Below are positions 1-64,000 of a stretch of 64,000 nt of DNA, one piece after another (within the stretch, counting starts at the first letter, position 1; every line of letters starts with the position of its first letter). The position numbers were made by a program, and so were the translations under genes. The stretch covers positions 186,001 to 250,000 of the forward strand of contig NZ_WTCR01000005.1 of the NCBI RefSeq assembly GCF_009795715.1, read 5' to 3'. The stretch comes from Labilibaculum euxinicum. GTDB taxonomy: Bacteria > Bacteroidota > Bacteroidia > Bacteroidales > Marinifilaceae. The notes under the pieces are model-generated. The model was given only the letters and a program-made list of their open reading frames with translations. It had not been told where the DNA came from and made no database searches.

Positions 1-12
1 TGGGAAATATTC

Positions 13-30
13 TCTTTGTTTGTACAAAGA
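13..30. repeat. Short inverted repeat upstream of the first gene
   Basis: Arms TCTTTGT (13-19) and ACAAAGA (24-30) are perfect complements around a 4-base centre. The repeat lies 15 bases before the first start codon. It may be the end of a terminator of a gene to the left or a small operator; the window edge prevents a decision. Confidence 0.3.
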
Positions 31-45
31 AATAAATAGTAAAGA

Positions 46-846
46 ATGGAAAATTTCATTAAAGTCACTGATGATTTGGGAAGGAAAATTAATATCCCTT
101 TTCCTCCCAAAAGAATTATTTCTACGGTTCCATCCACAACCGAATTTCTATTTGATTTAGGATTGGGAGACCGTGTTATTTCCAAAACAAAATTTTGCAA
201 ATATCCCAAAGACAAAATCGCCAAACTCCCAAATATAGGAGGCCCAAAAGATTTATACTTTGATAAGATTAACTTACTCGATCCGGATATAATATTTGCC
301 AACGAAGAAGAAAACAGTAAGAATCAGATTGAAGCCTTAATGGACAAATTCACAGTTTATGTATGCAAAGTCCGCAATTATGACGAAGCTCTCCAAAACA
401 TTCTGAATACCGGTAAAATTGTTGGAGCTGAAACCAAAGCGTTCGAAATTGCCAATCATATTCATGCCGGTTTTTCGCAGTTGCCAATCATGCAAAATTC
501 GCTAAGTGTGCTTTATCTGATTTGGAAAAATCCATATATGGCAGCAGGAAAAGATACATTTATTAATTCGATGATTGATAAATGCGGTTTTAAAAATGTA
601 ATTGAAGATAACGATTCAAGGTATCCACAACTAACTGATGAAGAAATTCAGACACTTAATCCTGATCTAATCTTTTTATCATCGGAGCCATTTCCTTTTA
701 CTCAAAAACATATACCGGAAATCCAGAACCTATTGCCAAATACAAAAATTGAACTGGTTGATGGTGAAATGTTTTCCTGGTTTGAATCTCATCTGCTTAA
801 AGCAGGAAAGTATTTTAAGGATTTAATTCAAAAAATAAACTCTTGA
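46..846 (+). CDS. Periplasmic-binding-protein-like helical-backbone metal receptor (BtuF-like)
   Basis: The 266-residue product resembles the cobalamin/siderophore-binding (BtuF/FepB-type) helical-backbone receptors. An N-terminal lobe opens with a DDLGR strand and 'PKRIISTVPSTTEFLF', and a C-terminal lobe carries 'LNPDLIFLSSEPFPF', the usual two-lobe layout with a long linking helix around residues 120-150. There is no signal peptide, and an in-frame TAA lies only two codons before the ATG, so the protein as encoded appears cytoplasmic. That is odd for a ligand receptor but is seen in stand-alone members of this family in Bacteroidota. No ABC permease or ATPase gene is beside it. The fold assignment is good; the ligand is unknown. 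Confidence 0.75.
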   Translation: MENFIKVTDDLGRKINIPFPPKRIISTVPSTTEFLFDLGLGDRVISKTKFCKYPKDKIAKLPNIGGPKDLYFDKINLLDPDIIFANEEENSKNQIEALMDKFTVYVCKVRNYDEALQNILNTGKIVGAETKAFEIANHIHAGFSQLPIMQNSLSVLYLIWKNPYMAAGKDTFINSMIDKCGFKNVIEDNDSRYPQLTDEEIQTLNPDLIFLSSEPFPFTQKHIPEIQNLLPNTKIELVDGEMFSWFESHLLKAGKYFKDLIQKINS

Positions 847-877
847 CCAAAGCAAAAATCGTTACAATAATTCTTAC

Positions 878-885
878 TATTTTTG
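878..885 (+). promoter_or_regulatory. Candidate Bacteroidota -7 element for coaD
   Basis: TATTTTTG fits the TAnnTTTG consensus of the primary sigma factor of Bacteroidota and sits 22 bases before the coaD ATG. No convincing TTTG is found at the -33 distance, so the call is tentative. Confidence 0.35.
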
Positions 886-907
886 TTTAGTATTTAAAAT
901 CTACTTA

Positions 908-1387
908 ATGGAACGCATTGCAATATTCCCGGGTTCATTTGACCCTTTTACCGTAGGACACGAATCAATTGTGACCAGAGCACTACCTTTATTTGATAAA
1001 ATCATCATATGTATTGGATACAATTCAGAAAAAAAACAGTTTTTCCCAATTGAGAAGCGGATACAGTGGATAAAAGAGGCATTTGCGAACAATCCAAAGA
1101 TTGAGGTAGAAACATTCAGCGGATTAACTGTTGAATATTGCCAATCTAAAAATGCGAAATTTATACTGCGAGGGCTTAGAACGGCTGCTGATTTTGAATA
1201 TGAAAGAGCCATCGCTCAAATCAATAAAAAAATGGTTTTCGAATTGGAATCCATATTTCTGTTAACCACTCCTGAGCATACACCTATTACTTCCACCATT
1301 GTAAGGGATATCATCCGCCACGGTGGAAATGCCTTGCAGTTTTTACCCAAAGTGAAAGATCCTGAAGCCTATAAATACAAACAATAA
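908..1387 (+). CDS. coaD: Phosphopantetheine adenylyltransferase
   Basis: CoaD transfers AMP from ATP to 4'-phosphopantetheine to make dephospho-CoA, the penultimate step of coenzyme A synthesis in the cytosol. The 159-residue protein has the full family length. It starts with FPGSFDP and the nucleotidyltransferase T-x-G-H motif (T15-V-G-H18), has the substrate-binding RGLR segment near residue 90, and ends with the TPITSTIVRDI block equivalent to the ISSTIVRE ATP-binding motif. The ATG follows the upstream gene's stop by about 60 bases, and the next gene starts 4 bases after this stop, so the two are probably co-transcribed. Confidence 0.97.
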   Translation: MERIAIFPGSFDPFTVGHESIVTRALPLFDKIIICIGYNSEKKQFFPIEKRIQWIKEAFANNPKIEVETFSGLTVEYCQSKNAKFILRGLRTAADFEYERAIAQINKKMVFELESIFLLTTPEHTPITSTIVRDIIRHGGNALQFLPKVKDPEAYKYKQ

Positions 1388-1391
1388 CCTT

Positions 1392-2528
1392 ATGTCTAAG
1401 CTCGTAAAGATACTTGTCATTATTTTGATTCTAGCTGGTGCATGGATGCTTATTGCTCCAAATTACCTTAGAACAAGTCTTATTTATTGGTATGCCAACA
1501 TTGATGACTATACCATTTTTGAAAACAAGGAAGTATCAGTAGAAAATGGTAAAGATTGGCCGGAAGATTCAAACTATAATAAATTTACGCTTGATTCTAT
1601 TGATCGGGCTTATCTTGAAAACAATGAAACTGTGGCTTATTTAGTTATTCAGGATGGTAAGGTTTTATATGAAGAATATTGGGAAGATTACGGAACAGAA
1701 TCACTTTCCAATTTATTTTCCGCAACAAAAAGTATCGTTAGTTTACTAATTGGTATTGCTATTGATCAAGGGAAAATTAATTCTATAAATGATCCTGTTG
1801 GTAAATATCTTAAAGAGTTTTCGGAAGATGAACGTGGCAACATAACCATTAAGAATCTACTTACCATGAGCTCTGGATTGGATTGGGACGAAGCATACAG
1901 CAGTCCAACATCAATTACCACAAAAGCTTACTATGGCAAAAAATTAAGAGAAGTTTCCACCAATCAGCATCTGGTTGAAAAACCAGGGGTTCGTTTCAGA
2001 TATCAAAGTGGAAACACCCAACTTTTATCGTTCATTATAGAGGAAGCTACAGGCGAAACAATTGCAAAATATGCCGAACGCAAGCTTTGGAAACCAATGC
2101 AGGCAACACAACCTGCTTTATGGAGTTTGGATAAAAAAGAAGGAGATGAAAAAGCATTTTGCTGCTTCAATACAAACGCCAGAGATGCTGCCCGTTTCGG
2201 ACAACTGGTTTTGAATAAAGGAAAATGGAATGGAGTACCATTGGTATCGGAAGAATATATTACGGAAGCAACTAAAGCGGCTTCATATCTCTTAAATGAA
2301 GAAGAAACGGAGCCGTTAAATTTCTACGGATTTCAGTATTGGATTCTTCCTTATTCAAGGATGAATATTCCCTATATGAGAGGACATCTCGGTCAGTATA
2401 TTTACAGCATTGCTGAAAAAAATGCTGTTGTTGTTCGTTTAGGAAAGCAAAAGGACAAGATTAAGCAAGGTCAGATCACTTTAGATATTCCAAAGTATGT
2501 TGACATTGCCATGAAAATAATCAAGTAA
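1392..2528 (+). CDS. Membrane-anchored serine hydrolase, beta-lactamase/penicillin-binding-protein class C fold
   Basis: The 378-residue protein begins with one hydrophobic helix (about residues 4-22) that would anchor it in the inner membrane with the enzyme domain outside. The active-site motifs of the class C beta-lactamase/DD-peptidase/esterase family are visible: S110-x-x-K113 (SATK), Y204-Q-S206 as the YxN/S motif, and H332-L-G334 replacing KTG. Such proteins hydrolyse esters or peptides; substrate cannot be read from sequence, and true beta-lactamase activity is not implied. It follows coaD by 4 bases and precedes a secreted thioredoxin-like protein. Confidence 0.85.
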   Translation: MSKLVKILVIILILAGAWMLIAPNYLRTSLIYWYANIDDYTIFENKEVSVENGKDWPEDSNYNKFTLDSIDRAYLENNETVAYLVIQDGKVLYEEYWEDYGTESLSNLFSATKSIVSLLIGIAIDQGKINSINDPVGKYLKEFSEDERGNITIKNLLTMSSGLDWDEAYSSPTSITTKAYYGKKLREVSTNQHLVEKPGVRFRYQSGNTQLLSFIIEEATGETIAKYAERKLWKPMQATQPALWSLDKKEGDEKAFCCFNTNARDAARFGQLVLNKGKWNGVPLVSEEYITEATKAASYLLNEEETEPLNFYGFQYWILPYSRMNIPYMRGHLGQYIYSIAEKNAVVVRLGKQKDKIKQGQITLDIPKYVDIAMKIIK

Positions 2529-2552
2529 AATCATCACAAAGCATTTGCCCCA

Positions 2553-3956
2553 ATGAGAATTCTTTTATTATTGTTTTTGTCGCTTGTCTCAATTTCTGTC
2601 TCTTTGGCAGATACAGTGCGCATTCATGGTACAAATACAAGTTATGCCGGATCAAAAATTGAGATCAAGTATCATACTGATGTATTTACCTACTCAGAAA
2701 AAACAATAACAGAATTCACTGTTCCGGCTGACGGTTCCTTTTCTGTCAATTTAGATCTCGATGAAGTTACCTTAGTATTTCTACCTCTTGGTATTTACAA
2801 AGGATTCCTCTATTTAGAACCTGGCAAAGAGTACGAAATCAAATTACCCCCTAAAAAAGATTTATCGCCTGTACAAAAATTGAATCCGTTTTTTGAACAG
2901 GAAGAACTTCTTATTGGCGTGGCGAATGTCGGCCAAAATGATATTAATATATTAATTCGTAAGCTGGACGACAAGATTGATCCTTTTGTTAATCAAAACT
3001 TTAATAAAATTTACAGGAAAAAAGAGAATTCACCAGGCATTAAATTCTCGGAAGAACTAAAACTGGAATATAGGGATATTAGCAATCCCTTTTTTCAAGA
3101 TTATTTGACCTATCGTTTGGGATTTATTGAATACCTGGCCTACCCGGCTTCGTTTGTAAAAATTGAGGAAAAGTATTTCGAAAATCAGGAAATCAAGCTA
3201 AACAATTCTGCTTACACCAGTCTTTACAAAAAACAGTACGGCAATTTCCTGACCGGATATTTTAGTCAGTTAGAAAGTTCGGAACTTTCCAATGCTCTAA
3301 AATCAGAAAACACTTACCGTGATATTTATGAATTAATGCGGAATTATGCAGCTTATAAAAATATCCAATTCAGAGAATTGATTATTGCAACATCGGTATT
3401 TGATGCCTATTCCCGAAAATTCTACAGCAGAAACAAAACGGTTGAAATACTGTCACAATTAAAAAATCACAGCACGAACCAATACAATCAGGATTTGTGT
3501 GAAAATTTCATCAGAAAAATTACCCATTTGCATACCAATTACCCTGCTCCTGATTTCTCCATTGGAAAATACCAATTAGCAAATTACAAGGGGAAATTCT
3601 TATATCTGAATTTCTGTAACACTGAAAGTTATCCTTGCCTTCAGGATTTTAAAGAAATGGCGAAACTGAAAAAACAATTTGGTGAACACATTGAATTTTT
3701 AAGTATTGCCTGCGATTGGGACGTAAGTAAATATCTTGATTTCACATCAAAAAAGACTCTTGACTGGCCAATGATCCATATTGGTGATCAACAGCATCTG
3801 CTTGGGGAGTACAATGTAAAAGCCTTTCCAACTTACATTCTTATTAATCCCGAAGGTAAAATCGTTAAAGCTCCTGCTCAGGGGCCAAAGGAAAATATTC
3901 AATTGGAATTTATTAAGATTGCCAGAGATGCAGCAAGAAAGGCTTATAGGAAATAG
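2553..3956 (+). CDS. Secreted TlpA-like thioredoxin-fold protein with a degenerate active site
   Basis: A signal peptide (about residues 1-19, ending near LAD) is followed by a beta-rich segment and a helical middle, the DUF4369-like arrangement common in Bacteroidota TlpA proteins. The C-terminal 120 residues form a thioredoxin fold with the cis-proline loop AFPT (P426). Where the family has WCxxC, this protein has E358-S-Y-P-C362: the resolving cysteine remains, the nucleophilic one is serine. Another cysteine (C355) lies seven residues earlier and might act instead. A normal thiol-disulfide reductase role is therefore doubtful. The substrate or partner is unknown. Confidence 0.7.
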   Translation: MRILLLLFLSLVSISVSLADTVRIHGTNTSYAGSKIEIKYHTDVFTYSEKTITEFTVPADGSFSVNLDLDEVTLVFLPLGIYKGFLYLEPGKEYEIKLPPKKDLSPVQKLNPFFEQEELLIGVANVGQNDINILIRKLDDKIDPFVNQNFNKIYRKKENSPGIKFSEELKLEYRDISNPFFQDYLTYRLGFIEYLAYPASFVKIEEKYFENQEIKLNNSAYTSLYKKQYGNFLTGYFSQLESSELSNALKSENTYRDIYELMRNYAAYKNIQFRELIIATSVFDAYSRKFYSRNKTVEILSQLKNHSTNQYNQDLCENFIRKITHLHTNYPAPDFSIGKYQLANYKGKFLYLNFCNTESYPCLQDFKEMAKLKKQFGEHIEFLSIACDWDVSKYLDFTSKKTLDWPMIHIGDQQHLLGEYNVKAFPTYILINPEGKIVKAPAQGPKENIQLEFIKIARDAARKAYRK

Positions 3957-3969
3957 GTCTAAAACACTA

Positions 3970-4635
3970 TTAAGCCTCATTCATTACCTCTAAAATAGAA
4001 GCATAAGTATTTGCCTTGAATTCGCCCAGATTATCAGACGAAAGCCACTTAGCTTCCTGTATATCTTCTTCGGTTTGAGGAACCAAACTTTCTGAGCCTG
4101 AGTAACTCATTTTGTACCAATAGGTTCGTTTCAGCATGTGTTTGCCTTTCATCCAATAAGTGTGGTAAGTTGAATTCAATTCCTTTTCAATTTTCAAATC
4201 AGTAATACCACATTCTTCCTCTACTTCACGAACTGCGGCCTCATGAACCAACTCCCCCTTTTCTACCTTGCCTTTGGGCAAATCCCATTTCCCAAGTCGG
4301 TAAATTGCCAGAATTTGCTGTTTGGAATTGAATACTTTTCCGCCCGCCGCTTCGATGTATTTAAAACAAGATTCAAAGTGTTCGAAAAGCTGTTCTAAAT
4401 CTTCAGCAACAATAAAAATTGCCTCCTTACTTTCATCTTCATCAAACTGAAGAATAAGACCTTCTAAAGACTCGCCTTCGACCCAGGCATAAACCATTCC
4501 TTCGAAATTTACACTCTCACTTTTATCTCCTAAAAAAATGATTCGATCTTTAAAAAATACTTTATACATTTGCGGTAGAATTTTAAAATGCTTCGGAAAA
4601 ATATAATCAACTGAATTTCCGCTTTTTGAATTCAT
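3970..4635 (-). CDS. NUDIX hydrolase
   Basis: The 221-residue protein carries a complete Nudix box, G-x5-E-x7-REVEEECGI, at residues 122-144. This binds the divalent metal used to hydrolyse a nucleoside-diphosphate-linked substrate. 'GKWDLPKGKVEKGE' just before it is the classic entry strand. The first 100 residues are not part of the core domain and look like the N-terminal extension of a Bacteroidota-specific group. The gene converges with the TlpA-like gene and diverges from pyrE with only 27 bases between starts, so the two share a very compact promoter region. The substrate is not predictable. Confidence 0.9.
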   Translation of the reverse strand: MNSKSGNSVDYIFPKHFKILPQMYKVFFKDRIIFLGDKSESVNFEGMVYAWVEGESLEGLILQFDEDESKEAIFIVAEDLEQLFEHFESCFKYIEAAGGKVFNSKQQILAIYRLGKWDLPKGKVEKGELVHEAAVREVEEECGITDLKIEKELNSTYHTYWMKGKHMLKRTYWYKMSYSGSESLVPQTEEDIQEAKWLSSDNLGEFKANTYASILEVMNEA

Positions 4636-4662
4636 TTAACAATCCATAAATCCATTGAAAGA

Positions 4663-5295
4663 ATGCAAGATACTGCTAAACAAGTCGCTGAATATTTGTT
4701 GCAAATAAAAGCAATTAAACTAGAACCAACAAACCCATTTACTTGGGCTTCGGGATGGAAATCGCCAATTTATTGTGATAATCGTAAAACACTTTCGTAT
4801 CCGGAAGTTAGAACTTACATTAAAAAAGCTTTTGCTGAGGCAGTATTGGCAAAATATCCTGAGGTGGAAGTAATTGCCGGCGTAGCGACAGGAGCAATTG
4901 CATTAGGTGCTTTGGTGGCCGAAGAAATGAATTTACCAATGGTTTATATCCGTTCATCGGCGAAAGCCCATGGAATGACAAACCTAATTGAAGGTGAAAT
5001 TAAAGCCGGACAAAAAGTTGTAGTTATTGAGGATTTAATTTCGACAGGCGGCAGTAGTTTAAAAGCTGTTGAAGCATTGCGCGAAGCAAATTGCGAAGTG
5101 CTGGGAATGTTAGCAATCTTCACTTACGGTTTTCAAACTGCAGCTGACAATTTCACAAATGCAAACTGTAAATTAGACACATTAAGCAATTACAACGTAA
5201 TGATTGATCGTGCTCAGGAAATTGGATACGTGAAAGCTGAAGATGTTGATCAGTTAAAAGAATGGAGAAAAGATCCGGCTAACTGGAGAAAATAA
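4663..5295 (+). CDS. pyrE: Orotate phosphoribosyltransferase
   Basis: PyrE joins orotate to PRPP to form OMP in de novo pyrimidine synthesis. The 210-residue length is normal. The PRPP-binding motif VVVIEDLISTGGSS spans residues 119-132, and the 'GVATGAIALGALVAE' segment and the flexible-loop region 'SSAKAHGMTN' (98-107) are conserved. The gene diverges from the NUDIX gene and is followed by an intrinsic terminator-like hairpin. No other pyr gene is nearby. Confidence 0.96.
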   Translation: MQDTAKQVAEYLLQIKAIKLEPTNPFTWASGWKSPIYCDNRKTLSYPEVRTYIKKAFAEAVLAKYPEVEVIAGVATGAIALGALVAEEMNLPMVYIRSSAKAHGMTNLIEGEIKAGQKVVVIEDLISTGGSSLKAVEALREANCEVLGMLAIFTYGFQTAADNFTNANCKLDTLSNYNVMIDRAQEIGYVKAEDVDQLKEWRKDPANWRK

Positions 5296-5326
5296 GCGCC
5301 GCATTTTTTATAAAAAATAATAGTCG

Positions 5327-5359
5327 AAAGAGAGTATTCCAATGCGAATACCCTCTTTT
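5327..5359 (+). terminator. Terminator-like hairpin after pyrE
   Basis: A 13-bp stem with one mismatch (5327-5339 with 5346-5358) encloses the loop CAATGC. The 3' arm ends in CTCTTTT, which can serve as a short U-tract. It lies 32 bases after the pyrE stop. Confidence 0.6.
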
Positions 5360-5366
5360 GCATTCT

Positions 5367-5375
5367 AAAGGAGGA
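5367..5375 (+). promoter_or_regulatory. Unusually strong Shine-Dalgarno sequence
   Basis: AAAGGAGGA is almost fully complementary to the 16S anti-Shine-Dalgarno and is spaced 8 bases before the ATG at 5384. Most starts in this window have no such motif, as is normal for Bacteroidota, so this one stands out and fixes the start of the next gene. Confidence 0.6.
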
Positions 5376-5383
5376 ACAGACAA

Positions 5384-5881
5384 ATGTCGACAACAAAAAT
5401 TATTAGTGAAGTAAAAAAGATTCCACATACTGTAAGTGATGTGTATGGTTTCTTTTCTGATTTCAGAAAAATTGCCAAGGTATTCGAATTGGCTGCCAAC
5501 AATCCTCAGATTCAGGAACAAATTGAAGCTCAAGCCAAGAAAAAAGTAAATTTTAAAGAATACATTGAGCATTGGGAAGCTACCGAAAACAACTGCACTT
5601 TCGTGATAAAAGGTTTTGGCGAAGCTGGTTTGGAATTTGTGGAAAAAGAAGAAAACAAAGTGTTGAAAATGACAGGATATGGCAGAAGTCCTTTCGAATT
5701 CTACATTTGGATTCAACTGGTTGAAAAAGATGCATATGACACACGGATAAGATTAACCGTTCATGCAGAATTGAATGCCATGATGAAAATGATGCTGAAA
5801 AAGAAATTGGAAAAAGGAATTGATCAGTTGGCCGAAGGTCTGACCCAAATTCCTTACAATATGCTTCAAAGTATTGAATAG
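5384..5881 (+). CDS. SRPBCC/START-like fold protein
   Basis: The 165-residue protein looks like a small SRPBCC (Bet v1/START-like) protein. It opens with 'IISEVKKIPHTVSDVYGFFSDF', the usual first strand and helix pair. Alternating strands follow (NCTFVIKGFGEAGLEFVEKE), and it closes with the long amphipathic helix KMMLKKKLEKGIDQLAEGLTQIP. The fold binds hydrophobic ligands; no ligand or reaction can be inferred. There is no signal peptide, so it should be cytosolic. It stands between two terminators and is thus its own transcription unit or depends on read-through from pyrE. Confidence 0.75.
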   Translation: MSTTKIISEVKKIPHTVSDVYGFFSDFRKIAKVFELAANNPQIQEQIEAQAKKKVNFKEYIEHWEATENNCTFVIKGFGEAGLEFVEKEENKVLKMTGYGRSPFEFYIWIQLVEKDAYDTRIRLTVHAELNAMMKMMLKKKLEKGIDQLAEGLTQIPYNMLQSIE

Positions 5882-5899
5882 GGATTAATCAATCTAATG

Positions 5900-5929
5900 A
5901 AAGCTGTTGAAAATCTCAACAGCTTTTTT
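5900..5929 (+). terminator. Intrinsic terminator
   Basis: A perfect 11-bp stem (5900-5910 with 5916-5926) closes a 5-base loop and runs into a T-tract ending at 5929. It ends the SRPBCC transcription unit. Confidence 0.85.
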
Positions 5930-5963
5930 GTACATTTCGTTTTTTTAGATAGCTTTGTCTTTA

Positions 5964-6296
5964 ATGATTCTAAATAAAAATCATAGAATTCTTGCATGGC
6001 TATTATCCATAGCCTTTGTTCTGCCAATTTTAATTAAGGCAGAACACATGATGTTCCCCAATCACGAACATCACAAATATTCGTGCGACCATAGCACATC
6101 AAGTATAGAAGATATTTGTGAGATTCAGGGATTCGACTATTTCTACTTTACTCCGGCAAATATTACAAGTATTCCAACCATTGCGATTTTCAAATTTGAA
6201 GTCCCAATTGTAGAATCAACTAAAAAATCTTATAAAAAATCCAAACTTCCTTATTGCCTAAGGGCTCCCCCATTTACAGTATGTTCAATTTGCTGA
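5964..6296 (+). CDS. Small histidine/cysteine-rich exported protein ahead of a TonB receptor
   Basis: The 110-residue product has an N-terminal hydrophobic segment (WLLSIAFVLPILI) suited to export or membrane anchoring. A His-rich stretch follows (HMMFPNHEHHKYSCDH), then two further cysteine positions, and a basic region with the C-terminal motif LRAPPF. ATG 5964 is chosen over an in-frame TTG three codons earlier. Small proteins with a His-rich centre and an LR-x-PP ending precede metal-related TonB receptors in many Bacteroidota; the comparison is from memory and no domain is assigned. It lies 112 bases before the receptor gene and is probably co-regulated with it. Confidence 0.6.
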   Translation: MILNKNHRILAWLLSIAFVLPILIKAEHMMFPNHEHHKYSCDHSTSSIEDICEIQGFDYFYFTPANITSIPTIAIFKFEVPIVESTKKSYKKSKLPYCLRAPPFTVCSIC

Positions 6297-6392
6297 TCTG
6301 ATTACGAATAGATCAGAAGGTATAATGTTGATAGGTTCCCAGAAACTTATCGATTATATCTATGTGTTTCAAATTTTACTACATAAATTAAT

Positions 6393-6407
6393 ATAACTCC
6401 GAGTTAT
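6393..6407. promoter_or_regulatory. Perfect dyad directly before the TonB receptor start
   Basis: ATAACTC and GAGTTAT flank a single C, giving a 15-base perfect dyad that ends one base before the ATG at 6409. Its position over the translation start suggests an operator or a hairpin limiting translation. The binding factor is unknown. Confidence 0.35.
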
Positions 6408-6408
6408 C

Positions 6409-8679
6409 ATGATACGATATATCCTGGCAATACTATTACTATTGCCACAATACACCTATGCCTTAGGTGAAATAAAAAACAATAAAATTTCTGGAAAAAT
6501 CACCGACTTTGATAGTGGAACTGCTCTTCCCGGTGTAAGTATTTTCATTCCTGAACTTCAAAAAGGAACTGTTAGTGATTCTGATGGAAACTATGCCTTA
6601 GAAAACTTGCCCAATGGTAAAATTAAAGTGCAATTTTCATTTGTCGGTTACGAAAGTTCAATCAATACCATATCAATAACAAAAGAAAATACAGAACTAA
6701 ACATTAGCATGCAGTTCACTTCGGTCACTACTCAGGACATTGTTGTTTCGGGAGGTTTTCCTTCTGCGCAACACGAAAATGCAATTAAAATTTCGGTGCT
6801 TGCAAAAGAAGATCTGAAAAGGCTGTCGACACCTTCCTTAGGTGAGAAATTAGCGACTATACCAGGTGTAGATGTGATTTCAAGGAGTCCAGGAGTCAGC
6901 ACTCCAGTAATTCGTGGTCTTTCCTTAAATAATATTCTTTTTCTAAACAATGGAGTGCGTTTGGAAAACTTTCAGTTCTCAACTGATCATCCATTTTTAA
7001 TTAACGAAGAGGGAGCTGATCATATCGAAGTAATTAAAGGTCCTGCATCTTTACTTTACGGATCGGATGCCATGGGAGGTGTAATAAATATCGTACGGGA
7101 GAAACCTGCACCTGCCAATAGTTTAAAGGCAGATATCTCAAGTGAATACTACAGCGTAACTCAGGGATTGGCAACAACTGTTGGAGTAAAAGCTTCTCAG
7201 AAAGATTGGTTCTGGATGCTGCGCGCCAACAAACAATCTCACAAGGATTACAAAGATGGCAATGGGGAATACGTTCCCAATACCCGCTTCAACTCAGATG
7301 GATTGCAGTTAGGCATGGGAATGGTTAAAGATTTTGGAAGTTTTAAAATTTACTACGATTACCTGCAGCCCAAACTTGGCATGACCAATGAGGAATCAAT
7401 AAATTTAGTGAATGCAGGAAACCGAAAAAATAATCGTTGGTACCAAAACCTGACTCAACATTTAATTTCATCGAGAAACAAATTGTTTTTGGGAAACTAT
7501 AAATTAGAATTGAATGCCGCTTATCAATTCAACCAACGAAGATTGAACGGAAACCCTGAATCAACTGTTTTCCGATTGGTAGATATGGATTTAAATACCT
7601 TCACATATGATAGTAAATTATATTTCCCAAGCTCTGAAACAACCGAATTCCTTATCGGAATTCAAGGAATGCATCAATCCAATACCAATCACGAAGCACC
7701 AAATCATATCATTCCAAACGCTCAAATTGATGATTTCTCGACATTTGCTCTTTTAAAGAAGGAGATTAATACTGTAGGAATTCAATTAGGACTAAGGTAT
7801 GATCATCGGTCATTATATGTTCCTGAACAAGAAGCCGGCGGGCATTCGCATGCTGAACCAGGAGTGCATGATGACCATGAAGAAGAAACAGTTCATATCA
7901 ACCGACAATTCGACAATTTAAATGCATCAGTTGGCGCAACATTTCATCTGTCAGAAAAATTACTTATGCGAACAAACTTTGCAACCGGTTATCGGGTACC
8001 AAATTTAGCAGAACTAACCCAACATGGCTTACACGGAAACCGATTTGAAGAAGGAAATGCAAATCTTGATCCACAAAAAAGTTTGGAATCCGATTTGGGA
8101 ATTCATTACCATACTCGTAATAGCAATATCGATTTTTCTGCTTTTTATAACAAGATTTATGATTATATGTATTTGGCACCGACCGATGAACCTGCTCCTG
8201 AAGGAACAGGCTTTGTATATTCTTATTCACAACAGGATGCCAAATTATATGGTGGAGAACTTGCAATAAATTTAGCTCCAGTTTCCTTTATGAAATTTCA
8301 TACCGACTATGCCATGGTAATTGCAAAACAAGATAATGGAGAACGCTTACCATTTATTCCTCAGCACAAGCTAAATACTTCTGTTCGATTATTTGCCAAA
8401 GGAAATCAAGTTTTCGATGCTCCTTTTATCAGCTTAAGCTGGAAACATGCTTTCGATCAAAAACATCCGGCTAAATTCGAAAGCAAAACATCTGCTTATG
8501 ATTTAATCGCCATTCAAACAGGTACGGATATTAAATTAGGCAAATACCAAACAAGTTTACTATTTAGTGTAAACAATATTTTCAACGAGGTTTACATAGA
8601 TCATTTATCAAGCTTAAAACCATTAAACTTCTATAATCCAGGAAGAAATGCCAGTGTAAAATTTACTGTTCATTTTTAA
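6409..8679 (+). CDS. TonB-dependent outer-membrane receptor, likely metal-related
   Basis: The 756-residue protein has a signal peptide (to about residue 19), a CarboxypepD_reg-like beta-sandwich ('SGKITDFDSGTALPGVSIFI' onward, about 28-105), a plug domain (LGEKLATIPGVDVISRSPGV; VIRGLSLNNILFLNNGVR; GPASLLYGSDAMGGVINIV) and a long beta-barrel ending in aromatic F (VHF). It imports a substrate across the outer membrane using TonB energy. A His/Glu/Asp-rich external loop at about residues 476-497 (GGHSHAEPGVHDDHEEE), together with the His-rich protein just upstream, points to a transition metal or metal chelate, as in zinc/copper receptors. That substrate is inference. Confidence 0.92.
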   Translation: MIRYILAILLLLPQYTYALGEIKNNKISGKITDFDSGTALPGVSIFIPELQKGTVSDSDGNYALENLPNGKIKVQFSFVGYESSINTISITKENTELNISMQFTSVTTQDIVVSGGFPSAQHENAIKISVLAKEDLKRLSTPSLGEKLATIPGVDVISRSPGVSTPVIRGLSLNNILFLNNGVRLENFQFSTDHPFLINEEGADHIEVIKGPASLLYGSDAMGGVINIVREKPAPANSLKADISSEYYSVTQGLATTVGVKASQKDWFWMLRANKQSHKDYKDGNGEYVPNTRFNSDGLQLGMGMVKDFGSFKIYYDYLQPKLGMTNEESINLVNAGNRKNNRWYQNLTQHLISSRNKLFLGNYKLELNAAYQFNQRRLNGNPESTVFRLVDMDLNTFTYDSKLYFPSSETTEFLIGIQGMHQSNTNHEAPNHIIPNAQIDDFSTFALLKKEINTVGIQLGLRYDHRSLYVPEQEAGGHSHAEPGVHDDHEEETVHINRQFDNLNASVGATFHLSEKLLMRTNFATGYRVPNLAELTQHGLHGNRFEEGNANLDPQKSLESDLGIHYHTRNSNIDFSAFYNKIYDYMYLAPTDEPAPEGTGFVYSYSQQDAKLYGGELAINLAPVSFMKFHTDYAMVIAKQDNGERLPFIPQHKLNTSVRLFAKGNQVFDAPFISLSWKHAFDQKHPAKFESKTSAYDLIAIQTGTDIKLGKYQTSLLFSVNNIFNEVYIDHLSSLKPLNFYNPGRNASVKFTVHF

Positions 8680-8688
8680 AATAAAAAT

Positions 8689-8721
8689 AAGAGGTGAGCT
8701 AATGAATAAAGCTCACCTCTT
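8689..8721. terminator. Bidirectional terminator between the TonB receptor and birA
   Basis: A perfect 12-bp stem (8689-8700 with 8710-8721) and a 9-base loop separate two convergent genes, with A/T-rich flanks on both sides. The birA stop codon (8699-8701) lies within the stem. Confidence 0.8.
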
Positions 8722-9448
8722 TAAAATTATAAATTCGCTCTATACTATTAGCCTTAATTCGCAGCTGCCCGTACTCTGTGATGCCAACAATTTGGCCCTC
8801 AAACGTGCCATTTTCATCCGAAAACCGGTGCTTTTCATTCATCCAATACATCGATTTCAGATAATCCTTTTCCAACAGGTCTGACTTTTGATCCACCAAC
8901 TGAAAATATCGATTTTCAATGCAGGCTAACAATTTTGTCAGTTCTTCGTCCAAATTGTACTCTTTATTGGTACAAATTGCCAGTGAAGTAGGATTTGGCG
9001 CATCGGATACAAATTCTAACTGATTAATATTTAAACCTAAACCACAAATACTGTGACTTAAGGCTGATCCCATAATGGAATGTTCTATTAATATGCCGGC
9101 AATCTTCTCATTTCCAACATAAATATCATTAGGCCATTTTATAGAAACATTCTTTAAATATCCACTCAAATAATCGTAAACCCCCAAAGAAATAACCATA
9201 GAAATTTGGAATTGATGTGGTATTGGTAGAAATTCCGGTGTAAGAATGATACTTATGGTAAGGTTTTTGCCTTCTTCACTTTCCCAAATATTTGCACGCT
9301 GTCCTCGGCCTTTTGTCTGACTTAATGTCAAAACGACAGTTCCAGCTGACGGTTTTTGAGTTTTTATCAACTCCAAAGCAAAATCATTTGTTGAATGCAT
9401 TTCGTTTTTGCGGATTAATAAATGGGGAGAAAATAAACATCTGTTCAT
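8699..9448 (-). CDS. birA: Biotin--[acetyl-CoA-carboxylase] ligase, catalytic form without DNA-binding domain
   Basis: BirA activates biotin with ATP and attaches it to the lysine of biotin carboxyl carrier protein. The 249-residue protein contains the biotinyl-AMP loop as GRGQRANIWES (GRGRxGRxW in Escherichia coli), then KWPNDIYVGNEKIAGILIE and the central 'GLGLNIN' block. The N-terminal winged helix of the E. coli repressor-ligase is missing, so it should be a ligase only. It is convergent with the TonB gene and divergent from rsfS. Confidence 0.93.
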   Translation of the reverse strand: MNRCLFSPHLLIRKNEMHSTNDFALELIKTQKPSAGTVVLTLSQTKGRGQRANIWESEEGKNLTISIILTPEFLPIPHQFQISMVISLGVYDYLSGYLKNVSIKWPNDIYVGNEKIAGILIEHSIMGSALSHSICGLGLNINQLEFVSDAPNPTSLAICTNKEYNLDEELTKLLACIENRYFQLVDQKSDLLEKDYLKSMYWMNEKHRFSDENGTFEGQIVGITEYGQLRIKANSIERIYNFKEVSFIH

Positions 9449-9783
9449 GAATGAAAATTATTAGTTTCAACGAGACAATACTGTTCTGTTAACAATTGAT
9501 ATTTTGGTAATCTTTGGTGAAATTAATCATTACCTTGCATAATGAAAGACAAATGTAAAACTTTGAATTCGCTTAATCACTCTTGAAAACTAAGGATACA
9601 AGAATCATTAATAGACATTGCAATCGGTTAAAACGAAATAAAAAGCAAAAGCAACAAGAACAAGTGATTGGTTTACATGCAATTACATGTACATTAAAGA
9701 TTTTAAAAGCTTATTTAAATCAAATTGAAAAACAAATTTTATTCATTTGAAAAAAAATTATCTTTGTAAATAAAATATTAAGA
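9449..9783. other. Divergent intergenic region between birA and rsfS
   Basis: These 335 bases hold no credible gene. The rsfS-proximal end has a match to the Bacteroidota -7 element (TATCTTTG, 9759-9766) 17 bases before the rsfS ATG, in a very A/T-rich context. I see no strong repeat or hairpin. Confidence 0.5.
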
Positions 9784-10155
9784 ATGGCAGAAAAACAAGG
9801 AAATACAACAGAAGAACTCGTTGAGTCCTTAATTGAGGGATTGCAAAAAAATAAAGCAGTAGAAATTGTTAAGATTGACCTAAGAAATATTGATAGTTCG
9901 GTTTGCAAGTATTTCCTTATTTGCCATGGAACATCATCCACTCACGTAAACGGAATCGCCGCATCGGCAGAAGAATATGTGAGAGAAAAAATCAATGAAA
10001 AATTATGGCGAATAGAAGGATATCAAAATTCCCAATGGATTTTATTGGATTATGCTGATGTAGTAGTTCATATTTTTCAAAAAGAATACAGAGATTTTTA
10101 TCGACTTGAAAGTTTATGGGCAGATGCTGCTGTAACTAAAATTCAGAATGCTTAG
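9784..10155 (+). CDS. rsfS: Ribosomal silencing factor RsfS
   Basis: RsfS binds ribosomal protein uL14 on the 50S subunit and blocks subunit joining in starvation. The 123-residue protein shows the family pattern: a leading helix (ELVESLIEGLQ), 'DLRNIDSSVCKYFLICHGTSSTHV', the 'WRIEGYQNSQWILLDYADVVVHIF' core near residues 79-103, and the RDFYRLESLW tail. It is 28 bases ahead of ftsH, a neighbour pairing common in Bacteroidota. Confidence 0.94.
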   Translation: MAEKQGNTTEELVESLIEGLQKNKAVEIVKIDLRNIDSSVCKYFLICHGTSSTHVNGIAASAEEYVREKINEKLWRIEGYQNSQWILLDYADVVVHIFQKEYRDFYRLESLWADAAVTKIQNA

Positions 10156-10183
10156 CCAATACAATAACCTTTAACTAAAAAGA

Positions 10184-12220
10184 ATGACAGAAAATAATGA
10201 TCAAAATAAATCTCCTTACCAAAAAGGAAAGAATGGCAACAGTATGCTTAAACCCCCAAAATTTAACGCATACTGGGTTTACGGATTAATTGCCGTAGCA
10301 TTTATTGCTCTTAATCTTCTAAACATTGGCCAAAAACCACAGGAAACCAGCTGGCAAAAGGTGAAAAATGATATGATTCGCAACTCTGATGTTGAACGAA
10401 TTGTTGTAATCCGTAATCTTCTTGCTGTGAATGTTTATCTTAAACAGGAAAGCCTGGACAAATATCCAGCTCTTTTCGAAAGTAGTTTTGATTCTCCTTC
10501 AAAAGCAGGTCCGCATTATACTTTCCCAATTGGTTCTATTGAGCAATTTGCAGATCAATTAGAAAGTGCTCAGGAAGGGGTTTCTGATTTAAACCGGATT
10601 GAACCTGAGTATACAACTCAAGAAAATTATTTCGGTGATTTTATTGGATGGATACTTCCTTTTGCATTAATTATTGGTATCTGGTTTTATGTATTCCGCC
10701 GGATGAGTAAAGGTGCCGGTGGTGGTGGCGGAGGTGGTAACATCTTTAATGTTGGTAAATCGAAAGCCAAAGTATTCGATAAGGAATCTAACATTAGCAT
10801 CAATTTTAAAGATGTTGCAGGCTTGGCAGAAGCAAAACAGGAAGTGGAAGAAATTGTTGAATTTCTTAAACATCCGCAAAGATACACCAAATTGGGAGGT
10901 AAAATCCCTAAAGGAGCTCTACTTGTAGGACCTCCTGGAACTGGAAAAACCTTATTAGCAAAAGCCGTTGCAGGTGAAGCAAATGTTCCTTTCTTTAGCA
11001 TGTCGGGTTCCGATTTTGTGGAGATGTTTGTTGGTGTTGGAGCGAGTCGTGTTCGTGATTTGTTTAAGCAGGCAAAAGAAAAATCGCCTTGTATTGTATT
11101 TATCGATGAGATTGATGCAATTGGTAGAGCACGTGGTAAAAATCCTAACATGGGTTCGAACGACGAGCGTGAAAATACATTGAATCAGCTGCTAACTGAA
11201 ATGGATGGTTTTGACACCAATTCAGGTGTAATAATTTTAGCCGCAACCAACCGCGCTGATATTTTGGACCGTGCCTTGATGCGTGCCGGTCGTTTCGATC
11301 GTCAGATTCATGTTGAGCTGCCTGATTTAAATGAACGCAGAGAAATTTTTGGCGTTCACTTACGTCCTCTAAAATTAGATCCAAATCTTGATAAAGAATT
11401 TTTGGCGAAGCAAACTCCGGGATTCTCGGGTGCTGATATTGCAAATGTGTGTAATGAATCAGCTTTGATTGCGGCAAGAAAGAAGAAAGAAATTATTGAG
11501 AAACAAGATTTCTTAGATGCAATTGACCGTATTATTGGTGGATTGGAAAAGAAAAATAAAATCATATCACTTCAGGAAAAAAAGACCATTGCTTATCACG
11601 AAGCAGGTCATGCTACTATTTCATGGATACTGGAACATGCTCATCCTTTAGTGAAAGTAACAATTGTGCCACGTGGAAAAGCCTTGGGTGCAGCTTGGTA
11701 TTTACCTGAAGAAAGAAGCATTACAACCAAAGAACAAATGCTGGACGAAATGTGTTCTACATTGGGTGGACGTGCTGCGGAAGAAATTACTTTTGCAAAA
11801 ATATCAACTGGTGCTCAAAATGACCTGGAAAAGGTAACCAAGCAAGCAATGGCGATGGTTTCAATTTTTGGTATGAGTGAGAAAGTAGGAAATGTGAGTT
11901 ATTACGATTCTTCAGGACAATCAGATTATGGGTTTTCAAAACCATATAGTGAGAAAACTGCTGAACTAATTGATTCTGAGATTAAAATATTAATTGAAGA
12001 AAGCTACAAAAGAGCCAAACAAGTTCTTTTAGACAATATGTCGAAACACAAAAAACTTGCAGAATTACTTTTGGAACGTGAAGTTATCTTCAGTGAAGAT
12101 TTAGAAGCAATTTTTGGCAAACGAAAATTTGGCGAGCCTCAAGGTTTGGGTGAAAAGAAAATCATTCCAATACCTGAAAGTAAAAACACAACTAATGACA
12201 GTGAAAATCAGACTGTTTAA
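10184..12220 (+). CDS. ftsH: ATP-dependent zinc metalloprotease FtsH
   Basis: FtsH is a membrane-bound AAA+ protease that degrades misfolded membrane proteins and regulators. The order of parts is: cytosolic N-terminus, membrane helix at about 31-49, periplasmic domain, second helix at about 153-171, a Gly-rich linker (178-185), AAA module with Walker A GPPGTGKT (249-256), Walker B with DEID (308-311), the SRH region around 'RAGRFDRQ', and the M41 zinc site HEAGH (472-476). The 678-residue length is typical of Bacteroidota. A strong terminator follows. Confidence 0.98.
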
Positions 12221-12247
12221 TCAGTCCTTACCATCATAAATTAAATT

Positions 12248-12287
12248 GCTAAATTATTGAGGAAACTCAATAATTTAGCTTTTTTTT
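12248..12287 (+). terminator. Strong intrinsic terminator of ftsH
   Basis: A perfect 14-bp stem (12248-12261 with 12266-12279) capped by a GAAA tetraloop is followed by eight T residues (12280-12287). Confidence 0.93.
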
Positions 12288-12336
12288 AACCTCTTTTTTC
12301 TTATCCACTCCTAAAAGATTCGCTTAAAATATCCGA

Positions 12337-12368
12337 TTGTAATAAGTGCTGAAAAAACACTATTTTTG
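12337..12368 (+). promoter_or_regulatory. Candidate promoter for cdsA-psd
   Basis: TTG at 12337-12339 is 21 bases before TATTTTTG (12361-12368), a good match to the -33/-7 architecture of Bacteroidota promoters. It lies downstream of the ftsH terminator and about 70 bases before cdsA. Confidence 0.55.
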
Positions 12369-12435
12369 GGATCGAATAATTACAAAAGCAAAATCTGCAG
12401 GTTAGGATCAGATTCAACTATATAAAATATATCAA

Positions 12436-13260
12436 GTGGGGAACTTTATCAAGAGAACATTATCAGCTGCCATTTTTGCAATTGTTTTAATAGCGGGAAT
12501 TACCCTGCACCCAATTGGCTTTTTAGCCGTTTTTCTTGGAATCACCCTGTTAGGTACTTTTGAATTTTACAAGTTAGCGAAGAAAGCCAATAGTTCGCCG
12601 CAATTTGTAACTGGTATGCTTGCTGCAGGATTTTTATTCTTAGCCTGCTTTGCTGATTTGCACCTTAATATTACAAGTATTTTTCTTCTGTTAGTGGTAA
12701 CCATTGTTATGCTGCCCATTATAGAATTGTACCGAAAAAAAGAAAACCCATTTGCGAATATTGCATTCACGTTATTGGGCTTACTATATGTGGCACTTCC
12801 CTTCTCATTATTAAATTATATGGTTTTCCCATTTAATGATCAACAATTCCATTACGAAATAATTCTGGGGGTTTTTGTGATGATTTGGGCGAATGATACT
12901 GGAGCCTATTTAGTTGGTGTTAATTTTGGAAAGCACAGACTTTTTGAGCGGATTTCGCCTAAAAAATCATGGGAAGGAAGCATTGGAGGTTCAATTATAA
13001 CATTAGTAGTTGCTTGGTTATACTCCAATTACTCAGACGATTTAACTCAGGTTCAATGGTTGGTAACCGGAGTAATTGTTGTTGTTTTCGGATCAATTGG
13101 TGATTTAGTTGAATCTCTTTTCAAGCGAAGTATTAACATTAAAGATTCAGGAAATATCCTGCCAGGACACGGTGGCATTCTTGATCGCTTTGATGCCATT
13201 TTGTTAGTATCTCCTATGGTTTTTGTATTCTTGCAAACAATCAAAGAATTTTTTCATTAA
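12436..13260 (+). CDS. cdsA: Phosphatidate cytidylyltransferase (CDP-diglyceride synthase)
   Basis: CdsA makes CDP-diacylglycerol from phosphatidic acid and CTP in the inner membrane, the branch point to all phospholipids. The 274-residue, multi-helix protein ends with the family signature 'SLFKRSINIKDSGNILPGHG' followed by GILDRFD (S-x-x-KR-x4-KD-x5-GHGG-x2-DR-x-D). The start is GTG at 12436, with no better in-frame ATG nearby. psd follows after 25 bases, so these two phospholipid genes form an operon; pssA lies separately at 19.8 kb. Confidence 0.95.
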   Translation: MGNFIKRTLSAAIFAIVLIAGITLHPIGFLAVFLGITLLGTFEFYKLAKKANSSPQFVTGMLAAGFLFLACFADLHLNITSIFLLLVVTIVMLPIIELYRKKENPFANIAFTLLGLLYVALPFSLLNYMVFPFNDQQFHYEIILGVFVMIWANDTGAYLVGVNFGKHRLFERISPKKSWEGSIGGSIITLVVAWLYSNYSDDLTQVQWLVTGVIVVVFGSIGDLVESLFKRSINIKDSGNILPGHGGILDRFDAILLVSPMVFVFLQTIKEFFH

Positions 13261-13285
13261 ATTTGCCAAAATTTAAATTCAAAGT

Positions 13286-13945
13286 ATGACAATTCACAAG
13301 GAAGGATTCGGAATTATTGCAGTATTTTTTATCGCTATTGCAGTTATAGATGCAATACTGTTTTTCACCATTGGTTCCGGACTTTTATTCGATATCTTCT
13401 TCGCGGTAAGCATCACATTTTTCTTGTTGGTTGTATCTTTTTTCAGGGTTCCTAAACGTACTCCTGTTGTTGGAGACAACTTGATTATTGCTCCTGCAGA
13501 TGGAAAAGTGGTTGTGATAGAAGAAACAGAAGAATCGGAATATTTTAAAGATAGAAGACTTCAGGTTTCCATATTTATGTCACCCTTAAACGTTCATATC
13601 AACTGGTATCCTGTACAAGGATTGATAAAATATTTCAGACACCACAGCGGCTTATTTTTAAAAGCGTGGTTGCCTAAATCTTCTTCCGAAAACGAAAGAA
13701 CTACAATCGTAATCGAGAAAGACGAGAACATCACAATTTTAATGAGACAAATTGCCGGTGCTGTTGCGCGTAGAATCGTGTCTTACTCTGTAGAAGGCGA
13801 AAAAGTGGAGCAATGTCAGCAGGAAGGATTCATTAAATTTGGTTCAAGAGTTGATCTTTACCTTCCCTTAGGAACAAAAATTGATGTGAAATTAAACCAG
13901 AAAGTAACTGGTTCTCAAACTATCATTGGCCGTTTCTCCGATTAA
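13286..13945 (+). CDS. psd: Phosphatidylserine decarboxylase proenzyme, short type
   Basis: Psd converts phosphatidylserine to phosphatidylethanolamine with a pyruvoyl cofactor made by self-cleavage. The 219-residue protein is the short form with two N-terminal membrane segments (about 9-27 and 31-50). The cleavage site is the FGSR motif near the C-terminus, where S187 should become the pyruvoyl group. 'APADGKVVVIEE' and 'PLNVHINWYPVQG' are the conserved catalytic-domain strands. It follows cdsA in the same unit. Confidence 0.94.
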   Translation: MTIHKEGFGIIAVFFIAIAVIDAILFFTIGSGLLFDIFFAVSITFFLLVVSFFRVPKRTPVVGDNLIIAPADGKVVVIEETEESEYFKDRRLQVSIFMSPLNVHINWYPVQGLIKYFRHHSGLFLKAWLPKSSSENERTTIVIEKDENITILMRQIAGAVARRIVSYSVEGEKVEQCQQEGFIKFGSRVDLYLPLGTKIDVKLNQKVTGSQTIIGRFSD

Positions 13946-14039
13946 ATTAACAGTAACACATCCTTATTGCGAATAATTTTTCAGGTCTGATCTGTAAAAA
14001 GTCGTAACTTCACGTTTGCGAACTTTTAACCAATATATC

Positions 14040-14909
14040 ATGACAAAGATTATTCGATTTATAGCTATTGCCCTAATTTGCATACAAAGCTCTGCAAGTT
14101 TTGGACAACAAACAGATGTTCCCGCATTTCTCAGCTCAGAGCTTGAATTTCTTTGGGAAAGTGAAAACACTCTTGAAGTTCCTGAATCAGTTTTTTTCGA
14201 TGCTGACAACTCCTGCATATATGTTTCAAATATAAAAGGAACGCCCAGCAATCAGGATGGTAATGGGTACATTTCCAAGCTTAACCTAAAAGGGGAAATT
14301 ACTACTCACAAGTGGATTACCGGACTTGATGCTCCAAAAGGAATGGCCAAATACGGCAATTTCCTTTTTGTTAGTGATATTAATGATTTGATTGTGATTG
14401 ATATCCTCAAAGGAGAAATCTGTAAAAAATATCCTGCCCCTACAGCTATTTTTCTAAATGATGTTGCAGTAAATCCTAAAACCGGGACTGTTTATGTTTC
14501 AGATAATATGACAGGGAGTATTCACCGTCTGAAAAATGGAAATTTTACTGTCTGGTTAAAAGACGATCAACTGGATCATGTAAACGGCTTAACCTTTAAG
14601 AATGATTATCTTTGTGCCGGTGTTCTCAACAAAATTATTAAAATTGAGACAGACACTAAATCGATTAAAACTCTTGCTGATAACACAGGAAGCATAGATG
14701 GATTGATAAATCTTGATGACAACACTTGGATAATATCTGATTGGGTTGGCAACATACAGATGATAAAATCGGGGAAAGCTAAAAAACTGCTAAGCTCTGC
14801 CGAGCAGCAAATAAACGCAGCCGATTTAGGCTATATTCCCGAACAAAAAATAATTTTAGTTCCTACATTTCATAACAATAGGGTAATTGCCTATCAGTTA
14901 AAAAAATAA
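14040..14909 (+). CDS. Exported SMP-30/gluconolactonase-like beta-propeller protein
   Basis: The 289-residue product begins with a signal peptide (MTKIIRFIAIALICIQSSA to SFGQ). Repeated propeller blades follow, of the form 'G-x-I-Y-V-S-D/N': 'NSCIYVSNIKG', 'GNFLFVSDINDL', 'TGTVYVSDNMTGSIHRL' and 'DNTWIISDWVG'. This is the SMP-30/strictosidine-synthase-like six-bladed propeller pattern. ATG 14040 is preferred to a TTG eight codons upstream because it gives a clean signal peptide. A lactonase role is possible but the metal site was not mapped. The SDR gene follows after 4 bases, suggesting co-expression. Confidence 0.7.
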   Translation: MTKIIRFIAIALICIQSSASFGQQTDVPAFLSSELEFLWESENTLEVPESVFFDADNSCIYVSNIKGTPSNQDGNGYISKLNLKGEITTHKWITGLDAPKGMAKYGNFLFVSDINDLIVIDILKGEICKKYPAPTAIFLNDVAVNPKTGTVYVSDNMTGSIHRLKNGNFTVWLKDDQLDHVNGLTFKNDYLCAGVLNKIIKIETDTKSIKTLADNTGSIDGLINLDDNTWIISDWVGNIQMIKSGKAKKLLSSAEQQINAADLGYIPEQKIILVPTFHNNRVIAYQLKK

Positions 14910-14913
14910 TTTT

Positions 14914-15690
14914 ATGGATTTACACATTAAAAATCAACTCTTTGTGGTTTGCGGTGCCACATCGGGATTTGGGAGTGCCGTATTAAAAAATTTAGTCGCT
15001 GATGGTGCTAAAGTGATTGCCATTGCCCGCGGACAAGAGAAACTGGATGAGTTGCAAAATTCCAATCCAGATCAAATAGAAAGCTTTTGCGGTGATATCA
15101 CTCAATCGGAAACCATCCATCTGTTATCGGAAAAAATAGGCAGTAGAAAGCTCTCTGGTGCTTTTGTAAATGCTGGAGGACCACCGGCAATGAAAACCCT
15201 GGAAACAAAACTTGACGATTGGGACAATGCCTACCATCAGCTATTGCGTTGGAAAGTAGAATTGACCCAGACTCTTGTTCCTTTGATGATAAAAGAAAGT
15301 TACGGAAGAATGGTTTTTTTGGAAAGTTCATCGGTAAAACAACCCATTGATAATTTGGTGTTGAGTACCTCGCTGCGTCTTTCGGTTGTTGGTTTTGTAA
15401 AAACCCTTTCGCAGGAAATTGCCGAATCGGGAGTAACACTAAACATTGTTGGCCCGGGATATCATGAAACTCCTGCCATTAATAGATTATTAGAGAAAAA
15501 AGCTGAACAGGAAAATATCACTTCCCAGAAAGCTAAAGATAAAATTGCCTCGGGCATCAGAATGAAACGGATGGGAAATCCTGAAGACTTGGGTCAGCTG
15601 GCCACTTGGCTGCTCTCTCCTTCCTCAGGCTATATTACCGGCCAAACCATTAGTGTTGATGGCGGGCAGATTTTAGGAATACACGGATAA
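14914..15690 (+). CDS. Short-chain dehydrogenase/reductase family protein with altered catalytic residues
   Basis: The 258-residue protein has the Rossmann nucleotide-binding motif G14-x3-G18-x-G20 (GATSGFG), 'VNAGGP' for NAG, and the C-terminal 'GQTISVDGGQ' of classical SDRs. Aligned through 'GFVKTLSQEIAESGVTLN', the catalytic YxxxK becomes S151-x3-R155, though the serine cluster at 138-140 remains. Similar 'LVLSxxxR' SDRs exist in other bacteria and archaea. Redox activity is therefore uncertain. It is cytosolic by sequence and coupled to the exported SMP-30-like gene. Confidence 0.82.
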   Translation: MDLHIKNQLFVVCGATSGFGSAVLKNLVADGAKVIAIARGQEKLDELQNSNPDQIESFCGDITQSETIHLLSEKIGSRKLSGAFVNAGGPPAMKTLETKLDDWDNAYHQLLRWKVELTQTLVPLMIKESYGRMVFLESSSVKQPIDNLVLSTSLRLSVVGFVKTLSQEIAESGVTLNIVGPGYHETPAINRLLEKKAEQENITSQKAKDKIASGIRMKRMGNPEDLGQLATWLLSPSSGYITGQTISVDGGQILGIHG

Positions 15691-15699
15691 ATAACAACT

Positions 15700-15722
15700 C
15701 CCAATGAATTGAATTCTTTGGG
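15700..15722 (+). terminator. Weak terminator-like hairpin after the SDR gene
   Basis: CCCAA/TTGGG and GAATT/AATTC arms pair around a single T-T mismatch and a one-base centre. The nearest T-tract (15731-15735) is eight bases away, so it may be only a weak terminator. The rest of 15691-15857 shows nothing convincing. Confidence 0.4.
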
Positions 15723-15857
15723 GTTATTACTTTTTCCTTCGTATGTTATTTCCATATCCCCTACGGGGAAAATTTATTTACTGCATTACCTTAACCACTA
15801 CGAACTAAAATCACACGTAAAATTGTGTATGATTCACTTTACAATGTGCCAATCCTC

Positions 15858-16412
15858 TTATTTCCCACTGGATTCCAAAATCTCAAAATATCCGGAAGTA
15901 TGGATGTAATTACTCTTATCTGTCACCCAAAACTCCATTTCCTCGGCTGTTGACTTTATTGTCTGATATCGGGACGAATCATATTTTAATTTCTTTCGCA
16001 TTTTCGGACTTAAATATTCAATGTCCATTTCCAATACACAGGTATCTTTTTGATTTAAGACCACAAGTGGAGCCTCTTTTAATTGATCGGGATTTTCCAA
16101 ATAAGAATAGTAGGCAAGTAATTTTTGAATGTTGGTATGATATTCTTCCAATTTCAACTGATCTACTTCTATTAACTTCTCGCCGGATTGAGAATGTACA
16201 TTCAAAAAATAGTTGTCTCCTTCTTTCATCACCTGACCATAGTCATAAGCAGAGTCATCAACATCAGCAAACAACAGATAAGTTTGTTTCTCGGCTAGAT
16301 CTATGGTATCTCCCACGACCGGATGAAGAATTATCACTTCTTTCTGAGCGAAAACTGAAAGAGTACCAAAAAGAATAAATGTATTGAGAAACACCACCTT
16401 TAAATCCTTCAT
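15858..16412 (-). CDS. Secreted hypothetical protein, copy 1 of a tandem pair
   Basis: The 184-residue protein has a signal peptide ending at FAQ (about residue 23) and no domain I recognise. It is a paralogue of the next gene: from about residue 36 to 127 the two proteins are almost identical ('GDTIDLAEKQTYLLFADVDD' and 'GEKLIEVDQLKLEEYHTNIQ' occur in both), while the signal peptides and the last 40 residues differ. The mature protein should be periplasmic or surface-exposed. It lies 16 bases downstream of copy 2 on the same strand, so both are likely one transcript. Function unknown. Confidence 0.72.
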   Translation of the reverse strand: MKDLKVVFLNTFILFGTLSVFAQKEVIILHPVVGDTIDLAEKQTYLLFADVDDSAYDYGQVMKEGDNYFLNVHSQSGEKLIEVDQLKLEEYHTNIQKLLAYYSYLENPDQLKEAPLVVLNQKDTCVLEMDIEYLSPKMRKKLKYDSSRYQTIKSTAEEMEFWVTDKSNYIHTSGYFEILESSGK

Positions 16413-16428
16413 AGCACAAGTTTATGTT

Positions 16429-16983
16429 TTAATTATTTTTTTTCTTATCAGATACGTAAATCACAAAATGACTCGCTGTTTTAATATAATTTTCCTGATC
16501 TTCACCCCAATAACCTTTCCGTTCTGCATCTGATTTCAAATATTGATATCGATCTGAATCCTTCCTCAACTTTTTCTTCATTTTTGGACTTAAATATTCA
16601 ATATCCATCTCCGATGCGCAAGTATCTTTTTGATTTAAGACCACAAGTGGAGCCTCTTTTAATTGATCGGGATTCTCCAAATAAGAATAGTAGGCAAGTA
16701 ATTTTTGAATGTTAGTATGATATTCTTCCAATTTCAACTGATCTACTTCTATTAACTTTTCACCGGATTGAGAATGTACATTCAAAAAATAGTTGTCTCC
16801 TTCTTTCATCACCTGACCATAGTCATAAGTAGAGTCATCAACATCAGCAAACAACAGATAAGTTTGTTTCTCGGCCAGATCAATGGTATCCCCCACAATC
16901 GGATGAAGAATTACGATTTGTTTTTGGGCAAATACAGAAATACTGCCAATTAAAAACAGAATGCTTACAATTAAATTTTTCAT
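16429..16983 (-). CDS. Secreted hypothetical protein, copy 2 of a tandem pair
   Basis: A 184-residue secreted paralogue of copy 1, with the signal peptide ending at FAQ (residue 20). The central 90 residues match copy 1 nearly perfectly and the nucleotide sequence there is also nearly identical at an offset of 580 bases, whereas both ends have diverged. A single cysteine (DTC) is kept in both. No family is recognised. It is the first gene of the pair. Confidence 0.72.
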   Translation of the reverse strand: MKNLIVSILFLIGSISVFAQKQIVILHPIVGDTIDLAEKQTYLLFADVDDSTYDYGQVMKEGDNYFLNVHSQSGEKLIEVDQLKLEEYHTNIQKLLAYYSYLENPDQLKEAPLVVLNQKDTCASEMDIEYLSPKMKKKLRKDSDRYQYLKSDAERKGYWGEDQENYIKTASHFVIYVSDKKKNN

Positions 16984-17555
16984 GAGGCTTACTAATTTAC
17001 TGATACAACCAAATTATTAACTACATGAATCTAATCAATTAAATCCTTATATGCACTTATAATATTTCAAATTATGGTGACATACATTTAATTTAGAATG
17101 AAACAATATTCCAAGGAAACCGTTATATTTATCCCCAGCAGGGAAATCTGAAGAATTCTGTTTTTCTGTTGCATTATTTCAACTATTAAACGGTAAAAAA
17201 ATACAAACTCATATTTCAAAATAATTTTAGGAATTACTTACAAGCATAGGGCATTTTGTTAAAAAGCGAGGTACTGCTATATTCCCGCAAACAGCATATA
17301 GAATTCCAACACTTACATTTTAATATCCTTGGTCTACATTCAGATTCCCAAAAGAAACATTTACGATCCCTTTATCAACATTCAAATTCCCGGAAGCAAC
17401 ATTGGAAGTGTTTTGACTTACATTTTCGCTCCCGAAGACTACAATCACATGCCCCACAGCTGCAATTCTTACTCATTCCTGCAAAATTGACAGTGTGTGT
17501 TGCATGTTAGGTCAGGTAAAATCAGCATCATACAATGTAGTCAGTAAAATTTTTC
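16984..17555. other. Intergenic region with a decayed repeat tract
   Basis: 572 bases without an intact gene separate the secreted-protein pair from the alpha/beta hydrolase. The middle holds the 21-bp periodic tract listed next. The remainder is A/T-rich and shows no clear hairpin. An 84-codon plus-strand frame at 17256-17510 is a by-product of the repeat and is not accepted as a gene. Confidence 0.5.
17266..17454 (-). repeat. Nine-unit 21-bp periodic tract, remnant of a heptapeptide-repeat coding sequence
   Basis: On the minus strand, GGG or a close variant recurs every 21 bases exactly: unit starts fall at 17454, 17433, 17412, 17391, 17370, 17349, 17328, 17307 and 17286. In that phase the best units read GSENVSQ, NTSNVAS, GNLNVDK, GIVNVSF, GNLNVDQ, then GY-stop-NVSV. 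The consensus is G-N-L-N-V-x-x. A TAA in the seventh unit and the absence of a start codon indicate a broken gene fragment, or a non-coding repeat that happens to keep frame. The family of origin is unknown to me. Confidence 0.6.
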
Positions 17556-18581
17556 TTATCTCTTTCTGCGAAACCACGATCGAACTTTCCTTTTCTGAAT
17601 AGAAAGTTTCAGTTTGGTTATTTTAAAGTATTTATTTGTTCTTCCAACTAATTTTTCTTTGAATGTTAAGCGTTCGGAGAGAATGAACCCATTCAGTATT
17701 TTGGAAAATTCGGGCGTACGCAAATAACCATAGGATTTATGAGGATTAGCAACACCATTTATTTCATAGTTATTTACAACTAAAAAATCGACAGGCTTTA
17801 TGCCAGATTTATTCTCAGAAAAATCATCAGCCAATTCATAGTTTAAAGCTACTTTATCCAAAATATCAGAAAAGTTGTACCAACTGTTAACACCTTCAGG
17901 TGTAATCATGAAACTTTGTCCGTTTAATTTTTGCCTTTGTTCTGCGGCAATTTTACTAACAACTATGGGTAAGCCCAGAGGAGAACCAATGGTAATTAAA
18001 GTATGAATCTTAATTTGATCAGCTAAAAAAGTCAGAACATCAAAAGCCACTATCGATCCCATTGAATGAGCGATCAACATGATATTATCCTTCTGATATT
18101 TTTCGAGTACTTTTAATAATCTCTCTCTTATCAGATCTTTTATTTTGGTGGTGGATGCTGCTTCTACAGTAGTTTCTTCTTTGTAGTAAGTCTCCAGATC
18201 TGTAAAGTAATTACTTAAAATACGATCCGTTATAAAAGAATAATTTAAAGAGAAGTCTTCATTTAGAAAAATCCGGTTTAGTTGCCGGTTCAAAAATCCA
18301 ACAATCTTTTTTCTTGTATCATGATTCTCCGGCAAGAGTTTCTTGCTTGGTTTCACATAAATTTCATCCAGATAATAAGGACTTTCCTTATCTTTTTCGA
18401 ACTGATTTAATGGTTTATCGTGAAGAATATCGGCCCAATAAACCATTTCATGTTTGGGTAAATCAGTTTTGTAATTGTTGTTTTTTAAGCCTTCAATCAT
18501 GGCTCGTTCCCACCAACGTTCCAATAAGTCCTTAGGTGGTTTGTTGCCTAAACCATGAATTTGGATAATAACATTTGCCAT
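17556..18581 (-). CDS. Alpha/beta-hydrolase-fold protein
   Basis: The 341-residue protein starts with 'VIIQIHGLGNKPP', the first strand and oxyanion loop of alpha/beta hydrolases. The nucleophile elbow is A171-H-S173-M-G175 (LIAHSMGSIVAF), followed by 'LITIGSPLGLP', as in lipase-like and PGAP1-type esterases. There is no signal peptide. The C-terminal 30 residues are very basic (LKLSIQKRKVRSWFRRKR), which could aid membrane or nucleic-acid contact. The substrate is unknown. It lies 39 bases after the PorV/PorQ gene on the same strand. Confidence 0.8.
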   Translation of the reverse strand: MANVIIQIHGLGNKPPKDLLERWWERAMIEGLKNNNYKTDLPKHEMVYWADILHDKPLNQFEKDKESPYYLDEIYVKPSKKLLPENHDTRKKIVGFLNRQLNRIFLNEDFSLNYSFITDRILSNYFTDLETYYKEETTVEAASTTKIKDLIRERLLKVLEKYQKDNIMLIAHSMGSIVAFDVLTFLADQIKIHTLITIGSPLGLPIVVSKIAAEQRQKLNGQSFMITPEGVNSWYNFSDILDKVALNYELADDFSENKSGIKPVDFLVVNNYEINGVANPHKSYGYLRTPEFSKILNGFILSERLTFKEKLVGRTNKYFKITKLKLSIQKRKVRSWFRRKR

Positions 18582-18620
18582 GCGTTATTGTAATTCTATT
18601 AAAATGATTGTAAGTCTTAT

Positions 18621-19685
18621 CTAATCAAAAGCATAAGACAAGGAAAATACATTGGAATATTTTGCAATGGATCGATCTCCAATATCCGTTAAGGCATAAT
18701 CCAATCTGAAATTTTTATAACGAATCCCCAAACCTAAATTGGGTTGAAAAGTCCACGATTTGGTCTGATCAAAATCGGTTTCTTCCTGAAAATTACTTAG
18801 TCCGGCACGAAGAAATATAAACTGTTTGTAGGAAGCTTCCAAACCAAGGTGAGGATCGATACTGATTGGATCTCCCTGAATCAAAACATTTCTCTGTCCG
18901 TCGAAAGTCATATCCATATCGAGCTCCGTTAACAATGAAAATTTGTCTGAAATGGTAAATTCCCGGCTTACAGCAAGAATCAATCTTGGTAAAGTAATTT
19001 CAGTGGAATTTTCTGGTATTTCGTTACCTGTTAGTTCAAACACTTTTTCCAGATCTCCGGTTTTAAACACCCATGCATTAAAAGTGCTTGTGGCATCTCT
19101 AAGAACAGCACCCATCCGCCATTTCCCTTTTCGGTATGTTCCTGCAATGTCAAATCCAAAGCCGTAAGCCGAGGCAAAATCACCTGTGTGCCTGTAAATC
19201 AGTTTCACATTTCCACCTATGCTCAACCCTTCAATTCCGGTTTTTCTGGAATATGAAAAAAGAAATGCATAATCGGCCGCCGAGAAGGTCGTTACCAAAT
19301 CGTAGCGGATGTTTCCATCTTTGTCAATTAATTCCAGTGTATTCGGAATATCATCAACACCGTAACGCAGCAAACTTAAACCAACCGCACTTTTCTCATT
19401 TATTTTCATGCCAAAACCCAAATAATCGTATGCTGATAAGCCTCCGAAATATTCAGCATGCATCGCCGAAACATCAAACTTTGTTCTTAACTCCACTAAA
19501 TTAGCCGGATTCCAATAAGACGATTCAACATCATTTTGAGAAGCAATGGCAGCATTTCCCATTCCAAAAGATCTTGCACCTACTCCAATAGCCAGGAATT
19601 CATTACTATATGTTGGAGCTGAAGTCTGGCCGAGCACTGCACCCGTAAGAAACAAGCAAATAAAAAATGCAATAATTCTGGACAT
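18621..19685 (-). CDS. PorV/PorQ-family outer-membrane beta-barrel protein
   Basis: After a signal peptide (ending near VLGQ), the 354-residue protein shows the PorV/PorQ (UPF0164-like) start 'FLAIGVGARSFGMGNAAIAS' and 'SSYWNPANL'. A barrel of alternating strands runs to the C-terminal 'SLSYAFD'. Family members act in the type IX secretion system as shuttle or attachment-complex outer-membrane proteins; whether this one does so is inference, as no other por/spr/gld gene is in the window. Confidence 0.75.
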   Translation of the reverse strand: MSRIIAFFICLFLTGAVLGQTSAPTYSNEFLAIGVGARSFGMGNAAIASQNDVESSYWNPANLVELRTKFDVSAMHAEYFGGLSAYDYLGFGMKINEKSAVGLSLLRYGVDDIPNTLELIDKDGNIRYDLVTTFSAADYAFLFSYSRKTGIEGLSIGGNVKLIYRHTGDFASAYGFGFDIAGTYRKGKWRMGAVLRDATSTFNAWVFKTGDLEKVFELTGNEIPENSTEITLPRLILAVSREFTISDKFSLLTELDMDMTFDGQRNVLIQGDPISIDPHLGLEASYKQFIFLRAGLSNFQEETDFDQTKSWTFQPNLGLGIRYKNFRLDYALTDIGDRSIAKYSNVFSLSYAFD

Positions 19686-19777
19686 ATAGTTGATTTTCTT
19701 TGACAGGTAAAAATACTATGCTTTTTTTAAACTTATGCATCGAAGCAAAAGAAATCATAAGTTTCGAAAAAATCCAT

Positions 19778-19785
19778 TATTTTTG
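19778..19785 (+). promoter_or_regulatory. -7 element of pssA
   Basis: TATTTTTG matches TAnnTTTG and lies 26 bases before ATG 19812. It overlaps an alternative GTG start at 19785, which argues against that longer reading. Confidence 0.5.
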
Positions 19786-19811
19786 TGGCGTACTATACAA
19801 AATCAAAATTC

Positions 19812-20567
19812 ATGTCAGAAGCAAAAGGGATTATCAAACACATTCCAAATTCAATTACTTGTTTAAACTTACTATCAGGATGCACTGCGAGCCTTATGGC
19901 GATGGAAGGCTATTTAGTAAATGCAGCTTTCCTGATTCTTTTAGCTGCTGTATTCGACTTTTTTGACGGTTTAGCTGCCCGGGTGCTAAAAGCTTATTCT
20001 CCTATGGGCAAAGAACTCGATTCTCTTGCCGATATGGTTAGTTTTGGTTTTGCTCCGGGGGTTATTGCTTTGGCTTATTTAAAAAATGCTGTTTTAGGTA
20101 GTCCTTCTGCCGATTTTGTGCCCGCAGAATTAAGTTATTCGCAAATTGCGCTCTTGTTATCGGCATTTATTATCCCAATATTTTCAGCCCTTCGATTGGC
20201 CAAATTTAATATTGATACCCGGCAAACCTCCTCATTTATTGGTGTGCCAACTCCGGCCAATGCAATGTTTTGGGCATCTTTACCACTAGTTTTACACTAT
20301 GGTAATTATCCACAAATAGAAATAAGTTTGGCCAACCCAATACTATTAATTGCGGCTATTCTTATTACCTCATACTTATTGGTAACTGAAATTCCAATGT
20401 TTGCTTTAAAAGTGAAAAGTTTAGCATGGAAAGAAAATAAAATCCGCTACCTATTTCTGATTACCTTACTTGTTCTTGCTATTCTTTTAAAATGGCTGGT
20501 GATTCCAATGATTCTGTTTGTTTATATCGGATTTTCCTTACTCGATAATATCCTAAATAAAAAATAA
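19812..20567 (+). CDS. pssA: CDP-diacylglycerol--serine O-phosphatidyltransferase
   Basis: PssA transfers phosphatidyl from CDP-diacylglycerol to serine, feeding the Psd step encoded at 13.3 kb. The 251-residue multi-helix protein contains the CDP-alcohol phosphotransferase signature DG-x2-AR-x8-G-x3-D-x3-D, seen as 'DGLAARV', 'MGKELD' and 'SLADMV' around residues 53-77. ATG 19812 is chosen because the upstream GTG lies in the -7 promoter element. It diverges from the PorV/PorQ gene and is followed by a shared terminator. Confidence 0.94.
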   Translation: MSEAKGIIKHIPNSITCLNLLSGCTASLMAMEGYLVNAAFLILLAAVFDFFDGLAARVLKAYSPMGKELDSLADMVSFGFAPGVIALAYLKNAVLGSPSADFVPAELSYSQIALLLSAFIIPIFSALRLAKFNIDTRQTSSFIGVPTPANAMFWASLPLVLHYGNYPQIEISLANPILLIAAILITSYLLVTEIPMFALKVKSLAWKENKIRYLFLITLLVLAILLKWLVIPMILFVYIGFSLLDNILNKK

Positions 20568-20591
20568 GAGTTTACTCTTTATTTGTAAATC

Positions 20592-20634
20592 AAAAATAGG
20601 CTAAGACTGCAATCGCACATCTTAGCCTATTTTT
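20592..20634. terminator. Bidirectional terminator, pssA and CPBP protease
   Basis: A perfect 15-bp stem (20592-20606 with 20620-20634) has a 13-base loop. The stem carries AATAGGCTAAGA, a core that recurs in other terminators of this window. Poly-A and poly-T arms let it serve both converging genes. Confidence 0.88.
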
Positions 20635-20653
20635 TATTAGTTGTACTAATAAA

Positions 20654-21496
20654 TTAAATTTCCTCACTTGCTTGCTTGTTAAAATAAACTTCGAAGAATC
20701 GATACGATTGCCAAATTACCAATACTGCAAGAGCAAAAATAAATATTCGAGCCATTACTCCTACTTCATATAAATCAGAGATATTTGACATATCAGGATA
20801 GTACATCATCAAATAAAAACCAATGCTGTTATTTACAAAATGGATAAAAATACACAGGTAGAGCGATTTTGTTTTCCAATACAAATATCCAAGAGCACAG
20901 CCCATAAGTAATCCAACAACAAATTGCCATGGATTTAAGTGTAAAACACCAAAAAATACGGAAGACCATAAAATTGCTTTCCAAGGCTTGTAATTTCTTA
21001 ACAAACCATCAAGTACAATTCCCCGCATCAATATCTCTTCGAAAATTGGAGCCGCAACTGCAACTGTTAAGAATCCCCAAATATTAGGTTTTACAGCATC
21101 TTTAAACATCTCAAGTAACCATTCCGGCATAGGAACCCAACTGGTTATTTCAATATTTACAAGCAAAAATGCCAGTGTCATTATTACTACAACAGGCAAA
21201 ATTACAATCGGGAATGTATTTAGAGTTAAAATCCCCTTATTTCGGGGATTTTTCCGCCACCACGATCTGGTAATCAGGATTAAAATTACAATGGGAAGTA
21301 AATAATTTAATAAGGATAATAAATCACCGTAAATATCAACTTCCATTATCTGAAGCACTCCCATGGGAATACCATAACAAATTGCAACTAAAATAAATAA
21401 ACCAATAATTCCCCAGCCTTGTTTAATTGTTGGATAAGCCATTTCGGGTTCAAACTGCCCTTCGTCTACTTCAGTTTCTGTTTTGATTTGATTCAT
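20654..21496 (-). CDS. CPBP-family intramembrane metalloprotease
   Basis: The 280-residue membrane protein carries the three CPBP (Abi/CaaX-protease-like) motifs: E153-E154-x3-R158 (FEEILMRG), F-x3-H186 (FGVLH) and H219-x3-N223 (HFVNN). These build a metal site within the membrane. Members cleave prenylated proteins, bacteriocin-related or signalling peptides; the substrate here is unknown. It follows the DUF3857 gene by 11 bases in the same direction, so the two are probably one operon. Confidence 0.9.
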   Translation of the reverse strand: MNQIKTETEVDEGQFEPEMAYPTIKQGWGIIGLFILVAICYGIPMGVLQIMEVDIYGDLLSLLNYLLPIVILILITRSWWRKNPRNKGILTLNTFPIVILPVVVIMTLAFLLVNIEITSWVPMPEWLLEMFKDAVKPNIWGFLTVAVAAPIFEEILMRGIVLDGLLRNYKPWKAILWSSVFFGVLHLNPWQFVVGLLMGCALGYLYWKTKSLYLCIFIHFVNNSIGFYLMMYYPDMSNISDLYEVGVMARIFIFALAVLVIWQSYRFFEVYFNKQASEEI

Positions 21497-21507
21497 TCTT
21501 TAGATAT

Positions 21508-23436
21508 TTAGTTACTCCTTTTTATGACCACCTTCGATCCCATCGTTTTACTCATCTGACTGTAAAACTCTCGTAAATCGCCATAGTATTCTTTTGAAAA
21601 CGATGTTGCATTTATAGAAAATGATGTTCGTATGCAAAGTTCTTTCCCAGTGATTTGCGAATTGAGAGTATATTTCCCTGTTTCTCCAGACAAAATAATT
21701 TTCTTTCTTTTTGGGAAATCTTCAAACTGATAACCTTCAGGTAGAATAATCTTCACCATATACGATCGGGATCTTGGATAATTATAGTCGACTCTGTATT
21801 GTCTCGATTCTTTTAAAAATGGATTTTTCAAATCCTTTTTATTAAATAAATTAACGTATATGTAATCACTTTCCTGATCCAAACTATTCTCCAATTTAAG
21901 ATCGCACTCCATTTTTAATGAGAGATTAACATTCTCCTCATTCGTAAAATGGAGAGAATCTTTCTGAAAATCACACTTCTCCAAATCGAATAAATTTGTC
22001 ATCCAGGACTCAGAACCAACTTCAGTCAATTCCTTTCGGCTTTCGGCAGCAAAATATCCGTTTTCCCTTACTCTAAGCTTACAAACAGGATTCTCTGAAT
22101 TTGAATAATCATAGGTTATTAATACATCCTGATGATTCTTTTCGTTTGGTTCTATTTTGGCCCAAAAAGGGTTTCCTTTCTTCAATACGAATGCATAATA
22201 ATTCAAATCTTTTTCTGCAATCAGATCAAAAGGACGATAAGGGGATGTTGCATTAAGAAAAATTCTTTTACCATACAACTCAACAAAAGCAAGAACCTGA
22301 TCGAACTGACTTAGCAATGGATAAGCCTTTTGAATTAATCCCCTGTTATTGGATCTGGCTAAGGCAGGATTGCAATCGAAACCTGCTTCCCGCAAGAGTA
22401 AAACAAGTAAATAATTTATCTCGGAATTAGTCCCAGCTTTCTCATCCAATACATTGGGAGGCGAATTTTCCGGATATATTCTATATTTTCCATTCCATTT
22501 CACATGGGATCTTACAAAATCATAAATCTTCTGTAATTTCTCCCAGTTGTTTTCGTTTCCATCCAGAATTGTTTCCAATTGCTTTTTCGCAAAATTTGTT
22601 CGTCCTAAAAAATTCACTTTTTCACTATACTCTTTTGCCAATTCTTCATAAGTGGTCATGGAATTTACAAATATCGGAGAAGCGCTTAAGGTAGATTCAT
22701 CCCGTGTAAAATAGCCGGCTAACTGAAAGCGCAGTTGTTCCACAAAATCATGATAATTATTAATATGAGATTCCTCTTTTATGGAAGGCATATTGGTCAG
22801 AGTCCATTGGCTGTTATTTGATTCGGGATACTTTGCTTGTACCTGACTCCCAAACATTACAATATTGTATCGAAATGATTCGGGCATATTCACCTTTAAC
22901 GAACTGTTTAAGGTAGGTATTTCATCCTGAAAATACCAGGTATCCAAATAAGAGTAGAAGTGCGAATTCGTTGTGTATTTGTATTCAATTATGGATCCAA
23001 CCTTCACATCAGGCATAGTAAACCGAACTTCACCATAATTTTCATCAACATCCACATCAAAAATTAAATTGTTTGCAATCTCTGAGACTTCTTGTTTGCC
23101 CAGTTCATTCAAATTTATGGTTTGTCCTTTTACACCGGAAATATTTTCTATATTATTATTTCTATAGTATGACAATTTAATATTGGCTTGGTCAATTCCC
23201 TCCTCCTTCAATATTTTTATCCGTACATGATAAAAATAACGAATTATCGAATAACTCAAATCAACAGAGCATGTTCTGCTAAGAATAACTGCAGACGCAT
23301 CCTTTTCATAAGGACACTCTTTTAAGGCAAACTCATCTTTAGATACTTTTCCAAACTTAATTCCCTTTGCGTTTGAATTACTAACAACACTCAAAATAAA
23401 TATGATGAGTAATAAGAATTGTTTTATATATTTCAT
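21508..23436 (-). CDS. Exported DUF3857/transglutaminase-like protein with a degenerate active site
   Basis: The 642-residue protein has a signal peptide (ending near SNAKG), a DUF3857 beta domain (up to about residue 250), a transglutaminase-like core and a C-terminal beta domain, the usual order of this Bacteroidota family. In the core, the position of the catalytic cysteine is GTNSEIN, the histidine region reads FDQVL, and the LDAT motif reads LNAT. The Cys-His-Asp triad therefore seems lost, and a non-enzymatic role such as peptide or sugar binding is likely. It is co-oriented with the downstream CPBP protease gene. Confidence 0.82.
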   Translation of the reverse strand: MKYIKQFLLLIIFILSVVSNSNAKGIKFGKVSKDEFALKECPYEKDASAVILSRTCSVDLSYSIIRYFYHVRIKILKEEGIDQANIKLSYYRNNNIENISGVKGQTINLNELGKQEVSEIANNLIFDVDVDENYGEVRFTMPDVKVGSIIEYKYTTNSHFYSYLDTWYFQDEIPTLNSSLKVNMPESFRYNIVMFGSQVQAKYPESNNSQWTLTNMPSIKEESHINNYHDFVEQLRFQLAGYFTRDESTLSASPIFVNSMTTYEELAKEYSEKVNFLGRTNFAKKQLETILDGNENNWEKLQKIYDFVRSHVKWNGKYRIYPENSPPNVLDEKAGTNSEINYLLVLLLREAGFDCNPALARSNNRGLIQKAYPLLSQFDQVLAFVELYGKRIFLNATSPYRPFDLIAEKDLNYYAFVLKKGNPFWAKIEPNEKNHQDVLITYDYSNSENPVCKLRVRENGYFAAESRKELTEVGSESWMTNLFDLEKCDFQKDSLHFTNEENVNLSLKMECDLKLENSLDQESDYIYVNLFNKKDLKNPFLKESRQYRVDYNYPRSRSYMVKIILPEGYQFEDFPKRKKIILSGETGKYTLNSQITGKELCIRTSFSINATSFSKEYYGDLREFYSQMSKTMGSKVVIKRSN

Positions 23437-23572
23437 AAACTTTGAATTAGGTGCTTCAAATTAACAAAATATATTTATATCGTAATTTAAAGTTTCCATT
23501 TTCATTCAATTTTGCATATTGATATCACTTATATAGATTTATTTTAAAGAATAGCATGCTCATCTCCAACAA

Positions 23573-23608
23573 AAAAGGCTAAGATGTTTATCACATTCTT
23601 AGCCTTTT
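23573..23608. terminator. Terminator of the DAHP synthase gene
   Basis: A perfect 12-bp stem (23573-23584 with 23597-23608) encloses a 12-base loop. A/T runs border both sides and the core is AAAAGGCTAAGA, shared with the terminator at 20592. Confidence 0.85.
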
Positions 23609-23626
23609 CTTATTTTTTGATTGGTA

Positions 23627-24718
23627 CTATTTTCGATTCATTACCTCATTCTGTTTCAAAATGGCTTCCTTATGAATCATTCTCAGTAATTGCGCAACGA
23701 ATGGCTCAGATAAACCTAAAGATTTCCCTAATTCTATTCCTTTTTCACGCACCTTTTCCCATCGTTGAAGCTGAAGAATTGTCATATTCTTCTCTGCTTT
23801 GTATTCCCCAATCCCCTCAACAATATTCATCCGCTGTGCAAGTAATTCTATCAATTGCGAATCTACCGAATCTATTTGGTCCCGATACTTTTCAAGCCGG
23901 TTCTCTTCAATATCTTCAACAGAAGACAATCGGCAAACCAATTTTCTTAAAACTTGATTTAAATCTGCAGGAGTTAATTGTCGCTCCTGATCACTTATCC
24001 CTTCAACTGCATCAAAATGGCTTTCAAACATCAATCCATCCATATTCAGATCCATTGCCTTTTGCGCCATTTCCTGCACATATTTATTTGCTCCGGCAAT
24101 ATGACTTGGATCGCAAATAATAGGAAGGTTATGAAATCGTGATTTTAATTCGATTGGAATTTCCCATTTGGGAATGTTATGAAGCCTTGTTTTCTCGAAA
24201 GGGTAAAATCCTCTGTGAATTGCTGCCAATCTGGAAATGCCTGCTTTATTAATCGTTTCCAAAGCCTCAATCCATAAATTAACGTCCGGATTTATTGGAT
24301 TCTTTACCATAACGGGAACACTCATTCCTTGCAGAGCACTTGCTAATTCCTGAACCGAAAATGGGTTGGATGTAGTTCTGGCGCCGATCCACAATATATC
24401 AACATTATGCCGTAAGCACATTTCAACATGTTTAGGAGAGGCCACCTCAACCATTGTTAACAGTCCGGTTTCCTGCTTAACCTGATTCAGCCATTGCAAA
24501 ATATCCAAACCACGGTCACCAAAAGACTTAGCAGTCGTCTGTGGTTTCCATGCTCCGGCTTTAAAAATCTTTACCTGTTCTACTTTTTTTAATTCTCTGG
24601 CAGTATTCAATAATTGTTCCTCCGACTCTACTATCGAAGGACCGCTTATCACTATTGGTCTTGTATCCAACTTCTTAAACCAAGTATTCATTGGTTTACA
24701 ATTCTCCAATCCGCTCAT
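23627..24718 (-). CDS. Bifunctional DAHP synthase / AroQ chorismate mutase
   Basis: This fusion would make DAHP from PEP and erythrose-4-phosphate and convert chorismate to prephenate. Residues about 15-260 are the AroG-beta/KDO8P-like barrel, with 'LWIGARTTSNPFSVQE', 'MVKNPINPD', 'AIHRGF', 'CDPSHIAG' and 'MFESHFD'. Residues about 275-360 are the AroQ helices (QIDSVDSQLIELLAQRMNIV). Unusually, the metal-binding GPC motif reads G26-P-S28 and the KPRT motif reads K58-P-Q-T61. Activity of the synthase half is therefore uncertain. A dyad lies in the leader. An alternative start is ATG 24691. Confidence 0.9.
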   Translation of the reverse strand: MSGLENCKPMNTWFKKLDTRPIVISGPSIVESEEQLLNTARELKKVEQVKIFKAGAWKPQTTAKSFGDRGLDILQWLNQVKQETGLLTMVEVASPKHVEMCLRHNVDILWIGARTTSNPFSVQELASALQGMSVPVMVKNPINPDVNLWIEALETINKAGISRLAAIHRGFYPFEKTRLHNIPKWEIPIELKSRFHNLPIICDPSHIAGANKYVQEMAQKAMDLNMDGLMFESHFDAVEGISDQERQLTPADLNQVLRKLVCRLSSVEDIEENRLEKYRDQIDSVDSQLIELLAQRMNIVEGIGEYKAEKNMTILQLQRWEKVREKGIELGKSLGLSEPFVAQLLRMIHKEAILKQNEVMNRK

Positions 24719-24737
24719 ATCTTCATTTTAAGACTGT

Positions 24738-24772
24738 CTAATATCAAAACTGATATTAGTCGCACAAAAATA
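24738..24772 (-). promoter_or_regulatory. -7 element and operator-like dyad ahead of the DAHP synthase gene
   Basis: On the minus strand TATTTTTG (24772-24765) is a perfect -7 element. Starting five bases downstream, CTAATATCA and TGATATTAG (24738-24746 and 24751-24759) form a perfect 9-bp dyad with a 4-base centre, close to the expected transcription start. This is a plausible repressor site or leader hairpin. Confidence 0.45.
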
Positions 24773-24846
24773 CACTTTTAAATGACATCGGGAAATATGT
24801 GCAATTAGAATTGGCATCCTGTTTTGGGATGCCAATCAAATAATTA

Positions 24847-24960
24847 TTATTCTTTTTCTATTTGAGTTTTCAGTTTCTTAAGTGCAAACCTAATGGCTTT
24901 GTAACAAATAAAAATCAAAAGCGGCCAGGTTAACAGCCATATTATAGATGATGTATACAT
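24847..24960 (-). CDS. Small single-helix membrane protein after cydB (CydX-like candidate)
   Basis: An uninterrupted 37-codon frame starts with ATG 15 bases after the cydB stop. The product opens with MYTSSIIWLLTWPLLIFICY, one strongly hydrophobic, Trp-rich helix, followed by a charged tail (KAIRFALKKLKTQIEKE). In proteobacteria CydX, of the same size and with the same position after cydB, is a structural subunit of cytochrome bd that stabilises the hemes. Sequence similarity to CydX is not evident to me, so the assignment rests on position, size and topology. The same transcript carries DUF4492-cydA-cydB. Confidence 0.6.
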   Translation of the reverse strand: MYTSSIIWLLTWPLLIFICYKAIRFALKKLKTQIEKE

Positions 24961-24975
24961 GTCTTACGATTTAAA

Positions 24976-26109
24976 TTAATACAAATGATCTTCCGAACTG
25001 ATTTCCTGAGCATCAATCTTTTTACTATTCATAGCTCTCCATGCCCAAACAATATAGGCTATAACAAAAGGCACCATAAGAGAAACGTAACTCATCGCTG
25101 TTAATGTATAGTGCGACGATGATGCATTCTGAATGGTTAAAGAGGATTGTAAATCAGCCAATGAAGGATAAAATGAAGTGTTATTTAATCCTGCTAAAAG
25201 AAATAAAGAGAAAACAACCAAAACTGTTCCTCCGCCGGCAAACCAGATTCCTTTTGTGTATTTTTCAAGCAAATATGATTTTACCAATCCAAACAATACT
25301 CCTACTACACCTGCTAAAAATAAAACAGCCACAACAGGCATAGCGATAAGATTATGAAGATATTTAAAGGATTCCATACTTACGATACTTGTTTGTGCAT
25401 CGACTGCAAATCCATCCATTATCAACAAACGAACAGCGAAAAACAGAAAAAATACCAGAAATGGAATTCCTGAAACCAGCAGTTGCTTTTTTGACCGGGC
25501 AAATATTTGATCACTCTCTATGCTGTTCATGAAATAGAGGCTTCCCAATACTCTTGCCAGAAAAAAGACTGTTAATCCCAAGGCTACATTGTGAAAATTA
25601 AGAACTGCCTCCAATCCACCGTAAGGTGTTGCCCATTTGGATTGATTAAAATCATTTACTGTAAACTCCGCTCCATTAAAAAAGGTTCCTACGGCTGTTC
25701 CAATAAGTATGGTTCCCAATAATCCGTTGATAAACAAAAAAGCCTCGAAAGTTTTAGCTCCCCAAACATTATTGGGTTTACTTCTAAATTCGTAAGCTAC
25801 GGCCTGAATGATAAAACAAAAAAGAATTGCCATCCAAACCCAATAGGCACCTCCAAATGAAGTAGAATAAAACAGAGGAAAAGATGCAAACATGGCACCA
25901 CCAAAAGTTACCAAAGTTGTGAAAGTGAATTCCCATTTCCGCCCCAGTGCATTAACTACCATGGTTCTTTCCAATTCTGATTTTCCTATTCGATAGATTA
26001 GCGTCTGTCCTCCCTGAACAAACATCAGAAATACCAGTAAACTACCTAGTAATGAATCAATAATCCACCAATACTGCTGCAATGCTAAATGCGATAAATT
26101 TTCAAACAT
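24976..26109 (-). CDS. cydB: Cytochrome bd ubiquinol oxidase subunit II
   Basis: CydB is the structural partner of CydA in cytochrome bd, a high-affinity oxidase that reduces oxygen with quinol without proton pumping. The 377-residue protein has the expected hydrophobic helices and typical segments ('WWIIDSLLGSLLVFLMFVQG' at the start, 'WATPYGGLEAVLNFHNVALG' in the middle). It starts 2 bases after the cydA stop, and a small CydX-like frame follows. Confidence 0.95.
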   Translation of the reverse strand: MFENLSHLALQQYWWIIDSLLGSLLVFLMFVQGGQTLIYRIGKSELERTMVVNALGRKWEFTFTTLVTFGGAMFASFPLFYSTSFGGAYWVWMAILFCFIIQAVAYEFRSKPNNVWGAKTFEAFLFINGLLGTILIGTAVGTFFNGAEFTVNDFNQSKWATPYGGLEAVLNFHNVALGLTVFFLARVLGSLYFMNSIESDQIFARSKKQLLVSGIPFLVFFLFFAVRLLIMDGFAVDAQTSIVSMESFKYLHNLIAMPVVAVLFLAGVVGVLFGLVKSYLLEKYTKGIWFAGGGTVLVVFSLFLLAGLNNTSFYPSLADLQSSLTIQNASSSHYTLTAMSYVSLMVPFVIAYIVWAWRAMNSKKIDAQEISSEDHLY

Positions 26110-26111
26110 GA

Positions 26112-27668
26112 TTAGTTTCCTCCGTGATTAGGTCCGATTTTAATTTGCTTTAACATGATTTTGATTTCTGCAATCAATAGTCCGGTAAATACAATCAGGA
26201 AAAGGAAGAATGTAATTATCACAGACATACTATCAATACTTGAAACTGCAGCCATTGTAGGCATCAAATCCTGAATCACCCATGGCTGGCGTCCCATTTC
26301 GGCCAGAATCCACCCACACTCAGAAGCCAGATATGCCAACGGGATACTCCAAATCGCCATACGTAAAAACCACTTTTTATTAACTACGCTTCCTTTATAG
26401 ATATATACCAAACACAATACAAACAACAAAATAAAATACATTCCCAGTCCAACCATAATATGGAAACTGTAAAAGGATATTGAAACCGAAGGAACCACTT
26501 CATATGGATCAGAAAAATAACCGTAACCAAAATATTTAAAATTAGCTTTCAGCTCTTTTTCAGCTTCTTTTGCACCAACTGTATCATCAGTTTTCTTAGC
26601 CGCTTTATACGCTTTTAACGCAGCAATGGCTTTGCGCCCCATTTCCATCTTCTCAGTTACAGGCGGATGAATTTCACCATCGTTATCGGTATATCCGTTA
26701 ATGATATCGTTCACTCCGGGAACAAAAGCATTTCCATCCAAATAAGCCATATAAGAAAGCATGTTTGGAATTTCAATTTTAAAATGAAAATCCTTCATAT
26801 TCTCATTGGTACCATCTCCTTCACTTGTTGACATAATTCCCAATGCAACCAAACCAGCTCCTTTCGATCCATTATATAAACCCTCGAAGGCAGCAAATTT
26901 CATTGGTTGATCGCGAACAATTTCTCTCGCAGAATTATCGCCGGTCATAACCGTAAATAAAGAGGTAAGCAATCCAAAAACAGCAGCCACAACAATACTT
27001 CTCTTTGCAAAAACCACATTCGTTTTTTTCAAAATATACCAGGCACTTACACCTATTACGAAAACTGCTGCAAGAATATAAGCTGAAGAAATTGTATGTA
27101 AAAATTTATTAACCGCAGTTGGTGAAAACAGGACATCCCAAAAGTTATCCATTTCGTTGCGTGCCGTGTCCGGATTAAATTTCATTCCAACAGGATTCTG
27201 CATCCAGCCATTGGCAACTAAAATCCACAAAGCAGATAGATTGGAACCAATTGCAACTAACCATGTAGAAATTAAATGGAACTTTTTACTTACTTTATTC
27301 CAGCCAAAAAACATCACTGCAATAAATGTAGATTCCATAAAAAAGGCCATAATTCCTTCAATAGCAAGAGGTGCTCCAAATATATCACCTACGAACCATG
27401 AATAATTCGACCAGTTGGTACCAAACTCAAATTCAAGAATAATTCCTGTTGCAACACCAATCGCAAAATTAATTCCAAAAAGAGTCATCCAAAACTTGGT
27501 GGTCTTTTTCCATGCCGGATCATTGGTTTTCACATAAATGGTTTCCATGATAGCAATAATGAAAGCCATACCTAACGTTAAAGGGACAAAAATCCAGTGA
27601 TACATCGCAGTAAGTGCAAACTGCGCCCTGGACCAATCCACTAAAGAAAGATCTAAATTTTCGATCAT
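26112..27668 (-). CDS. cydA: Cytochrome bd ubiquinol oxidase subunit I
   Basis: CydA binds hemes b558, b595 and d and the quinol. The 518-residue protein begins with 'SRAQFALTAMYHWIFVPLTL', where H24 corresponds to the distal-heme ligand near the N-terminus. 'GRQPWVIQDLMPT' is the conserved C-terminal block. The region between the middle helices contains a long charged segment (EIHPPVTEKMEMGRKAI, onward), consistent with the long Q-loop type. It lies one base after DUF4492 and two before cydB. Confidence 0.96.
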   Translation of the reverse strand: MIENLDLSLVDWSRAQFALTAMYHWIFVPLTLGMAFIIAIMETIYVKTNDPAWKKTTKFWMTLFGINFAIGVATGIILEFEFGTNWSNYSWFVGDIFGAPLAIEGIMAFFMESTFIAVMFFGWNKVSKKFHLISTWLVAIGSNLSALWILVANGWMQNPVGMKFNPDTARNEMDNFWDVLFSPTAVNKFLHTISSAYILAAVFVIGVSAWYILKKTNVVFAKRSIVVAAVFGLLTSLFTVMTGDNSAREIVRDQPMKFAAFEGLYNGSKGAGLVALGIMSTSEGDGTNENMKDFHFKIEIPNMLSYMAYLDGNAFVPGVNDIINGYTDNDGEIHPPVTEKMEMGRKAIAALKAYKAAKKTDDTVGAKEAEKELKANFKYFGYGYFSDPYEVVPSVSISFYSFHIMVGLGMYFILLFVLCLVYIYKGSVVNKKWFLRMAIWSIPLAYLASECGWILAEMGRQPWVIQDLMPTMAAVSSIDSMSVIITFFLFLIVFTGLLIAEIKIMLKQIKIGPNHGGN

Positions 27669-27669
27669 T

Positions 27670-27915
27670 TTATTGATTTTTAGGATTAGTTAATTGATCA
27701 ATCACATAATCACTACGCTCCTGATCGCTGTCATATTTTGTTTTTAAGAAATTTGGAAAGAATAACAACTTTAAAATAAAGAACATAACAAATAGCTTTA
27801 TCAAAATAATAAGCCAAAGCTGACGACTCCATTTACTTTGATTTCGAAAACCTTCGTAATAGAATGTCCAAATAGTTTTTGGCAATTTTAATAATCTGTT
27901 GAGTGTATTATTCAT
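27670..27915 (-). CDS. DUF4492 small membrane protein of the cyd operon
   Basis: The 81-residue protein matches the Bacteroidota DUF4492 pattern: 'FYYEGFRNQSKWSRQLWLII' and 'LIKLFVMFFILKLLFFPNFL', giving one hydrophobic helix and a charged C-terminus. It is found almost only directly before cydA in this phylum, and the same holds here with one base between genes. A role in assembly of cytochrome bd is likely but unproven. Confidence 0.88.
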   Translation of the reverse strand: MNNTLNRLLKLPKTIWTFYYEGFRNQSKWSRQLWLIILIKLFVMFFILKLLFFPNFLKTKYDSDQERSDYVIDQLTNPKNQ

Positions 27916-28544
27916 TGTATTAAAGAACTACTATATTTTATTCCACATACTTTATCTTGATAAAATAAAAGACATCCAAGTCCGATTTTGCTTATCAAAA
28001 TACATAACAAATGTAAAATTATTTAAGAAACAGAAGTCAAATTTACCATAGATAGATTTTATATGGTCATATAGAAAATCAATAAATATTTAATTTGCAA
28101 TTAGTTGAAACACCAACCACCAAACTAAACACCTTCAAACACACTGATTTTAAAGGTATCCGATAATTTACTGCCTCTTGTAATAAATTCCAGTGTTTTA
28201 TCTCACAAAACATTAGAAACTTAAAAAGAAAGAATTAAAATTCATATTATCAAGCCATTACCCTTCAATAACTCACAAGAATGATAAAAACACATTGAGA
28301 TCTGTTTATTAGCTTCTCTATTTGACAGGTCATTACAAATGAAAATATTTATTTATATTTGAGTTAGTTCGTAATCGTTTGTAAAGCATAATACAATTAA
28401 ACAAACATAGGATAAAAGCCCTATTAATAAGGAATTTACCTTCTTATTTAGAATTGTTTCAAAAAAGTATTTTCAGCTCTTATTTCAATTACTCCCATTT
28501 GATAAAATGGACGTACTTAAATAAAAAACTAACCCAATTGCATA
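27916..28544. promoter_or_regulatory. Divergent control region between the cyd operon and the FeS-NrfD-cytochrome cluster
   Basis: These 629 bases hold no credible gene. For the cyd operon, the minus strand has TTTG (28041-28038), a 22-base spacer and TACATTTG (28015-28008). A perfect dyad TTTATC-TT-GATAAA (27951-27964) lies in the cyd leader. For the rightward cluster, TATATTTG (28354-28361) is a perfect -7 element, with no TTTG at the right distance. I see no FNR-type TTGAT-N4-ATCAA box, although oxygen control is expected. Confidence 0.45.
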
Positions 28545-29480
28545 ATGAAAGAAGAAACATCAAACAACAGCAGACGAAAGTTCCTTAAAAGTGTTGGGAT
28601 TACCGTTGGCGCAGCAGGTGTTGTTAGTGGATTTTCTCTTCTTGGTGCAGCTAAAGCTGCAGCACAAGAACCTGGAGAAACAGTAAATCTGTTAACACAA
28701 GATGGACAACTCGTTCAAGTTGATAAAAATCAATTGCGCCCAACAGTAACAGGACCACTTACCGAATTGCAGAAAAGAGGACGTGAAGGTATTGCCGGAA
28801 AGTCGTTTGTAATGGTTATTGATCTTAGTAAATGTAGAAATGCCCGAAAATGTATGGCTGCATGTCAAAATCATCACCAATTAAGACCGGATCAACACCA
28901 TATTAATGTTCTTCAAATGCAGGATGCTGAACATACAGCTCCTTATTTTATGCCCAAACCTTGTCAGCATTGCGACAATCCTCCGTGTACCAAAGTTTGT
29001 CCGGTAGATGCTACTTTCAAACGTCAGGATGGAATTGTACTAATCGATAATGAACGATGTATTGGTTGTCGGTTTTGTATAGCAGCCTGTCCTTACTCTG
29101 CGCGTATTTTCCAATGGACAGAACCTAAGGATGCGGAAAAATATAAAAATCTCACCTACAATATCGAAGCTAACGTTCCTCAAAAGAAAGGTACAGTAAG
29201 TAAATGTTTATTTAGTGCCGACAGACTTCGCGAAAACAAACTTCCTTCCTGCGTTTCTTCCTGCCCGAATGGTGTTTACTATTTTGGAGATCAAAATGAA
29301 GATGCTGTTACCAACGGTACAACTCACGAAACAGTTCGTTTTTCTCAATTAATAAAAGAAAATGCGGGATATACGCTGATGCCTGAGTTAGGAACGAAAC
29401 CCCGCGTTTATTACCTGCCTCCAAAAAACAGAGCTTTTGAGTTTAATGGTGATCTTTTAAACGAAGAAAATCTTCATTAA
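28545..29480 (+). CDS. Tat-exported ferredoxin-type iron-sulfur subunit (PsrB/DsrO/NrfC-like)
   Basis: The 311-residue protein has a Tat signal (S9-R-R-K-F-L-K) followed by a hydrophobic stretch to about residue 40, so it should fold in the cytosol and work outside the inner membrane. Four cysteine groups follow the four-cluster pattern: C97/C103/C107, C140/C143/C148/C152, C172/C175/C178/C182, and C221/C236/C240. Groups I and IV each lack one ligand (A100 and S224), so the two outer clusters may be 3Fe-4S or absent. It heads an FeS-NrfD-cytochrome c gene set and should pass electrons from the membrane subunit to the cytochrome. No molybdenum catalytic subunit is encoded nearby. Confidence 0.9.
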   Translation: MKEETSNNSRRKFLKSVGITVGAAGVVSGFSLLGAAKAAAQEPGETVNLLTQDGQLVQVDKNQLRPTVTGPLTELQKRGREGIAGKSFVMVIDLSKCRNARKCMAACQNHHQLRPDQHHINVLQMQDAEHTAPYFMPKPCQHCDNPPCTKVCPVDATFKRQDGIVLIDNERCIGCRFCIAACPYSARIFQWTEPKDAEKYKNLTYNIEANVPQKKGTVSKCLFSADRLRENKLPSCVSSCPNGVYYFGDQNEDAVTNGTTHETVRFSQLIKENAGYTLMPELGTKPRVYYLPPKNRAFEFNGDLLNEENLH

Positions 29481-29547
29481 AGCATTGTTTCAATCATCAA
29501 TAAAAGAATAATAAACAGATTTTATTTGCCCTAAATAATTTAATCTT

Positions 29548-30888
29548 ATGAATGACTTACAAGAACAGAAAGAAACGACTCTTTCGTTTGAGAAAATAAA
29601 AAAAGACATTCTTCGTCCGATGCAAAACCACAAAGGTCTGGAACTTTGGATTGCGTTTCTAATAACAGTAATAAGTGTTTGTGCCTGGGCCTACTACGTA
29701 CAATTACGTGACGGATTGGGAGTTACCGGCATGCGCGATTACGTATCCTGGGGACTGTACATTGCCAACTTTGTATTTTTTGTTGCCGTGAGTTTGGTTG
29801 GAATGCTTATTTCGTCGATTCTGGGTTTGCTCCGAATCGATTGGATAACACCAATATCGAGAATTGCTGAGATAATAGCAGTTGCCTTTGTTGCCGTTGC
29901 CGGTCTGGTAATTATTATGGATATGGGACGTCCCGACAGAGTAGTTAATGTGCTTATCCATGGTCGTTTTCAATCTCCAATTCTTTGGGATATAACTGTA
30001 GTAACCACCTATCTGACAATAAGTCTTCTGTTACTGATTTTACCAATGATTCCAGATTTGGCGATCTGCAAAAATGAATTAAAAAAAGCATCTCCTTTAT
30101 TGAAAAAACTGTACAATATTCTTTCATTTGGTTATATCAACACTCCTGGGCAATACAAGCACTTACACAAAATGATCCGGACATTAATGGTTCTTATTGT
30201 TCCGGTAGGTTTGGCAATTCATACCGTAACCTCGTGGTTGTTTGCTGCAACCTTGCGAAATGGTTGGGATACTACAATTTTTGGCCCCTACTTCGTTGCA
30301 GGAGCATTTGTAGCAGGTTCGGCAGGATTAATCGTAGCTATGTATTTTTTCCGCGTTAGTTATAAACTGAAGGATTACATTACCGATGTTCAGTTCGATA
30401 ATATGGGAAAACTGATGGTGGCTGTATGTTTGGTATATTTATATTTCAATTTAAATGAGTTCTTGGTTCCCGGGTACAAAATGAAAACCGGAGATGATGT
30501 TCATTTAACGGAATTATTCGCCGGACATTGGGCAATCATGTTCTGGTCGTCTCAATTGCTGGGTAATGTGATTCCAATTATGCTATTGGTTACCAAAAAA
30601 TTCAGAAAGCCTTTTCCTATCATGATTATTTCATTATTTATTTTAGCAGGAGCCTGGATCAAAAGATATGTAATTGTTATCCCAACATTACTTCATCCTC
30701 ATTTACCCATTCAGAATGTACCACAAAACTTTGTACACTACTATCCTAGTGCGATAGAAATTTCTGTAACCGTTTTAAGTTTTGCTTTAGCACTCTTAAT
30801 CATCACCGTTTTATCAAAAATATTCCCGGTAGTTCCCATATGTGAAATTGCCGAACAAAAAGGAATCGAAGTGAAAATTGAAGCTTAA
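29548..30888 (+). CDS. NrfD/PsrC-family quinol-interacting membrane subunit
   Basis: The 446-residue protein is mostly membrane helices with the features of NrfD/PsrC/ActC proteins ('YVSWGLYIANFVFFVAVSLV', 'LGLLRIDWITPISRIAEIIA', 'DMGRPDRVVNVLIHGRFQSP', 'WDTTIFGPYFVAGAF'). It resembles ActC of alternative complex III (54.3 kb) in these blocks, including WG-x-Y-I-x-N-F and GRPxR. Such proteins oxidise or reduce quinol at the periplasmic side and hand electrons to the FeS subunit. It sits 67 bases after the ferredoxin gene and its end nearly touches the cytochrome gene. Confidence 0.92.
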   Translation: MNDLQEQKETTLSFEKIKKDILRPMQNHKGLELWIAFLITVISVCAWAYYVQLRDGLGVTGMRDYVSWGLYIANFVFFVAVSLVGMLISSILGLLRIDWITPISRIAEIIAVAFVAVAGLVIIMDMGRPDRVVNVLIHGRFQSPILWDITVVTTYLTISLLLLILPMIPDLAICKNELKKASPLLKKLYNILSFGYINTPGQYKHLHKMIRTLMVLIVPVGLAIHTVTSWLFAATLRNGWDTTIFGPYFVAGAFVAGSAGLIVAMYFFRVSYKLKDYITDVQFDNMGKLMVAVCLVYLYFNLNEFLVPGYKMKTGDDVHLTELFAGHWAIMFWSSQLLGNVIPIMLLVTKKFRKPFPIMIISLFILAGAWIKRYVIVIPTLLHPHLPIQNVPQNFVHYYPSAIEISVTVLSFALALLIITVLSKIFPVVPICEIAEQKGIEVKIEA

Positions 30889-30901
30889 AAACATGCAAAC
30901 A

Positions 30902-31822
30902 ATGAAAAATGCTATCAAAATAATTGCCAGTTTGTTTCTACTTTTTGTATTCACCGCCTCTGTTGTAAATGCCCAAAAATGGCAGGCACCAGTATTGTCG
31001 AAAAAGAAACAAAATCCTTACGAGGCCAGCACAAGAAATATTAGTTCTGGTAAAAAGATTTACAATATTAATTGCAAGTCCTGTCATGGTGATGCTACCA
31101 TGGGAAACATGTTACCTCTTCAACCAGTTGCTCCTTCCGATTTAGGATCGCAGGCATTTTTGATCCAAACAGATGGAGAAATCTATTACAAGGTTAACAA
31201 AGGCAATGGCGCAATGCCCACTTTCGAAAAAACTTTAAGTGACGAGGACAAGTGGATGGTTATTACCTATCTGCGCTCTTTCGATCAGAATAAAAAGGAA
31301 AGCAAGAAAATTGTGGAAGTGAAAAATCCTGAAGTAACTGATGTGAAACTTCTTTTAGACATCAATAATGAGAACAAAAGAATATTAGCTAACCTAACGG
31401 GTGTTACTGCAAAAGGTGATCGTGTTGCCTTGCAAGGTATTGAACTAAGCGTAAAGGTGAAAAGAAACTTTGGCTATTTAGATATCTCGGGCGACGATGC
31501 ATACACAAACGAAAAAGGGGAAGTTAATGTTCAATTTCCGGAAGATTTACCCGGCGATCGTGAAGGACATGTGAATCTTTTAGTTAAAGTTACCGACGAT
31601 GCCTACTATGGAGAAGTGATTGTTGATAGAATTGCCAGCCTTGGCATACCCACCAACCCGGTAAATCCTTTGGATGAAAGAGCTATGTGGGGAACCCGGG
31701 CAAATGCTCCTATATGGATTATTTTCAGCTATGTTGGTGGAGTCATCTGCATTTGGGGAGTTATCTTTCTGGTACTATTTCAACTAATTCAACTGCCTAA
31801 ACTCGCAAAAAACAAAGAATAA
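30902..31822 (+). CDS. Membrane-anchored monoheme cytochrome c with an Ig-like domain
   Basis: The 306-residue protein has a signal peptide (to NAQ, residue 25), one heme-binding C58-x2-C61-H62 site (CKSCHG) with 'GAMPTFEKTLSDEDKW' as the usual Met-ligand region, and a beta-sandwich-like domain (about 125-240). One C-terminal membrane helix lies at about 274-297 (IWIIFSYVGGVICIWGVIFL). ATG 30902 gives the cleanest signal peptide; ATG 30893 is possible. It follows the NrfD gene by 13 bases. It should carry electrons from the FeS/NrfD pair to periplasmic acceptors such as the cbb3 oxidase encoded next. Confidence 0.88.
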   Translation: MKNAIKIIASLFLLFVFTASVVNAQKWQAPVLSKKKQNPYEASTRNISSGKKIYNINCKSCHGDATMGNMLPLQPVAPSDLGSQAFLIQTDGEIYYKVNKGNGAMPTFEKTLSDEDKWMVITYLRSFDQNKKESKKIVEVKNPEVTDVKLLLDINNENKRILANLTGVTAKGDRVALQGIELSVKVKRNFGYLDISGDDAYTNEKGEVNVQFPEDLPGDREGHVNLLVKVTDDAYYGEVIVDRIASLGIPTNPVNPLDERAMWGTRANAPIWIIFSYVGGVICIWGVIFLVLFQLIQLPKLAKNKE

Positions 31823-31825
31823 AAA

Positions 31826-31957
31826 CTACTCGGAATCATTCTCTTTCTTCTTTTTTGATGGTGCACCTAATTTATACAAGAGGTATCCCATCCCCACTAA
31901 AAAGTGAAGAGCTGTAATTCCAGCTATAATGTAAACAAGAGTTGAATCAGATTTCAT
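31826..31957 (-). CDS. Small single-helix membrane protein on the opposite strand
   Basis: The frame encodes 43 residues: a short polar start, the helix VYIIAGITALHFLVGMGYLL, and a very basic/acidic tail (KLGAPSKKKKENDSE). The ATG at 31957 is preferred because the upstream in-frame extension to 32083 only shadows ccoI. It lies tail-to-tail with the cytochrome c gene (3 bases) and head-to-head with ccoI (41 bases). Composition and topology look like a real membrane peptide, perhaps a small oxidase subunit, but no family is known to me. Confidence 0.5.
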   Translation of the reverse strand: MKSDSTLVYIIAGITALHFLVGMGYLLYKLGAPSKKKKENDSE

Positions 31958-31998
31958 ATCAAATAATCTAAGACTGTAAGGTCTGCAAGTTGGTGAAA

Positions 31999-34470
31999 AT
32001 GCAGGAAGAAACAAAAAAACACATTTGTGTACACTGTGGCGACGACTGTGGTTCACATCCCGTAATTTGGGATGAGAAGCCATTTTGCTGCAATGGTTGT
32101 TCTACTGTGTATCAGATTTTGCACGAAAATGAACTTTGTACCTACTACGATTTTGAATCAAACCCTGGAATTAAAATTGAAGCCGGAAAATACAAAGAGA
32201 AATTTGCTTTTTTAGATGACAACGAAATTGCAGAGCAACTTTATGAATTCGCAGAAGGAAATATCAGAAAAATAACTCTTTATATCCCAAGCATACATTG
32301 TAGTTCTTGTATTTGGTTGTTGGAACATCTCAATATTTTAAATCAGGGAGTTATTAAGTCGATGGTCAATTTCGTTAAGAAAGAAGTGGCCGTTACATTT
32401 AATTCCGATGAAATCTCAATTAGAGAATTGGCTGAATTACTTTCTTCCATTCATTATATCCCTGAGATTACTCTTGATAAATTACAATTAAAACAAAATG
32501 AAGAAGTAAACAAGAGTCTTCTTTACAAAATCGGTATTGCCGGATTTTGTTTTGGAAACATCATGCTTTTGAGCTTGCCCGAATACGTTCCGGGTCATGA
32601 GTATTTGGAAACTCATTTCAAAGAATTTTTTGGGATGATGAATTTCTTCCTTGTTTTACCTGTTTTCTTTTACAGCGGAAGTGATTATCTGCTATCTGCC
32701 GGAAAGGCAATAAAACACAAATTCATTAATATAGATGTTCCTATTTCGATGGGAATACTGATGCTCTTTATTCAAAGTAGTATTGAGATTTTCAGCGGTT
32801 CGGGAGCTGGTTATATGGATTCCCTTACCGGATTAATTTTCTTTCTCTTAATAGGAAAGTGGTATCAAAACAGAACCTATCAGGCACTCTCGTTCGAACG
32901 GGATTATCGATCTTACTTTCCGGTTGCCGTAAGTAAAATGGAAAACGGAATTGAGATAAGTACTCCTATTGAAAAGCTGGAGAAAGGCGACATCATATTA
33001 ATCCGTAATCAGGAATTGATTCCTGCCGATGGTATTTTAATGAAAGGAGAAGCTCAGATTGATTACAGTTTTGTTACCGGTGAATCGAAACCTGTATTTA
33101 AAGAAAGCGGCGACGCTGTTTTTGCAGGAGGAAAACAGATGGGAAGTGCCATTGAACTGACCATCGAAAAAGATGTAATTCAAAGTCGTTTGACCCAATT
33201 GTGGAATCAATTTGAAGGCGAGGATTCTTCAAATACCAAACTAAACTCATTAATCGATCAGATCAGCAAATATTTCACCATTGTAATTATTGCAATTGGA
33301 CTGTTTGCAGGAATCTACTGGCTGCTAAATGATTCAAGCAAAGCTGTTTTTGCCTTTACTTCGGTTCTGATTGTTGCTTGTCCGTGCGCACTGGCTCTCT
33401 CTGCTCCTTTCGCTATGGGAAACACCATGCGATTGATGGGAAGAATGGGAATCTATCTAAAAAGCTCGGCAGTGGTCGAAAAATTAAATTCAATCACCAC
33501 CATCGTTTTTGATAAAACAGGAACGATAACACAAGCCGATGAGGTAAAGGTTAAATTTCATGGAGATGCATTAAGTGATGATGACAAAATCGCAGTAAAA
33601 TCATTAACCAGACATTCTACTCATGTTCTAAGTTCTACTTTGTATGAGTATTACAAGAGCATTCCTCCCGAAACAGTTGTTGACTATACTGAATTGCCAT
33701 CAATGGGAATTTCGGGTACAGTTAATGGCCGGAAAATTAAGCTGGGCTCTGCAAAATTTATTTACGAAGGAAAAACAGAAACCAGTTCTTTAAACACTGA
33801 AGTTTACCTTTCGGCAGATGGAAAAATAAAGGGACATTTCTCTTTGAGTAATCAATACAGAACCGGTTTGTCAGAATTAATAAACGGACTGGCTCCTAAA
33901 TACGATTTGCACATTTTATCGGGTGATAATGATTCGGAAATGGAAAATCTGAAACAGATATTTCCAGCAACATCAATTATCCGCTTCAATCAGTCGCCAA
34001 ATGATAAATTGGAATACATCAACAATTTAAAGAAACAAAACAAATACGTTTTAATGATTGGCGATGGATTAAATGATGCCGGAGCCTTAAAAACAAGCGA
34101 TGTTGGTATTTCAATTGCCGATGACATTTACCATTTTTCGCCTGCGTGCGATGCTATTTTGGAAGCTTCAAAATTTCAAGAATTAAAGTACTTCCTAAAA
34201 ATATCAGCAAAAAGTGTTTGGATAGTAAAACTAAGTTTCATACTCTCTTTTCTTTACAATTTATTTGGATTGTATTTCGCAGTACAAGGAATCTTATCGC
34301 CTATTGTTGCAGCTCTGCTAATGCCAATCAGTTCCATTTCGGTGGTGGCTTTTGCAACTTTTACAACCAATTACATTGCTAAATCGAAAGAGACAAATAA
34401 TAAAACCAAATCGAATAATAAAGAAGCAAAAACATCTGTTTTTCTAAAAAAATCGGTTCAACTAAATTAA
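31999..34470 (+). CDS. ccoI: Copper-translocating P1B-type ATPase of the cbb3 system
   Basis: CcoI/FixI moves copper outward for assembly of the CuB centre of cbb3 oxidase. The 823-residue protein starts with a Cys-rich zinc-ribbon-like segment (CVHCGDDCG, CCNGC), then a metal-binding domain with 'SIHCSSCIWLLE' and membrane helices. The transport motif is CPCALALS, the phosphorylation motif DKTGTIT, and the hinge GDGLNDAGAL. ATG 31999 is chosen over TTG 31990/GTG 31993. ccoS follows after 7 bases. Confidence 0.95.
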   Translation: MQEETKKHICVHCGDDCGSHPVIWDEKPFCCNGCSTVYQILHENELCTYYDFESNPGIKIEAGKYKEKFAFLDDNEIAEQLYEFAEGNIRKITLYIPSIHCSSCIWLLEHLNILNQGVIKSMVNFVKKEVAVTFNSDEISIRELAELLSSIHYIPEITLDKLQLKQNEEVNKSLLYKIGIAGFCFGNIMLLSLPEYVPGHEYLETHFKEFFGMMNFFLVLPVFFYSGSDYLLSAGKAIKHKFINIDVPISMGILMLFIQSSIEIFSGSGAGYMDSLTGLIFFLLIGKWYQNRTYQALSFERDYRSYFPVAVSKMENGIEISTPIEKLEKGDIILIRNQELIPADGILMKGEAQIDYSFVTGESKPVFKESGDAVFAGGKQMGSAIELTIEKDVIQSRLTQLWNQFEGEDSSNTKLNSLIDQISKYFTIVIIAIGLFAGIYWLLNDSSKAVFAFTSVLIVACPCALALSAPFAMGNTMRLMGRMGIYLKSSAVVEKLNSITTIVFDKTGTITQADEVKVKFHGDALSDDDKIAVKSLTRHSTHVLSSTLYEYYKSIPPETVVDYTELPSMGISGTVNGRKIKLGSAKFIYEGKTETSSLNTEVYLSADGKIKGHFSLSNQYRTGLSELINGLAPKYDLHILSGDNDSEMENLKQIFPATSIIRFNQSPNDKLEYINNLKKQNKYVLMIGDGLNDAGALKTSDVGISIADDIYHFSPACDAILEASKFQELKYFLKISAKSVWIVKLSFILSFLYNLFGLYFAVQGILSPIVAALLMPISSISVVAFATFTTNYIAKSKETNNKTKSNNKEAKTSVFLKKSVQLN

Positions 34471-34477
34471 ATAGTAA

Positions 34478-34687
34478 ATGAGTGTATTGTTCGTTTTAAT
34501 AGGTGTTAGCATGCTTGTAGCAGGAGGATTTCTTGTCGGATTCCTTTGGGCCGTGAAGAAAGGACAATATGATGATTCTTATTCTCCATCTGTTCGAATT
34601 CTATTCGACGATCAGGAAAATGAAGCGCAAAAAGAAGAAAAAAAACAAATAGAAAAGGATACAACTAAGAAAAACCATAAATCTTAA
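34478..34687 (+). CDS. ccoS: cbb3-type oxidase assembly protein CcoS
   Basis: CcoS is a small membrane protein needed for cofactor insertion into cbb3 oxidase. The 69-residue protein shows the family start 'MSVLFVLIGVSMLVAGGFLV' with 'GFLWAVKKGQYDDSYSPSVR' and 'ILFDD', and a charged tail. It lies between ccoI (7 bases) and ccoNO (4 bases). Confidence 0.95.
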   Translation: MSVLFVLIGVSMLVAGGFLVGFLWAVKKGQYDDSYSPSVRILFDDQENEAQKEEKKQIEKDTTKKNHKS

Positions 34688-34691
34688 TTTA

Positions 34692-36821
34692 ATGGAAACA
34701 CAACATTTTTCGTACGATAACAAAATCGTGAAATTTTTCGCCTACGCAACCATTCTTTGGGGAGTAGTTGGAATGTTGGTAGGGCTTTTGGCAGCGCTGC
34801 AATTGGCATTCCCGATTTTTAATTTCAATCTGGCTTATACCTCTTTTGGTAGAATTCGTCCGATTCACACCAATGCAGTAATTTTTGCATTTGTTGGGAA
34901 TGGAATATTTACCGCAGTTTATTATTCACTTCAGCGCTTATTGAAAGCCAGAATGTTTAATGACAGACTTAGTTGGATCCATTTCTGGGGATGGCAGGCC
35001 ATAATTGTTTCGGCGGCTGTCACTTTTGTTTTAGGAATCACTACCAGTAAAGAATATGCTGAGTTGGAATGGCCGATCGATATTGCCATTACCATTATTT
35101 GGGTTGTGTTTGGCTGGAACATGTTTGGTACCATTCTAAGAAGAAGAGCCGATCACCTTTATGTTGCCATATGGTTTTATATCGCAACTTTTGTAACAGT
35201 TGCCGTTCTTCATATAGGTAATTCAATTTCCCTGCCTTACAGCTGGATTCAGTCATATCCTGTTTATGCCGGTGTGCAGGATGCTTTGGTGCAGTGGTGG
35301 TATGGTCACAATGCAGTTGCATTTTTCCTGACTACGCCGTATTTAGGTTTAATGTACTATTTCCTGCCAAAAGCAGCCAATCGTCCGGTGTATTCCTACC
35401 GACTTTCGATTATTCACTTTTGGGCATTGGTTTTCCTTTATATCTGGGCCGGACCTCATCACTTACTTTATACCTCGTTACCGGATTGGGCGCAATCTTT
35501 AGGTGTTGTTTTCTCAATCATGTTACTTGCTCCTTCGTGGGGAGGAATGTTTAACGGACTGCTTACACTTCGCGGTGCCTGGGATAAAGTCCGCGACAGT
35601 GCAACTCTAAAATTTATGGTGGTTGCTGTAACTTGTTACGGAATGTCGACCTTTGAAGGCCCGATGATGTCTCTTAAATGGGTAAATTCACTGACACACT
35701 ATACCGACTGGACAATTGCTCACGTTCACATTGGAGCAATGGGCTGGAATGGCTTCCTTACTTTTGGAATGTTGTACTACTTGTTCCCAAAAATGTGGAA
35801 CACCAAACTGTACTCTGAAAAATTAGCCAATGCACACTTCTGGGTTGGAACATTAGGTATGATTTTTTATGCGCTTCCATTGTATTGGGGTGCTATTGTT
35901 CAAACCCTAATGTGGAAAGAATTCACTCCGGACGGATTGTTAGCTTATCCTAATTTCTTAGAAACTGTCACTCAGATTCTGCCAATGTATCACGTAAGAG
36001 TTTTAGGCGGACTTCTTTACTTCTCCGGACTGTTCTTAATGGTTTATAATCTACTAAAAACTGCCGCATCCGGTAAATGCATAGACAATGAAGAAGCTTC
36101 GGCACCTGCTATTGTTACCGATACAAAACGCAGCAATAGTGAAGGTTTACACCGTTGGTTAGAGAGAAAACCTGTTCAGTTTATGATTTTGGCTACAGTT
36201 GCAATCTTAATTGGCGGTGCATTCGAAATCATACCAACGTACCTGATCAAATCAAATATCCCGACTATCGAGAGTGTAAAACCTTATACTCCTCTTGAGT
36301 TGCAGGGTAGAGATATTTATATCCGTGAAGGCTGTAATACTTGTCACTCCCAAATGGTTCGTCCGTTCCGTTCAGAAACAGAACGATATGGTGAGTATTC
36401 AAAAGCCGGCGAATCAGTTTACGATCATCCGCACTTGTGGGGATCGAAACGTACTGGTCCGGATTTGGCCCGCGAAGGTGTTCCCGGTGGAAAAATGTAC
36501 AAAACTAATGTTTGGCATTTTAACCATATGCTGGATCCGCAAAAAATGAATGCTCAATCCATTATGCCCAAATATCCCTGGCTGATAAAAGACGTATTGG
36601 ATACTTCATCAACTCCGGCAAAAATTCGGGCGATGACCACTTTAGGTGTGCCATATGCTGAAGGATACGATCTAATTGCCAATGACGATTTGAAGAAACA
36701 AGCAGAAGAAATTGCTGCCGATCTTAAAAAATCGGGCATTGAAGTAGCTAGTGATAAAGAAATATTAGCTGTAATAGCTTACCTGCAGCGTTTGGGTAGA
36801 GATATTTCGGTTCAAAAATAG
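34692..36821 (+). CDS. ccoNO: cbb3 cytochrome c oxidase, fused subunits I and II (CcoN-CcoO)
   Basis: Residues 1-~462 are CcoN, the heme b/heme b3-CuB catalytic subunit, with 'RPIHTNAVIFAFVGNG', 'WWYGHNAVAFFLT' and 'WTIAHVHIGAMGWNG' giving the histidine ligands. Residues ~490-709 are CcoO, with its own membrane helix (~495-515) and one heme c site C548-N-T-C551-H552 followed by QMVRPFR. The fusion is usual in Bacteroidota. The enzyme reduces oxygen at high affinity with cytochrome c electrons. It is followed by a palindromic spacer and ccoQ. Confidence 0.96.
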   Translation: METQHFSYDNKIVKFFAYATILWGVVGMLVGLLAALQLAFPIFNFNLAYTSFGRIRPIHTNAVIFAFVGNGIFTAVYYSLQRLLKARMFNDRLSWIHFWGWQAIIVSAAVTFVLGITTSKEYAELEWPIDIAITIIWVVFGWNMFGTILRRRADHLYVAIWFYIATFVTVAVLHIGNSISLPYSWIQSYPVYAGVQDALVQWWYGHNAVAFFLTTPYLGLMYYFLPKAANRPVYSYRLSIIHFWALVFLYIWAGPHHLLYTSLPDWAQSLGVVFSIMLLAPSWGGMFNGLLTLRGAWDKVRDSATLKFMVVAVTCYGMSTFEGPMMSLKWVNSLTHYTDWTIAHVHIGAMGWNGFLTFGMLYYLFPKMWNTKLYSEKLANAHFWVGTLGMIFYALPLYWGAIVQTLMWKEFTPDGLLAYPNFLETVTQILPMYHVRVLGGLLYFSGLFLMVYNLLKTAASGKCIDNEEASAPAIVTDTKRSNSEGLHRWLERKPVQFMILATVAILIGGAFEIIPTYLIKSNIPTIESVKPYTPLELQGRDIYIREGCNTCHSQMVRPFRSETERYGEYSKAGESVYDHPHLWGSKRTGPDLAREGVPGGKMYKTNVWHFNHMLDPQKMNAQSIMPKYPWLIKDVLDTSSTPAKIRAMTTLGVPYAEGYDLIANDDLKKQAEEIAADLKKSGIEVASDKEILAVIAYLQRLGRDISVQK

Positions 36822-36897
36822 ATATCAGATATTAGGTGTGAGAAATGAGAAAAATACTTTTAATAATGATTTTGTCTCAATTCTCATATCTCTTATC
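36821..36897. repeat. Imperfect palindromic element between ccoNO and ccoQ
   Basis: The left arm (36821-36850: GATATCAGATAT, then GAGAAATGAGA) and the right arm (36875-36897: TCTCAATTCTC, then ATATCTCTTATC) pair imperfectly to form a long hairpin beginning at the ccoNO stop. It resembles dispersed intergenic hairpins of Bacteroidota and accounts for most of the 187-base gap. Confidence 0.5.
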
Positions 36898-37008
36898 CAA
36901 AAACTAATAAATATGAAACGTCAATGATTAAATAATTATTAACTCATATACAAGAATGATTATTTACTCATAAAAAGTTCCATGTGACAACTTTAAACAA
37001 TTTGACAG

Positions 37009-37209
37009 ATGAAAATAGTTAGTCATTATTTACAAGGCATTGCTGATGTTGGTTTTTTCCCAAGCATCTCATTACTGATTTTCTTCCTGTTCTTCGCAGG
37101 AATGCTTTGGTGGACTTTCAAAAAAAGCAACAAAGAATTCTTTACGGAAATGGAAAGTTATGCTCTTGAAGAGGATGGTGTAAATCCATCATCGGAAGCA
37201 AAAGAATAA
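37009..37209 (+). CDS. ccoQ: CcoQ-like small subunit of cbb3 oxidase
   Basis: The 66-residue protein has one membrane helix (about 18-36, SISLLIFFLFFAGMLWW) followed by 'TFKKSNKEFFTEMESYALEE', the CcoQ/FixQ pattern. CcoQ stabilises the oxidase complex. It sits 23 bases ahead of ccoP. Confidence 0.85.
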   Translation: MKIVSHYLQGIADVGFFPSISLLIFFLFFAGMLWWTFKKSNKEFFTEMESYALEEDGVNPSSEAKE

Positions 37210-37232
37210 ACAGGCCCAAAAATCAAGATAAA

Positions 37233-37799
37233 ATGGAGAAAAAAGATAAATTCTTAGAAGAAAACGAGCATCTGATCAGCGATCATGATTATGATGGGAT
37301 TAGAGAATTAAACAATCCAATGCCAACTTGGTGGCGTTACTTGTTCTATATCACAATTGTTTTTGCCGCAGTATACATGTTTCGTTATCATGTTTTTGGT
37401 GATGATTTACAAATTGCAGAGTACAATAAGGAAATGGCTCTTGCCGAAGCAAATAAACCAAAAACTGCTTTTGATGAGAATGCTCTTGTTTTAATGACAG
37501 CGTCGGCAGATTTGGACAATGGAAAAGCCATCTACGACAAAAACTGCATTGCTTGTCATGGATCATTGGGAGAAGGTAATGCAATTGGGCCTAACCTTAC
37601 CGATAAATATTGGTTGAATGGCGGCAGTCTTAAAGATGTTTATCAAATCATTAAAGTAGGAAAACCTATGAAGGGAATGTTAGCCTGGCAAAATCAACTA
37701 TCGCCTGAACAAATGCTGCAGGTTGCCAGTTATATAATGGGACTGCAGGGAACAAATCCTCCTAATGCAAAAGAAGCTCAGGGTGAATTGGTTGAATAA
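37233..37799 (+). CDS. ccoP: cbb3 oxidase subunit III (CcoP), monoheme form
   Basis: The 188-residue protein has the CcoP N-terminal domain ('DGIRELNNPMPTWWRYLFYI') with one helix, then a single heme c domain with C105-I-A-C108-H109. 'GPNLTDKYWLNGG' and 'MKGMLAWQNQLSPEQM' complete the cytochrome fold. Proteobacterial CcoP carries two hemes, so this is a shorter monoheme variant. It accepts electrons for CcoNO. ccoG follows after 41 bases. Confidence 0.93.
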   Translation: MEKKDKFLEENEHLISDHDYDGIRELNNPMPTWWRYLFYITIVFAAVYMFRYHVFGDDLQIAEYNKEMALAEANKPKTAFDENALVLMTASADLDNGKAIYDKNCIACHGSLGEGNAIGPNLTDKYWLNGGSLKDVYQIIKVGKPMKGMLAWQNQLSPEQMLQVASYIMGLQGTNPPNAKEAQGELVE

Positions 37800-37840
37800 A
37801 AAAATATCTAGCCGCATAGGTTAATAATAAACTGAAAAAC

Positions 37841-39238
37841 ATGGCTCCTAAAAACCCATATACCGGCTATCGTGACCAACTTGCGACTCTTAATGAGACA
37901 GGAAAACGCAGATGGGTATACGCACAAAAACCAAAAGGGAAATTATATAACTATCGGAATATTGTTAGCTATACCTTACTGTTTTTGTTATTTGCCATTC
38001 CTTTTGTGAAGTTAAATGGTGAGCCATTTTTGATGTTGAATATTTTAGAGCGAAAATTCATTTTATTTGGCGTCCATTTTTGGCCTCAGGATTTTCATCT
38101 CTTCCTGTATTCCATGATTACTCTTTTTGTATTTGTGGTGCTATTTACCGTTAGCTATGGTCGAATATGGTGTGGTTGGACCTGTCCGCAAACTGTTTTT
38201 TTAGAATTTATTTTCAGAAAAATTGAGTACTTAATTGAAGGAAACCCAAGCCAACAGCGCAAATTGGATTCCCAACCAATGAATTTTACTAAATTCTGGA
38301 AAAAGAGTTTGAAAATCATTCTTTTTTATGCAATCTGCTTTTTAATTACAAACGCCTTTTTATCCTACATTATTGGAATTGACCAGTTGCTGGAAATAAT
38401 GAAAGCTCCAATATCCGAACATAGCGTTGGATTTACTGTGGCAGTTTTGTTCTCGGGCGTTATGTTCTTTGTTTTTACAAAATTGCGCGAACAGGTATGC
38501 TCGATGATTTGCCCTTATGGGAGATTGCAGGGTGTACTATTAGACTCCAATTCGATAGTTGTTGCTTACGATTACAAGCGAGGAGAAGAAAGAGCTCCGC
38601 TGGAGGCTGGCGAAGATCGGGTAAAAGATGGCAAAGGAGATTGTATTGACTGTTATCAGTGCGTTGATGTTTGTCCAACCGGAATTGATGTGCGTGATGG
38701 GACTCAATTGGAATGCATCAACTGTACTGCGTGCATAGATGAATGCAATTCTGTAATGGAGTGGATAGGTAAACCGAAAGGTTTAATTCGATTCGATTCT
38801 GAAAAAAATATCGCCGAAGGCAAAAAACAAAAATGGCCTGCCCGTAAAATTGCTTACACCATAGTTCTGTGCATTCTGCTGGGAATTGTTGCTGCTTTAT
38901 TTGCTTCTCGAAGCGATTTGGAAGCCGTTATCCTGCGAACTCCAGGCTTAATGTATCAACCTCAGGAAGGTGGGATTAGTAATATGTACAGCTTTAAAGT
39001 TGTTAACAAAACGGTTGCCGAAGTTCCAATTCATTTTAAAATAATGAATCACGAAGGAGTTATTAAAGTAATTGGAGAAGAATTAAAAGCCAAAGCAAGT
39101 TCAATAAAAGAAGGTGTATTCTTCGCAATTTTACCACAAAAAGAAATCACAAGCGATAACATTCCAATTACCATTGGTGTGTATGCCGATAAACGATTAA
39201 TAGAAGAAGTTAAACTAACTTTTGTAGGACCAAACTAA
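37841..39238 (+). CDS. ccoG: cbb3 oxidase accessory protein CcoG (polyferredoxin)
   Basis: CcoG/FixG/RdxA is a membrane iron-sulfur protein that reduces copper during cbb3 assembly. The 465-residue protein has several membrane helices, 'WCGWTCPQTVFLEFIFRKIE', 'CSMICPYGRLQG', two ferredoxin motifs (CIDCYQCVDVCP and CINCTACIDEC), and a C-terminal Ig-like domain (about 360-465). The length and order are normal. Confidence 0.96.
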   Translation: MAPKNPYTGYRDQLATLNETGKRRWVYAQKPKGKLYNYRNIVSYTLLFLLFAIPFVKLNGEPFLMLNILERKFILFGVHFWPQDFHLFLYSMITLFVFVVLFTVSYGRIWCGWTCPQTVFLEFIFRKIEYLIEGNPSQQRKLDSQPMNFTKFWKKSLKIILFYAICFLITNAFLSYIIGIDQLLEIMKAPISEHSVGFTVAVLFSGVMFFVFTKLREQVCSMICPYGRLQGVLLDSNSIVVAYDYKRGEERAPLEAGEDRVKDGKGDCIDCYQCVDVCPTGIDVRDGTQLECINCTACIDECNSVMEWIGKPKGLIRFDSEKNIAEGKKQKWPARKIAYTIVLCILLGIVAALFASRSDLEAVILRTPGLMYQPQEGGISNMYSFKVVNKTVAEVPIHFKIMNHEGVIKVIGEELKAKASSIKEGVFFAILPQKEITSDNIPITIGVYADKRLIEEVKLTFVGPN

Positions 39239-39274
39239 AGTAAAAGTAACAAGGATAAAGTAGAGAGGATCAAA

Positions 39275-39721
39275 ATGAAAAAGATGAGTTGGGGGACAAA
39301 ACTAGCAATAGGAGCTTCGATATATGTTATCGGGATTCTTACTTTTGTTGCATTTAGTACAACGCAAAAAATCAATTTAGTATCAAAAGATTACTATCCT
39401 AAAGAGGTGGAATATCAACAACAAATTGATAAATTAAATAATGCCAAAAAATTAAATGAGACGATCCTTATCTCGCAGGAAAACGGGAAATTACAATTCC
39501 AATTTCCGGCCAATATGCACGATCTGGTAAAAGGCGAAATCATATTTTATCGTCCTGCCGATTATGAATCTGATATTAAAACTGCCATTGATCTTGACGA
39601 AAACGGATTGCAGGAACTTAATACAGATCAACTTTTAAAAGGCATGTACACCGTCAAAATAGATTGGGAACACGATGGCATTGGATATTATAAAGAAGAG
39701 GCTGTTTACTTGAATAAATAA
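39275..39721 (+). CDS. ccoH: FixH/CcoH-family protein
   Basis: The 148-residue protein has an N-terminal membrane helix (about 9-28) and the family feature 'NLVSKDYYPKEVEYQQQIDK' after it, then a beta-rich periplasmic domain. FixH/CcoH is needed for assembly or stability of cbb3 oxidase. It lies 36 bases after ccoG, and a palindromic element begins immediately after its stop. Confidence 0.9.
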   Translation: MKKMSWGTKLAIGASIYVIGILTFVAFSTTQKINLVSKDYYPKEVEYQQQIDKLNNAKKLNETILISQENGKLQFQFPANMHDLVKGEIIFYRPADYESDIKTAIDLDENGLQELNTDQLLKGMYTVKIDWEHDGIGYYKEEAVYLNK

Positions 39722-39723
39722 GA

Positions 39724-39814
39724 CCTCATCCCCTATCCCCTTCTCCTTTAGAAGAAGGGAGAACAATATATACAAGTTTCCCTCTCCTGAAGGAGAAGGG
39801 GATTAAGGGTGAGG
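39724..39814. repeat. Long imperfect palindromic element inside the cco operon
   Basis: The left arm (39724-39760) and right arm (39779-39814) are near reverse complements. Both contain CCTCA, ATCCCCTTCTCCTT and AGGGA in order when the right arm is reversed, with an A/T-rich centre of 18 bases. G+C is far above the surroundings. It looks like a REP/MITE-type dispersed palindrome. It begins 3 bases after the ccoH stop. Confidence 0.65.
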
Positions 39815-39838
39815 TGTACAAATATAAAATTGATACTC

Positions 39839-40570
39839 ATGGTATATCTATCAGCATTAATACTCGGACTTATGGGCAGTTTTCACTGTGTGGGAATGTG
39901 TGGTCCTATTGCACTGGCAATTCCATTAAAAACAACTTCATGGCTGGCAAGAATTTCAGGCGGTGTAATTTACAACATCGGACGTGCCCTTACCTATGCA
40001 ATAATGGGAGCCATATTTGGTTTGCTGGGAAGAGGTTTGGTGATGAGTGGATTTCAGCAATGGGTTTCCGTTATCATGGGTGCTATCATGATTCTATCTG
40101 TAATCACTCCTTCCATTTATAAGAATCGCTTTAACGCTGAAAAAGGGATATTCTCCTTTGTAGGAAAAGTAAAACTTTCCTTGGGAAAACTATTCACTCA
40201 ACGAAGTTATGGTTCTCTTTTTCTGATCGGATTATTAAATGGACTACTTCCGTGCGGATTGGTTTATGTTGCTATCGCGGCAGCAATTGCCACAGGATCA
40301 TCTGTTGGCGGCGGACTTTTTATGTTCATTTTTGGTTTAGGAACTCTTCCCATGATGTTGGCGATTTCACTAATTGGTAATTTAATCACTCTTGAATTGA
40401 GAAAGAAAATTACCCGATTGATTCCTTATGCCATTGTATTTATTGGTATTCTGTTCGTACTTCGCGGATTGAGTTTAGGAATTCCTTTCTTAAGTCCACC
40501 CGAAAAAGCTATGCATGTTCCAACCGAACAAGTGGATGTGTCGAAACCTAAACCAGATTGTTGTCATTAA
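39839..40570 (+). CDS. Sulfite exporter TauE/SafE-family membrane protein of the cbb3 cluster
   Basis: The 243-residue protein starts 'MVYLSALILGLMGSFHCVGM' with CGPIA next, the mark of the urease-accessory/TauE-like group linked to cbb3 clusters. It has six or so membrane helices, 'LLNGLLPCGLVYVAIAAAIA' in the middle and a C-terminal PDCCH. Proposed roles are copper handling or cytochrome assembly. ATG 39839 is preferred to GTG 39809, which lies within the palindromic element. Confidence 0.88.
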   Translation: MVYLSALILGLMGSFHCVGMCGPIALAIPLKTTSWLARISGGVIYNIGRALTYAIMGAIFGLLGRGLVMSGFQQWVSVIMGAIMILSVITPSIYKNRFNAEKGIFSFVGKVKLSLGKLFTQRSYGSLFLIGLLNGLLPCGLVYVAIAAAIATGSSVGGGLFMFIFGLGTLPMMLAISLIGNLITLELRKKITRLIPYAIVFIGILFVLRGLSLGIPFLSPPEKAMHVPTEQVDVSKPKPDCCH

Positions 40571-40577
40571 AATAAAA

Positions 40578-40611
40578 AAAGAGGCTAAATTCAATTGAAC
40601 TTAGCCTCTTT
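40578..40611. terminator. Terminator at the end of the cco cluster
   Basis: An 11-bp stem (AAAGAGGCTAA at 40578-40588 with TTAGCCTCTTT at 40601-40611) holds an inner palindrome TTCAATTGAA. A- and T-runs on either side allow use from both strands; the LipL32-like gene converges on it. Confidence 0.85.
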
Positions 40612-40651
40612 ACTGATCTTCGAAAAGTCGAATGTCGATTTTAAAGAATTT

Positions 40652-41332
40652 TTATTTGATTTGAGCTTTTAACTCTTCAATTGTTTTAGCCATTACAATT
40701 CCAGGAATTTTAACTGGAGCTCCAACTTGTGCTAAAAAAGTACCTTTTACTTCACCTTTTTTATATGTTGTAAACCCAATTCTATACAATCCCACAGTTA
40801 AGGCTTTCAAAGGATTACCAACTTCACTCTTATATCGCAACAACGAATTGTATTTTGTTCCTCTTGGAGTTTTAGGCATTTCACTGCTATCATCATTTTT
40901 TGCTAATGAAAACCATTTTGCACTTTTTACTCCTTCAGCAGAAATTTTATCAGCACTAAAAATATCAGAACGTTCCAAAGTAATATAAGTATCAAAATAG
41001 TCTTCTGATTCTGCATTTGCAGTATACTCTTCCGAAGTAATCGCATCTTTTACAGATGTTTTACCAACGGGAGACATCATTCGAACACCTAATTCAGGAG
41101 CGACTGCAGGAACCCATAAATAGATAAAGTAAAACTTCTTTCCATCAATCACCTCATCTTCAGTATCCTTAGCTGCATATCCTAAATACGAAACAACATC
41201 TGTATAAGGTACTTTAATCGTTTTAGGTCCAATTTTCTTTTCTGTTAAACCACCGAATTTACCTAGTTTTTGTGCCTGCGAAGGAGCTACAACGGCCAAG
41301 GCTAATGCCAAAATCAAAATTAATCTCTTCAT
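40652..41332 (-). CDS. Secreted LipL32-like protein
   Basis: The 226-residue protein has a signal peptide ending at SQAQ (residue 21) without a lipobox cysteine. Blocks YLWVPAVAPELGVRMMSP (71-88), TKYNSLLRYK (159-168) and GLYRIGFTTYKKGEVKGTF (181-199) closely match what I recall of LipL32, the major surface lipoprotein of Leptospira ('YVWIPAVIAEMGVRMISP', 'KYNSLTRIK', 'GLYRISFTTYKPGEVKGSF'). A short acidic run NDDSSE (146-151) lies where LipL32 has its calcium-binding Asp cluster. Localisation should be periplasmic or external. It has its own promoter and terminator. The function is unknown. Confidence 0.85.
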   Translation of the reverse strand: MKRLILILALALAVVAPSQAQKLGKFGGLTEKKIGPKTIKVPYTDVVSYLGYAAKDTEDEVIDGKKFYFIYLWVPAVAPELGVRMMSPVGKTSVKDAITSEEYTANAESEDYFDTYITLERSDIFSADKISAEGVKSAKWFSLAKNDDSSEMPKTPRGTKYNSLLRYKSEVGNPLKALTVGLYRIGFTTYKKGEVKGTFLAQVGAPVKIPGIVMAKTIEELKAQIK

Positions 41333-41733
41333 TTGTTTTATTTATTTAATTAACAAAAAACAAAGCTATACTATTTAATTAAACTTAGCAAATTCAAAAC
41401 TCATAATTAATTATAACAGTCCTTTCACCACAAACCAATCATTCTTCTTTATTCCATTAACTTCAGGTGATTACAAACAAAGGCAACTAACTAATCCATA
41501 CTAAAACTTAACTTATTGCTGACCATATCACAATCACAACTTAACATTACACACTCATATCATAATGAATCTATTGCACTTTACAAATTGCTTATCCTCT
41601 TAATGAAATTTTGCAATTAGACATTTTATCTCTTGACAAAACAATTCACACGAGAACTTATTTTAATTGTTTCCAATCAGGATATCTTGTAAATTAAGGG
41701 GAACCTAACTTTTACTAAAGATATTCCAACACT
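41333..41733. other. Intergenic region with the LipL32-like gene promoter
   Basis: 401 bases without a gene separate two divergent genes. The left end holds the minus-strand promoter listed separately. I see no other clear element; the rest is A/T-rich. Confidence 0.5.
41359..41390 (-). promoter_or_regulatory. Promoter of the LipL32-like gene
   Basis: On the minus strand, TTTG (41390-41387), a 20-base spacer and TAGCTTTG (41366-41359) match the Bacteroidota -33/-7 consensus at the right spacing. The expected leader to ATG 41332 is about 20 bases. Confidence 0.65.
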
Positions 41734-41997
41734 ATGAAAAATATCCTTAACAATTTGTTGACTTTTTTCAACACTACCGAAAAAGATTCCTTTCACTATG
41801 TAAGAATTGAACGAAATGACAAATGCTTTTGCAACAGCGGTAAAAAGTACAAAGCTTGTCATTACCCCGAGCATCAGAAGAAAAGTAAGATTGCTGTTAA
41901 AAAAATTAGTGAGACAACCGGTGAAGAACAAATTAAGGTTCTAAGTATAAAACGCCTTCGTAAAGAATATTATCGTGTAAAATCGAATGTACATTAA
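41734..41997 (+). CDS. Small SEC-C-motif protein
   Basis: The 87-residue protein has the zinc-binding SEC-C motif 'RNDKCFCNSGKKYKACH' (ligands C31, C33, C42, H43), similar to the SecA C-terminal zinc site. A basic C-terminal half follows (KRLRKEYYRVKSN). Small SEC-C proteins are common and mostly uncharacterised; a role in binding ribosomes or SecB-like partners is conceivable. It stands alone between divergent and convergent neighbours. Confidence 0.8.
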   Translation: MKNILNNLLTFFNTTEKDSFHYVRIERNDKCFCNSGKKYKACHYPEHQKKSKIAVKKISETTGEEQIKVLSIKRLRKEYYRVKSNVH

Positions 41998-42066
41998 ACG
42001 ATCTGCGCTTTTGGCTCATGGCTTCACCTATTCCCTATAACCCAAATACCATAGCCAAAAGCTTAT

Positions 42067-42504
42067 TTATCTCTTTACAGCCTCAACCTGTTCCAAAGAA
42101 ACCTGACCGTAATTGTTTCCCCAGGAATTCAGAATATAATTAAAAACGGCGACCAATTCCTTATCGGTTAAACCAGATGCAGGCATTAAACTATTGTATT
42201 TAATACCGTTTACTTTAATTGGTTTATTGCTTCCGAATTTTACCATTTTTATGGCATCTTCCGTATGTTTCTTCAAGTAATCGGAATTAGCCAAGGGCGG
42301 ATAAAATTTTTCAATACCACTACCCGTTTTCATATGACAGTTCATGCACTTGGCTCTATATAATTGAGCACCATTTTCCATTTCAGATACTGGTATTTCG
42401 GCACTCACAACTTCTTTCTTTGTCGCTTTCTTATCCGATCCTCCGCAAGAGGTTAAAAAAAACACAATTATCAAAAATATTACGTTCAATTTATTCATGC
42501 TCAT
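42067..42504 (-). CDS. Lipoprotein monoheme cytochrome c
   Basis: The 145-residue protein has a lipoprotein signal ending LTSC (C20) and a single C53-M-N-C56-H57 heme site. 'YPPLANSDYLKKH' and 'YNSLMPASGLTDKELVAVFN' give the Met ligand region. It should be lipid-anchored facing the periplasm and could shuttle electrons between quinol-cytochrome reductases and the oxidases on either side. It diverges from the SCO gene with about 207 bases between. An internal ATG two codons in is an alternative start. Confidence 0.88.
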   Translation of the reverse strand: MSMNKLNVIFLIIVFFLTSCGGSDKKATKKEVVSAEIPVSEMENGAQLYRAKCMNCHMKTGSGIEKFYPPLANSDYLKKHTEDAIKMVKFGSNKPIKVNGIKYNSLMPASGLTDKELVAVFNYILNSWGNNYGQVSLEQVEAVKR

Positions 42505-42711
42505 TATTCTTTTTTAGATCCAATAAAAATAGTAAACACACAATGTATTTTCAAAATTATTTCGCATTCTAAATAGCTAACTACTGCAAAAAAAGCCAAT
42601 TAACCATAAGAACCCATCAAATATTTTTATATATTTATAAGGATCAGAGTAATGATTACCAAATAATTGCCCCATTTATCTCCTTACCCCTAAAACTATG
42701 GAGGACTATTT

Positions 42712-43494
42712 ATGAAATTAAAACTTACTGTTTCTTTTCTGCTAATCTTGATTACTTCTTTATCATTTGGTCAAGACGTAAAAGATTTGTACTACGACAT
42801 GGAAGTTGGAGTCATAGAAAATCTTAACGACACCATTCCTCAGGATATACAATTAACCAACGAAGCCGGTGAATTGATCTTTTTAAAAGATCAAATTGAT
42901 AAACCTACAGCAATTGTATTTGTCTACTTCCGTTGCCCGGGAATCTGCAGTCCTCTTATGGACGGTTTGGCTGATGTCATTCAAAAAAGTGATTTGGAAA
43001 TCGCCAAAGATTATCAAGTCATCACAATTAGTTTTGATCCGAAAGAAACTTATGATTTGGCAGTTAAAAAGAAAAACAACTACAAGTCCTTAATTAAAGG
43101 TAAAAACACACAAGAGGGCTGGAAATTCTATACCGGCGACAGCCTGAATATTGCTAAGGCAACAAAAGCATTTGGGTTTAGATATAAAAAGGTTGGCAAC
43201 GAATACACACACGCAGCTACAGTTATCGTAACAAGTCCCGATGGAAAAATAACCCGCTATTTAAATGGCACCTACTTTTTACCATTTGAGTTTAAACTGG
43301 CTATTATGGAAGCTTCTAAAGGCCAGACAGGACCAACTATCAACAAAATACTTCAATATTGCTACTCCTACGATCCGGTAGGACAAGCCTATGTTTTAAA
43401 TATCACCAAAATAACCGGAGCCATTATATTGATAATGGGACTGATTGTTTTTCTATTATTGGTGTTCGTGAAAACAAAAAGGAAACAACAATAA
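42712..43494 (+). CDS. SCO1/SenC/PrrC-family copper chaperone
   Basis: SCO proteins load copper into the CuA site of cytochrome oxidase subunit II. The 260-residue protein has a signal peptide (to about FGQ), a thioredoxin fold with the copper motif C75-P-G-I-C79 and the distant H167 (YTHAATVIV), and an unusual extra C-terminal membrane helix (about 234-254). It starts the caa3 oxidase gene set, 95 bases ahead of subunit I. Confidence 0.93.
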   Translation: MKLKLTVSFLLILITSLSFGQDVKDLYYDMEVGVIENLNDTIPQDIQLTNEAGELIFLKDQIDKPTAIVFVYFRCPGICSPLMDGLADVIQKSDLEIAKDYQVITISFDPKETYDLAVKKKNNYKSLIKGKNTQEGWKFYTGDSLNIAKATKAFGFRYKKVGNEYTHAATVIVTSPDGKITRYLNGTYFLPFEFKLAIMEASKGQTGPTINKILQYCYSYDPVGQAYVLNITKITGAIILIMGLIVFLLLVFVKTKRKQQ

Positions 43495-43589
43495 TACAAA
43501 CCACAAATCCTCAGATTAACACAAATACGATCTGTCAGAATTTGTAACATCTTTGGTTCCAATTAAGATAAAAAATTAACACGATACAT

Positions 43590-45200
43590 ATGACTGATAC
43601 CGTAATTCAAAACCATGAACCAAATTACCTTGAATATCAAGGACGGTACAAAGGAATATTTTCATGGATTTTCTCTACAGATCACAAACGAATTGGCTTG
43701 TTGTATTTATACAGTATGCTGGTGCTTTTTAGTGTTGCAGCTATTCTGGGTCTGTTAATGAAAATAGAGCTGATTGCACCCGGAAAAACCATAATGGATG
43801 CCCAGACTTACAACAGCTTTTTCACCCTTCACGGGATAACCATGATTTTTTTAATTGTAGTTCCCGGCTTACCTGCTGTGTTTGGAAATTTTTTCCTGCC
43901 TCTGATGATTGGAGCGAAAGATGTGGCATTTCCCAAGCTCAACCTTTTGTCGTGGTGGATCTATATTTTAGGTGCGACCATTGCTCTTTCGGCTCAGTTT
44001 TTTGGTGACGGACCTCCAGATACCGGCTGGACATTTTACGCTCCCTACAGTTTTAGAACAGGAACCAATATGCTGCCGGCCGTGACTGGTGCATTTATTT
44101 TAGGGTTCTCTTCCATAGCAACCGGACTCAACTTTATCGTAACTATTCACAGAATGAGAGCACCAGGTATGACTTGGATGAAAATGCCTCTTTTTCCATG
44201 GGCTATATACGGAACAAGCTGGATTCAAGTACTGGCAACACCAATTGTAGGAATTACATTATTAATGATTGTACTGGAACGCACCCTGCAAATCGGATTT
44301 TTCGATCCTGCTTTGGGCGGCGATCCAATCTTATATCAGCATTTATTCTGGATTTACTCCCACCCTGCCGTTTACATCATGATACTGCCGGCGATGGGTG
44401 TGATCTCAGAGATTATTCCAACATTCGCGCGAAAAACCATTTTCGGTTACAAAGCAATTGTTGTGTCTACTTTAGCAATTGCATTTGTAGGCTACTTTGT
44501 TTGGGGTCATCACATGTTTACATCAGGAATGAGTGGAACAGCCCTGTATACATTTTCGATTCTTACATTTTTGGTAGCCATTCCCAGTGCCATTAAAATA
44601 TTCAATTGGGTAGCTACCCTTCATAAAGCTTCCATCGATATTCAAACTCCTTTCTTGTGGGCTCTTTGCTTTCTTTTTGTTTTCATGATCGGAGGATTAT
44701 CAGGAATGGTACTGGGTGCCTTATCGGCCAACGTTCATTTGCACGATACGGCATTTGTGGTTGCTCACTTTCACTTTATTGTTTTCGGTGGTACCGGATA
44801 TGCATTTTTTGGAGCTCTGCATTACTGGTACCCTAAAATGTTTGGCAGAATGTACGACAAAGGCTGGGCAAATATAGGTTTGGCAGTATTCTTCACAGGC
44901 TTTAACACTCTTTACCTTCCTATGTTTTATTTAGGAATGATTGGAATGCCCCGCAGGTATTACGACTATGTTGAAGAATTTCACGGACCAAATATTGTAT
45001 CCTCGTTTGGAGCCATGCTCATGATTTCCGGCCTGGTTATTATCATCACCAATTTGGTTCGCTCGGCCCGAAAAGGAGAAATTGCAGAAGCCGATCCCTG
45101 GAAAGGAAAAACACTTGAATGGACAATTGCCAGTCCTCCGCCTTTGGAGAATTTTGCGGAAATACCAGTAGTAACCAAACAGCCATACGACTATGAGTAA
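43590..45200 (+). CDS. ctaD: caa3-type cytochrome c oxidase subunit I (A2-type)
   Basis: The 536-residue protein is the heme-copper catalytic subunit. It has 'FFTLHGITMIFLIVVPGLPA' with a heme ligand His, 'WIYSHPAVYIMILPAMGVIS' with the CuB His and cross-linked Tyr, 'WGHHMFTSG' with two CuB His, and 'VVAHFHFIVFGG' with the heme ligands. YSHPAVYI replaces GHPEVYI, which places it in the A2 group that uses a Tyr-Ser pair in place of the K-/D-channel glutamate. Subunit III overlaps its end by 8 bases. Confidence 0.95.
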   Translation: MTDTVIQNHEPNYLEYQGRYKGIFSWIFSTDHKRIGLLYLYSMLVLFSVAAILGLLMKIELIAPGKTIMDAQTYNSFFTLHGITMIFLIVVPGLPAVFGNFFLPLMIGAKDVAFPKLNLLSWWIYILGATIALSAQFFGDGPPDTGWTFYAPYSFRTGTNMLPAVTGAFILGFSSIATGLNFIVTIHRMRAPGMTWMKMPLFPWAIYGTSWIQVLATPIVGITLLMIVLERTLQIGFFDPALGGDPILYQHLFWIYSHPAVYIMILPAMGVISEIIPTFARKTIFGYKAIVVSTLAIAFVGYFVWGHHMFTSGMSGTALYTFSILTFLVAIPSAIKIFNWVATLHKASIDIQTPFLWALCFLFVFMIGGLSGMVLGALSANVHLHDTAFVVAHFHFIVFGGTGYAFFGALHYWYPKMFGRMYDKGWANIGLAVFFTGFNTLYLPMFYLGMIGMPRRYYDYVEEFHGPNIVSSFGAMLMISGLVIIITNLVRSARKGEIAEADPWKGKTLEWTIASPPPLENFAEIPVVTKQPYDYE

Positions 45201-45807
45201 TCACACACACATTGATGAACACCGGGACGATGAAGGTGCTAAAACGGGAATGTGGATTTTCATATTTACTGAGCTGCTGCTTTTTGGCGGATTGTTTATT
45301 GTCTATTCGGTATACCGTTACTTAAACCCGGCGGCTTTTCATTTGGCCGCCGAAGAACTGGATACTTTTATTGGCACAGCAAATACTGTAATTCTACTTA
45401 TAAGCAGTATGACAATTGCCATGTCTATAAGTGCCATACAATCTCAGAATAAAAAACTTACGTTGATATTAATGGGCATTACCATTTTACTGGCTGTGGC
45501 ATTTATGGTGAATAAATATTTTGAATGGAGTGGGAAAATAGCCCATGGTATATACCCTGGGAGTCCAACGCTGATGGACGCAAGTCAGGGAGAAATCCTG
45601 TTTTTTGGTTTGTACTATGCCATGACGGGACTTCACGCATTACACATTGTTATAGGTGTAGCATTCATTGCTTACGTAATGAGACTGGTGGTTAAAGATG
45701 AGGTACAACACGACAACTTCGCAATACTCGAAAACAGTGGGTTGTATTGGCATTTAGTCGATTTAATCTGGATTTTCCTTTTCCCCTTATTCTACCTAAT
45801 CACTTAA
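45193..45807 (+). CDS. ctaE: Cytochrome c oxidase subunit III
   Basis: The 204-residue protein has about five membrane helices and the family blocks 'GMWIFIFTELLLFGGLFIVY', 'GLYYAMTGLHALHIVIG' and 'GLYWHLVDLIWIFLFPLFY'. It stabilises subunit I and proton uptake. Its ATG overlaps the end of ctaD by 8 bases, suggesting translational coupling; subunit IV follows after 10 bases. Confidence 0.94.
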   Translation: MSNHTHIDEHRDDEGAKTGMWIFIFTELLLFGGLFIVYSVYRYLNPAAFHLAAEELDTFIGTANTVILLISSMTIAMSISAIQSQNKKLTLILMGITILLAVAFMVNKYFEWSGKIAHGIYPGSPTLMDASQGEILFFGLYYAMTGLHALHIVIGVAFIAYVMRLVVKDEVQHDNFAILENSGLYWHLVDLIWIFLFPLFYLIT

Positions 45808-45817
45808 TTGTACTGTT

Positions 45818-46105
45818 ATGGAAAAAGAACAACATACCCACATTGTAAAATACAAAACCTATGTATTTGTTTTGATTGCCTTGCTTCTCATGACCTTTAC
45901 ATCAGTGGCCATAACCAGTCTTAATTTAGGTCCGTACACAGTTTCAGCTGCTTTAGTGCTGGCTGGTATTAAATCCCTATTGGTATTACTGATTTTTATG
46001 CATCTTAAATTCGATAAAAAGTTCTATGCCATCATGGTAGCCAGCGTATTTTTACTGCTGGGCTGTGTTATTTTTATTACATTCTTAGACTACTTATACC
46101 GATAG
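45818..46105 (+). CDS. ctaF: Cytochrome c oxidase subunit IV
   Basis: The 95-residue protein has three hydrophobic segments and the prokaryotic COX4 pattern 'HIVKYKTYVFVLIALLLMTF' with 'VLAGIKSLLVLLIFMHLKFD'. It is an accessory subunit of the caa3 oxidase, 10 bases after subunit III and 3 before subunit II. Confidence 0.9.
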   Translation: MEKEQHTHIVKYKTYVFVLIALLLMTFTSVAITSLNLGPYTVSAALVLAGIKSLLVLLIFMHLKFDKKFYAIMVASVFLLLGCVIFITFLDYLYR

Positions 46106-46108
46106 CTT

Positions 46109-47050
46109 ATGACTTCTAAAGCAATACCCGATGCTTCTAATTTTGTGAAAGGTGTAGATACTTCTTTCGAGGTGATATTGGGAATCATTTTCTTTTTCCT
46201 CATCGCCATCACAGCTACCATGATATACTTTGTATTTCGATATCGAAAAGAAAGAAATCCGGTCGCTACCCAAATCCACGGAAGTGTTTCCCTTGAGATA
46301 CTTTGGACGGTTATTCCCACCCTATTGGTGATGGTGATGTTCTATTACGGCTGGATGGGCTACAAACCAATGAAAGAAGTTCCTGACGATGCTTTTGTAA
46401 TTAAAAGTGTTGGCAGAATGTGGAACTGGCAATTCGAATATGAAAACGGCAAAAGAACAGATACGCTGTATGTTCCTTTAAATCGTGCAGTAAAATTAGA
46501 TTTGAAGGCTCTGGATGTAATACATAGTTTATACATTCCTTCGTTTAGACTAAAGCAGGATGTTGTTCCCGGAAAAAAACAAATGATGTGGTTCATACCC
46601 GGCCGCGAAGGAGAATTCGATTTGTTTTGCACAGAATATTGTGGCTTGAGACATTCCTCTATGCAAACATCTGTGATTGTAATGCCGCAGGACAAATTCG
46701 ACAGCTGGTATATTGACACAACTGCAACCGCTCCACTTATTTCGGATAAACCCGGGGCTTTGGGCTTAGTCATTGTAAAGAAGAATGGTTGTTTGGCCTG
46801 TCACTCGCTTGATGGATCGAAGTTGGTTGGCCCAAGCTGGAAAGGTTTATTCGGCAAAACAGAAACCGTTATTACTAAGGGGCAAACAAGAGAAATAAAT
46901 GTCGACACCGCCTATGTAATCAACTCCATTTACAATCCTAACGATGATATTGTAAAGGGTTACAGCAAAGGCTTGATGCTATCCTATAAAAATGAATTAA
47001 CAGAAGATGATATCGGCGAAATAATTGAATTTATGAAGACGCTTAAATAA
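46109..47050 (+). CDS. ctaC: caa3 oxidase subunit II with fused cytochrome c domain
   Basis: The 313-residue protein has two N-terminal membrane helices and a cupredoxin domain with the CuA ligands H139, C174, C178, H182 and M185 (CTEYCGLRHSSM). A C-terminal cytochrome c has C228-L-A-C231-H232. The fusion makes this a caa3 enzyme able to take electrons directly from a partner complex. The subunit order I-III-IV-II is unlike the usual II-I-III. There is no predicted lipobox. Confidence 0.95.
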   Translation: MTSKAIPDASNFVKGVDTSFEVILGIIFFFLIAITATMIYFVFRYRKERNPVATQIHGSVSLEILWTVIPTLLVMVMFYYGWMGYKPMKEVPDDAFVIKSVGRMWNWQFEYENGKRTDTLYVPLNRAVKLDLKALDVIHSLYIPSFRLKQDVVPGKKQMMWFIPGREGEFDLFCTEYCGLRHSSMQTSVIVMPQDKFDSWYIDTTATAPLISDKPGALGLVIVKKNGCLACHSLDGSKLVGPSWKGLFGKTETVITKGQTREINVDTAYVINSIYNPNDDIVKGYSKGLMLSYKNELTEDDIGEIIEFMKTLK

Positions 47051-47059
47051 TTACTACCT

Positions 47060-47926
47060 ATGCATATCTCTGCGAAAATATCCACGCTCTCTGAATTGGG
47101 GAAAATTAAAATTGCTGTCCCAATAGCCATTTCCTGCTTCACCGGATATTTACTGTATGCTCCGGAATTCTCTGTAGATATGGCTTATGCAGTGTTAGGT
47201 ATTTTTTTGATTGTGGCCGGTGCATCAGCCTTAAATCACATTCAGGAACACAAAAAAGATGCGTTAATGAACCGCACCAAATTCCGGCCAATCCCTGCCG
47301 GAAAAATCAGCATTTCGGAAGCAGTGAAATGGAGTGTTTTCTTCCTGCTTTCGGGTTGCGGTTTACTAGCCTTAGGCGGAACTACCGAAAGTTTATGGCT
47401 GGCCATTTTTTCTATCTTTTGGTACAACCTGGTATATACTCCCTTAAAACAGATTTCGGCATTTGCTGTTGTTCCAGGAGCACTAAGCGGTGCATTTCCT
47501 CCAATGATAGGTTACGTGGCAGCAGGCGGTAATTTTTTGGACTGGCCAATTTTAGCCCTTTCCTTTTTCTTCTTTATTGGTCAAATCCCTCACTTTTGGC
47601 TCTTGTTGCTGCTCTATGGCGAAGATTATAAAAAAGGAGGTTTTAAAGTACTGACTGATGTGTTTAGCGTAAAACAAATTCACAATATCACATTAATATG
47701 GATGCTGGCAACAATAATGGTCGCTTTGCTGCTTCCCATCTTTGATGTTCTCTCATCAAAAATTCTGATTTGGTCTTTACTGGCTCTATCCTTATGGATT
47801 ATTCCGAACAGTTTTATTCTTTTAAAAAATTACGACCGAATAAGCGTGCGAAAATTGTTCCTGCGCCTTAATCTTTATTTCCTGATGATCATGATCCTAA
47901 TTAGTATTGATAAACTTTACTTTTAG
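47060..47926 (+). CDS. ctaB: Protoheme IX farnesyltransferase (heme O synthase)
   Basis: CtaB farnesylates heme B to heme O, the precursor of heme A, in the inner membrane. The 288-residue protein has the UbiA-type signature 'NHIQEHKKDALMNRTKFRPI' (about residues 67-86) and a second loop 'FWLLLLLYGEDYKKGGFKVL'. It follows ctaC by 9 bases. Heme A synthase (CtaA) is not in this window. Confidence 0.93.
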   Translation: MHISAKISTLSELGKIKIAVPIAISCFTGYLLYAPEFSVDMAYAVLGIFLIVAGASALNHIQEHKKDALMNRTKFRPIPAGKISISEAVKWSVFFLLSGCGLLALGGTTESLWLAIFSIFWYNLVYTPLKQISAFAVVPGALSGAFPPMIGYVAAGGNFLDWPILALSFFFFIGQIPHFWLLLLLYGEDYKKGGFKVLTDVFSVKQIHNITLIWMLATIMVALLLPIFDVLSSKILIWSLLALSLWIIPNSFILLKNYDRISVRKLFLRLNLYFLMIMILISIDKLYF

Positions 47927-48011
47927 AGCTGTTCTATTATTATCACAACCAATAAACTGGACATTTATACCAATCCTTTTTATATTTACAATTCAACTAA
48001 ACCCTGTTAAA

Positions 48012-48329
48012 ATGAGAAAAATTCTAATCGTAGTATTTGCAATTGCTTTCCTGGCCGCTTGCCAGTCGAATACTAAAAAAGCAGAGAGCAAAAAAAACGA
48101 AACAACACAAGTGGTTGACTATGAAACAATGGAATTTACCGTAACCGGAATGACCTGCACCGGATGCGAAAACACAATTAAAAATGGGTTGAAACAAATT
48201 GATGGTGTTGTTGAAGTGGAAGCTTCCCATACAAACAATAAAGTAAGCATTAAGGTGGAAAAGGATAAGGTTAATCGGGATGAAATAGCCCAGCAGATTG
48301 AGAGTATTGGTTACAATGTAGAGAAGTAA
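48012..48329 (+). CDS. Lipoprotein with heavy-metal-associated (HMA) domain
   Basis: The 105-residue protein has a lipoprotein signal ending LAAC (C17), a Lys/Glu-rich linker and an HMA fold with the metal motif GMTC49-T-G-C52. ATG 48012 is preferred to the 47907 frame because only it gives a lipoprotein signal. It should be anchored facing the periplasm and bind copper. Being the last gene of the SCO-caa3 cluster, it probably supplies copper for oxidase assembly (inference). Confidence 0.88.
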   Translation: MRKILIVVFAIAFLAACQSNTKKAESKKNETTQVVDYETMEFTVTGMTCTGCENTIKNGLKQIDGVVEVEASHTNNKVSIKVEKDKVNRDEIAQQIESIGYNVEK

Positions 48330-48360
48330 AATAAGAACCTGCGAAGCTGCATTACAAAGA

Positions 48361-48460
48361 AGCTGTCCCAAAAGTATCGTTCTATTGTCATTCTGATCCC
48401 GATGAATCGGGATCGCTCAACATGACAATCCGATACAAAATATTACTTTTTGGACATATT
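48361..48460. repeat. 100-base nested palindrome, MITE/REP-like
   Basis: Outer arms AGCTGTCCCAAAAGTA (48361-48376) and its near complement (48444-48460), middle arms TATCG...ATTGTCAT and ATGACAATCCGATA, and the inner perfect stem GATCCCGAT/ATCGGGATC fold into one long hairpin centred near 48403. GTCCCAAAAGT-type ends are also found at the edges of some insertion sequences. No transposase is present. Confidence 0.7.
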
Positions 48461-48533
48461 CCTTTTCCTTTCTATGAATTAAGGACTTGAGACACAGTTT
48501 TGTGAACACTCTCTTTACCTATTTAGTGAAAGT

Positions 48534-48617
48534 CTGAAAAATTGGTTTTTTGCCCCGTGCTAATTGTAGCAAAGCCTGAAAAAATGATTTTTTGCTCTAT
48601 GCTAATTGTAGCAAAGC
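48534..48617. repeat. Two tandem 42-base repeats, each with a small hairpin
   Basis: Units 48534-48575 and 48576-48617 start CTGAAAAA and end TGCTAATTGTAGCAAAGC. The only differences lie in the first half. Within each, TGCTA-ATTG-TAGCA forms a 5-bp hairpin, and GCAAA can pair with the TTTGC/TTTTTTGC upstream. Confidence 0.7.
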
Positions 48618-48929
48618 ATAAAATGATAGTTTAAAAACTCAATAAATACAAAAACAAATCAGTCTTTGGAATATTTTAATCTCAGTTGGCTAAAGCCAAA
48701 CTGCAATAGATGAAAAAACAACTCTCCTTTTGGTCCTCCCCCAGTTCAAAAAGCCTTTTTCAGTCAATTATCCGCAGGCCTGCAAGTTGGCAACTTTGAC
48801 AGCTTGAATCTTTGTTTCGATTTACTACTTTAGTAATGTTTTTACCGATGAGATGTATTAAGTATATGTTTTAAGATCGATAAAAAATATATAAATGCAC
48901 AAGCATTATAAGCCATTTAAAAGAAGAAA

Positions 48930-49769
48930 ATGAATGAAATAACAGTAGACGAATTAAGAGATATTATTGCGAAAATAATTTCAAGGACTATTGATTTTCA
49001 TCGTGAATCCAAAAGTTTAATCAATGAATCATATGTTAAGATTACTGGAAATCCAACGGAAGATGAAATAGATGATTTTATTGTTTGTAATGTACTATAT
49101 GACCCCGAATTAATGGAGCAACTTTTAGACCCTGGATTACTCGGTTTTCAATTTAAAAAAGCAAAAGTAGATACTGCTTGGCTTAAAGAATTTGAAGAAA
49201 ATACAGTTGACTGGAGTAATAATCAAACTTGGCTAGCATCAGATGAACCGTGGTTAATAACAATACCAAATCGAGAACCAGAAGAATCATTAATATGGAA
49301 ACCAGATAGTATAATTAAACCAAACTGGCTATCAAATTCACCTTCTTACTTATTGTTAGCTGAAGATTTAATAAGAAAAGGAAAATTATTAAGCCAAATG
49401 AATTGGCGGGATTTCGAAAAATTGATTGCATATTTATTAGAACAAGATGGTTGGGATATTGAATTGACAAAAGCCACTAGGGATGGAGGTGTTGATGTTA
49501 TTGCCATTAGAAATGATGAAAATATAGGATTAATAAAATCTGTTTGGCAAGCAAAGAAATATGGATTGAATAATAAGGTTAAACTTCATGAAATAAGAGA
49601 ATTATCTACAGTACGAAATGATGAATTTGCATCCAAAGCTCTTATTGTAACTACAAATTATTTGACAAAAGACGCTATTGATTATATAAAAAGAGATAAG
49701 TTTCGACTTGGATACAAAGATAATGACCAAATGATTGAGTGGATATTAAAAGGGAAAAACGACTTATAA
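48930..49769 (+). CDS. Mrr-like restriction-endonuclease-fold protein
   Basis: The 279-residue protein has a C-terminal PD-(D/E)xK nuclease domain: E163 in 'NWRDFEKLIAYLLEQDGWDI', D189 in 'RDGGVDVIAIR', and Q207-A-K209 in 'WQAKK', the Mrr_cat pattern. The N-terminal 150 residues are acidic and unrecognised and could be a sensor or DNA-binding part. Mrr-type enzymes cut modified DNA; the target here is unknown. The gene looks more A/T-rich than the respiratory genes around it and has no methylase partner, suggesting acquisition by transfer. Confidence 0.8.
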   Translation: MNEITVDELRDIIAKIISRTIDFHRESKSLINESYVKITGNPTEDEIDDFIVCNVLYDPELMEQLLDPGLLGFQFKKAKVDTAWLKEFEENTVDWSNNQTWLASDEPWLITIPNREPEESLIWKPDSIIKPNWLSNSPSYLLLAEDLIRKGKLLSQMNWRDFEKLIAYLLEQDGWDIELTKATRDGGVDVIAIRNDENIGLIKSVWQAKKYGLNNKVKLHEIRELSTVRNDEFASKALIVTTNYLTKDAIDYIKRDKFRLGYKDNDQMIEWILKGKNDL

Positions 49770-49969
49770 CAACTAAGCGTTCGTGTGGCAGGAACTGCCC
49801 CGCTAGTGCGCGATTGTATCGCGTTCAATTAGACTGGAAAAGAAGACAATCATTACCCCGTTATTAAAACTTAATTGAGCAGTTTAATGAGTTTTAGACA
49901 GACTGCCGTTAGCGGTAAACTGTTCTTAAATACTCGATTCAGTAATCTAACATCATAACAATTAGTCAT
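49770..49969. other. Hairpin-rich spacer after the nuclease gene
   Basis: Directly after the stop come GGCAG-GAA-CTGCC (49787-49799) and CGCGAT-TGT-ATCGCG (49809-49823), then dyads around GCCGTTAGCGG near 49905-49915. G+C is clearly higher than in the adjacent genes. The folded, gene-adjacent layout is reminiscent of a recombination site or dispersed palindrome; the type is not determined. Confidence 0.45.
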
Positions 49970-51784
49970 ATGAAAAAAACGTTTCTGCTATTATTTATAG
50001 CCATTTGTTTTAATTTAAACGGATATTCTTCTGATACGATATATTTCAATCCAAATTGGGAAATTACAAGTAAAACAAAAGGTGCTTATTATCGAATTGC
50101 GGATATGAATGCTACTGGTTTCTTTTACGAAGGAGCCTTTAAGGACTATTCAATAAAGAAGAACAATATTATTTCATCTGGATGTTATGATGATTACAAT
50201 AAACAAGGTAGTTTTGAAGAATATTATGAAAATGGAAATGTAAGAGCAAAGGGACAATTCACTAAAAATAAACGTAGTGGTTTATGGGTTTATAATTATG
50301 AAAACGGGCAATTTAAGATGTCTGTTGACTTTTCTACACAATATTTTAATATTATTGAATTTAGAGATACATTAAATAATTTATCTATTAAAAATGGTAC
50401 AGGTCAATGTATAATAGATGTTTCTGTCTTTGGAATACCTGCTAAATTGATTGCTAACTTTTCAGAGGGCGTGCGTGATGGAAAATGGATCTATTCTGAT
50501 GATCAGGGTGAAAAAATTCTAATTGAAAAATACAATAAGGGAACCTTTCTTTATGGTGATTTTAAAGGAACTATAAAAGACAACAACATTATTGGACCTT
50601 TCCTCACAAATAGGTATTTTAATGAATCTAAGTATTTTATTACTGAAAAAATGTGTTGCGAAAGGGGCTTTGACGAAAAATATTATACTTTCCTAAAGCA
50701 TTTAACTAAAGAAATAAATTTTTCAAACTCTGAAAGTCTTACCTGCCTAAATAGTCAAATGCCTGTTGATGCCATAATCTGTATGGCAAACGACCATGAA
50801 AATAATTATTGGTTTGGAACAGATGGTTCTGGTCTTATAAAACTTGATACTACATTCACATTTTTCAATAAGACCAACTCCCCTTGTAAAAGTAATTTCG
50901 TATCAAAAATAGCAGTAGATAAAACTAATAAGGTTTGGTTTACTTATGGGGCTGATAGTAATGATTACAGTTTTTCAACTTCTGGCTTAGCTTGTTACTC
51001 AGAGAATAAAATAAAAATATTCAATACTGAAAATTCAGGTTTAACTTGTAATATTATTAATGATATTGCGATAGATTCAAATAATATTAAATGGTTTGCT
51101 ACTTTAAATTGTATTATAAGTTATGACGAACCAAATAGTAAATGGACAAAACATTTCAATATTGATAAAAAAATTCGAATTATTGATACTTTGCAGTTTA
51201 GCAATAAAAGGGAATATTTAAAAAATGCTAAAAAGGATAGTACTTCTGACTACTCTTTTGAAATATATGCAGGTACTCAATATGAGCTTGAATTAAAAAC
51301 AATTAATGGACGTTGTACTTATTATGAAAATCCTTCGTGTTTTACTGATATTAAGATACTCCCAAACAATGATTTATATATTAATTCTTTTTATTCAGGT
51401 TGTTCTAGCTATGACGGCATTAATTGGAATATAATATCTGACTCAATTCAATATGAATGCATGAAGTTTCAACTCGATAATTTTTCTCTTTGTGAAGAGT
51501 CACAGCGTAGAATATTTGAATATTCTTCAATAGAAACGACTTTGAATCCAATTTACAACCCTATGAATCAGATAATAACTGGTTTAAACAACTTAATTTG
51601 GATTCAATGTTCGGACAGAATAGTAAAGGTTTCTGATTCTCAAATTATTGAGTATCGGATACAAGATAACAGAATCAAATATGCTGAAAATGGTAAAGGT
51701 AAATCAGATTTCTACTGTATATTCCTTGATGCAGTAGGGAGTATGTGGGCTGGTATTAATGGTGGTATTATAAAAATTGAATGA
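49970..51784 (+). CDS. Exported MORN-variant and beta-propeller protein
   Basis: The 604-residue protein has a signal peptide (to about GYSSD). A region of MORN-type repeats follows ('FEEYYENGNVRAKGQFTKNK' and 'SGLWVYNYENGQFKM', about residues 75-115; 'GKWIYSDDQGEKILIEKY'). Then come blades of the two-component-regulator-propeller type ('NNYWFGTDGSGLIKLD', 'TNKVWFTYG', 'NNIKWFATLNCIISYDE', 'GSMWAGINGGIIKIE'). No kinase or membrane domain follows, so it is likely a periplasmic or surface binding protein. Like the nuclease gene it is A/T-rich and lies in the accessory insert. Function unknown. Confidence 0.75.
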   Translation: MKKTFLLLFIAICFNLNGYSSDTIYFNPNWEITSKTKGAYYRIADMNATGFFYEGAFKDYSIKKNNIISSGCYDDYNKQGSFEEYYENGNVRAKGQFTKNKRSGLWVYNYENGQFKMSVDFSTQYFNIIEFRDTLNNLSIKNGTGQCIIDVSVFGIPAKLIANFSEGVRDGKWIYSDDQGEKILIEKYNKGTFLYGDFKGTIKDNNIIGPFLTNRYFNESKYFITEKMCCERGFDEKYYTFLKHLTKEINFSNSESLTCLNSQMPVDAIICMANDHENNYWFGTDGSGLIKLDTTFTFFNKTNSPCKSNFVSKIAVDKTNKVWFTYGADSNDYSFSTSGLACYSENKIKIFNTENSGLTCNIINDIAIDSNNIKWFATLNCIISYDEPNSKWTKHFNIDKKIRIIDTLQFSNKREYLKNAKKDSTSDYSFEIYAGTQYELELKTINGRCTYYENPSCFTDIKILPNNDLYINSFYSGCSSYDGINWNIISDSIQYECMKFQLDNFSLCEESQRRIFEYSSIETTLNPIYNPMNQIITGLNNLIWIQCSDRIVKVSDSQIIEYRIQDNRIKYAENGKGKSDFYCIFLDAVGSMWAGINGGIIKIE

Positions 51785-51935
51785 TTTTAAATAGGTCTTT
51801 AGTCTACTGCTAGTCGAGTAAGCCAGGGGAATTTCACCCCCTAACTTCTCCCACCACCAAATACTTCGCAGGCTCAGCATAAACCAAGTGGGTTTATTCA
51901 TCAAATAATTTCACAATTATTCATAAGGGCACGTC
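51785..51935. other. Spacer with hairpin at the right border of the accessory insert
   Basis: The 151 bases contain GGGG-N7-CCCC (51826-51840) and are less A/T-rich than the gene to the left. The minus strand shows a short decayed frame (…AEPAKYLVVGEVRG) that may be the remnant of a mobile-element-related sequence. Nothing else is clear. Confidence 0.35.
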
Positions 51936-52502
51936 CTACTTTTGTGCTTGCAGATCCACTTTTATGTACTCAATAATTTTCCATCTGTCGGCTTGTTTAA
52001 TTTGAGCACCATGAGCACCCATAACCCCAAAGCCAACGGTTATTACATGAAAAATCTCACCGCGGGGAGTTGTTTTCATCACATCAGTAATCAAACTTCT
52101 AGGCTGAAACGGGTATTTTCCGCTCGTGAACAGATATCCTTGTCCATCTCCCTTTTCACCATGACAGTGGATGCAATAAATCCCGAAAAGTTTCTTGCCT
52201 CTCTGCACATCGTCAGCGGTCATTTCGTTGGGATTAAAAATATTTTCGCCCGCCCAAATCCGTTCTTCCTGTGTTTTTTCAAAATGGTAAGGAATCATTT
52301 CTCTGGGAATAGTACCCTCAACCGGCAAACGCAAACTCGAACCGTCTTCGAAATTAGGATTCGCAGAATAAGGTTCAAAAGCCCGCGATTCAACCATATC
52401 CGGAAAATAGGAATAACCCGGATGGTTGCGGTCTTTATCGCAGGATGCCAACAAAACCACAACTAGCAATAAAGCACTACTATAGGATACGAATTTTTGC
52501 AT
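51936..52502 (-). CDS. actE: Alternative complex III monoheme cytochrome c lipoprotein (ActE)
   Basis: The 188-residue lipoprotein (LLAS-C21) has one heme site C110-I-H-C113-H114 and the ActE marks 'FPDMVESRAFEPYSANPNF' and 'LPVEGTIPREMIPYHF'. In alternative complex III it passes electrons from ActA toward the oxidase. ATG 52502 is chosen for its clean lipoprotein signal; ATG 52523 is an in-frame alternative. It is last in the operon, after actF, an order different from the standard act operon. Confidence 0.92.
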   Translation of the reverse strand: MQKFVSYSSALLLVVVLLASCDKDRNHPGYSYFPDMVESRAFEPYSANPNFEDGSSLRLPVEGTIPREMIPYHFEKTQEERIWAGENIFNPNEMTADDVQRGKKLFGIYCIHCHGEKGDGQGYLFTSGKYPFQPRSLITDVMKTTPRGEIFHVITVGFGVMGAHGAQIKQADRWKIIEYIKVDLQAQK

Positions 52503-52526
52503 AACAATTTCTTTTTGGGTCATGAA

Positions 52527-53696
52527 TCAGGTTTCGTAATGAAAACTCTCTTCGAGTAAAGGATCATTTTTACTTAACAGCGGCGCTTTAGCCAAAGAGC
52601 TTAAAACAACAAACAAGAAGCCTACCAGATACAAGCACACAAAGCCAATTTCCGTTAAGCCAATTTGCGCCGATTTCCCGATTGTTCCGGGAATTACCAG
52701 TAAATAAATATTCAACCATTGACCAATCAAGACTATCACCGCCATAATAGATAACCACTTTAAATTTCGTTTCGAATTCCGGGTCATTAATCCCAGAAAT
52801 GGAATTACAAAATTAAGAACCAAAATGGTGAAAAACAGAATGGTATGATCGTGCAGTCTGGGTGCAAAATAGGCCGTTTCTTCAGGAATGTGACTGTACC
52901 AGATTAACAGATACTGAGAGAACCACAAATACATCCAAAAAATACTGAATGCAAACAGGTATTTTCCCATGTCGTGAATGTGTTCTTTGCTGATGAATTC
53001 CAAATGGCCTTTCCATTTCAGAAAACGGATAAAAAGGATAATGGCAGCAATGCCAATCTCAAAAAGACCAATAAAAATAAACCATCCGTAAAGGGTGCTG
53101 TACCAATGTGCATCAATAGACATTAACCAATCCCAGCTCATGGCCGAACTAGATACGGCAAAGAAAACCATGAATAAAGCGCCCAGTAACTTTCCCTTTT
53201 TATAGTATTTGATATCTGTAGATAAATCCTGCTGCAGGGAATTTTTTCGCAGCAAGCGCGTCAGCCATATCCAAACACCAAAATAAACCACCATTCGGAT
53301 GAAAAAGAACGGAATATTTAAATAGGCCGCTTTCCCCTCCAATACCGGATCGTGCAATCCCTCATGGGACCAATGATAGATATCATGCATACCGAAGTAC
53401 AAAAGGAACATCAAAATAGCTGATACCGGCAGAAATGATATCAAGGCCTCGGGAATGCGCTGCAATGCGGTATGCCATCCTGAATAAGCTATTTTATGCA
53501 ATGCCTGAAATACGCCTCCAAACAGAGCAATGAACAGGAAAAACAGGTTGTTAATTAAAAAATTTGTCCAAAACCTCTGACCGTTGGGGGCTTCTATTAA
53601 ATACCCAAGCAGAAGCAATAGAATTCCGAATCCCCCTACAGCGAGCAGTGCAATTTGTGTTTTTTGGGAAAATGTATAATTCTTGTCCATCACCAT
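52527..53696 (-). CDS. actF: Alternative complex III membrane subunit ActF
   Basis: The 389-residue protein has about ten membrane helices and the ActF (quinol:cytochrome c oxidoreductase quinone-binding subunit 2) blocks 'HKIAYSGWHTALQRIPEALI' and 'AMSWDWLMSIDAHWYSTLYG'. It is the second large membrane subunit, related to ActC. It lies between actD (14 bases) and actE. Confidence 0.93.
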   Translation of the reverse strand: MVMDKNYTFSQKTQIALLAVGGFGILLLLLGYLIEAPNGQRFWTNFLINNLFFLFIALFGGVFQALHKIAYSGWHTALQRIPEALISFLPVSAILMFLLYFGMHDIYHWSHEGLHDPVLEGKAAYLNIPFFFIRMVVYFGVWIWLTRLLRKNSLQQDLSTDIKYYKKGKLLGALFMVFFAVSSSAMSWDWLMSIDAHWYSTLYGWFIFIGLFEIGIAAIILFIRFLKWKGHLEFISKEHIHDMGKYLFAFSIFWMYLWFSQYLLIWYSHIPEETAYFAPRLHDHTILFFTILVLNFVIPFLGLMTRNSKRNLKWLSIMAVIVLIGQWLNIYLLVIPGTIGKSAQIGLTEIGFVCLYLVGFLFVVLSSLAKAPLLSKNDPLLEESFHYET

Positions 53697-53710
53697 TTGG
53701 TTTATGCGGT

Positions 53711-54232
53711 TTACAATTCAATCTCCTTAACCTGTATGTTCATAGCCTCTTCTTTTTCAAGAATCCCTTTCACAACATCATCCTGACTTCCTGCCTCATC
53801 CAGATCTACAATAATCACAAAACGGTCATCGGTACTTCGTTCGTCGTGAATCACAGTCCTGGCTCCGGGTCCGAGTTTCGAGCGAATAAAGAATGCTATT
53901 GCCATTCCAAAAGAGGCAAACAGAACCGTCAGTTCAAAAGTGATCGGGATAAAAGAAGGAATCGCAAAATGCGGCTTTCCTCCAATAAACAATGGATAAT
54001 CGACAGTAAATGCCCAGGTTTGAAAGCCAAAAGCTACAGCCAAACCAATACCTCCGCAAATAAATGCCACAGTTGGCAAATTGGATCGTTTGTAACCCAA
54101 AGCAGTATCCAGGCCATGAACCGGAAAAGGAGTCAAAACATCCTGAATGGAAACATCCTGAGCCCGCAATTCCTTGGTAGCACGAAGAAGATTTTCCTCA
54201 TCTTCAAAATAGGCTGAAATATATCTTTTCAT
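53711..54232 (-). CDS. actD: Alternative complex III subunit ActD (DUF3341)
   Basis: The 173-residue protein has a cytosolic N-terminal domain ('AYFEDEENLLRATKELRAQD', 'DVLTPFPVHGLDTALGYKRS') and two membrane helices (about 57-78 and 100-122), the DUF3341 layout. It is a structural membrane subunit of the complex. It lies 91 bases after actC and directly before actF. Confidence 0.93.
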   Translation of the reverse strand: MKRYISAYFEDEENLLRATKELRAQDVSIQDVLTPFPVHGLDTALGYKRSNLPTVAFICGGIGLAVAFGFQTWAFTVDYPLFIGGKPHFAIPSFIPITFELTVLFASFGMAIAFFIRSKLGPGARTVIHDERSTDDRFVIIVDLDEAGSQDDVVKGILEKEEAMNIQVKEIEL

Positions 54233-54323
54233 ATGTCTATAATTTGTTTTTCAATTGCCCTATGGAACTCGCCAGTATAGTCATTCTCATGTGCGAGAAC
54301 TTTTTCTCATGCTCGTTTCATGA

Positions 54324-55697
54324 TCATTCGTTTTTATCCTTATTTGTAAATTTCTCTCCGGAACTTTTCATTACGGTCTTCACCTCGGCAATGGCAATTA
54401 CCGGGAATACCCGAATAAACAGTAGGAAACAAGTAAAAAACAAACCTAATGTTCCAATAAATATTCCTACTTCAACGACAGTTGGACTGTACATCGACCA
54501 ACTTGACGGCAGGTAATCGCGGTGCAAAGAGGTTACGATAATTACAAACCGTTCGAACCACATTCCAATGTTGATGAAAATGGACAGAACAAAGGTAAAT
54601 GCAAGATTTCGTCTCAGCTTTTTGAACCAAAGCAGTTGCGGCGAAATCACATTACAGGTCATCATGATTGCGTAGGCCCACCAATAAGGTCCGGTTGCCC
54701 GGTTCAGAAATGCATATTGCTCATATTCCACGCCCGAATACCAGGCAATAAACAATTCGGTGATGTAGGCAATCCCCACAATAGAGCCAGTTGCGATAAT
54801 AATTTTATTCATCGATTCAACATGCCCAACCGTAATGTAGCTTTCCAGATTCAATACTTTTCGTGTAATCACTAAGAGGGTAAGCACCATTGCAAAACCA
54901 GAAAATATAGCTCCGGAAACAAAATAGGGCGGGAAAATTGTTGTGTGCCACCCCGGAATTATCGAAGTTGCAAAATCGGCACTTACAATACTGTGAACCG
55001 AAAGTACCAGCGGTGCAGCCAATCCGGCCAATACCAAACTCATGGTTTCGTGCCTGCTCCAGTGTCTGGCAGATCCTGTCCATCCAAAACTCAGAAATCC
55101 GTAAACTGCTTTTTTAAATTTTGATTTCACTTTGTCGCGAATGGTTCCGATATCAGGTATTAAACCAACATACCAAAACAAAAGAGAAACACTAAAATAG
55201 GTACTGATGGCAAATACATCCCACAGCAGTGGTGAGTTGAAATTTACCCAAAGACCACGCGTATTTGGATAAGGAAACACAAAGAATGCAAGTAGTGGAC
55301 GTCCCATGTGAATTAAGGGAAACATACCTGCACACATCACGGCAAAAAGTGTCATTGCCTCGGCCGATCGATTGATACTTGTTCTCCATTTTTGACGAAA
55401 CAGTAATAGAATGGCCGAAATAAACGTACCGGCATGACCGATTCCTACCCACCACACAAAATTGGTAATTCCCCAACCCCATCCTATGGTTTTATTCAAT
55501 CCCCATGTTCCGATTCCCTGCCAAATGGTCCAACCCATCATGGCTAAGCCGAAAAATAAGGCCGATAAAGTAATTGCAATTCCAGCATACCAAGCCTTCC
55601 CCGCCTTTCCTTCAATTGGAGCAGAAATTTCGTCGGTAATCTTTTTATACGTTTTTTTCCCCGTGATTAATGGTTCACGAATTGGCGACACATACAT
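54324..55697 (-). CDS. actC: Alternative complex III quinol-oxidising membrane subunit ActC
   Basis: The 457-residue NrfD-like protein has about ten helices with 'TNFVWWVGIGHAGTFISAIL', 'RQKWRTSINRSAEAMTLFAV' and 'LIHMGRPLLAFFVFPYPNTR'. It binds quinol near the periplasmic face and passes electrons to the FeS clusters of ActB. It follows actB by 10 bases. Confidence 0.95.
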   Translation of the reverse strand: MYVSPIREPLITGKKTYKKITDEISAPIEGKAGKAWYAGIAITLSALFFGLAMMGWTIWQGIGTWGLNKTIGWGWGITNFVWWVGIGHAGTFISAILLLFRQKWRTSINRSAEAMTLFAVMCAGMFPLIHMGRPLLAFFVFPYPNTRGLWVNFNSPLLWDVFAISTYFSVSLLFWYVGLIPDIGTIRDKVKSKFKKAVYGFLSFGWTGSARHWSRHETMSLVLAGLAAPLVLSVHSIVSADFATSIIPGWHTTIFPPYFVSGAIFSGFAMVLTLLVITRKVLNLESYITVGHVESMNKIIIATGSIVGIAYITELFIAWYSGVEYEQYAFLNRATGPYWWAYAIMMTCNVISPQLLWFKKLRRNLAFTFVLSIFINIGMWFERFVIIVTSLHRDYLPSSWSMYSPTVVEVGIFIGTLGLFFTCFLLFIRVFPVIAIAEVKTVMKSSGEKFTNKDKNE

Positions 55698-55707
55698 AAG
55701 CGTGGTT

Positions 55708-58692
55708 TTATGAATTGTTCGTTTCTTTATTTCTAATCTTTGTTAGATAACTTACCGATGGCAGCGTATGAATCTCCTCCAGCAAATGGTAATTTCGCTT
55801 GCCCGAAGTTTCTTTTACCACCTGACTATCCTTATCATTTAAATCTCCGAATATGATTGCTCCGGCAGGACAGGCTTGCTGACAAGCTGTTTTTATTTCG
55901 CCGTCCCGAGGCCTTCTTCCATCCATTTTCGCTTTCAATTTTCCTTCCTGAATTCGCTGCACGCATAGGGAGCACTTCTCAATCACTCCTTTGGCCCGCA
56001 CGGTAACATCCGGATTCAAAACCATTCGTTTTAAATCGATCGTCATGTCAGCCACATCGTGCAGATTATCTGGAATCGAATCTGCTTTCGTAAAATCAAA
56101 CCAATTGAACCGACGCACTTTATACGGACAGTTGTTTCCGCAGTAACGAGTCCCAATACAACGATTATAAGCCATTTGATTTAAACCTTCGCTGCTGTGA
56201 GTGGTGGCCGCTACCGGACAAACATTCTCGCAAGGTGCATTGTCGCAATGCTGACACATTACCGGCTGAAAGGAAACATCCGGATTCAACTCACTGCCCG
56301 AAAAATACCTGTCGATACGAATCCAGGACATTTCGTGCGCCCGAATCACCTCTTTTTTCCCAACTACAGGCACATTATTTTCCGCTTGGCAAGCAATTGA
56401 ACATGCACCGCAACCCACACAGGAATTTAAATCGACAACCAATCCCCAATGATGATTTGGAAAATTTGGTTTCTTGTAAATACCTGCATTTTCGTATTCC
56501 TGATGCGACTCATTTCCTGCTGCCGGATCTTTTAAATATTCGCCTAATGAAGCTTCACGAACAATTGCTCTTCCTTCCATGGAGTGATGAGTTTGAGTCG
56601 TTGCCAATTCATACTTCTCTTCTGTTTTTTTGATTTCAACTCCTGTAGAGAAATCGACCCGAGAATCATTTTTAAACTGAGATAATTGGGAAACATTAAC
56701 TCCCACATTCTTTCCAACTACTCCGCAATTTGTTCTTCCATAACCCAAAGCAACTGCAACAGTATTGTATGCTTGTCCCGGTAAAATATATACGGGTAAC
56801 TTTATGCCTGAATTTAACTCCACCACATCACCTGTTTCTAAAAGCATTTCTTCCGCTTGTTTTGGCGATACGGTGAGGTAATTGTCCCAACAAATTTTCG
56901 TTACCGGATCGGGAAGTTCCTGAATCCATGGATTGTTTGCCATTTTTCCATCACCCATGGCTGAGCTTTCATATACCTGAAGCTCAAAACCAGAAGATTT
57001 TGGTGCATTTGCTATGTTATCAATCAATTCGCCAATGCCATCCAACTTAAATTTGGTGTCGAAAACCGATTTTGTTTGAGGTTCAAAAACTCCTTGTTGC
57101 AAGCTGTTGTTCCAAAAAACAGTAAAATTTGGATAGACTGTTTGCAACGGATATAAATTCTCTTCCCAGTAATTTTTTATAAATTTTAAATAGTCCGTTT
57201 CCTGACCAATCCATGCAAGCAAAGTAGATTGAAATTGCCGGGTATTGAATAACGGACGAATTCCCGGCTGCATCAAACTGTAACGGCTTGTTTTAGGTTC
57301 CAAATCATTCCAGCTTTCTATAAAATGATTATCGGGAGCTACATATTTAAACCGACTACTGGTTTCACTTGGAGCCATATCCAGTGATACCGAAAACGGC
57401 ACTTTATCTATTGCCTTTGCAAATTCCTCCCCCTTAAAATAATCGTATACCGGATTAACACCGTAAGAGAACAAAGCTTTTATCTTACCCGAATTCAGAT
57501 CAGTAAGTAATTGTTCCATATCCCGATCAATTGCTTGTTTGGTCAGTATTTGTTTATCAATCCGCAAGGTTGTTCCGTAATTTTCCAACTCGTAATTAAT
57601 CCCATTGATTAAGATCTGAATATTCAAATCATTCTCTCCTGCAACAACCAATGATTTCCCTTTATTTTTCCAAAGCTCTTTGGCCAATTCGCGGATATCT
57701 TCCGAAGTATCATTCAAAGAATAGGATTCCTGACCTTTAATTTTCAATATCTCATTGTACAATTGAGCAACAAGCAAAGCTTGTTCGGAAGGTTTTACCG
57801 GAATCCGATAATCGGCATTACTTCCTGTTAGAGATAAACGCGATTCAAACTGAATGTGCCGCGACATATTCGTATTTCCATCGCTCAGTTTGCGTTTTTT
57901 GGTGTACTGACGAATGTGTTCAACAGGCATCAGCCAATTTCCTAAAAAATCTGCATCGAAACTCACAATTACATCTGCAAAATCGAAACGGTAATCGCAA
58001 ACCCCAGCTTTTCCAAAACACATTTCGTTCGCCTTTATTAATGCTGATGCAGATCGATTATCATATTGTACCCAATTCACATTAGGGTAGATTTTTATGA
58101 AATTCTCTATCACAGACTTTGTAGATGGACTGTATATTGTCGGAGTCAAAAGAACTGCTCTCTCTTTACTTTCTTTCAATTGATTCAATTGCTGAATAAT
58201 GTCATGATCCAACTCCTCCCAGGAAATTTTGGTATCGCCTTTCAGCGGATTTTTATAACGGCTGGTATCGTACAATCCCAAAATGGAAGCCTGAACCCTG
58301 GCACTGGTGCCTCCATAAGTAACCGACGACAAATCGTTGCCTTCAATTTTTATTGGACGGCCTTCTCGGGTTTTAATCAGAATACTGCAATATTCACTGC
58401 CATTTACATAGGATGATGCATAATAATTCGCTTTCCCCGGAGTAATTTCTTCAGGTTTAATCAGGTATGGAATGGCCTTTTGAACAGAATTCTCGCAACT
58501 GGCCAACACGGTACTTATTGCCAGACTGTATCCGCAAAGCTTTAGAAAATCACGACGGTTCGATTGTGATTTTTCATTCCCGTTATCAAATATATCGAGT
58601 ATTTGTTCCAGATTTCCCTTAGGTAAATTCTGCTTTTCGGGAGTTTCTGATCCATTTTTACGTTCGGCAATACTTTTCCAATGTTTCTTCAT
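55708..58692 (-). CDS. actB: Alternative complex III iron-sulfur/molybdopterin-oxidoreductase-like subunit ActB
   Basis: The 994-residue protein begins with a Tat signal (S44-N-R46-R47-D-F-L-K) followed by a lipobox-like LAS-C66. A large molybdopterin-oxidoreductase-like domain follows that carries no cofactor in this family. The ferredoxin domain (about 765-960) has CVGCGACSIAC, CQHCDNAPCENVC, CIGTRYCGNNC with one Cys replaced by Thr (the expected 3Fe-4S cluster), and KCSLC with CQQACP. ATG 58692 is chosen over 58728, since family members start MKKHWKSI-like. Confidence 0.95.
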   Translation of the reverse strand: MKKHWKSIAERKNGSETPEKQNLPKGNLEQILDIFDNGNEKSQSNRRDFLKLCGYSLAISTVLASCENSVQKAIPYLIKPEEITPGKANYYASSYVNGSEYCSILIKTREGRPIKIEGNDLSSVTYGGTSARVQASILGLYDTSRYKNPLKGDTKISWEELDHDIIQQLNQLKESKERAVLLTPTIYSPSTKSVIENFIKIYPNVNWVQYDNRSASALIKANEMCFGKAGVCDYRFDFADVIVSFDADFLGNWLMPVEHIRQYTKKRKLSDGNTNMSRHIQFESRLSLTGSNADYRIPVKPSEQALLVAQLYNEILKIKGQESYSLNDTSEDIRELAKELWKNKGKSLVVAGENDLNIQILINGINYELENYGTTLRIDKQILTKQAIDRDMEQLLTDLNSGKIKALFSYGVNPVYDYFKGEEFAKAIDKVPFSVSLDMAPSETSSRFKYVAPDNHFIESWNDLEPKTSRYSLMQPGIRPLFNTRQFQSTLLAWIGQETDYLKFIKNYWEENLYPLQTVYPNFTVFWNNSLQQGVFEPQTKSVFDTKFKLDGIGELIDNIANAPKSSGFELQVYESSAMGDGKMANNPWIQELPDPVTKICWDNYLTVSPKQAEEMLLETGDVVELNSGIKLPVYILPGQAYNTVAVALGYGRTNCGVVGKNVGVNVSQLSQFKNDSRVDFSTGVEIKKTEEKYELATTQTHHSMEGRAIVREASLGEYLKDPAAGNESHQEYENAGIYKKPNFPNHHWGLVVDLNSCVGCGACSIACQAENNVPVVGKKEVIRAHEMSWIRIDRYFSGSELNPDVSFQPVMCQHCDNAPCENVCPVAATTHSSEGLNQMAYNRCIGTRYCGNNCPYKVRRFNWFDFTKADSIPDNLHDVADMTIDLKRMVLNPDVTVRAKGVIEKCSLCVQRIQEGKLKAKMDGRRPRDGEIKTACQQACPAGAIIFGDLNDKDSQVVKETSGKRNYHLLEEIHTLPSVSYLTKIRNKETNNS

Positions 58693-58754
58693 AGATAAAC
58701 GGTTATCAATAGGTAAAATGCAATGCAACAGGGCAATAATTGGCTTTTACAATT

Positions 58755-59909
58755 CTAATAATGGCATCGGGCACATTCCCGTCCTCCAATATCAGTAACT
58801 CTTACACTGTCAATAACTCCTGCTGCCAAATCTTCGTGCAGTTTTTTAAAGCCATTGGAATAATATCCATTGGCCTGAAAATCAACAGCTGTTTTATCAT
58901 GACAATCCAAACACCAGCCCATCGATAAATCTTCAACTTGCTTAATTACATCCATCTCTTCAACAGGGCCATGACATTCCTGACATTCTCTTTTTCCCAC
59001 ATTGGCATGCTGGGCATGACTGAAAAAAACATGATCGGGCAACTGATGAATCCGAACCCATTCTACAGAAGTATTATTTTCTATTGCCTTGATAATTTTG
59101 TTAATTTCGAATTTCCCTGAATTAGGTCCTTCCCTTACAATAATATGGCAGTTCATACAAAGGTTTACATGAGGAATTCCTGCAGATTTACTTTCGTCAG
59201 CAGTGGTATGACAATATCTGCAATCAATTTTATTACCGGCAGCATGAACTTTATGAGAAAACTTAATGGGCTGTGCCGGTTGGTAATTTTGTTTGCGACC
59301 TAAGGCCATAGCTCCATCAGCCAACATGTTTATCTGATAACCAAAGGCAAGTACAAAAATTAGTATTGGAATAAATTTATATTTGATTTTTTTTGTGAAG
59401 AACAAATCAATTAAGGCCATAGTAAGTATGGCACCCAAAAAGAAAAAAACAATCAGGTTATTTACCTTAGGTTTGACTTCATGGAGAGTATCCTCTTTTA
59501 ATTGAACGAGATATGATTTTATATATCCCAGTTCCTCATCCGAATAAGTATATCCTACGTGAGACTCCTCCATTTTTTTTCCCAACGAGCTCATCAATAC
59601 AGACTTAAATTCTGCAATTGATTTATCGGCAAATGTTCCGGCAATATCCAACGCAGAAGGATTCCAATTCAGCGTATCGATGTATTCAATATTGTGACAG
59701 GAAACACAGGATGTTACATCCGTTTTTATTCTGGTTAAGCCTTTAAAAAGACGTTCTCCCCTTTTCTCAGAGCTTAGAAAATAGTTGAAGTGATGATTAT
59801 CATTTTCAGCAACATGAGTGCTGTCGGCTTCAATTGCGAGAAGCGCAGGAGGACTAAACAACAGAAAAAGTATAATCAGGGCATAAAAAAATCCGTAGGG
59901 TCTACTCAT
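58755..59909 (-). CDS. actA: Alternative complex III multiheme cytochrome c ActA
   Basis: The 384-residue protein carries six CxxCH motifs, at C68, C230, C251, C309, C333 and C379. The first lies in an N-terminal monoheme domain, and the other five form the pentaheme cytochrome c7-type core. A signal peptide is at residues 1-25 and two membrane helices at about 151-190. ATG 59909 gives the best signal peptide; the frame extends to 60011. It opens the act operon. Confidence 0.93.
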   Translation of the reverse strand: MSRPYGFFYALIILFLLFSPPALLAIEADSTHVAENDNHHFNYFLSSEKRGERLFKGLTRIKTDVTSCVSCHNIEYIDTLNWNPSALDIAGTFADKSIAEFKSVLMSSLGKKMEESHVGYTYSDEELGYIKSYLVQLKEDTLHEVKPKVNNLIVFFFLGAILTMALIDLFFTKKIKYKFIPILIFVLAFGYQINMLADGAMALGRKQNYQPAQPIKFSHKVHAAGNKIDCRYCHTTADESKSAGIPHVNLCMNCHIIVREGPNSGKFEINKIIKAIENNTSVEWVRIHQLPDHVFFSHAQHANVGKRECQECHGPVEEMDVIKQVEDLSMGWCLDCHDKTAVDFQANGYYSNGFKKLHEDLAAGVIDSVRVTDIGGRECARCHY

Positions 59910-60300
59910 AGAATAAGGTATTTGGTACAGATTAGGGTTATATAATAGCCAATAATGAAAATACAAATCAAAATACGAAACCTTTATCTGCCAAATCCTA
60001 CTGCAATCCAACTATTCTTCTTAAGGTAGCTGAGCTCACTTTCTTCGTAACTTCCTCGCTCTCTACCAAATATAATAATTTAAACGAATAAATCATATTC
60101 ATTCACATAATGAAATACAAATGGAAGCAACAATAGATACGGACTTAAATGTCTTTTTATTAATGTTTACCAATGGTACATGAATTTTGAAAAAAAAACA
60201 GAATTGGTCTAATTCAGAATATTTATGAACTTATTTCTATTTTTCAAACGAAAAAAGGGCATCCTCCTAAAAGAATGCCCTTTTATTTTCAATATTTTCT
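59910..60300. other. Intergenic region upstream of actA
   Basis: 391 bases carry the actA promoter region and the terminator of the collagen-like gene. I found no TAnnTTTG at an ideal place for actA. The rest is A/T-rich without clear repeats. Confidence 0.45.
60251..60284 (-). terminator. Terminator of the collagen-like lipoprotein gene
   Basis: A perfect 10-bp stem (60253-60262 with 60275-60284) and 12-base loop are followed on the minus strand by a run of T. It lies 17 bases after the gene's stop. Confidence 0.85.
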
Positions 60301-61257
60301 CTAGTTCAAACTCTCAACTAATCTATCAAACTCAAGTTGATTGCTTTTATTTGCTTCCAACTGAACAGCAGCCTGACCTGTCACTATTTTTATTTGATAC
60401 TCAATATCTTCGATAGTAAGCAGTTCTGTCATATTTTCTATTCCTTTAAGAATGTTCTTAAACCGCAGTATGTACCTATTATCACTACTGTTTTTAAATA
60501 CATATCCCTCACGAGAAAGGAAGTTGTTTTGACCAGTCAGTTTAGATAATGGTAAAAGTTTTATGGCGTTTGCATCTTTCCAGTAAACCAATACAATACC
60601 ATTTTCAAATACATCTTCATTAAGAGCAGGAAAATCAATATCCTCAATAATCGTTTTAGTAAAACTATCCCCGTCATTATTATACACGGCCCAACTAGAA
60701 ACACTGGCAGTATATTTAAATGTTTTCACATTCGCATTTCCGTCAGCCCCTTTCAATTCTAAACCAGCTCCCCAAGTTGTATCACCTTCATCATCTGTTA
60801 CTGCCGGGCCATAAAGTATAGAGCTAGTTTTGTCAAGGTAAAAGTCACCTGTATTTCCAAAATTATTACTAGGAACACCTTCGTCCGAGAATATTTTCGA
60901 ACCATTTGTACCGTTTGTTCCATTGGTACCATTGGTACCATTGGTACCCTTTAAAGAAAATCCGTCTGTATCGGTCCAGTTACCAGCATTTACTTTAGGA
61001 CCATACAACATTCCTGTTGCAACGTCCAGATAATAATCACTAACTGCACCAACTGCAGCAGCAGGCTCGCCTTCTCCACTATAAATAATACTGCCATCGG
61101 TTCCAGCTGGTCCAACTTCTCCTGCTGCACCTTGTTCTCCTTTATCACCTTTAGGACCCAATAATCCGGCCTCACCATCATCACCACTACATGAAACCAT
61201 CGAAATACTTAACGCCATAAAAGCGACTGCGAAAAAATAAAGTTTACTCGTTTTCAT
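60301..61257 (-). CDS. Collagen-like surface lipoprotein
   Basis: The 318-residue protein has a lipoprotein signal (SMVS-C23), a collagen-type Gly-X-Y run (about 28-55: GPKGDKGEQGAAGEVGPAG), and a GTN repeat (about 104-119). These run between two copies of a module, 'DYYLDVATGMLYGPK' and 'DFYLDKTSSILYGPA'. The C-terminal half is a beta-rich domain of unknown type. The protein is likely exposed on the cell surface as a rod. Repeat number of the GTN block may vary between strains. Confidence 0.88.
   Translation of the reverse strand: MKTSKLYFFAVAFMALSISMVSCSGDDGEAGLLGPKGDKGEQGAAGEVGPAGTDGSIIYSGEGEPAAAVGAVSDYYLDVATGMLYGPKVNAGNWTDTDGFSLKGTNGTNGTNGTNGTNGSKIFSDEGVPSNNFGNTGDFYLDKTSSILYGPAVTDDEGDTTWGAGLELKGADGNANVKTFKYTASVSSWAVYNNDGDSFTKTIIEDIDFPALNEDVFENGIVLVYWKDANAIKLLPLSKLTGQNNFLSREGYVFKNSSDNRYILRFKNILKGIENMTELLTIEDIEYQIKIVTGQAAVQLEANKSNQLEFDRLVESLN
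60901..60945 (-). repeat. Nine-base tandem repeat encoding Gly-Thr-Asn
   Basis: Five 9-base units, the central ones identical (GGTACCAAT on the minus strand) and the outer ones diverged, encode the GTN run of the collagen-like lipoprotein. Changes in copy number keep the frame. Confidence 0.85.
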
Positions 61258-61338
61258 TTTTTTTGTAAATTTGAAATGATTAATAATTTGGAATTAAAGA
61301 GATCTTGCGTGATGTTTAATTCCTTTTAATTGTATTCT

Positions 61339-61368
61339 TCCGGAGGCTGTAACCTCCGGATTTTTTTT
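61339..61368 (+). terminator. Terminator-like hairpin facing against the genes
   Basis: A perfect 8-bp G+C-rich stem (61339-61346 with 61353-61360) is followed by eight T residues on the plus strand (61361-61368). Both flanking genes run on the minus strand, so it would stop antisense transcription, or act as a hairpin after the Yip1 stop. Confidence 0.6.
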
Positions 61369-61960
61369 AATATGTTCGTAAACCTGCTGTTAACAATATT
61401 GCTCCAAGCACCAGGGATACAACCACTGAAACTGCTATTACTAAAATCAGGCTGACAATAAAGTAGTTGGTCTTTTTTTCTTCACTTACATTTGTAACAG
61501 GTACAAAACCTATATACAAAATGTATAAGCTGTAAATTCCTGCCAATAATGAGAATATGGAAAGGCTTGGAAGTATTGTAAGAACACCTGCTACCCAGAC
61601 CGGAGTATAAGAGTAGGCTACCAATTTAATTGCATTATCAAGGCTTACCTGAGTACCGAAATTAGTTGCTAACTTATGAATACAGAACGCACTAATAAAA
61701 ACACCTAAGAACGCGCCTACAAAAGCAAGTATCGCTTGATGAAATCCCCAACTAAGAGATGAAACTTTGAAATAACTTCCCAAGCCAATTAATCCATAAC
61801 CAATAAAAGATGCTATAGTAGGAATGAGAACCAAAGGAAGTACATAGGACATTAAAAAATCTTTACGATCTATTTGTTCACTACCAATTTTCGCCCATGC
61901 TCCTTTAGGATTAACAAGAACTAACTTTACTCTGTCGACTAAATATTCAATATTTATCAT
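61367..61960 (-). CDS. Yip1-family membrane protein
   Basis: The 197-residue protein has a short cytosolic start ('VNPKGAWAKIGSEQIDRKDF') typical of bacterial Yip1-domain proteins, then five hydrophobic helices. The function of these proteins in bacteria is unknown. It follows the AIM24-like gene by 15 bases, so the two are probably co-transcribed. Confidence 0.8.
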   Translation of the reverse strand: MINIEYLVDRVKLVLVNPKGAWAKIGSEQIDRKDFLMSYVLPLVLIPTIASFIGYGLIGLGSYFKVSSLSWGFHQAILAFVGAFLGVFISAFCIHKLATNFGTQVSLDNAIKLVAYSYTPVWVAGVLTILPSLSIFSLLAGIYSLYILYIGFVPVTNVSEEKKTNYFIVSLILVIAVSVVVSLVLGAILLTAGLRTY

Positions 61961-61975
61961 GATTTAAGGATTTTA

Positions 61976-62746
61976 TTATGATTCTAACAGACTCTGTAAA
62001 ATCCCGTTACTACCTTCTTTTCGGGTATTGGAACCTCCTGTTGATAATTGATTGATTAACTTGCTAATCGGCATGGATTGCAGCCACACTTTTCCTGTTC
62101 CCTGAAGAGTTGCCAGAAATAAACCTTCGCCTCCAAAAACCATCGATTTTAAATTTCCAGCCTGCTGAATACTAAAATCAATGCCTTCCTGAAAACCGAC
62201 AACGCAGCCTGTATCCACTCTTATTGTTTCGCCATTCAACTCATGCTCGATAAGTGTACCTCCGGCATGAATAAAAGCATTTCCGTCTCCTTGCAGTTTC
62301 TGAAGAATAAAACCTTCGCCTCCAAAGAAACCGGCACCCAATTTCCGGTTAAAATGCATACTGATTTTTGTTCCTAATGCAGCACACAAAAAAGCATCAC
62401 GCTGCACAATCACGGTTCCACCTAATTGCTCTAAATCGATAGGAACAATTGTTCCCGGATAGGGTGCAGCAAAAGCAACCTGGCTTTTTCCTGTTCCCCG
62501 GTGTGTAAAATGAGTTATAAATATTGACTCTCCGGTAATTTTTCTGGATGCAGCCGAGAGTAATTTGCCAAAAAGACCTTTGTCTGGCTCTGAGCCATCT
62601 CCCATCTTTGCTTGAAAATCTATCCCTTCTTTCATGTATAACATCGCTCCTGCTTCAGCTATAACTGTTTCATTTGGATCCAATTCAATCTCTACCAACT
62701 GAATATCGTGCCCTATAATCTTATAATCTATTTCGTGTGATTTCAT
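61976..62746 (-). CDS. AIM24/TIGR00266-family protein
   Basis: The 256-residue protein shows the AIM24 beta-helix-like pattern: '[20 protein letters not shown]' near the start, '[20 protein letters not shown]', '[19 protein letters not shown]' and '[20 protein letters not shown]' with its repeated Gly turns. Members are widespread and uncharacterised. It has no signal peptide. Upstream of the Yip1 gene in one unit. Confidence 0.9.
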
Positions 62747-62916
62747 GATTTCTGAATTTACTATTCGTTATTATATTTTAATAGTCTGTTGGATTTTAGC
62801 AACTAACTTGATTTACAAAGTGCTTATTTTCCTCATTTTAACTAAAACACTCTATTCATATAACTTACTAATAGTTAAACACCAACAAACTACTGTTATT
62901 GACAAAACATTTTAAT

Positions 62917-63435
62917 TTAACTTCGTGCCCCAACAAACAGAGCCAAAACAAACAATCCTATTTTCTTAACAAATTGCCACAACATCAGGAATCCAATTAA
63001 ACAAAACACTAACGGTCCGTAAGTAATCAAATAAGTAAAAAAATTGGGTCCGGGTTCAAGCAAGGAAGCATCAGGCAATTCCGGATCATAATAAACAGTA
63101 ACCGAACTTCCTGCTGCATATTTCTGAATATCTTTTTTTGCACTTGATGCACTGCTGCTGCTTCCATCAACAGTAGAAATTCGTGTTCCTGAATACTCCT
63201 TACCCTCAACAATATATTTGTAAACAATGTTGGATGCATACATTTTCGTTCCATCGCTTATCGATGTGCTAATATCCGCTAAAGTAACCGTGCCCTCTAC
63301 AGCAGGCCACGACTTTGAGGCATTTGCCTCTTCAACAATAGTCTGGCTGATATTTTTGTAAAAAAACCAACCTCCAATAATAAATGCTACAGCAAAAACC
63401 AGTGCTGCAGCCGATGAACTTTGCTTATTTTCCAT
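62917..63435 (-). CDS. DUF3592 membrane protein
   Basis: The 172-residue protein has two membrane helices (about 9-27 and 133-155) that flank an extracytosolic domain with 'KSWPAVEGTVTLADIS', 'VYKYIVEGKEYSGTRIS' and 'GSSVTVYYDPELPDASLLEP', the DUF3592 pattern. The function is unknown. It lies 12 bases after the next gene upstream on the same strand. Confidence 0.85.
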   Translation of the reverse strand: MENKQSSSAAALVFAVAFIIGGWFFYKNISQTIVEEANASKSWPAVEGTVTLADISTSISDGTKMYASNIVYKYIVEGKEYSGTRISTVDGSSSSASSAKKDIQKYAAGSSVTVYYDPELPDASLLEPGPNFFTYLITYGPLVFCLIGFLMLWQFVKKIGLFVLALFVGARS

Positions 63436-63447
63436 AGTCTATCTTTT

Positions 63448-64000
63448 TTAAAAATTAAAAGCATCCATTAGTTGAAGCATCTCTGGTTTAGTCTGAACAG
63501 AACTGGACACAAGTATAATATATGTATCGTAATTTGGGATTTCGATGATTAAAGAAATGCCTTCGTCTCCTTCCATTTTACCATACATACACTTTTTCCC
63601 GCTGTGTGTGAAAATTTCAAGGTTTCCTCCCTGATCAGGATTGCCGTTTTTACGTGATGTTGCTGCTACACCCAAACTACCATTCATTCCTTTCATAAAC
63701 ATGGCGCTATAGGTTCCCTCCATATTCATTACCATCATTTTTCGGTAATTATTGAAGCTGAAACCATTTGCTATTTTCTGGAACCTTTCATAAGGATACT
63801 TTACTGGAACTAAATCCATAGCTTCATCATCGCCATCATCATAACCACCATCATTAAAAGCATCACTCATACCTCCAAACATTTCTTGCTGATACTGATC
63901 CTGATCTTCATAATCGATACCAGAAGGAGGTGTAAATTTTGAACTTGACACAGAGATATTTTTGTCAAACCCGGCAGCTGTTTCGATCGCTTCAATACCC
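63448..64000 (-). CDS. Hypothetical protein, 5' end outside the window
   Basis: The frame stays open to the window edge, so the start is missing. The GTG at 63951 is an internal codon, since 'GIEAIETAAGFDKNISV' precedes it in frame. The visible 183 residues have an acidic, Gly/Asp/Gln-rich linker (about 20-60 from the edge) and a beta-rich C-terminal part ('NYRKMMVMNMEGTYSAMFMK'). I do not recognise the family. It is likely in one unit with the DUF3592 gene. Confidence 0.65.
   Translation of the reverse strand, partial: GIEAIETAAGFDKNISVSSSKFTPPSGIDYEDQDQYQQEMFGGMSDAFNDGGYDDGDDEAMDLVPVKYPYERFQKIANGFSFNNYRKMMVMNMEGTYSAMFMKGMNGSLGVAATSRKNGNPDQGGNLEIFTHSGKKCMYGKMEGDEGISLIIEIPNYDTYIILVSSSVQTKPEMLQLMDAFNF

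Follow-up and report, generated by a model that had tools for sequence, protein, structure and literature searches.

Alternative complex III (ACIII, ActABCDEF) shares several parts with the three-gene set analyzed here, which consists of a Tat-exported iron-sulfur protein, an NrfD protein and a membrane-anchored one-heme cytochrome c (hereafter the trio). Common to both are an ActC-like membrane subunit (TM-score about 0.8), an iron-sulfur subunit, a one-heme cytochrome with a fold like that of chain E, and caa3 oxidase genes as neighbours. The trio thus has the NrfD-type subunit with a quinol site that characterizes ACIII, but it lacks ActA, the molybdopterin-like domain of ActB, ActD and ActF. 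In the NrfCD module of NrfABCD, and in the NrfCD pair without a catalytic subunit of Melioribacter roseus, an iron-sulfur protein and NrfD likewise route quinol electrons to c-type cytochromes. The trio differs from these in bringing its own anchored one-heme cytochrome c in place of NrfA/NrfB and in adjoining heme-copper oxidases, and its iron-sulfur protein reaches 113 bits with the NrfC model, the cut-off of which is 377.6. PsrABC and other complex iron-sulfur molybdoenzymes also contain an iron-sulfur and NrfD membrane module, whereas the trio gene cluster has no catalytic molybdenum subunit. NrfD/PsrC-type quinol redox modules are recognized by an NrfD-family membrane protein whose neighbour is an iron-sulfur protein with as many as four clusters, and the trio contains this pair. 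With cytochrome bc1 the trio would have the overall reaction in common, but it contains neither cytochrome b nor a Rieske protein, and the subunits are unrelated. Qrc acts as a quinone reductase, as described in passages of PMC6303296.

The nearest NCBIfam models to the iron-sulfur and NrfD proteins are DsrO (184.2 bits, cut-off 200) and DsrP (151.1 bits, cut-off 350) of DsrMKJOP. Because both scores fall under the curated cut-offs, we rejected an identification of the trio as DsrJOP; in addition, no DsrMK-like neighbour was seen beside the trio, and DsrJ is given three hemes in Table 1 of PMC8076601, compared to one in the trio cytochrome. That DsrO and DsrP are the best NCBIfam models, even below cut-off, is an observation that weighs against a reductase reading of the trio. 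We found no published description of the trio beside an oxidase in a literature search that ran outside most subscription journals.

Gene sets of the window

In the window (the whole 64,000-nucleotide stretch of DNA that was analyzed) the trio lies on the + strand directly upstream of the genes for a cbb3 oxidase, an enzyme of high oxygen affinity, and the Tat ferredoxin, NrfD-like protein and anchored cytochrome c that the earlier note had described in tight order were all found there. The iron-sulfur subunit (28545..29480, NrfC/DsrO-like) is a 4Fe-4S protein of 311 residues with a twin-arginine signal and without a molybdopterin-like domain. Its Cys groups II and III are complete, while groups I and IV are each missing one Cys; this pattern is unlike that of the window's ActB, which has a Thr in group III. 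The NrfD/ActC-like membrane subunit (29548..30888) has 446 residues and ten long helices, matches PF03916 with 129 bits (cut-off 25.8) and carries the quinol-site residues D125, S143, D148 and R373. The cytochrome c (30902..31822) has a signal peptide and one C-terminal helix; its heme domain, with one CxxCH motif, resembles ActE and cytochrome c552, and its middle domain is rich in beta structure. Its open reading frame spans 30878-31822, and alignment A5 favours the ATG at 30902 over the TTG at 30878 as the start.

No molybdopterin gene adjoins the trio, the next genes being cco genes, and the window's genome has no PF00033 (cytochrome b) match, bc-type included; both absences had been claimed correctly beforehand. 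An FNR-like TTGA-N6-TCAA box was absent upstream of the trio in the window and in the seven relatives checked.

The cbb3 set, also on the + strand, begins with a CcoI-like copper P-type ATPase for cbb3 assembly (31990..34470, where the open reading frame starts with TTG and the ATG at 31999 is the likelier start). It continues with a CcoN-CcoO fusion of the catalytic and one-heme subunits (34692..36821; PRK14485, 1239.6 bits, cut-off 1080) and a CcoP-like subunit (37233..37799) with a FixP_N domain and one CxxCH motif, which scores 110.8 bits with TIGR00782, under the cut-off of 180. The assembly factor CcoG (37841..39238) is recognized by profile matches, and the gene at 39275..39721, judging by its sequence and place, encodes a similar factor that we take to be CcoH.

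The window's other cytochrome c-fed oxidase is a caa3 oxidase (43590..47050, + strand) composed of CtaD, CtaE, a small membrane gene and CtaC; CtaE and the small gene are named by place, and CtaC bears COX2 and cytochrome c domains. Further downstream, an ACIII set reads ActA-ActB-ActC-ActD-ActF-ActE on the - strand (51936..60011), assigned from profile matches and place. ActD is identified through its own Pfam family, ActB by 684 bits to 6btm_B and ActA by 181 bits to 6btm_A, while the name of ActF, which has no Pfam match, depends on its place. This set is a second candidate quinol:cytochrome c reductase of the window's genome, and the trio is therefore not required there by logic alone. The earlier note had overlooked it and had held the trio to be needed for lack of another reductase; a cbb3 oxidase without any other reductase in this genome is thus rejected.

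Subunit folds and the quinol site

Among solved structures, ActC is the closest relative of the NrfD subunit by both sequence and fold. Its profile retrieves, at E ≤ 1e-5, only ActC (four distinct sequences, 215-227 bits) and one ActF, and comparison of its model with four ActC chains gives TM-scores of 0.80-0.82. A fold comparison of the cytochrome heme domain gives matches to cytochrome c552 and to the E chains of three ACIII structures (ranks 1, 2, 8 and 9), and 2vpw_B is the best solved match of the iron-sulfur subunit. The residues D125, S143, D148 and R373 are invariant in 125 of 125 core NrfD proteins and align with the window's ActC, in which a His stands opposite D125. By our own mapping, they correspond to residues that a portion of PMC8076601 names for the quinol site and the gate.

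A separate observation concerns QrcD, variants of which at the residues matching D125 and R373 are still functional in the part of PMC13059093 that deals with them. This result counts against a quinol:cytochrome c reductase function of the trio.

Gene order and distribution across genomes

At 71 of the 80 loci that we named, the iron-sulfur, NrfD and cytochrome c genes follow one another in this order on a single strand, and therefore the arrangement seen in the window is not due to chance; the iron-sulfur gene lies just upstream of NrfD at 74. Because the same three genes are kept and the quinol-site residues are invariant, we also rejected a reading of the trio as what is left of a molybdoenzyme operon that broke down. 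Partner enzymes were called from the next four to five same-strand genes after the trio. The search for the trio beside cco genes in other genomes, as the earlier note had proposed, was successful: cbb3 genes come next at 34 of the 80 loci, caa3 genes at 24 and Nap genes at 2 (60 in total), and at 9 further loci the contig ends within 3.5 kb. Two more trio copies precede NarGH. Where CtaC is encoded no more than 12 kb from a trio and on its strand, all 27 proteins have CuA and heme motifs, and all 37 full-length CcoNO proteins so placed have the heme motif in the CcoO half. The partners are thus cbb3, caa3 and, less often, cytochrome-fed nitrate reductases; the pattern that the same note had named as refuting its reading, a trio found widely beside a catalytic reductase gene and away from cbb3, was not found.

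In the family to which the window's genome belongs, trio and cbb3 go closely together. Here 30 of 34 genus and family genomes were compared (G006, G023, G027 and G033, all less than 85% complete, being left out), and the trio occurs in 15 of 16 oxidase genomes compared to none of the 14 others. In all 15 it shares a contig with cbb3, at a distance of about 4 kb. A cytochrome b match is present in 7 of the 16, and in the two that were opened (G014 and G004) it belongs to a cytochrome b-Rieske-octaheme cluster, so that G014, which has the trio and cbb3 without ACIII, is not a clean case.

For the order as a whole we surveyed 247 genomes, with score cuts that are our own reading of the match tables. 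Oxidases were classed by PF00115 score as aa3-type (>410 bits) or cbb3-type (about 338-406 bits), and lower-scoring rows, taken as mostly NO reductase-like, were left out. Trio-type copies were classed by A4 score as core (>500), second group (300-440) or ActC-like (up to 291). In three of the 87 trio-type copies (G575, G462 and G490) the match is interrupted by in-frame stops; these copies were kept in the count unchanged. The copy of G048 is cut off at a contig end. A bc-type cytochrome b required more than 120 bits with PF00033; weaker rows (30-62 bits, most of them open reading frames of ~900-930 residues) in 17 genomes were not counted.

A high-scoring heme-copper oxidase is found in 88 of the 247 genomes. 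The trio is present in 52 of these, compared to 5 of the 159 without such an oxidase (G050, G056, G461, G481 and G491), and ACIII in 41. Only 9 of the 88 have both, while 43 have the trio only, 32 ACIII only and 4 neither, a tendency to mutual exclusion with a Fisher p of about 1e-11 when kinship is not corrected for. Forty oxidase genomes from 30 families contain the trio without ActB, ActC, ActD or a bc-type cytochrome b, and 37 of them (29 families) have no PF00033 match whatsoever, although most surveyed genomes are drafts and absences from them are not proofs. One of the 37, G612, is a single 4.8 Mb contig that is 99% complete, with the trio just upstream of caa3 (L160). The other three (G054, G615 and G627) are among the 17 with weaker PF00033 rows and encode a protein of ~910 residues in which multiheme c domains are fused to a cytochrome b portion; it could be another quinol outlet. 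The trio and caa3, without an ActC-type match, also occur in Marinilabilia rubra (G671). ActB and the NapC/NrfH family were checked in 61 genomes (the 40, the 4 with neither reductase and 17 of the window's genus or family); NapC/NrfH proteins are present in 32 of the 40 and have no match in 8. Among the four genomes with neither trio nor ACIII, the oxidases of G587 and G617 are of the quinol type and lack both CuA and the heme motif, the contig of G549 starts inside SCO, so that a trio could lie just before it, and G044 is a draft of 91% completeness.

Proposed role of the trio and alternative explanations

From its anatomy and distribution we infer that the trio is probably a three-subunit menaquinol:cytochrome c oxidoreductase and a minimal counterpart of ACIII. 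In the proposed mechanism, quinol would be oxidized at the P-side site of the NrfD subunit, and the electrons would then enter the iron-sulfur subunit, whose clusters would relay them on the periplasmic side to the anchored cytochrome c and its heme, with the three proteins presumably joined in a complex. The cytochrome would in turn pass them to c-type hemes of the adjacent terminal enzyme, which in the window's genome may be those of CcoO/CcoP of cbb3. In other genomes the recipient may be the cytochrome c domain that CtaC carries, NapB or, next to NarGH, a diheme cytochrome. The earlier note's stripped-down complex III dedicated to cbb3 survives in its first half, since the ActC-like NrfD, the kept quinol-site residues, the cytochrome c-fed oxidase neighbours and the absence of ACIII from most trio-bearing oxidase genomes support such a reductase. 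The dedication to cbb3 holds within the window's family but not across the family of trios, given the caa3, Nap and NarGH loci.

Could the trio be an NrfCD-type quinol dehydrogenase for another periplasmic acceptor, such as metal oxides or a nitrite or sulfur reductase, with a place upstream of cbb3 that reflects a common need for the two at low oxygen, while ACIII feeds both oxidases? We consider this unlikely, even though ACIII and caa3 both lie within the window and Labilibaculum strains reduce Fe(III), one of them also Mn(IV), according to an excerpt of PMC5760507. NrfCD without a catalytic subunit is said in a section of PMC3534657 to feed multiheme cytochromes. For 29 of the 61 core trio copies in the order sample, no oxidase gene lies on the contig at a distance of up to 12 kb (some contigs being only 4-6 kb long), and some core copies adjoin housekeeping genes. 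Around the 26 copies of the second group, which is more distant, the same 12 kb contain no oxidase. A more distant trio group adjoins seven-heme cytochromes (L187, L189, L190, L192 and L193). Against such an acceptor stand the mutual exclusion of trio and ACIII, the linkage of the trio to the two oxidases across many families, and the 40 genomes without any known cytochrome c reductase.

An accessory role, in which the trio would extend ACIII or an oxidase supercomplex without being a reductase itself, is very improbable. Multiheme ActA, ActD and ActF are absent beside the window's trio and around the 80 named loci. At one locus outside these, L155 (G556), the trio stands directly before actABCDEF; this locus and the 9 of 52 trio-bearing oxidase genomes that also have ACIII would suit such a role. 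The other 43 have no ACIII, and the trio has quinol-site residues and a heme of its own. Least credible is operation in reverse, with quinone reduced by electrons from periplasmic cytochromes as by Qrc, for which weak matches to QrcC (123 bits, cut-off 400) and QrcD (71 bits, cut-off 570) speak, because the trio precedes oxygen and nitrate reductases, which need electrons, and the step from menaquinol to cytochrome c is downhill.

The trio is therefore best read as a variant of NrfD-type modules whose partner is cbb3 in the window's genome and caa3, Nap or Nar in others. We lean towards the broader view that many Bacteroidales have exchanged ACIII, as their only quinol:cytochrome c reductase, for a third kind of complex III that has three subunits but no heme b, no Rieske centre and no molybdopterin-like scaffold, and that acts as a plug-in module with copies coupled to cbb3, caa3, Nap and Nar. 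On paper, the respiratory chain of the 40 cytochrome c oxidase genomes without either known kind of cytochrome c reductase has a gap. If our reading is true, the trio closes it as a very simple complex III, an alternative to the two known kinds, and illustrates how ACIII might have grown from an ActC-like quinol module and a cytochrome. The trio also offers a small system for asking whether NrfD-type proteins pump protons, a question left open in the relevant parts of PMC8076601, PMC6303296 and PMC13059093.

With regard to Nap, no four-heme gene was seen at L036, L124 and L146, while L127 has two, a few genes on; napC is listed for two Marinifilaceae metagenome-assembled genomes in a part of PMC9765461. 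When the partners were traced on the tree (FastTree only, with a long-branch warning), the 75 labelled rows with four states needed 4 changes compared to a minimum of 3, and partner switches thus look few.

The trio and its NrfD subunit

Three genes on the + strand lie directly ahead of the cbb3 genes, as the earlier note had described: an iron-sulfur protein with a Tat signal (28545-29480), an NrfD-family protein (29548-30888, after a 67-base gap) and a cytochrome c with a single heme and a helix at its C-terminus (30902-31822, after a 13-base gap if the ATG at 30902 is the start). They are followed by ccoI, a fused ccoNO, ccoP, ccoG and a ccoH-like gene; probable cydAB genes, named from sequence, lie upstream in the opposite direction. 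We consider this trio likely to be a minimal quinol:cytochrome c reductase and class it as a variant among the NrfD-type quinol modules. Judged by the defining features of alternative complex III (ACIII), it is not an ACIII, nor is it a bc1 complex. A 43-aa one-helix ORF on the - strand (31826-31957) sits convergently behind the cytochrome gene; a similar protein is present at three loci (L054, L055, L071), and the same script found no counterpart in the other seven loci tried.

The trio NrfD is 99% identical to its Labilibaculum manganireducens counterpart (L071). Searched against the Protein Data Bank at E <= 1e-5, its profile retrieved four ActC sequences, one ActF and nothing else. Its AlphaFold model (mean pLDDT 76), with ten long helices plus an N-terminal one, aligns structurally with four ActC chains (TM-scores 0.80-0.82). 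PMC8076601 assigns quinol binding and gating to Ser, Asp and Arg positions that correspond in our alignment to S143, D148 and R373; the acidic-or-His position of TMH2, which is His in the window's ActC, corresponds to D125. All four residues are invariant in the 125 core NrfDs (copies over 500 bits in the profile search); the trio contains an NrfD-type subunit with predicted quinol-site residues. PMC13059093 reports that the QrcD Ser matching S143 is essential, while QrcD variants altered at the counterparts of D125 and R373 stayed functional; these two positions therefore carry less weight as quinol-site evidence. The counterpart of ActC Asp253, by our own matching, is Leu in 125/125 core NrfDs.

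Iron-sulfur and cytochrome subunits

All 104 core rows of the iron-sulfur protein keep Cys groups II and III intact. In group I, the second Cys gives way to Ala, Val, Leu or Glu in 97/97 pattern-matched rows (7 not matched); in group IV, the second Cys position holds Ser in 93 and Cys in 5 of the 98 matched rows (6 not matched). The window's ActB, as read from its sequence, retains every Cys of groups I and IV and carries a Thr in group III, whereas the trio protein loses Cys residues of groups I and IV. If the clusters follow the order known for NarH, the altered ones would be those distant from the membrane, where electrons would leave.

The cytochrome was modelled with a mean pLDDT of 91.5. 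Cytochrome c552 and chain E of three ACIII structures are among the best fold matches of its heme domain; its β-rich middle domain has no trusted fold match, and a single long helix forms the C-terminus. Of the 104 core cytochromes, 96 contain one heme motif; in the other 8, the ORF picked contains none. In the trio versions at L042, L043 and L045, separate genes encode the heme domain and the anchored middle domain, and beside the L045 version lies a cytochrome with six hemes and an NrfH-like part.

Reductases and oxidases across genomes

The earlier note overlooked an ACIII set in the same window (51936-60011), on the opposite strand ~20 kb downstream, with a caa3 oxidase situated between it and the trio region. 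The genome (5.06 Mb) thus holds two candidate cytochrome c reductases, ACIII and the trio, and two cytochrome c-fed oxidases, caa3 and cbb3; cbb3 is the trio's neighbour, and here the trio probably serves cbb3 beside ACIII. The genome's three NrfD-family matches are the trio's, ActC and one from a PsrABC-like cluster (L001, G000:C3), which is followed by two membrane genes that we take to be YeeE-like.

In the order, four combined searches of 247 genomes with a completeness of 90% or more, which include the window's own, gave 61 core copies in 57 genomes. A high-scoring heme-copper oxidase is present in 88 genomes, 52 of which carry the trio, compared to 5 of the 159 others. Among the 88, ActC-like matches occur in 41 and ActD in the same number; trio and ACIII occur together in 9, and neither in 4, two of which have quinol oxidases while two are drafts 91-92% complete. 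L194 (genome G587) and L195 (G617) encode oxidases of the quinol type that lack both CuA and heme motif. An oxidase gene lies within 12 kb of 32/61 core copies.

Forty genomes from 30 families have an oxidase (aa3-type in 28, cbb3-type in 28, both in 16) and the trio without ActB, ActC, ActD or bc-type cytochrome b. Could the trio instead be a quinol dehydrogenase for another periplasmic acceptor? Three of the 40 (G054, L198; G615, L199; G627, L200) encode a cytochrome b part fused to multiheme c domains (~910 aa), which slightly lowers our confidence in the reductase reading and raises that in this alternative; we still regard it as unlikely. No PF00033 match is present in the other 37 (29 families). 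NapC/NrfH-family proteins, present in 32 and absent in 8 of the 40, may offer a quinol-to-periplasm by-path in most of them. A bc-type cytochrome b occurs in three further trio genomes without ACIII (G599, G600, G667). Somewhat less firmly than the reductase function itself, and with confidence likewise slightly lowered by the three fusion proteins, we favour the trio as a three-subunit kind of complex III, sole reductase in many Bacteroidales and a module for cbb3, caa3, Nap and Nar.

In the window's family, the trio is found in 15/16 sampled genomes with a high-scoring oxidase and in 0/14 without; the exception, G019, has ACIII and aa3. In all 15, cbb3 lies ~4 kb away on the same contig. Two Marinifilaceae loci, L159 (G014) and L161 (G004), encode a cytochrome b, a Rieske protein and an eight-heme cytochrome c consecutively. 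Elsewhere, the trio of Marinilabilia rubra (L130) precedes caa3, and the genome gave no ActC-like hit at E <= 1e-40; in Draconibacterium orientale and four Maribellus genomes, the trio lies between the two oxidases, with an ActC-like gene at another place.

Among 392 genomes of the phylum, the window's own included, some match occurs in 307, mostly with best E-values of the ActC-like range, and the trio is rare, with nine other genomes above 560 bits. These nine have two or three matches each, an ActC-like place being present in seven among the matches listed, and their trio neighbourhoods contain no caa3 and no fused CcoNO. In these samples, the trio without ACIII is therefore a trait of the order, not of the phylum. 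At L172 (G204:C8), a core trio has, a few genes downstream, a small cytochrome c and a COX1-family protein of 469 aa, which may be an NO reductase fed by cytochrome c; the L179 neighbourhood includes a P-type ATPase.

Gene neighbours and phylogeny

We compared the next four to five same-strand genes after the trio in 80 named loci, the best 80 of 588 confirmed relatives, in which the nearest kin are over-represented. Of the 80, 34 have cbb3 genes there, 24 have SCO and caa3 genes and 2 have napA; 11 have no such neighbour, and 9 reach a contig end within 3.5 kb. The trio does recur beside cco genes in relatives, as the earlier note had suggested looking for; the loci with caa3 or napA do not support the proposed dedication to cbb3 across trio relatives, whereas in the window's own family the tie to cbb3 does hold. 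A divergent SCO-ctaDE set also lies upstream in 13/34 cbb3-linked loci, and at L044 and L142 the trio precedes a diheme cytochrome with NarG and NarH. NapA, NapG, NapH and NapB of L036 and NarG and NarH of L044 were confirmed by NCBIfam/Pfam models, and other neighbours were labelled by similarity to L036/L044 and window genes. The common trait of the partners is that they accept electrons from c-type hemes; a heme motif is present in 27/27 CtaC and 37/37 full CcoNO near trios.

In a FastTree phylogeny of 141 NrfDs, whose root and deep order are unsure, the 125 core NrfDs form one supported group, separate from the two ActC. The Nap (7) and Nar (2) copies form one group each, cbb3 and caa3 copies are split over several groups with unlinked copies among them, and the partner states require 4 changes. 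An actABCDEF set directly follows the trio at L155 (G556:C9). L181 and L184 combine ActA-like, two ActB-like and trio-like NrfD genes in one cluster, possibly intermediate between ACIII and simpler modules. At L187, L189, L190, L192 and L193, a cytochrome with seven hemes and a ~205-aa protein lie ahead of a more distant FeS-NrfD-anchor set, and 10/11 wider-group NrfDs have Cys at the D125 position of the core.
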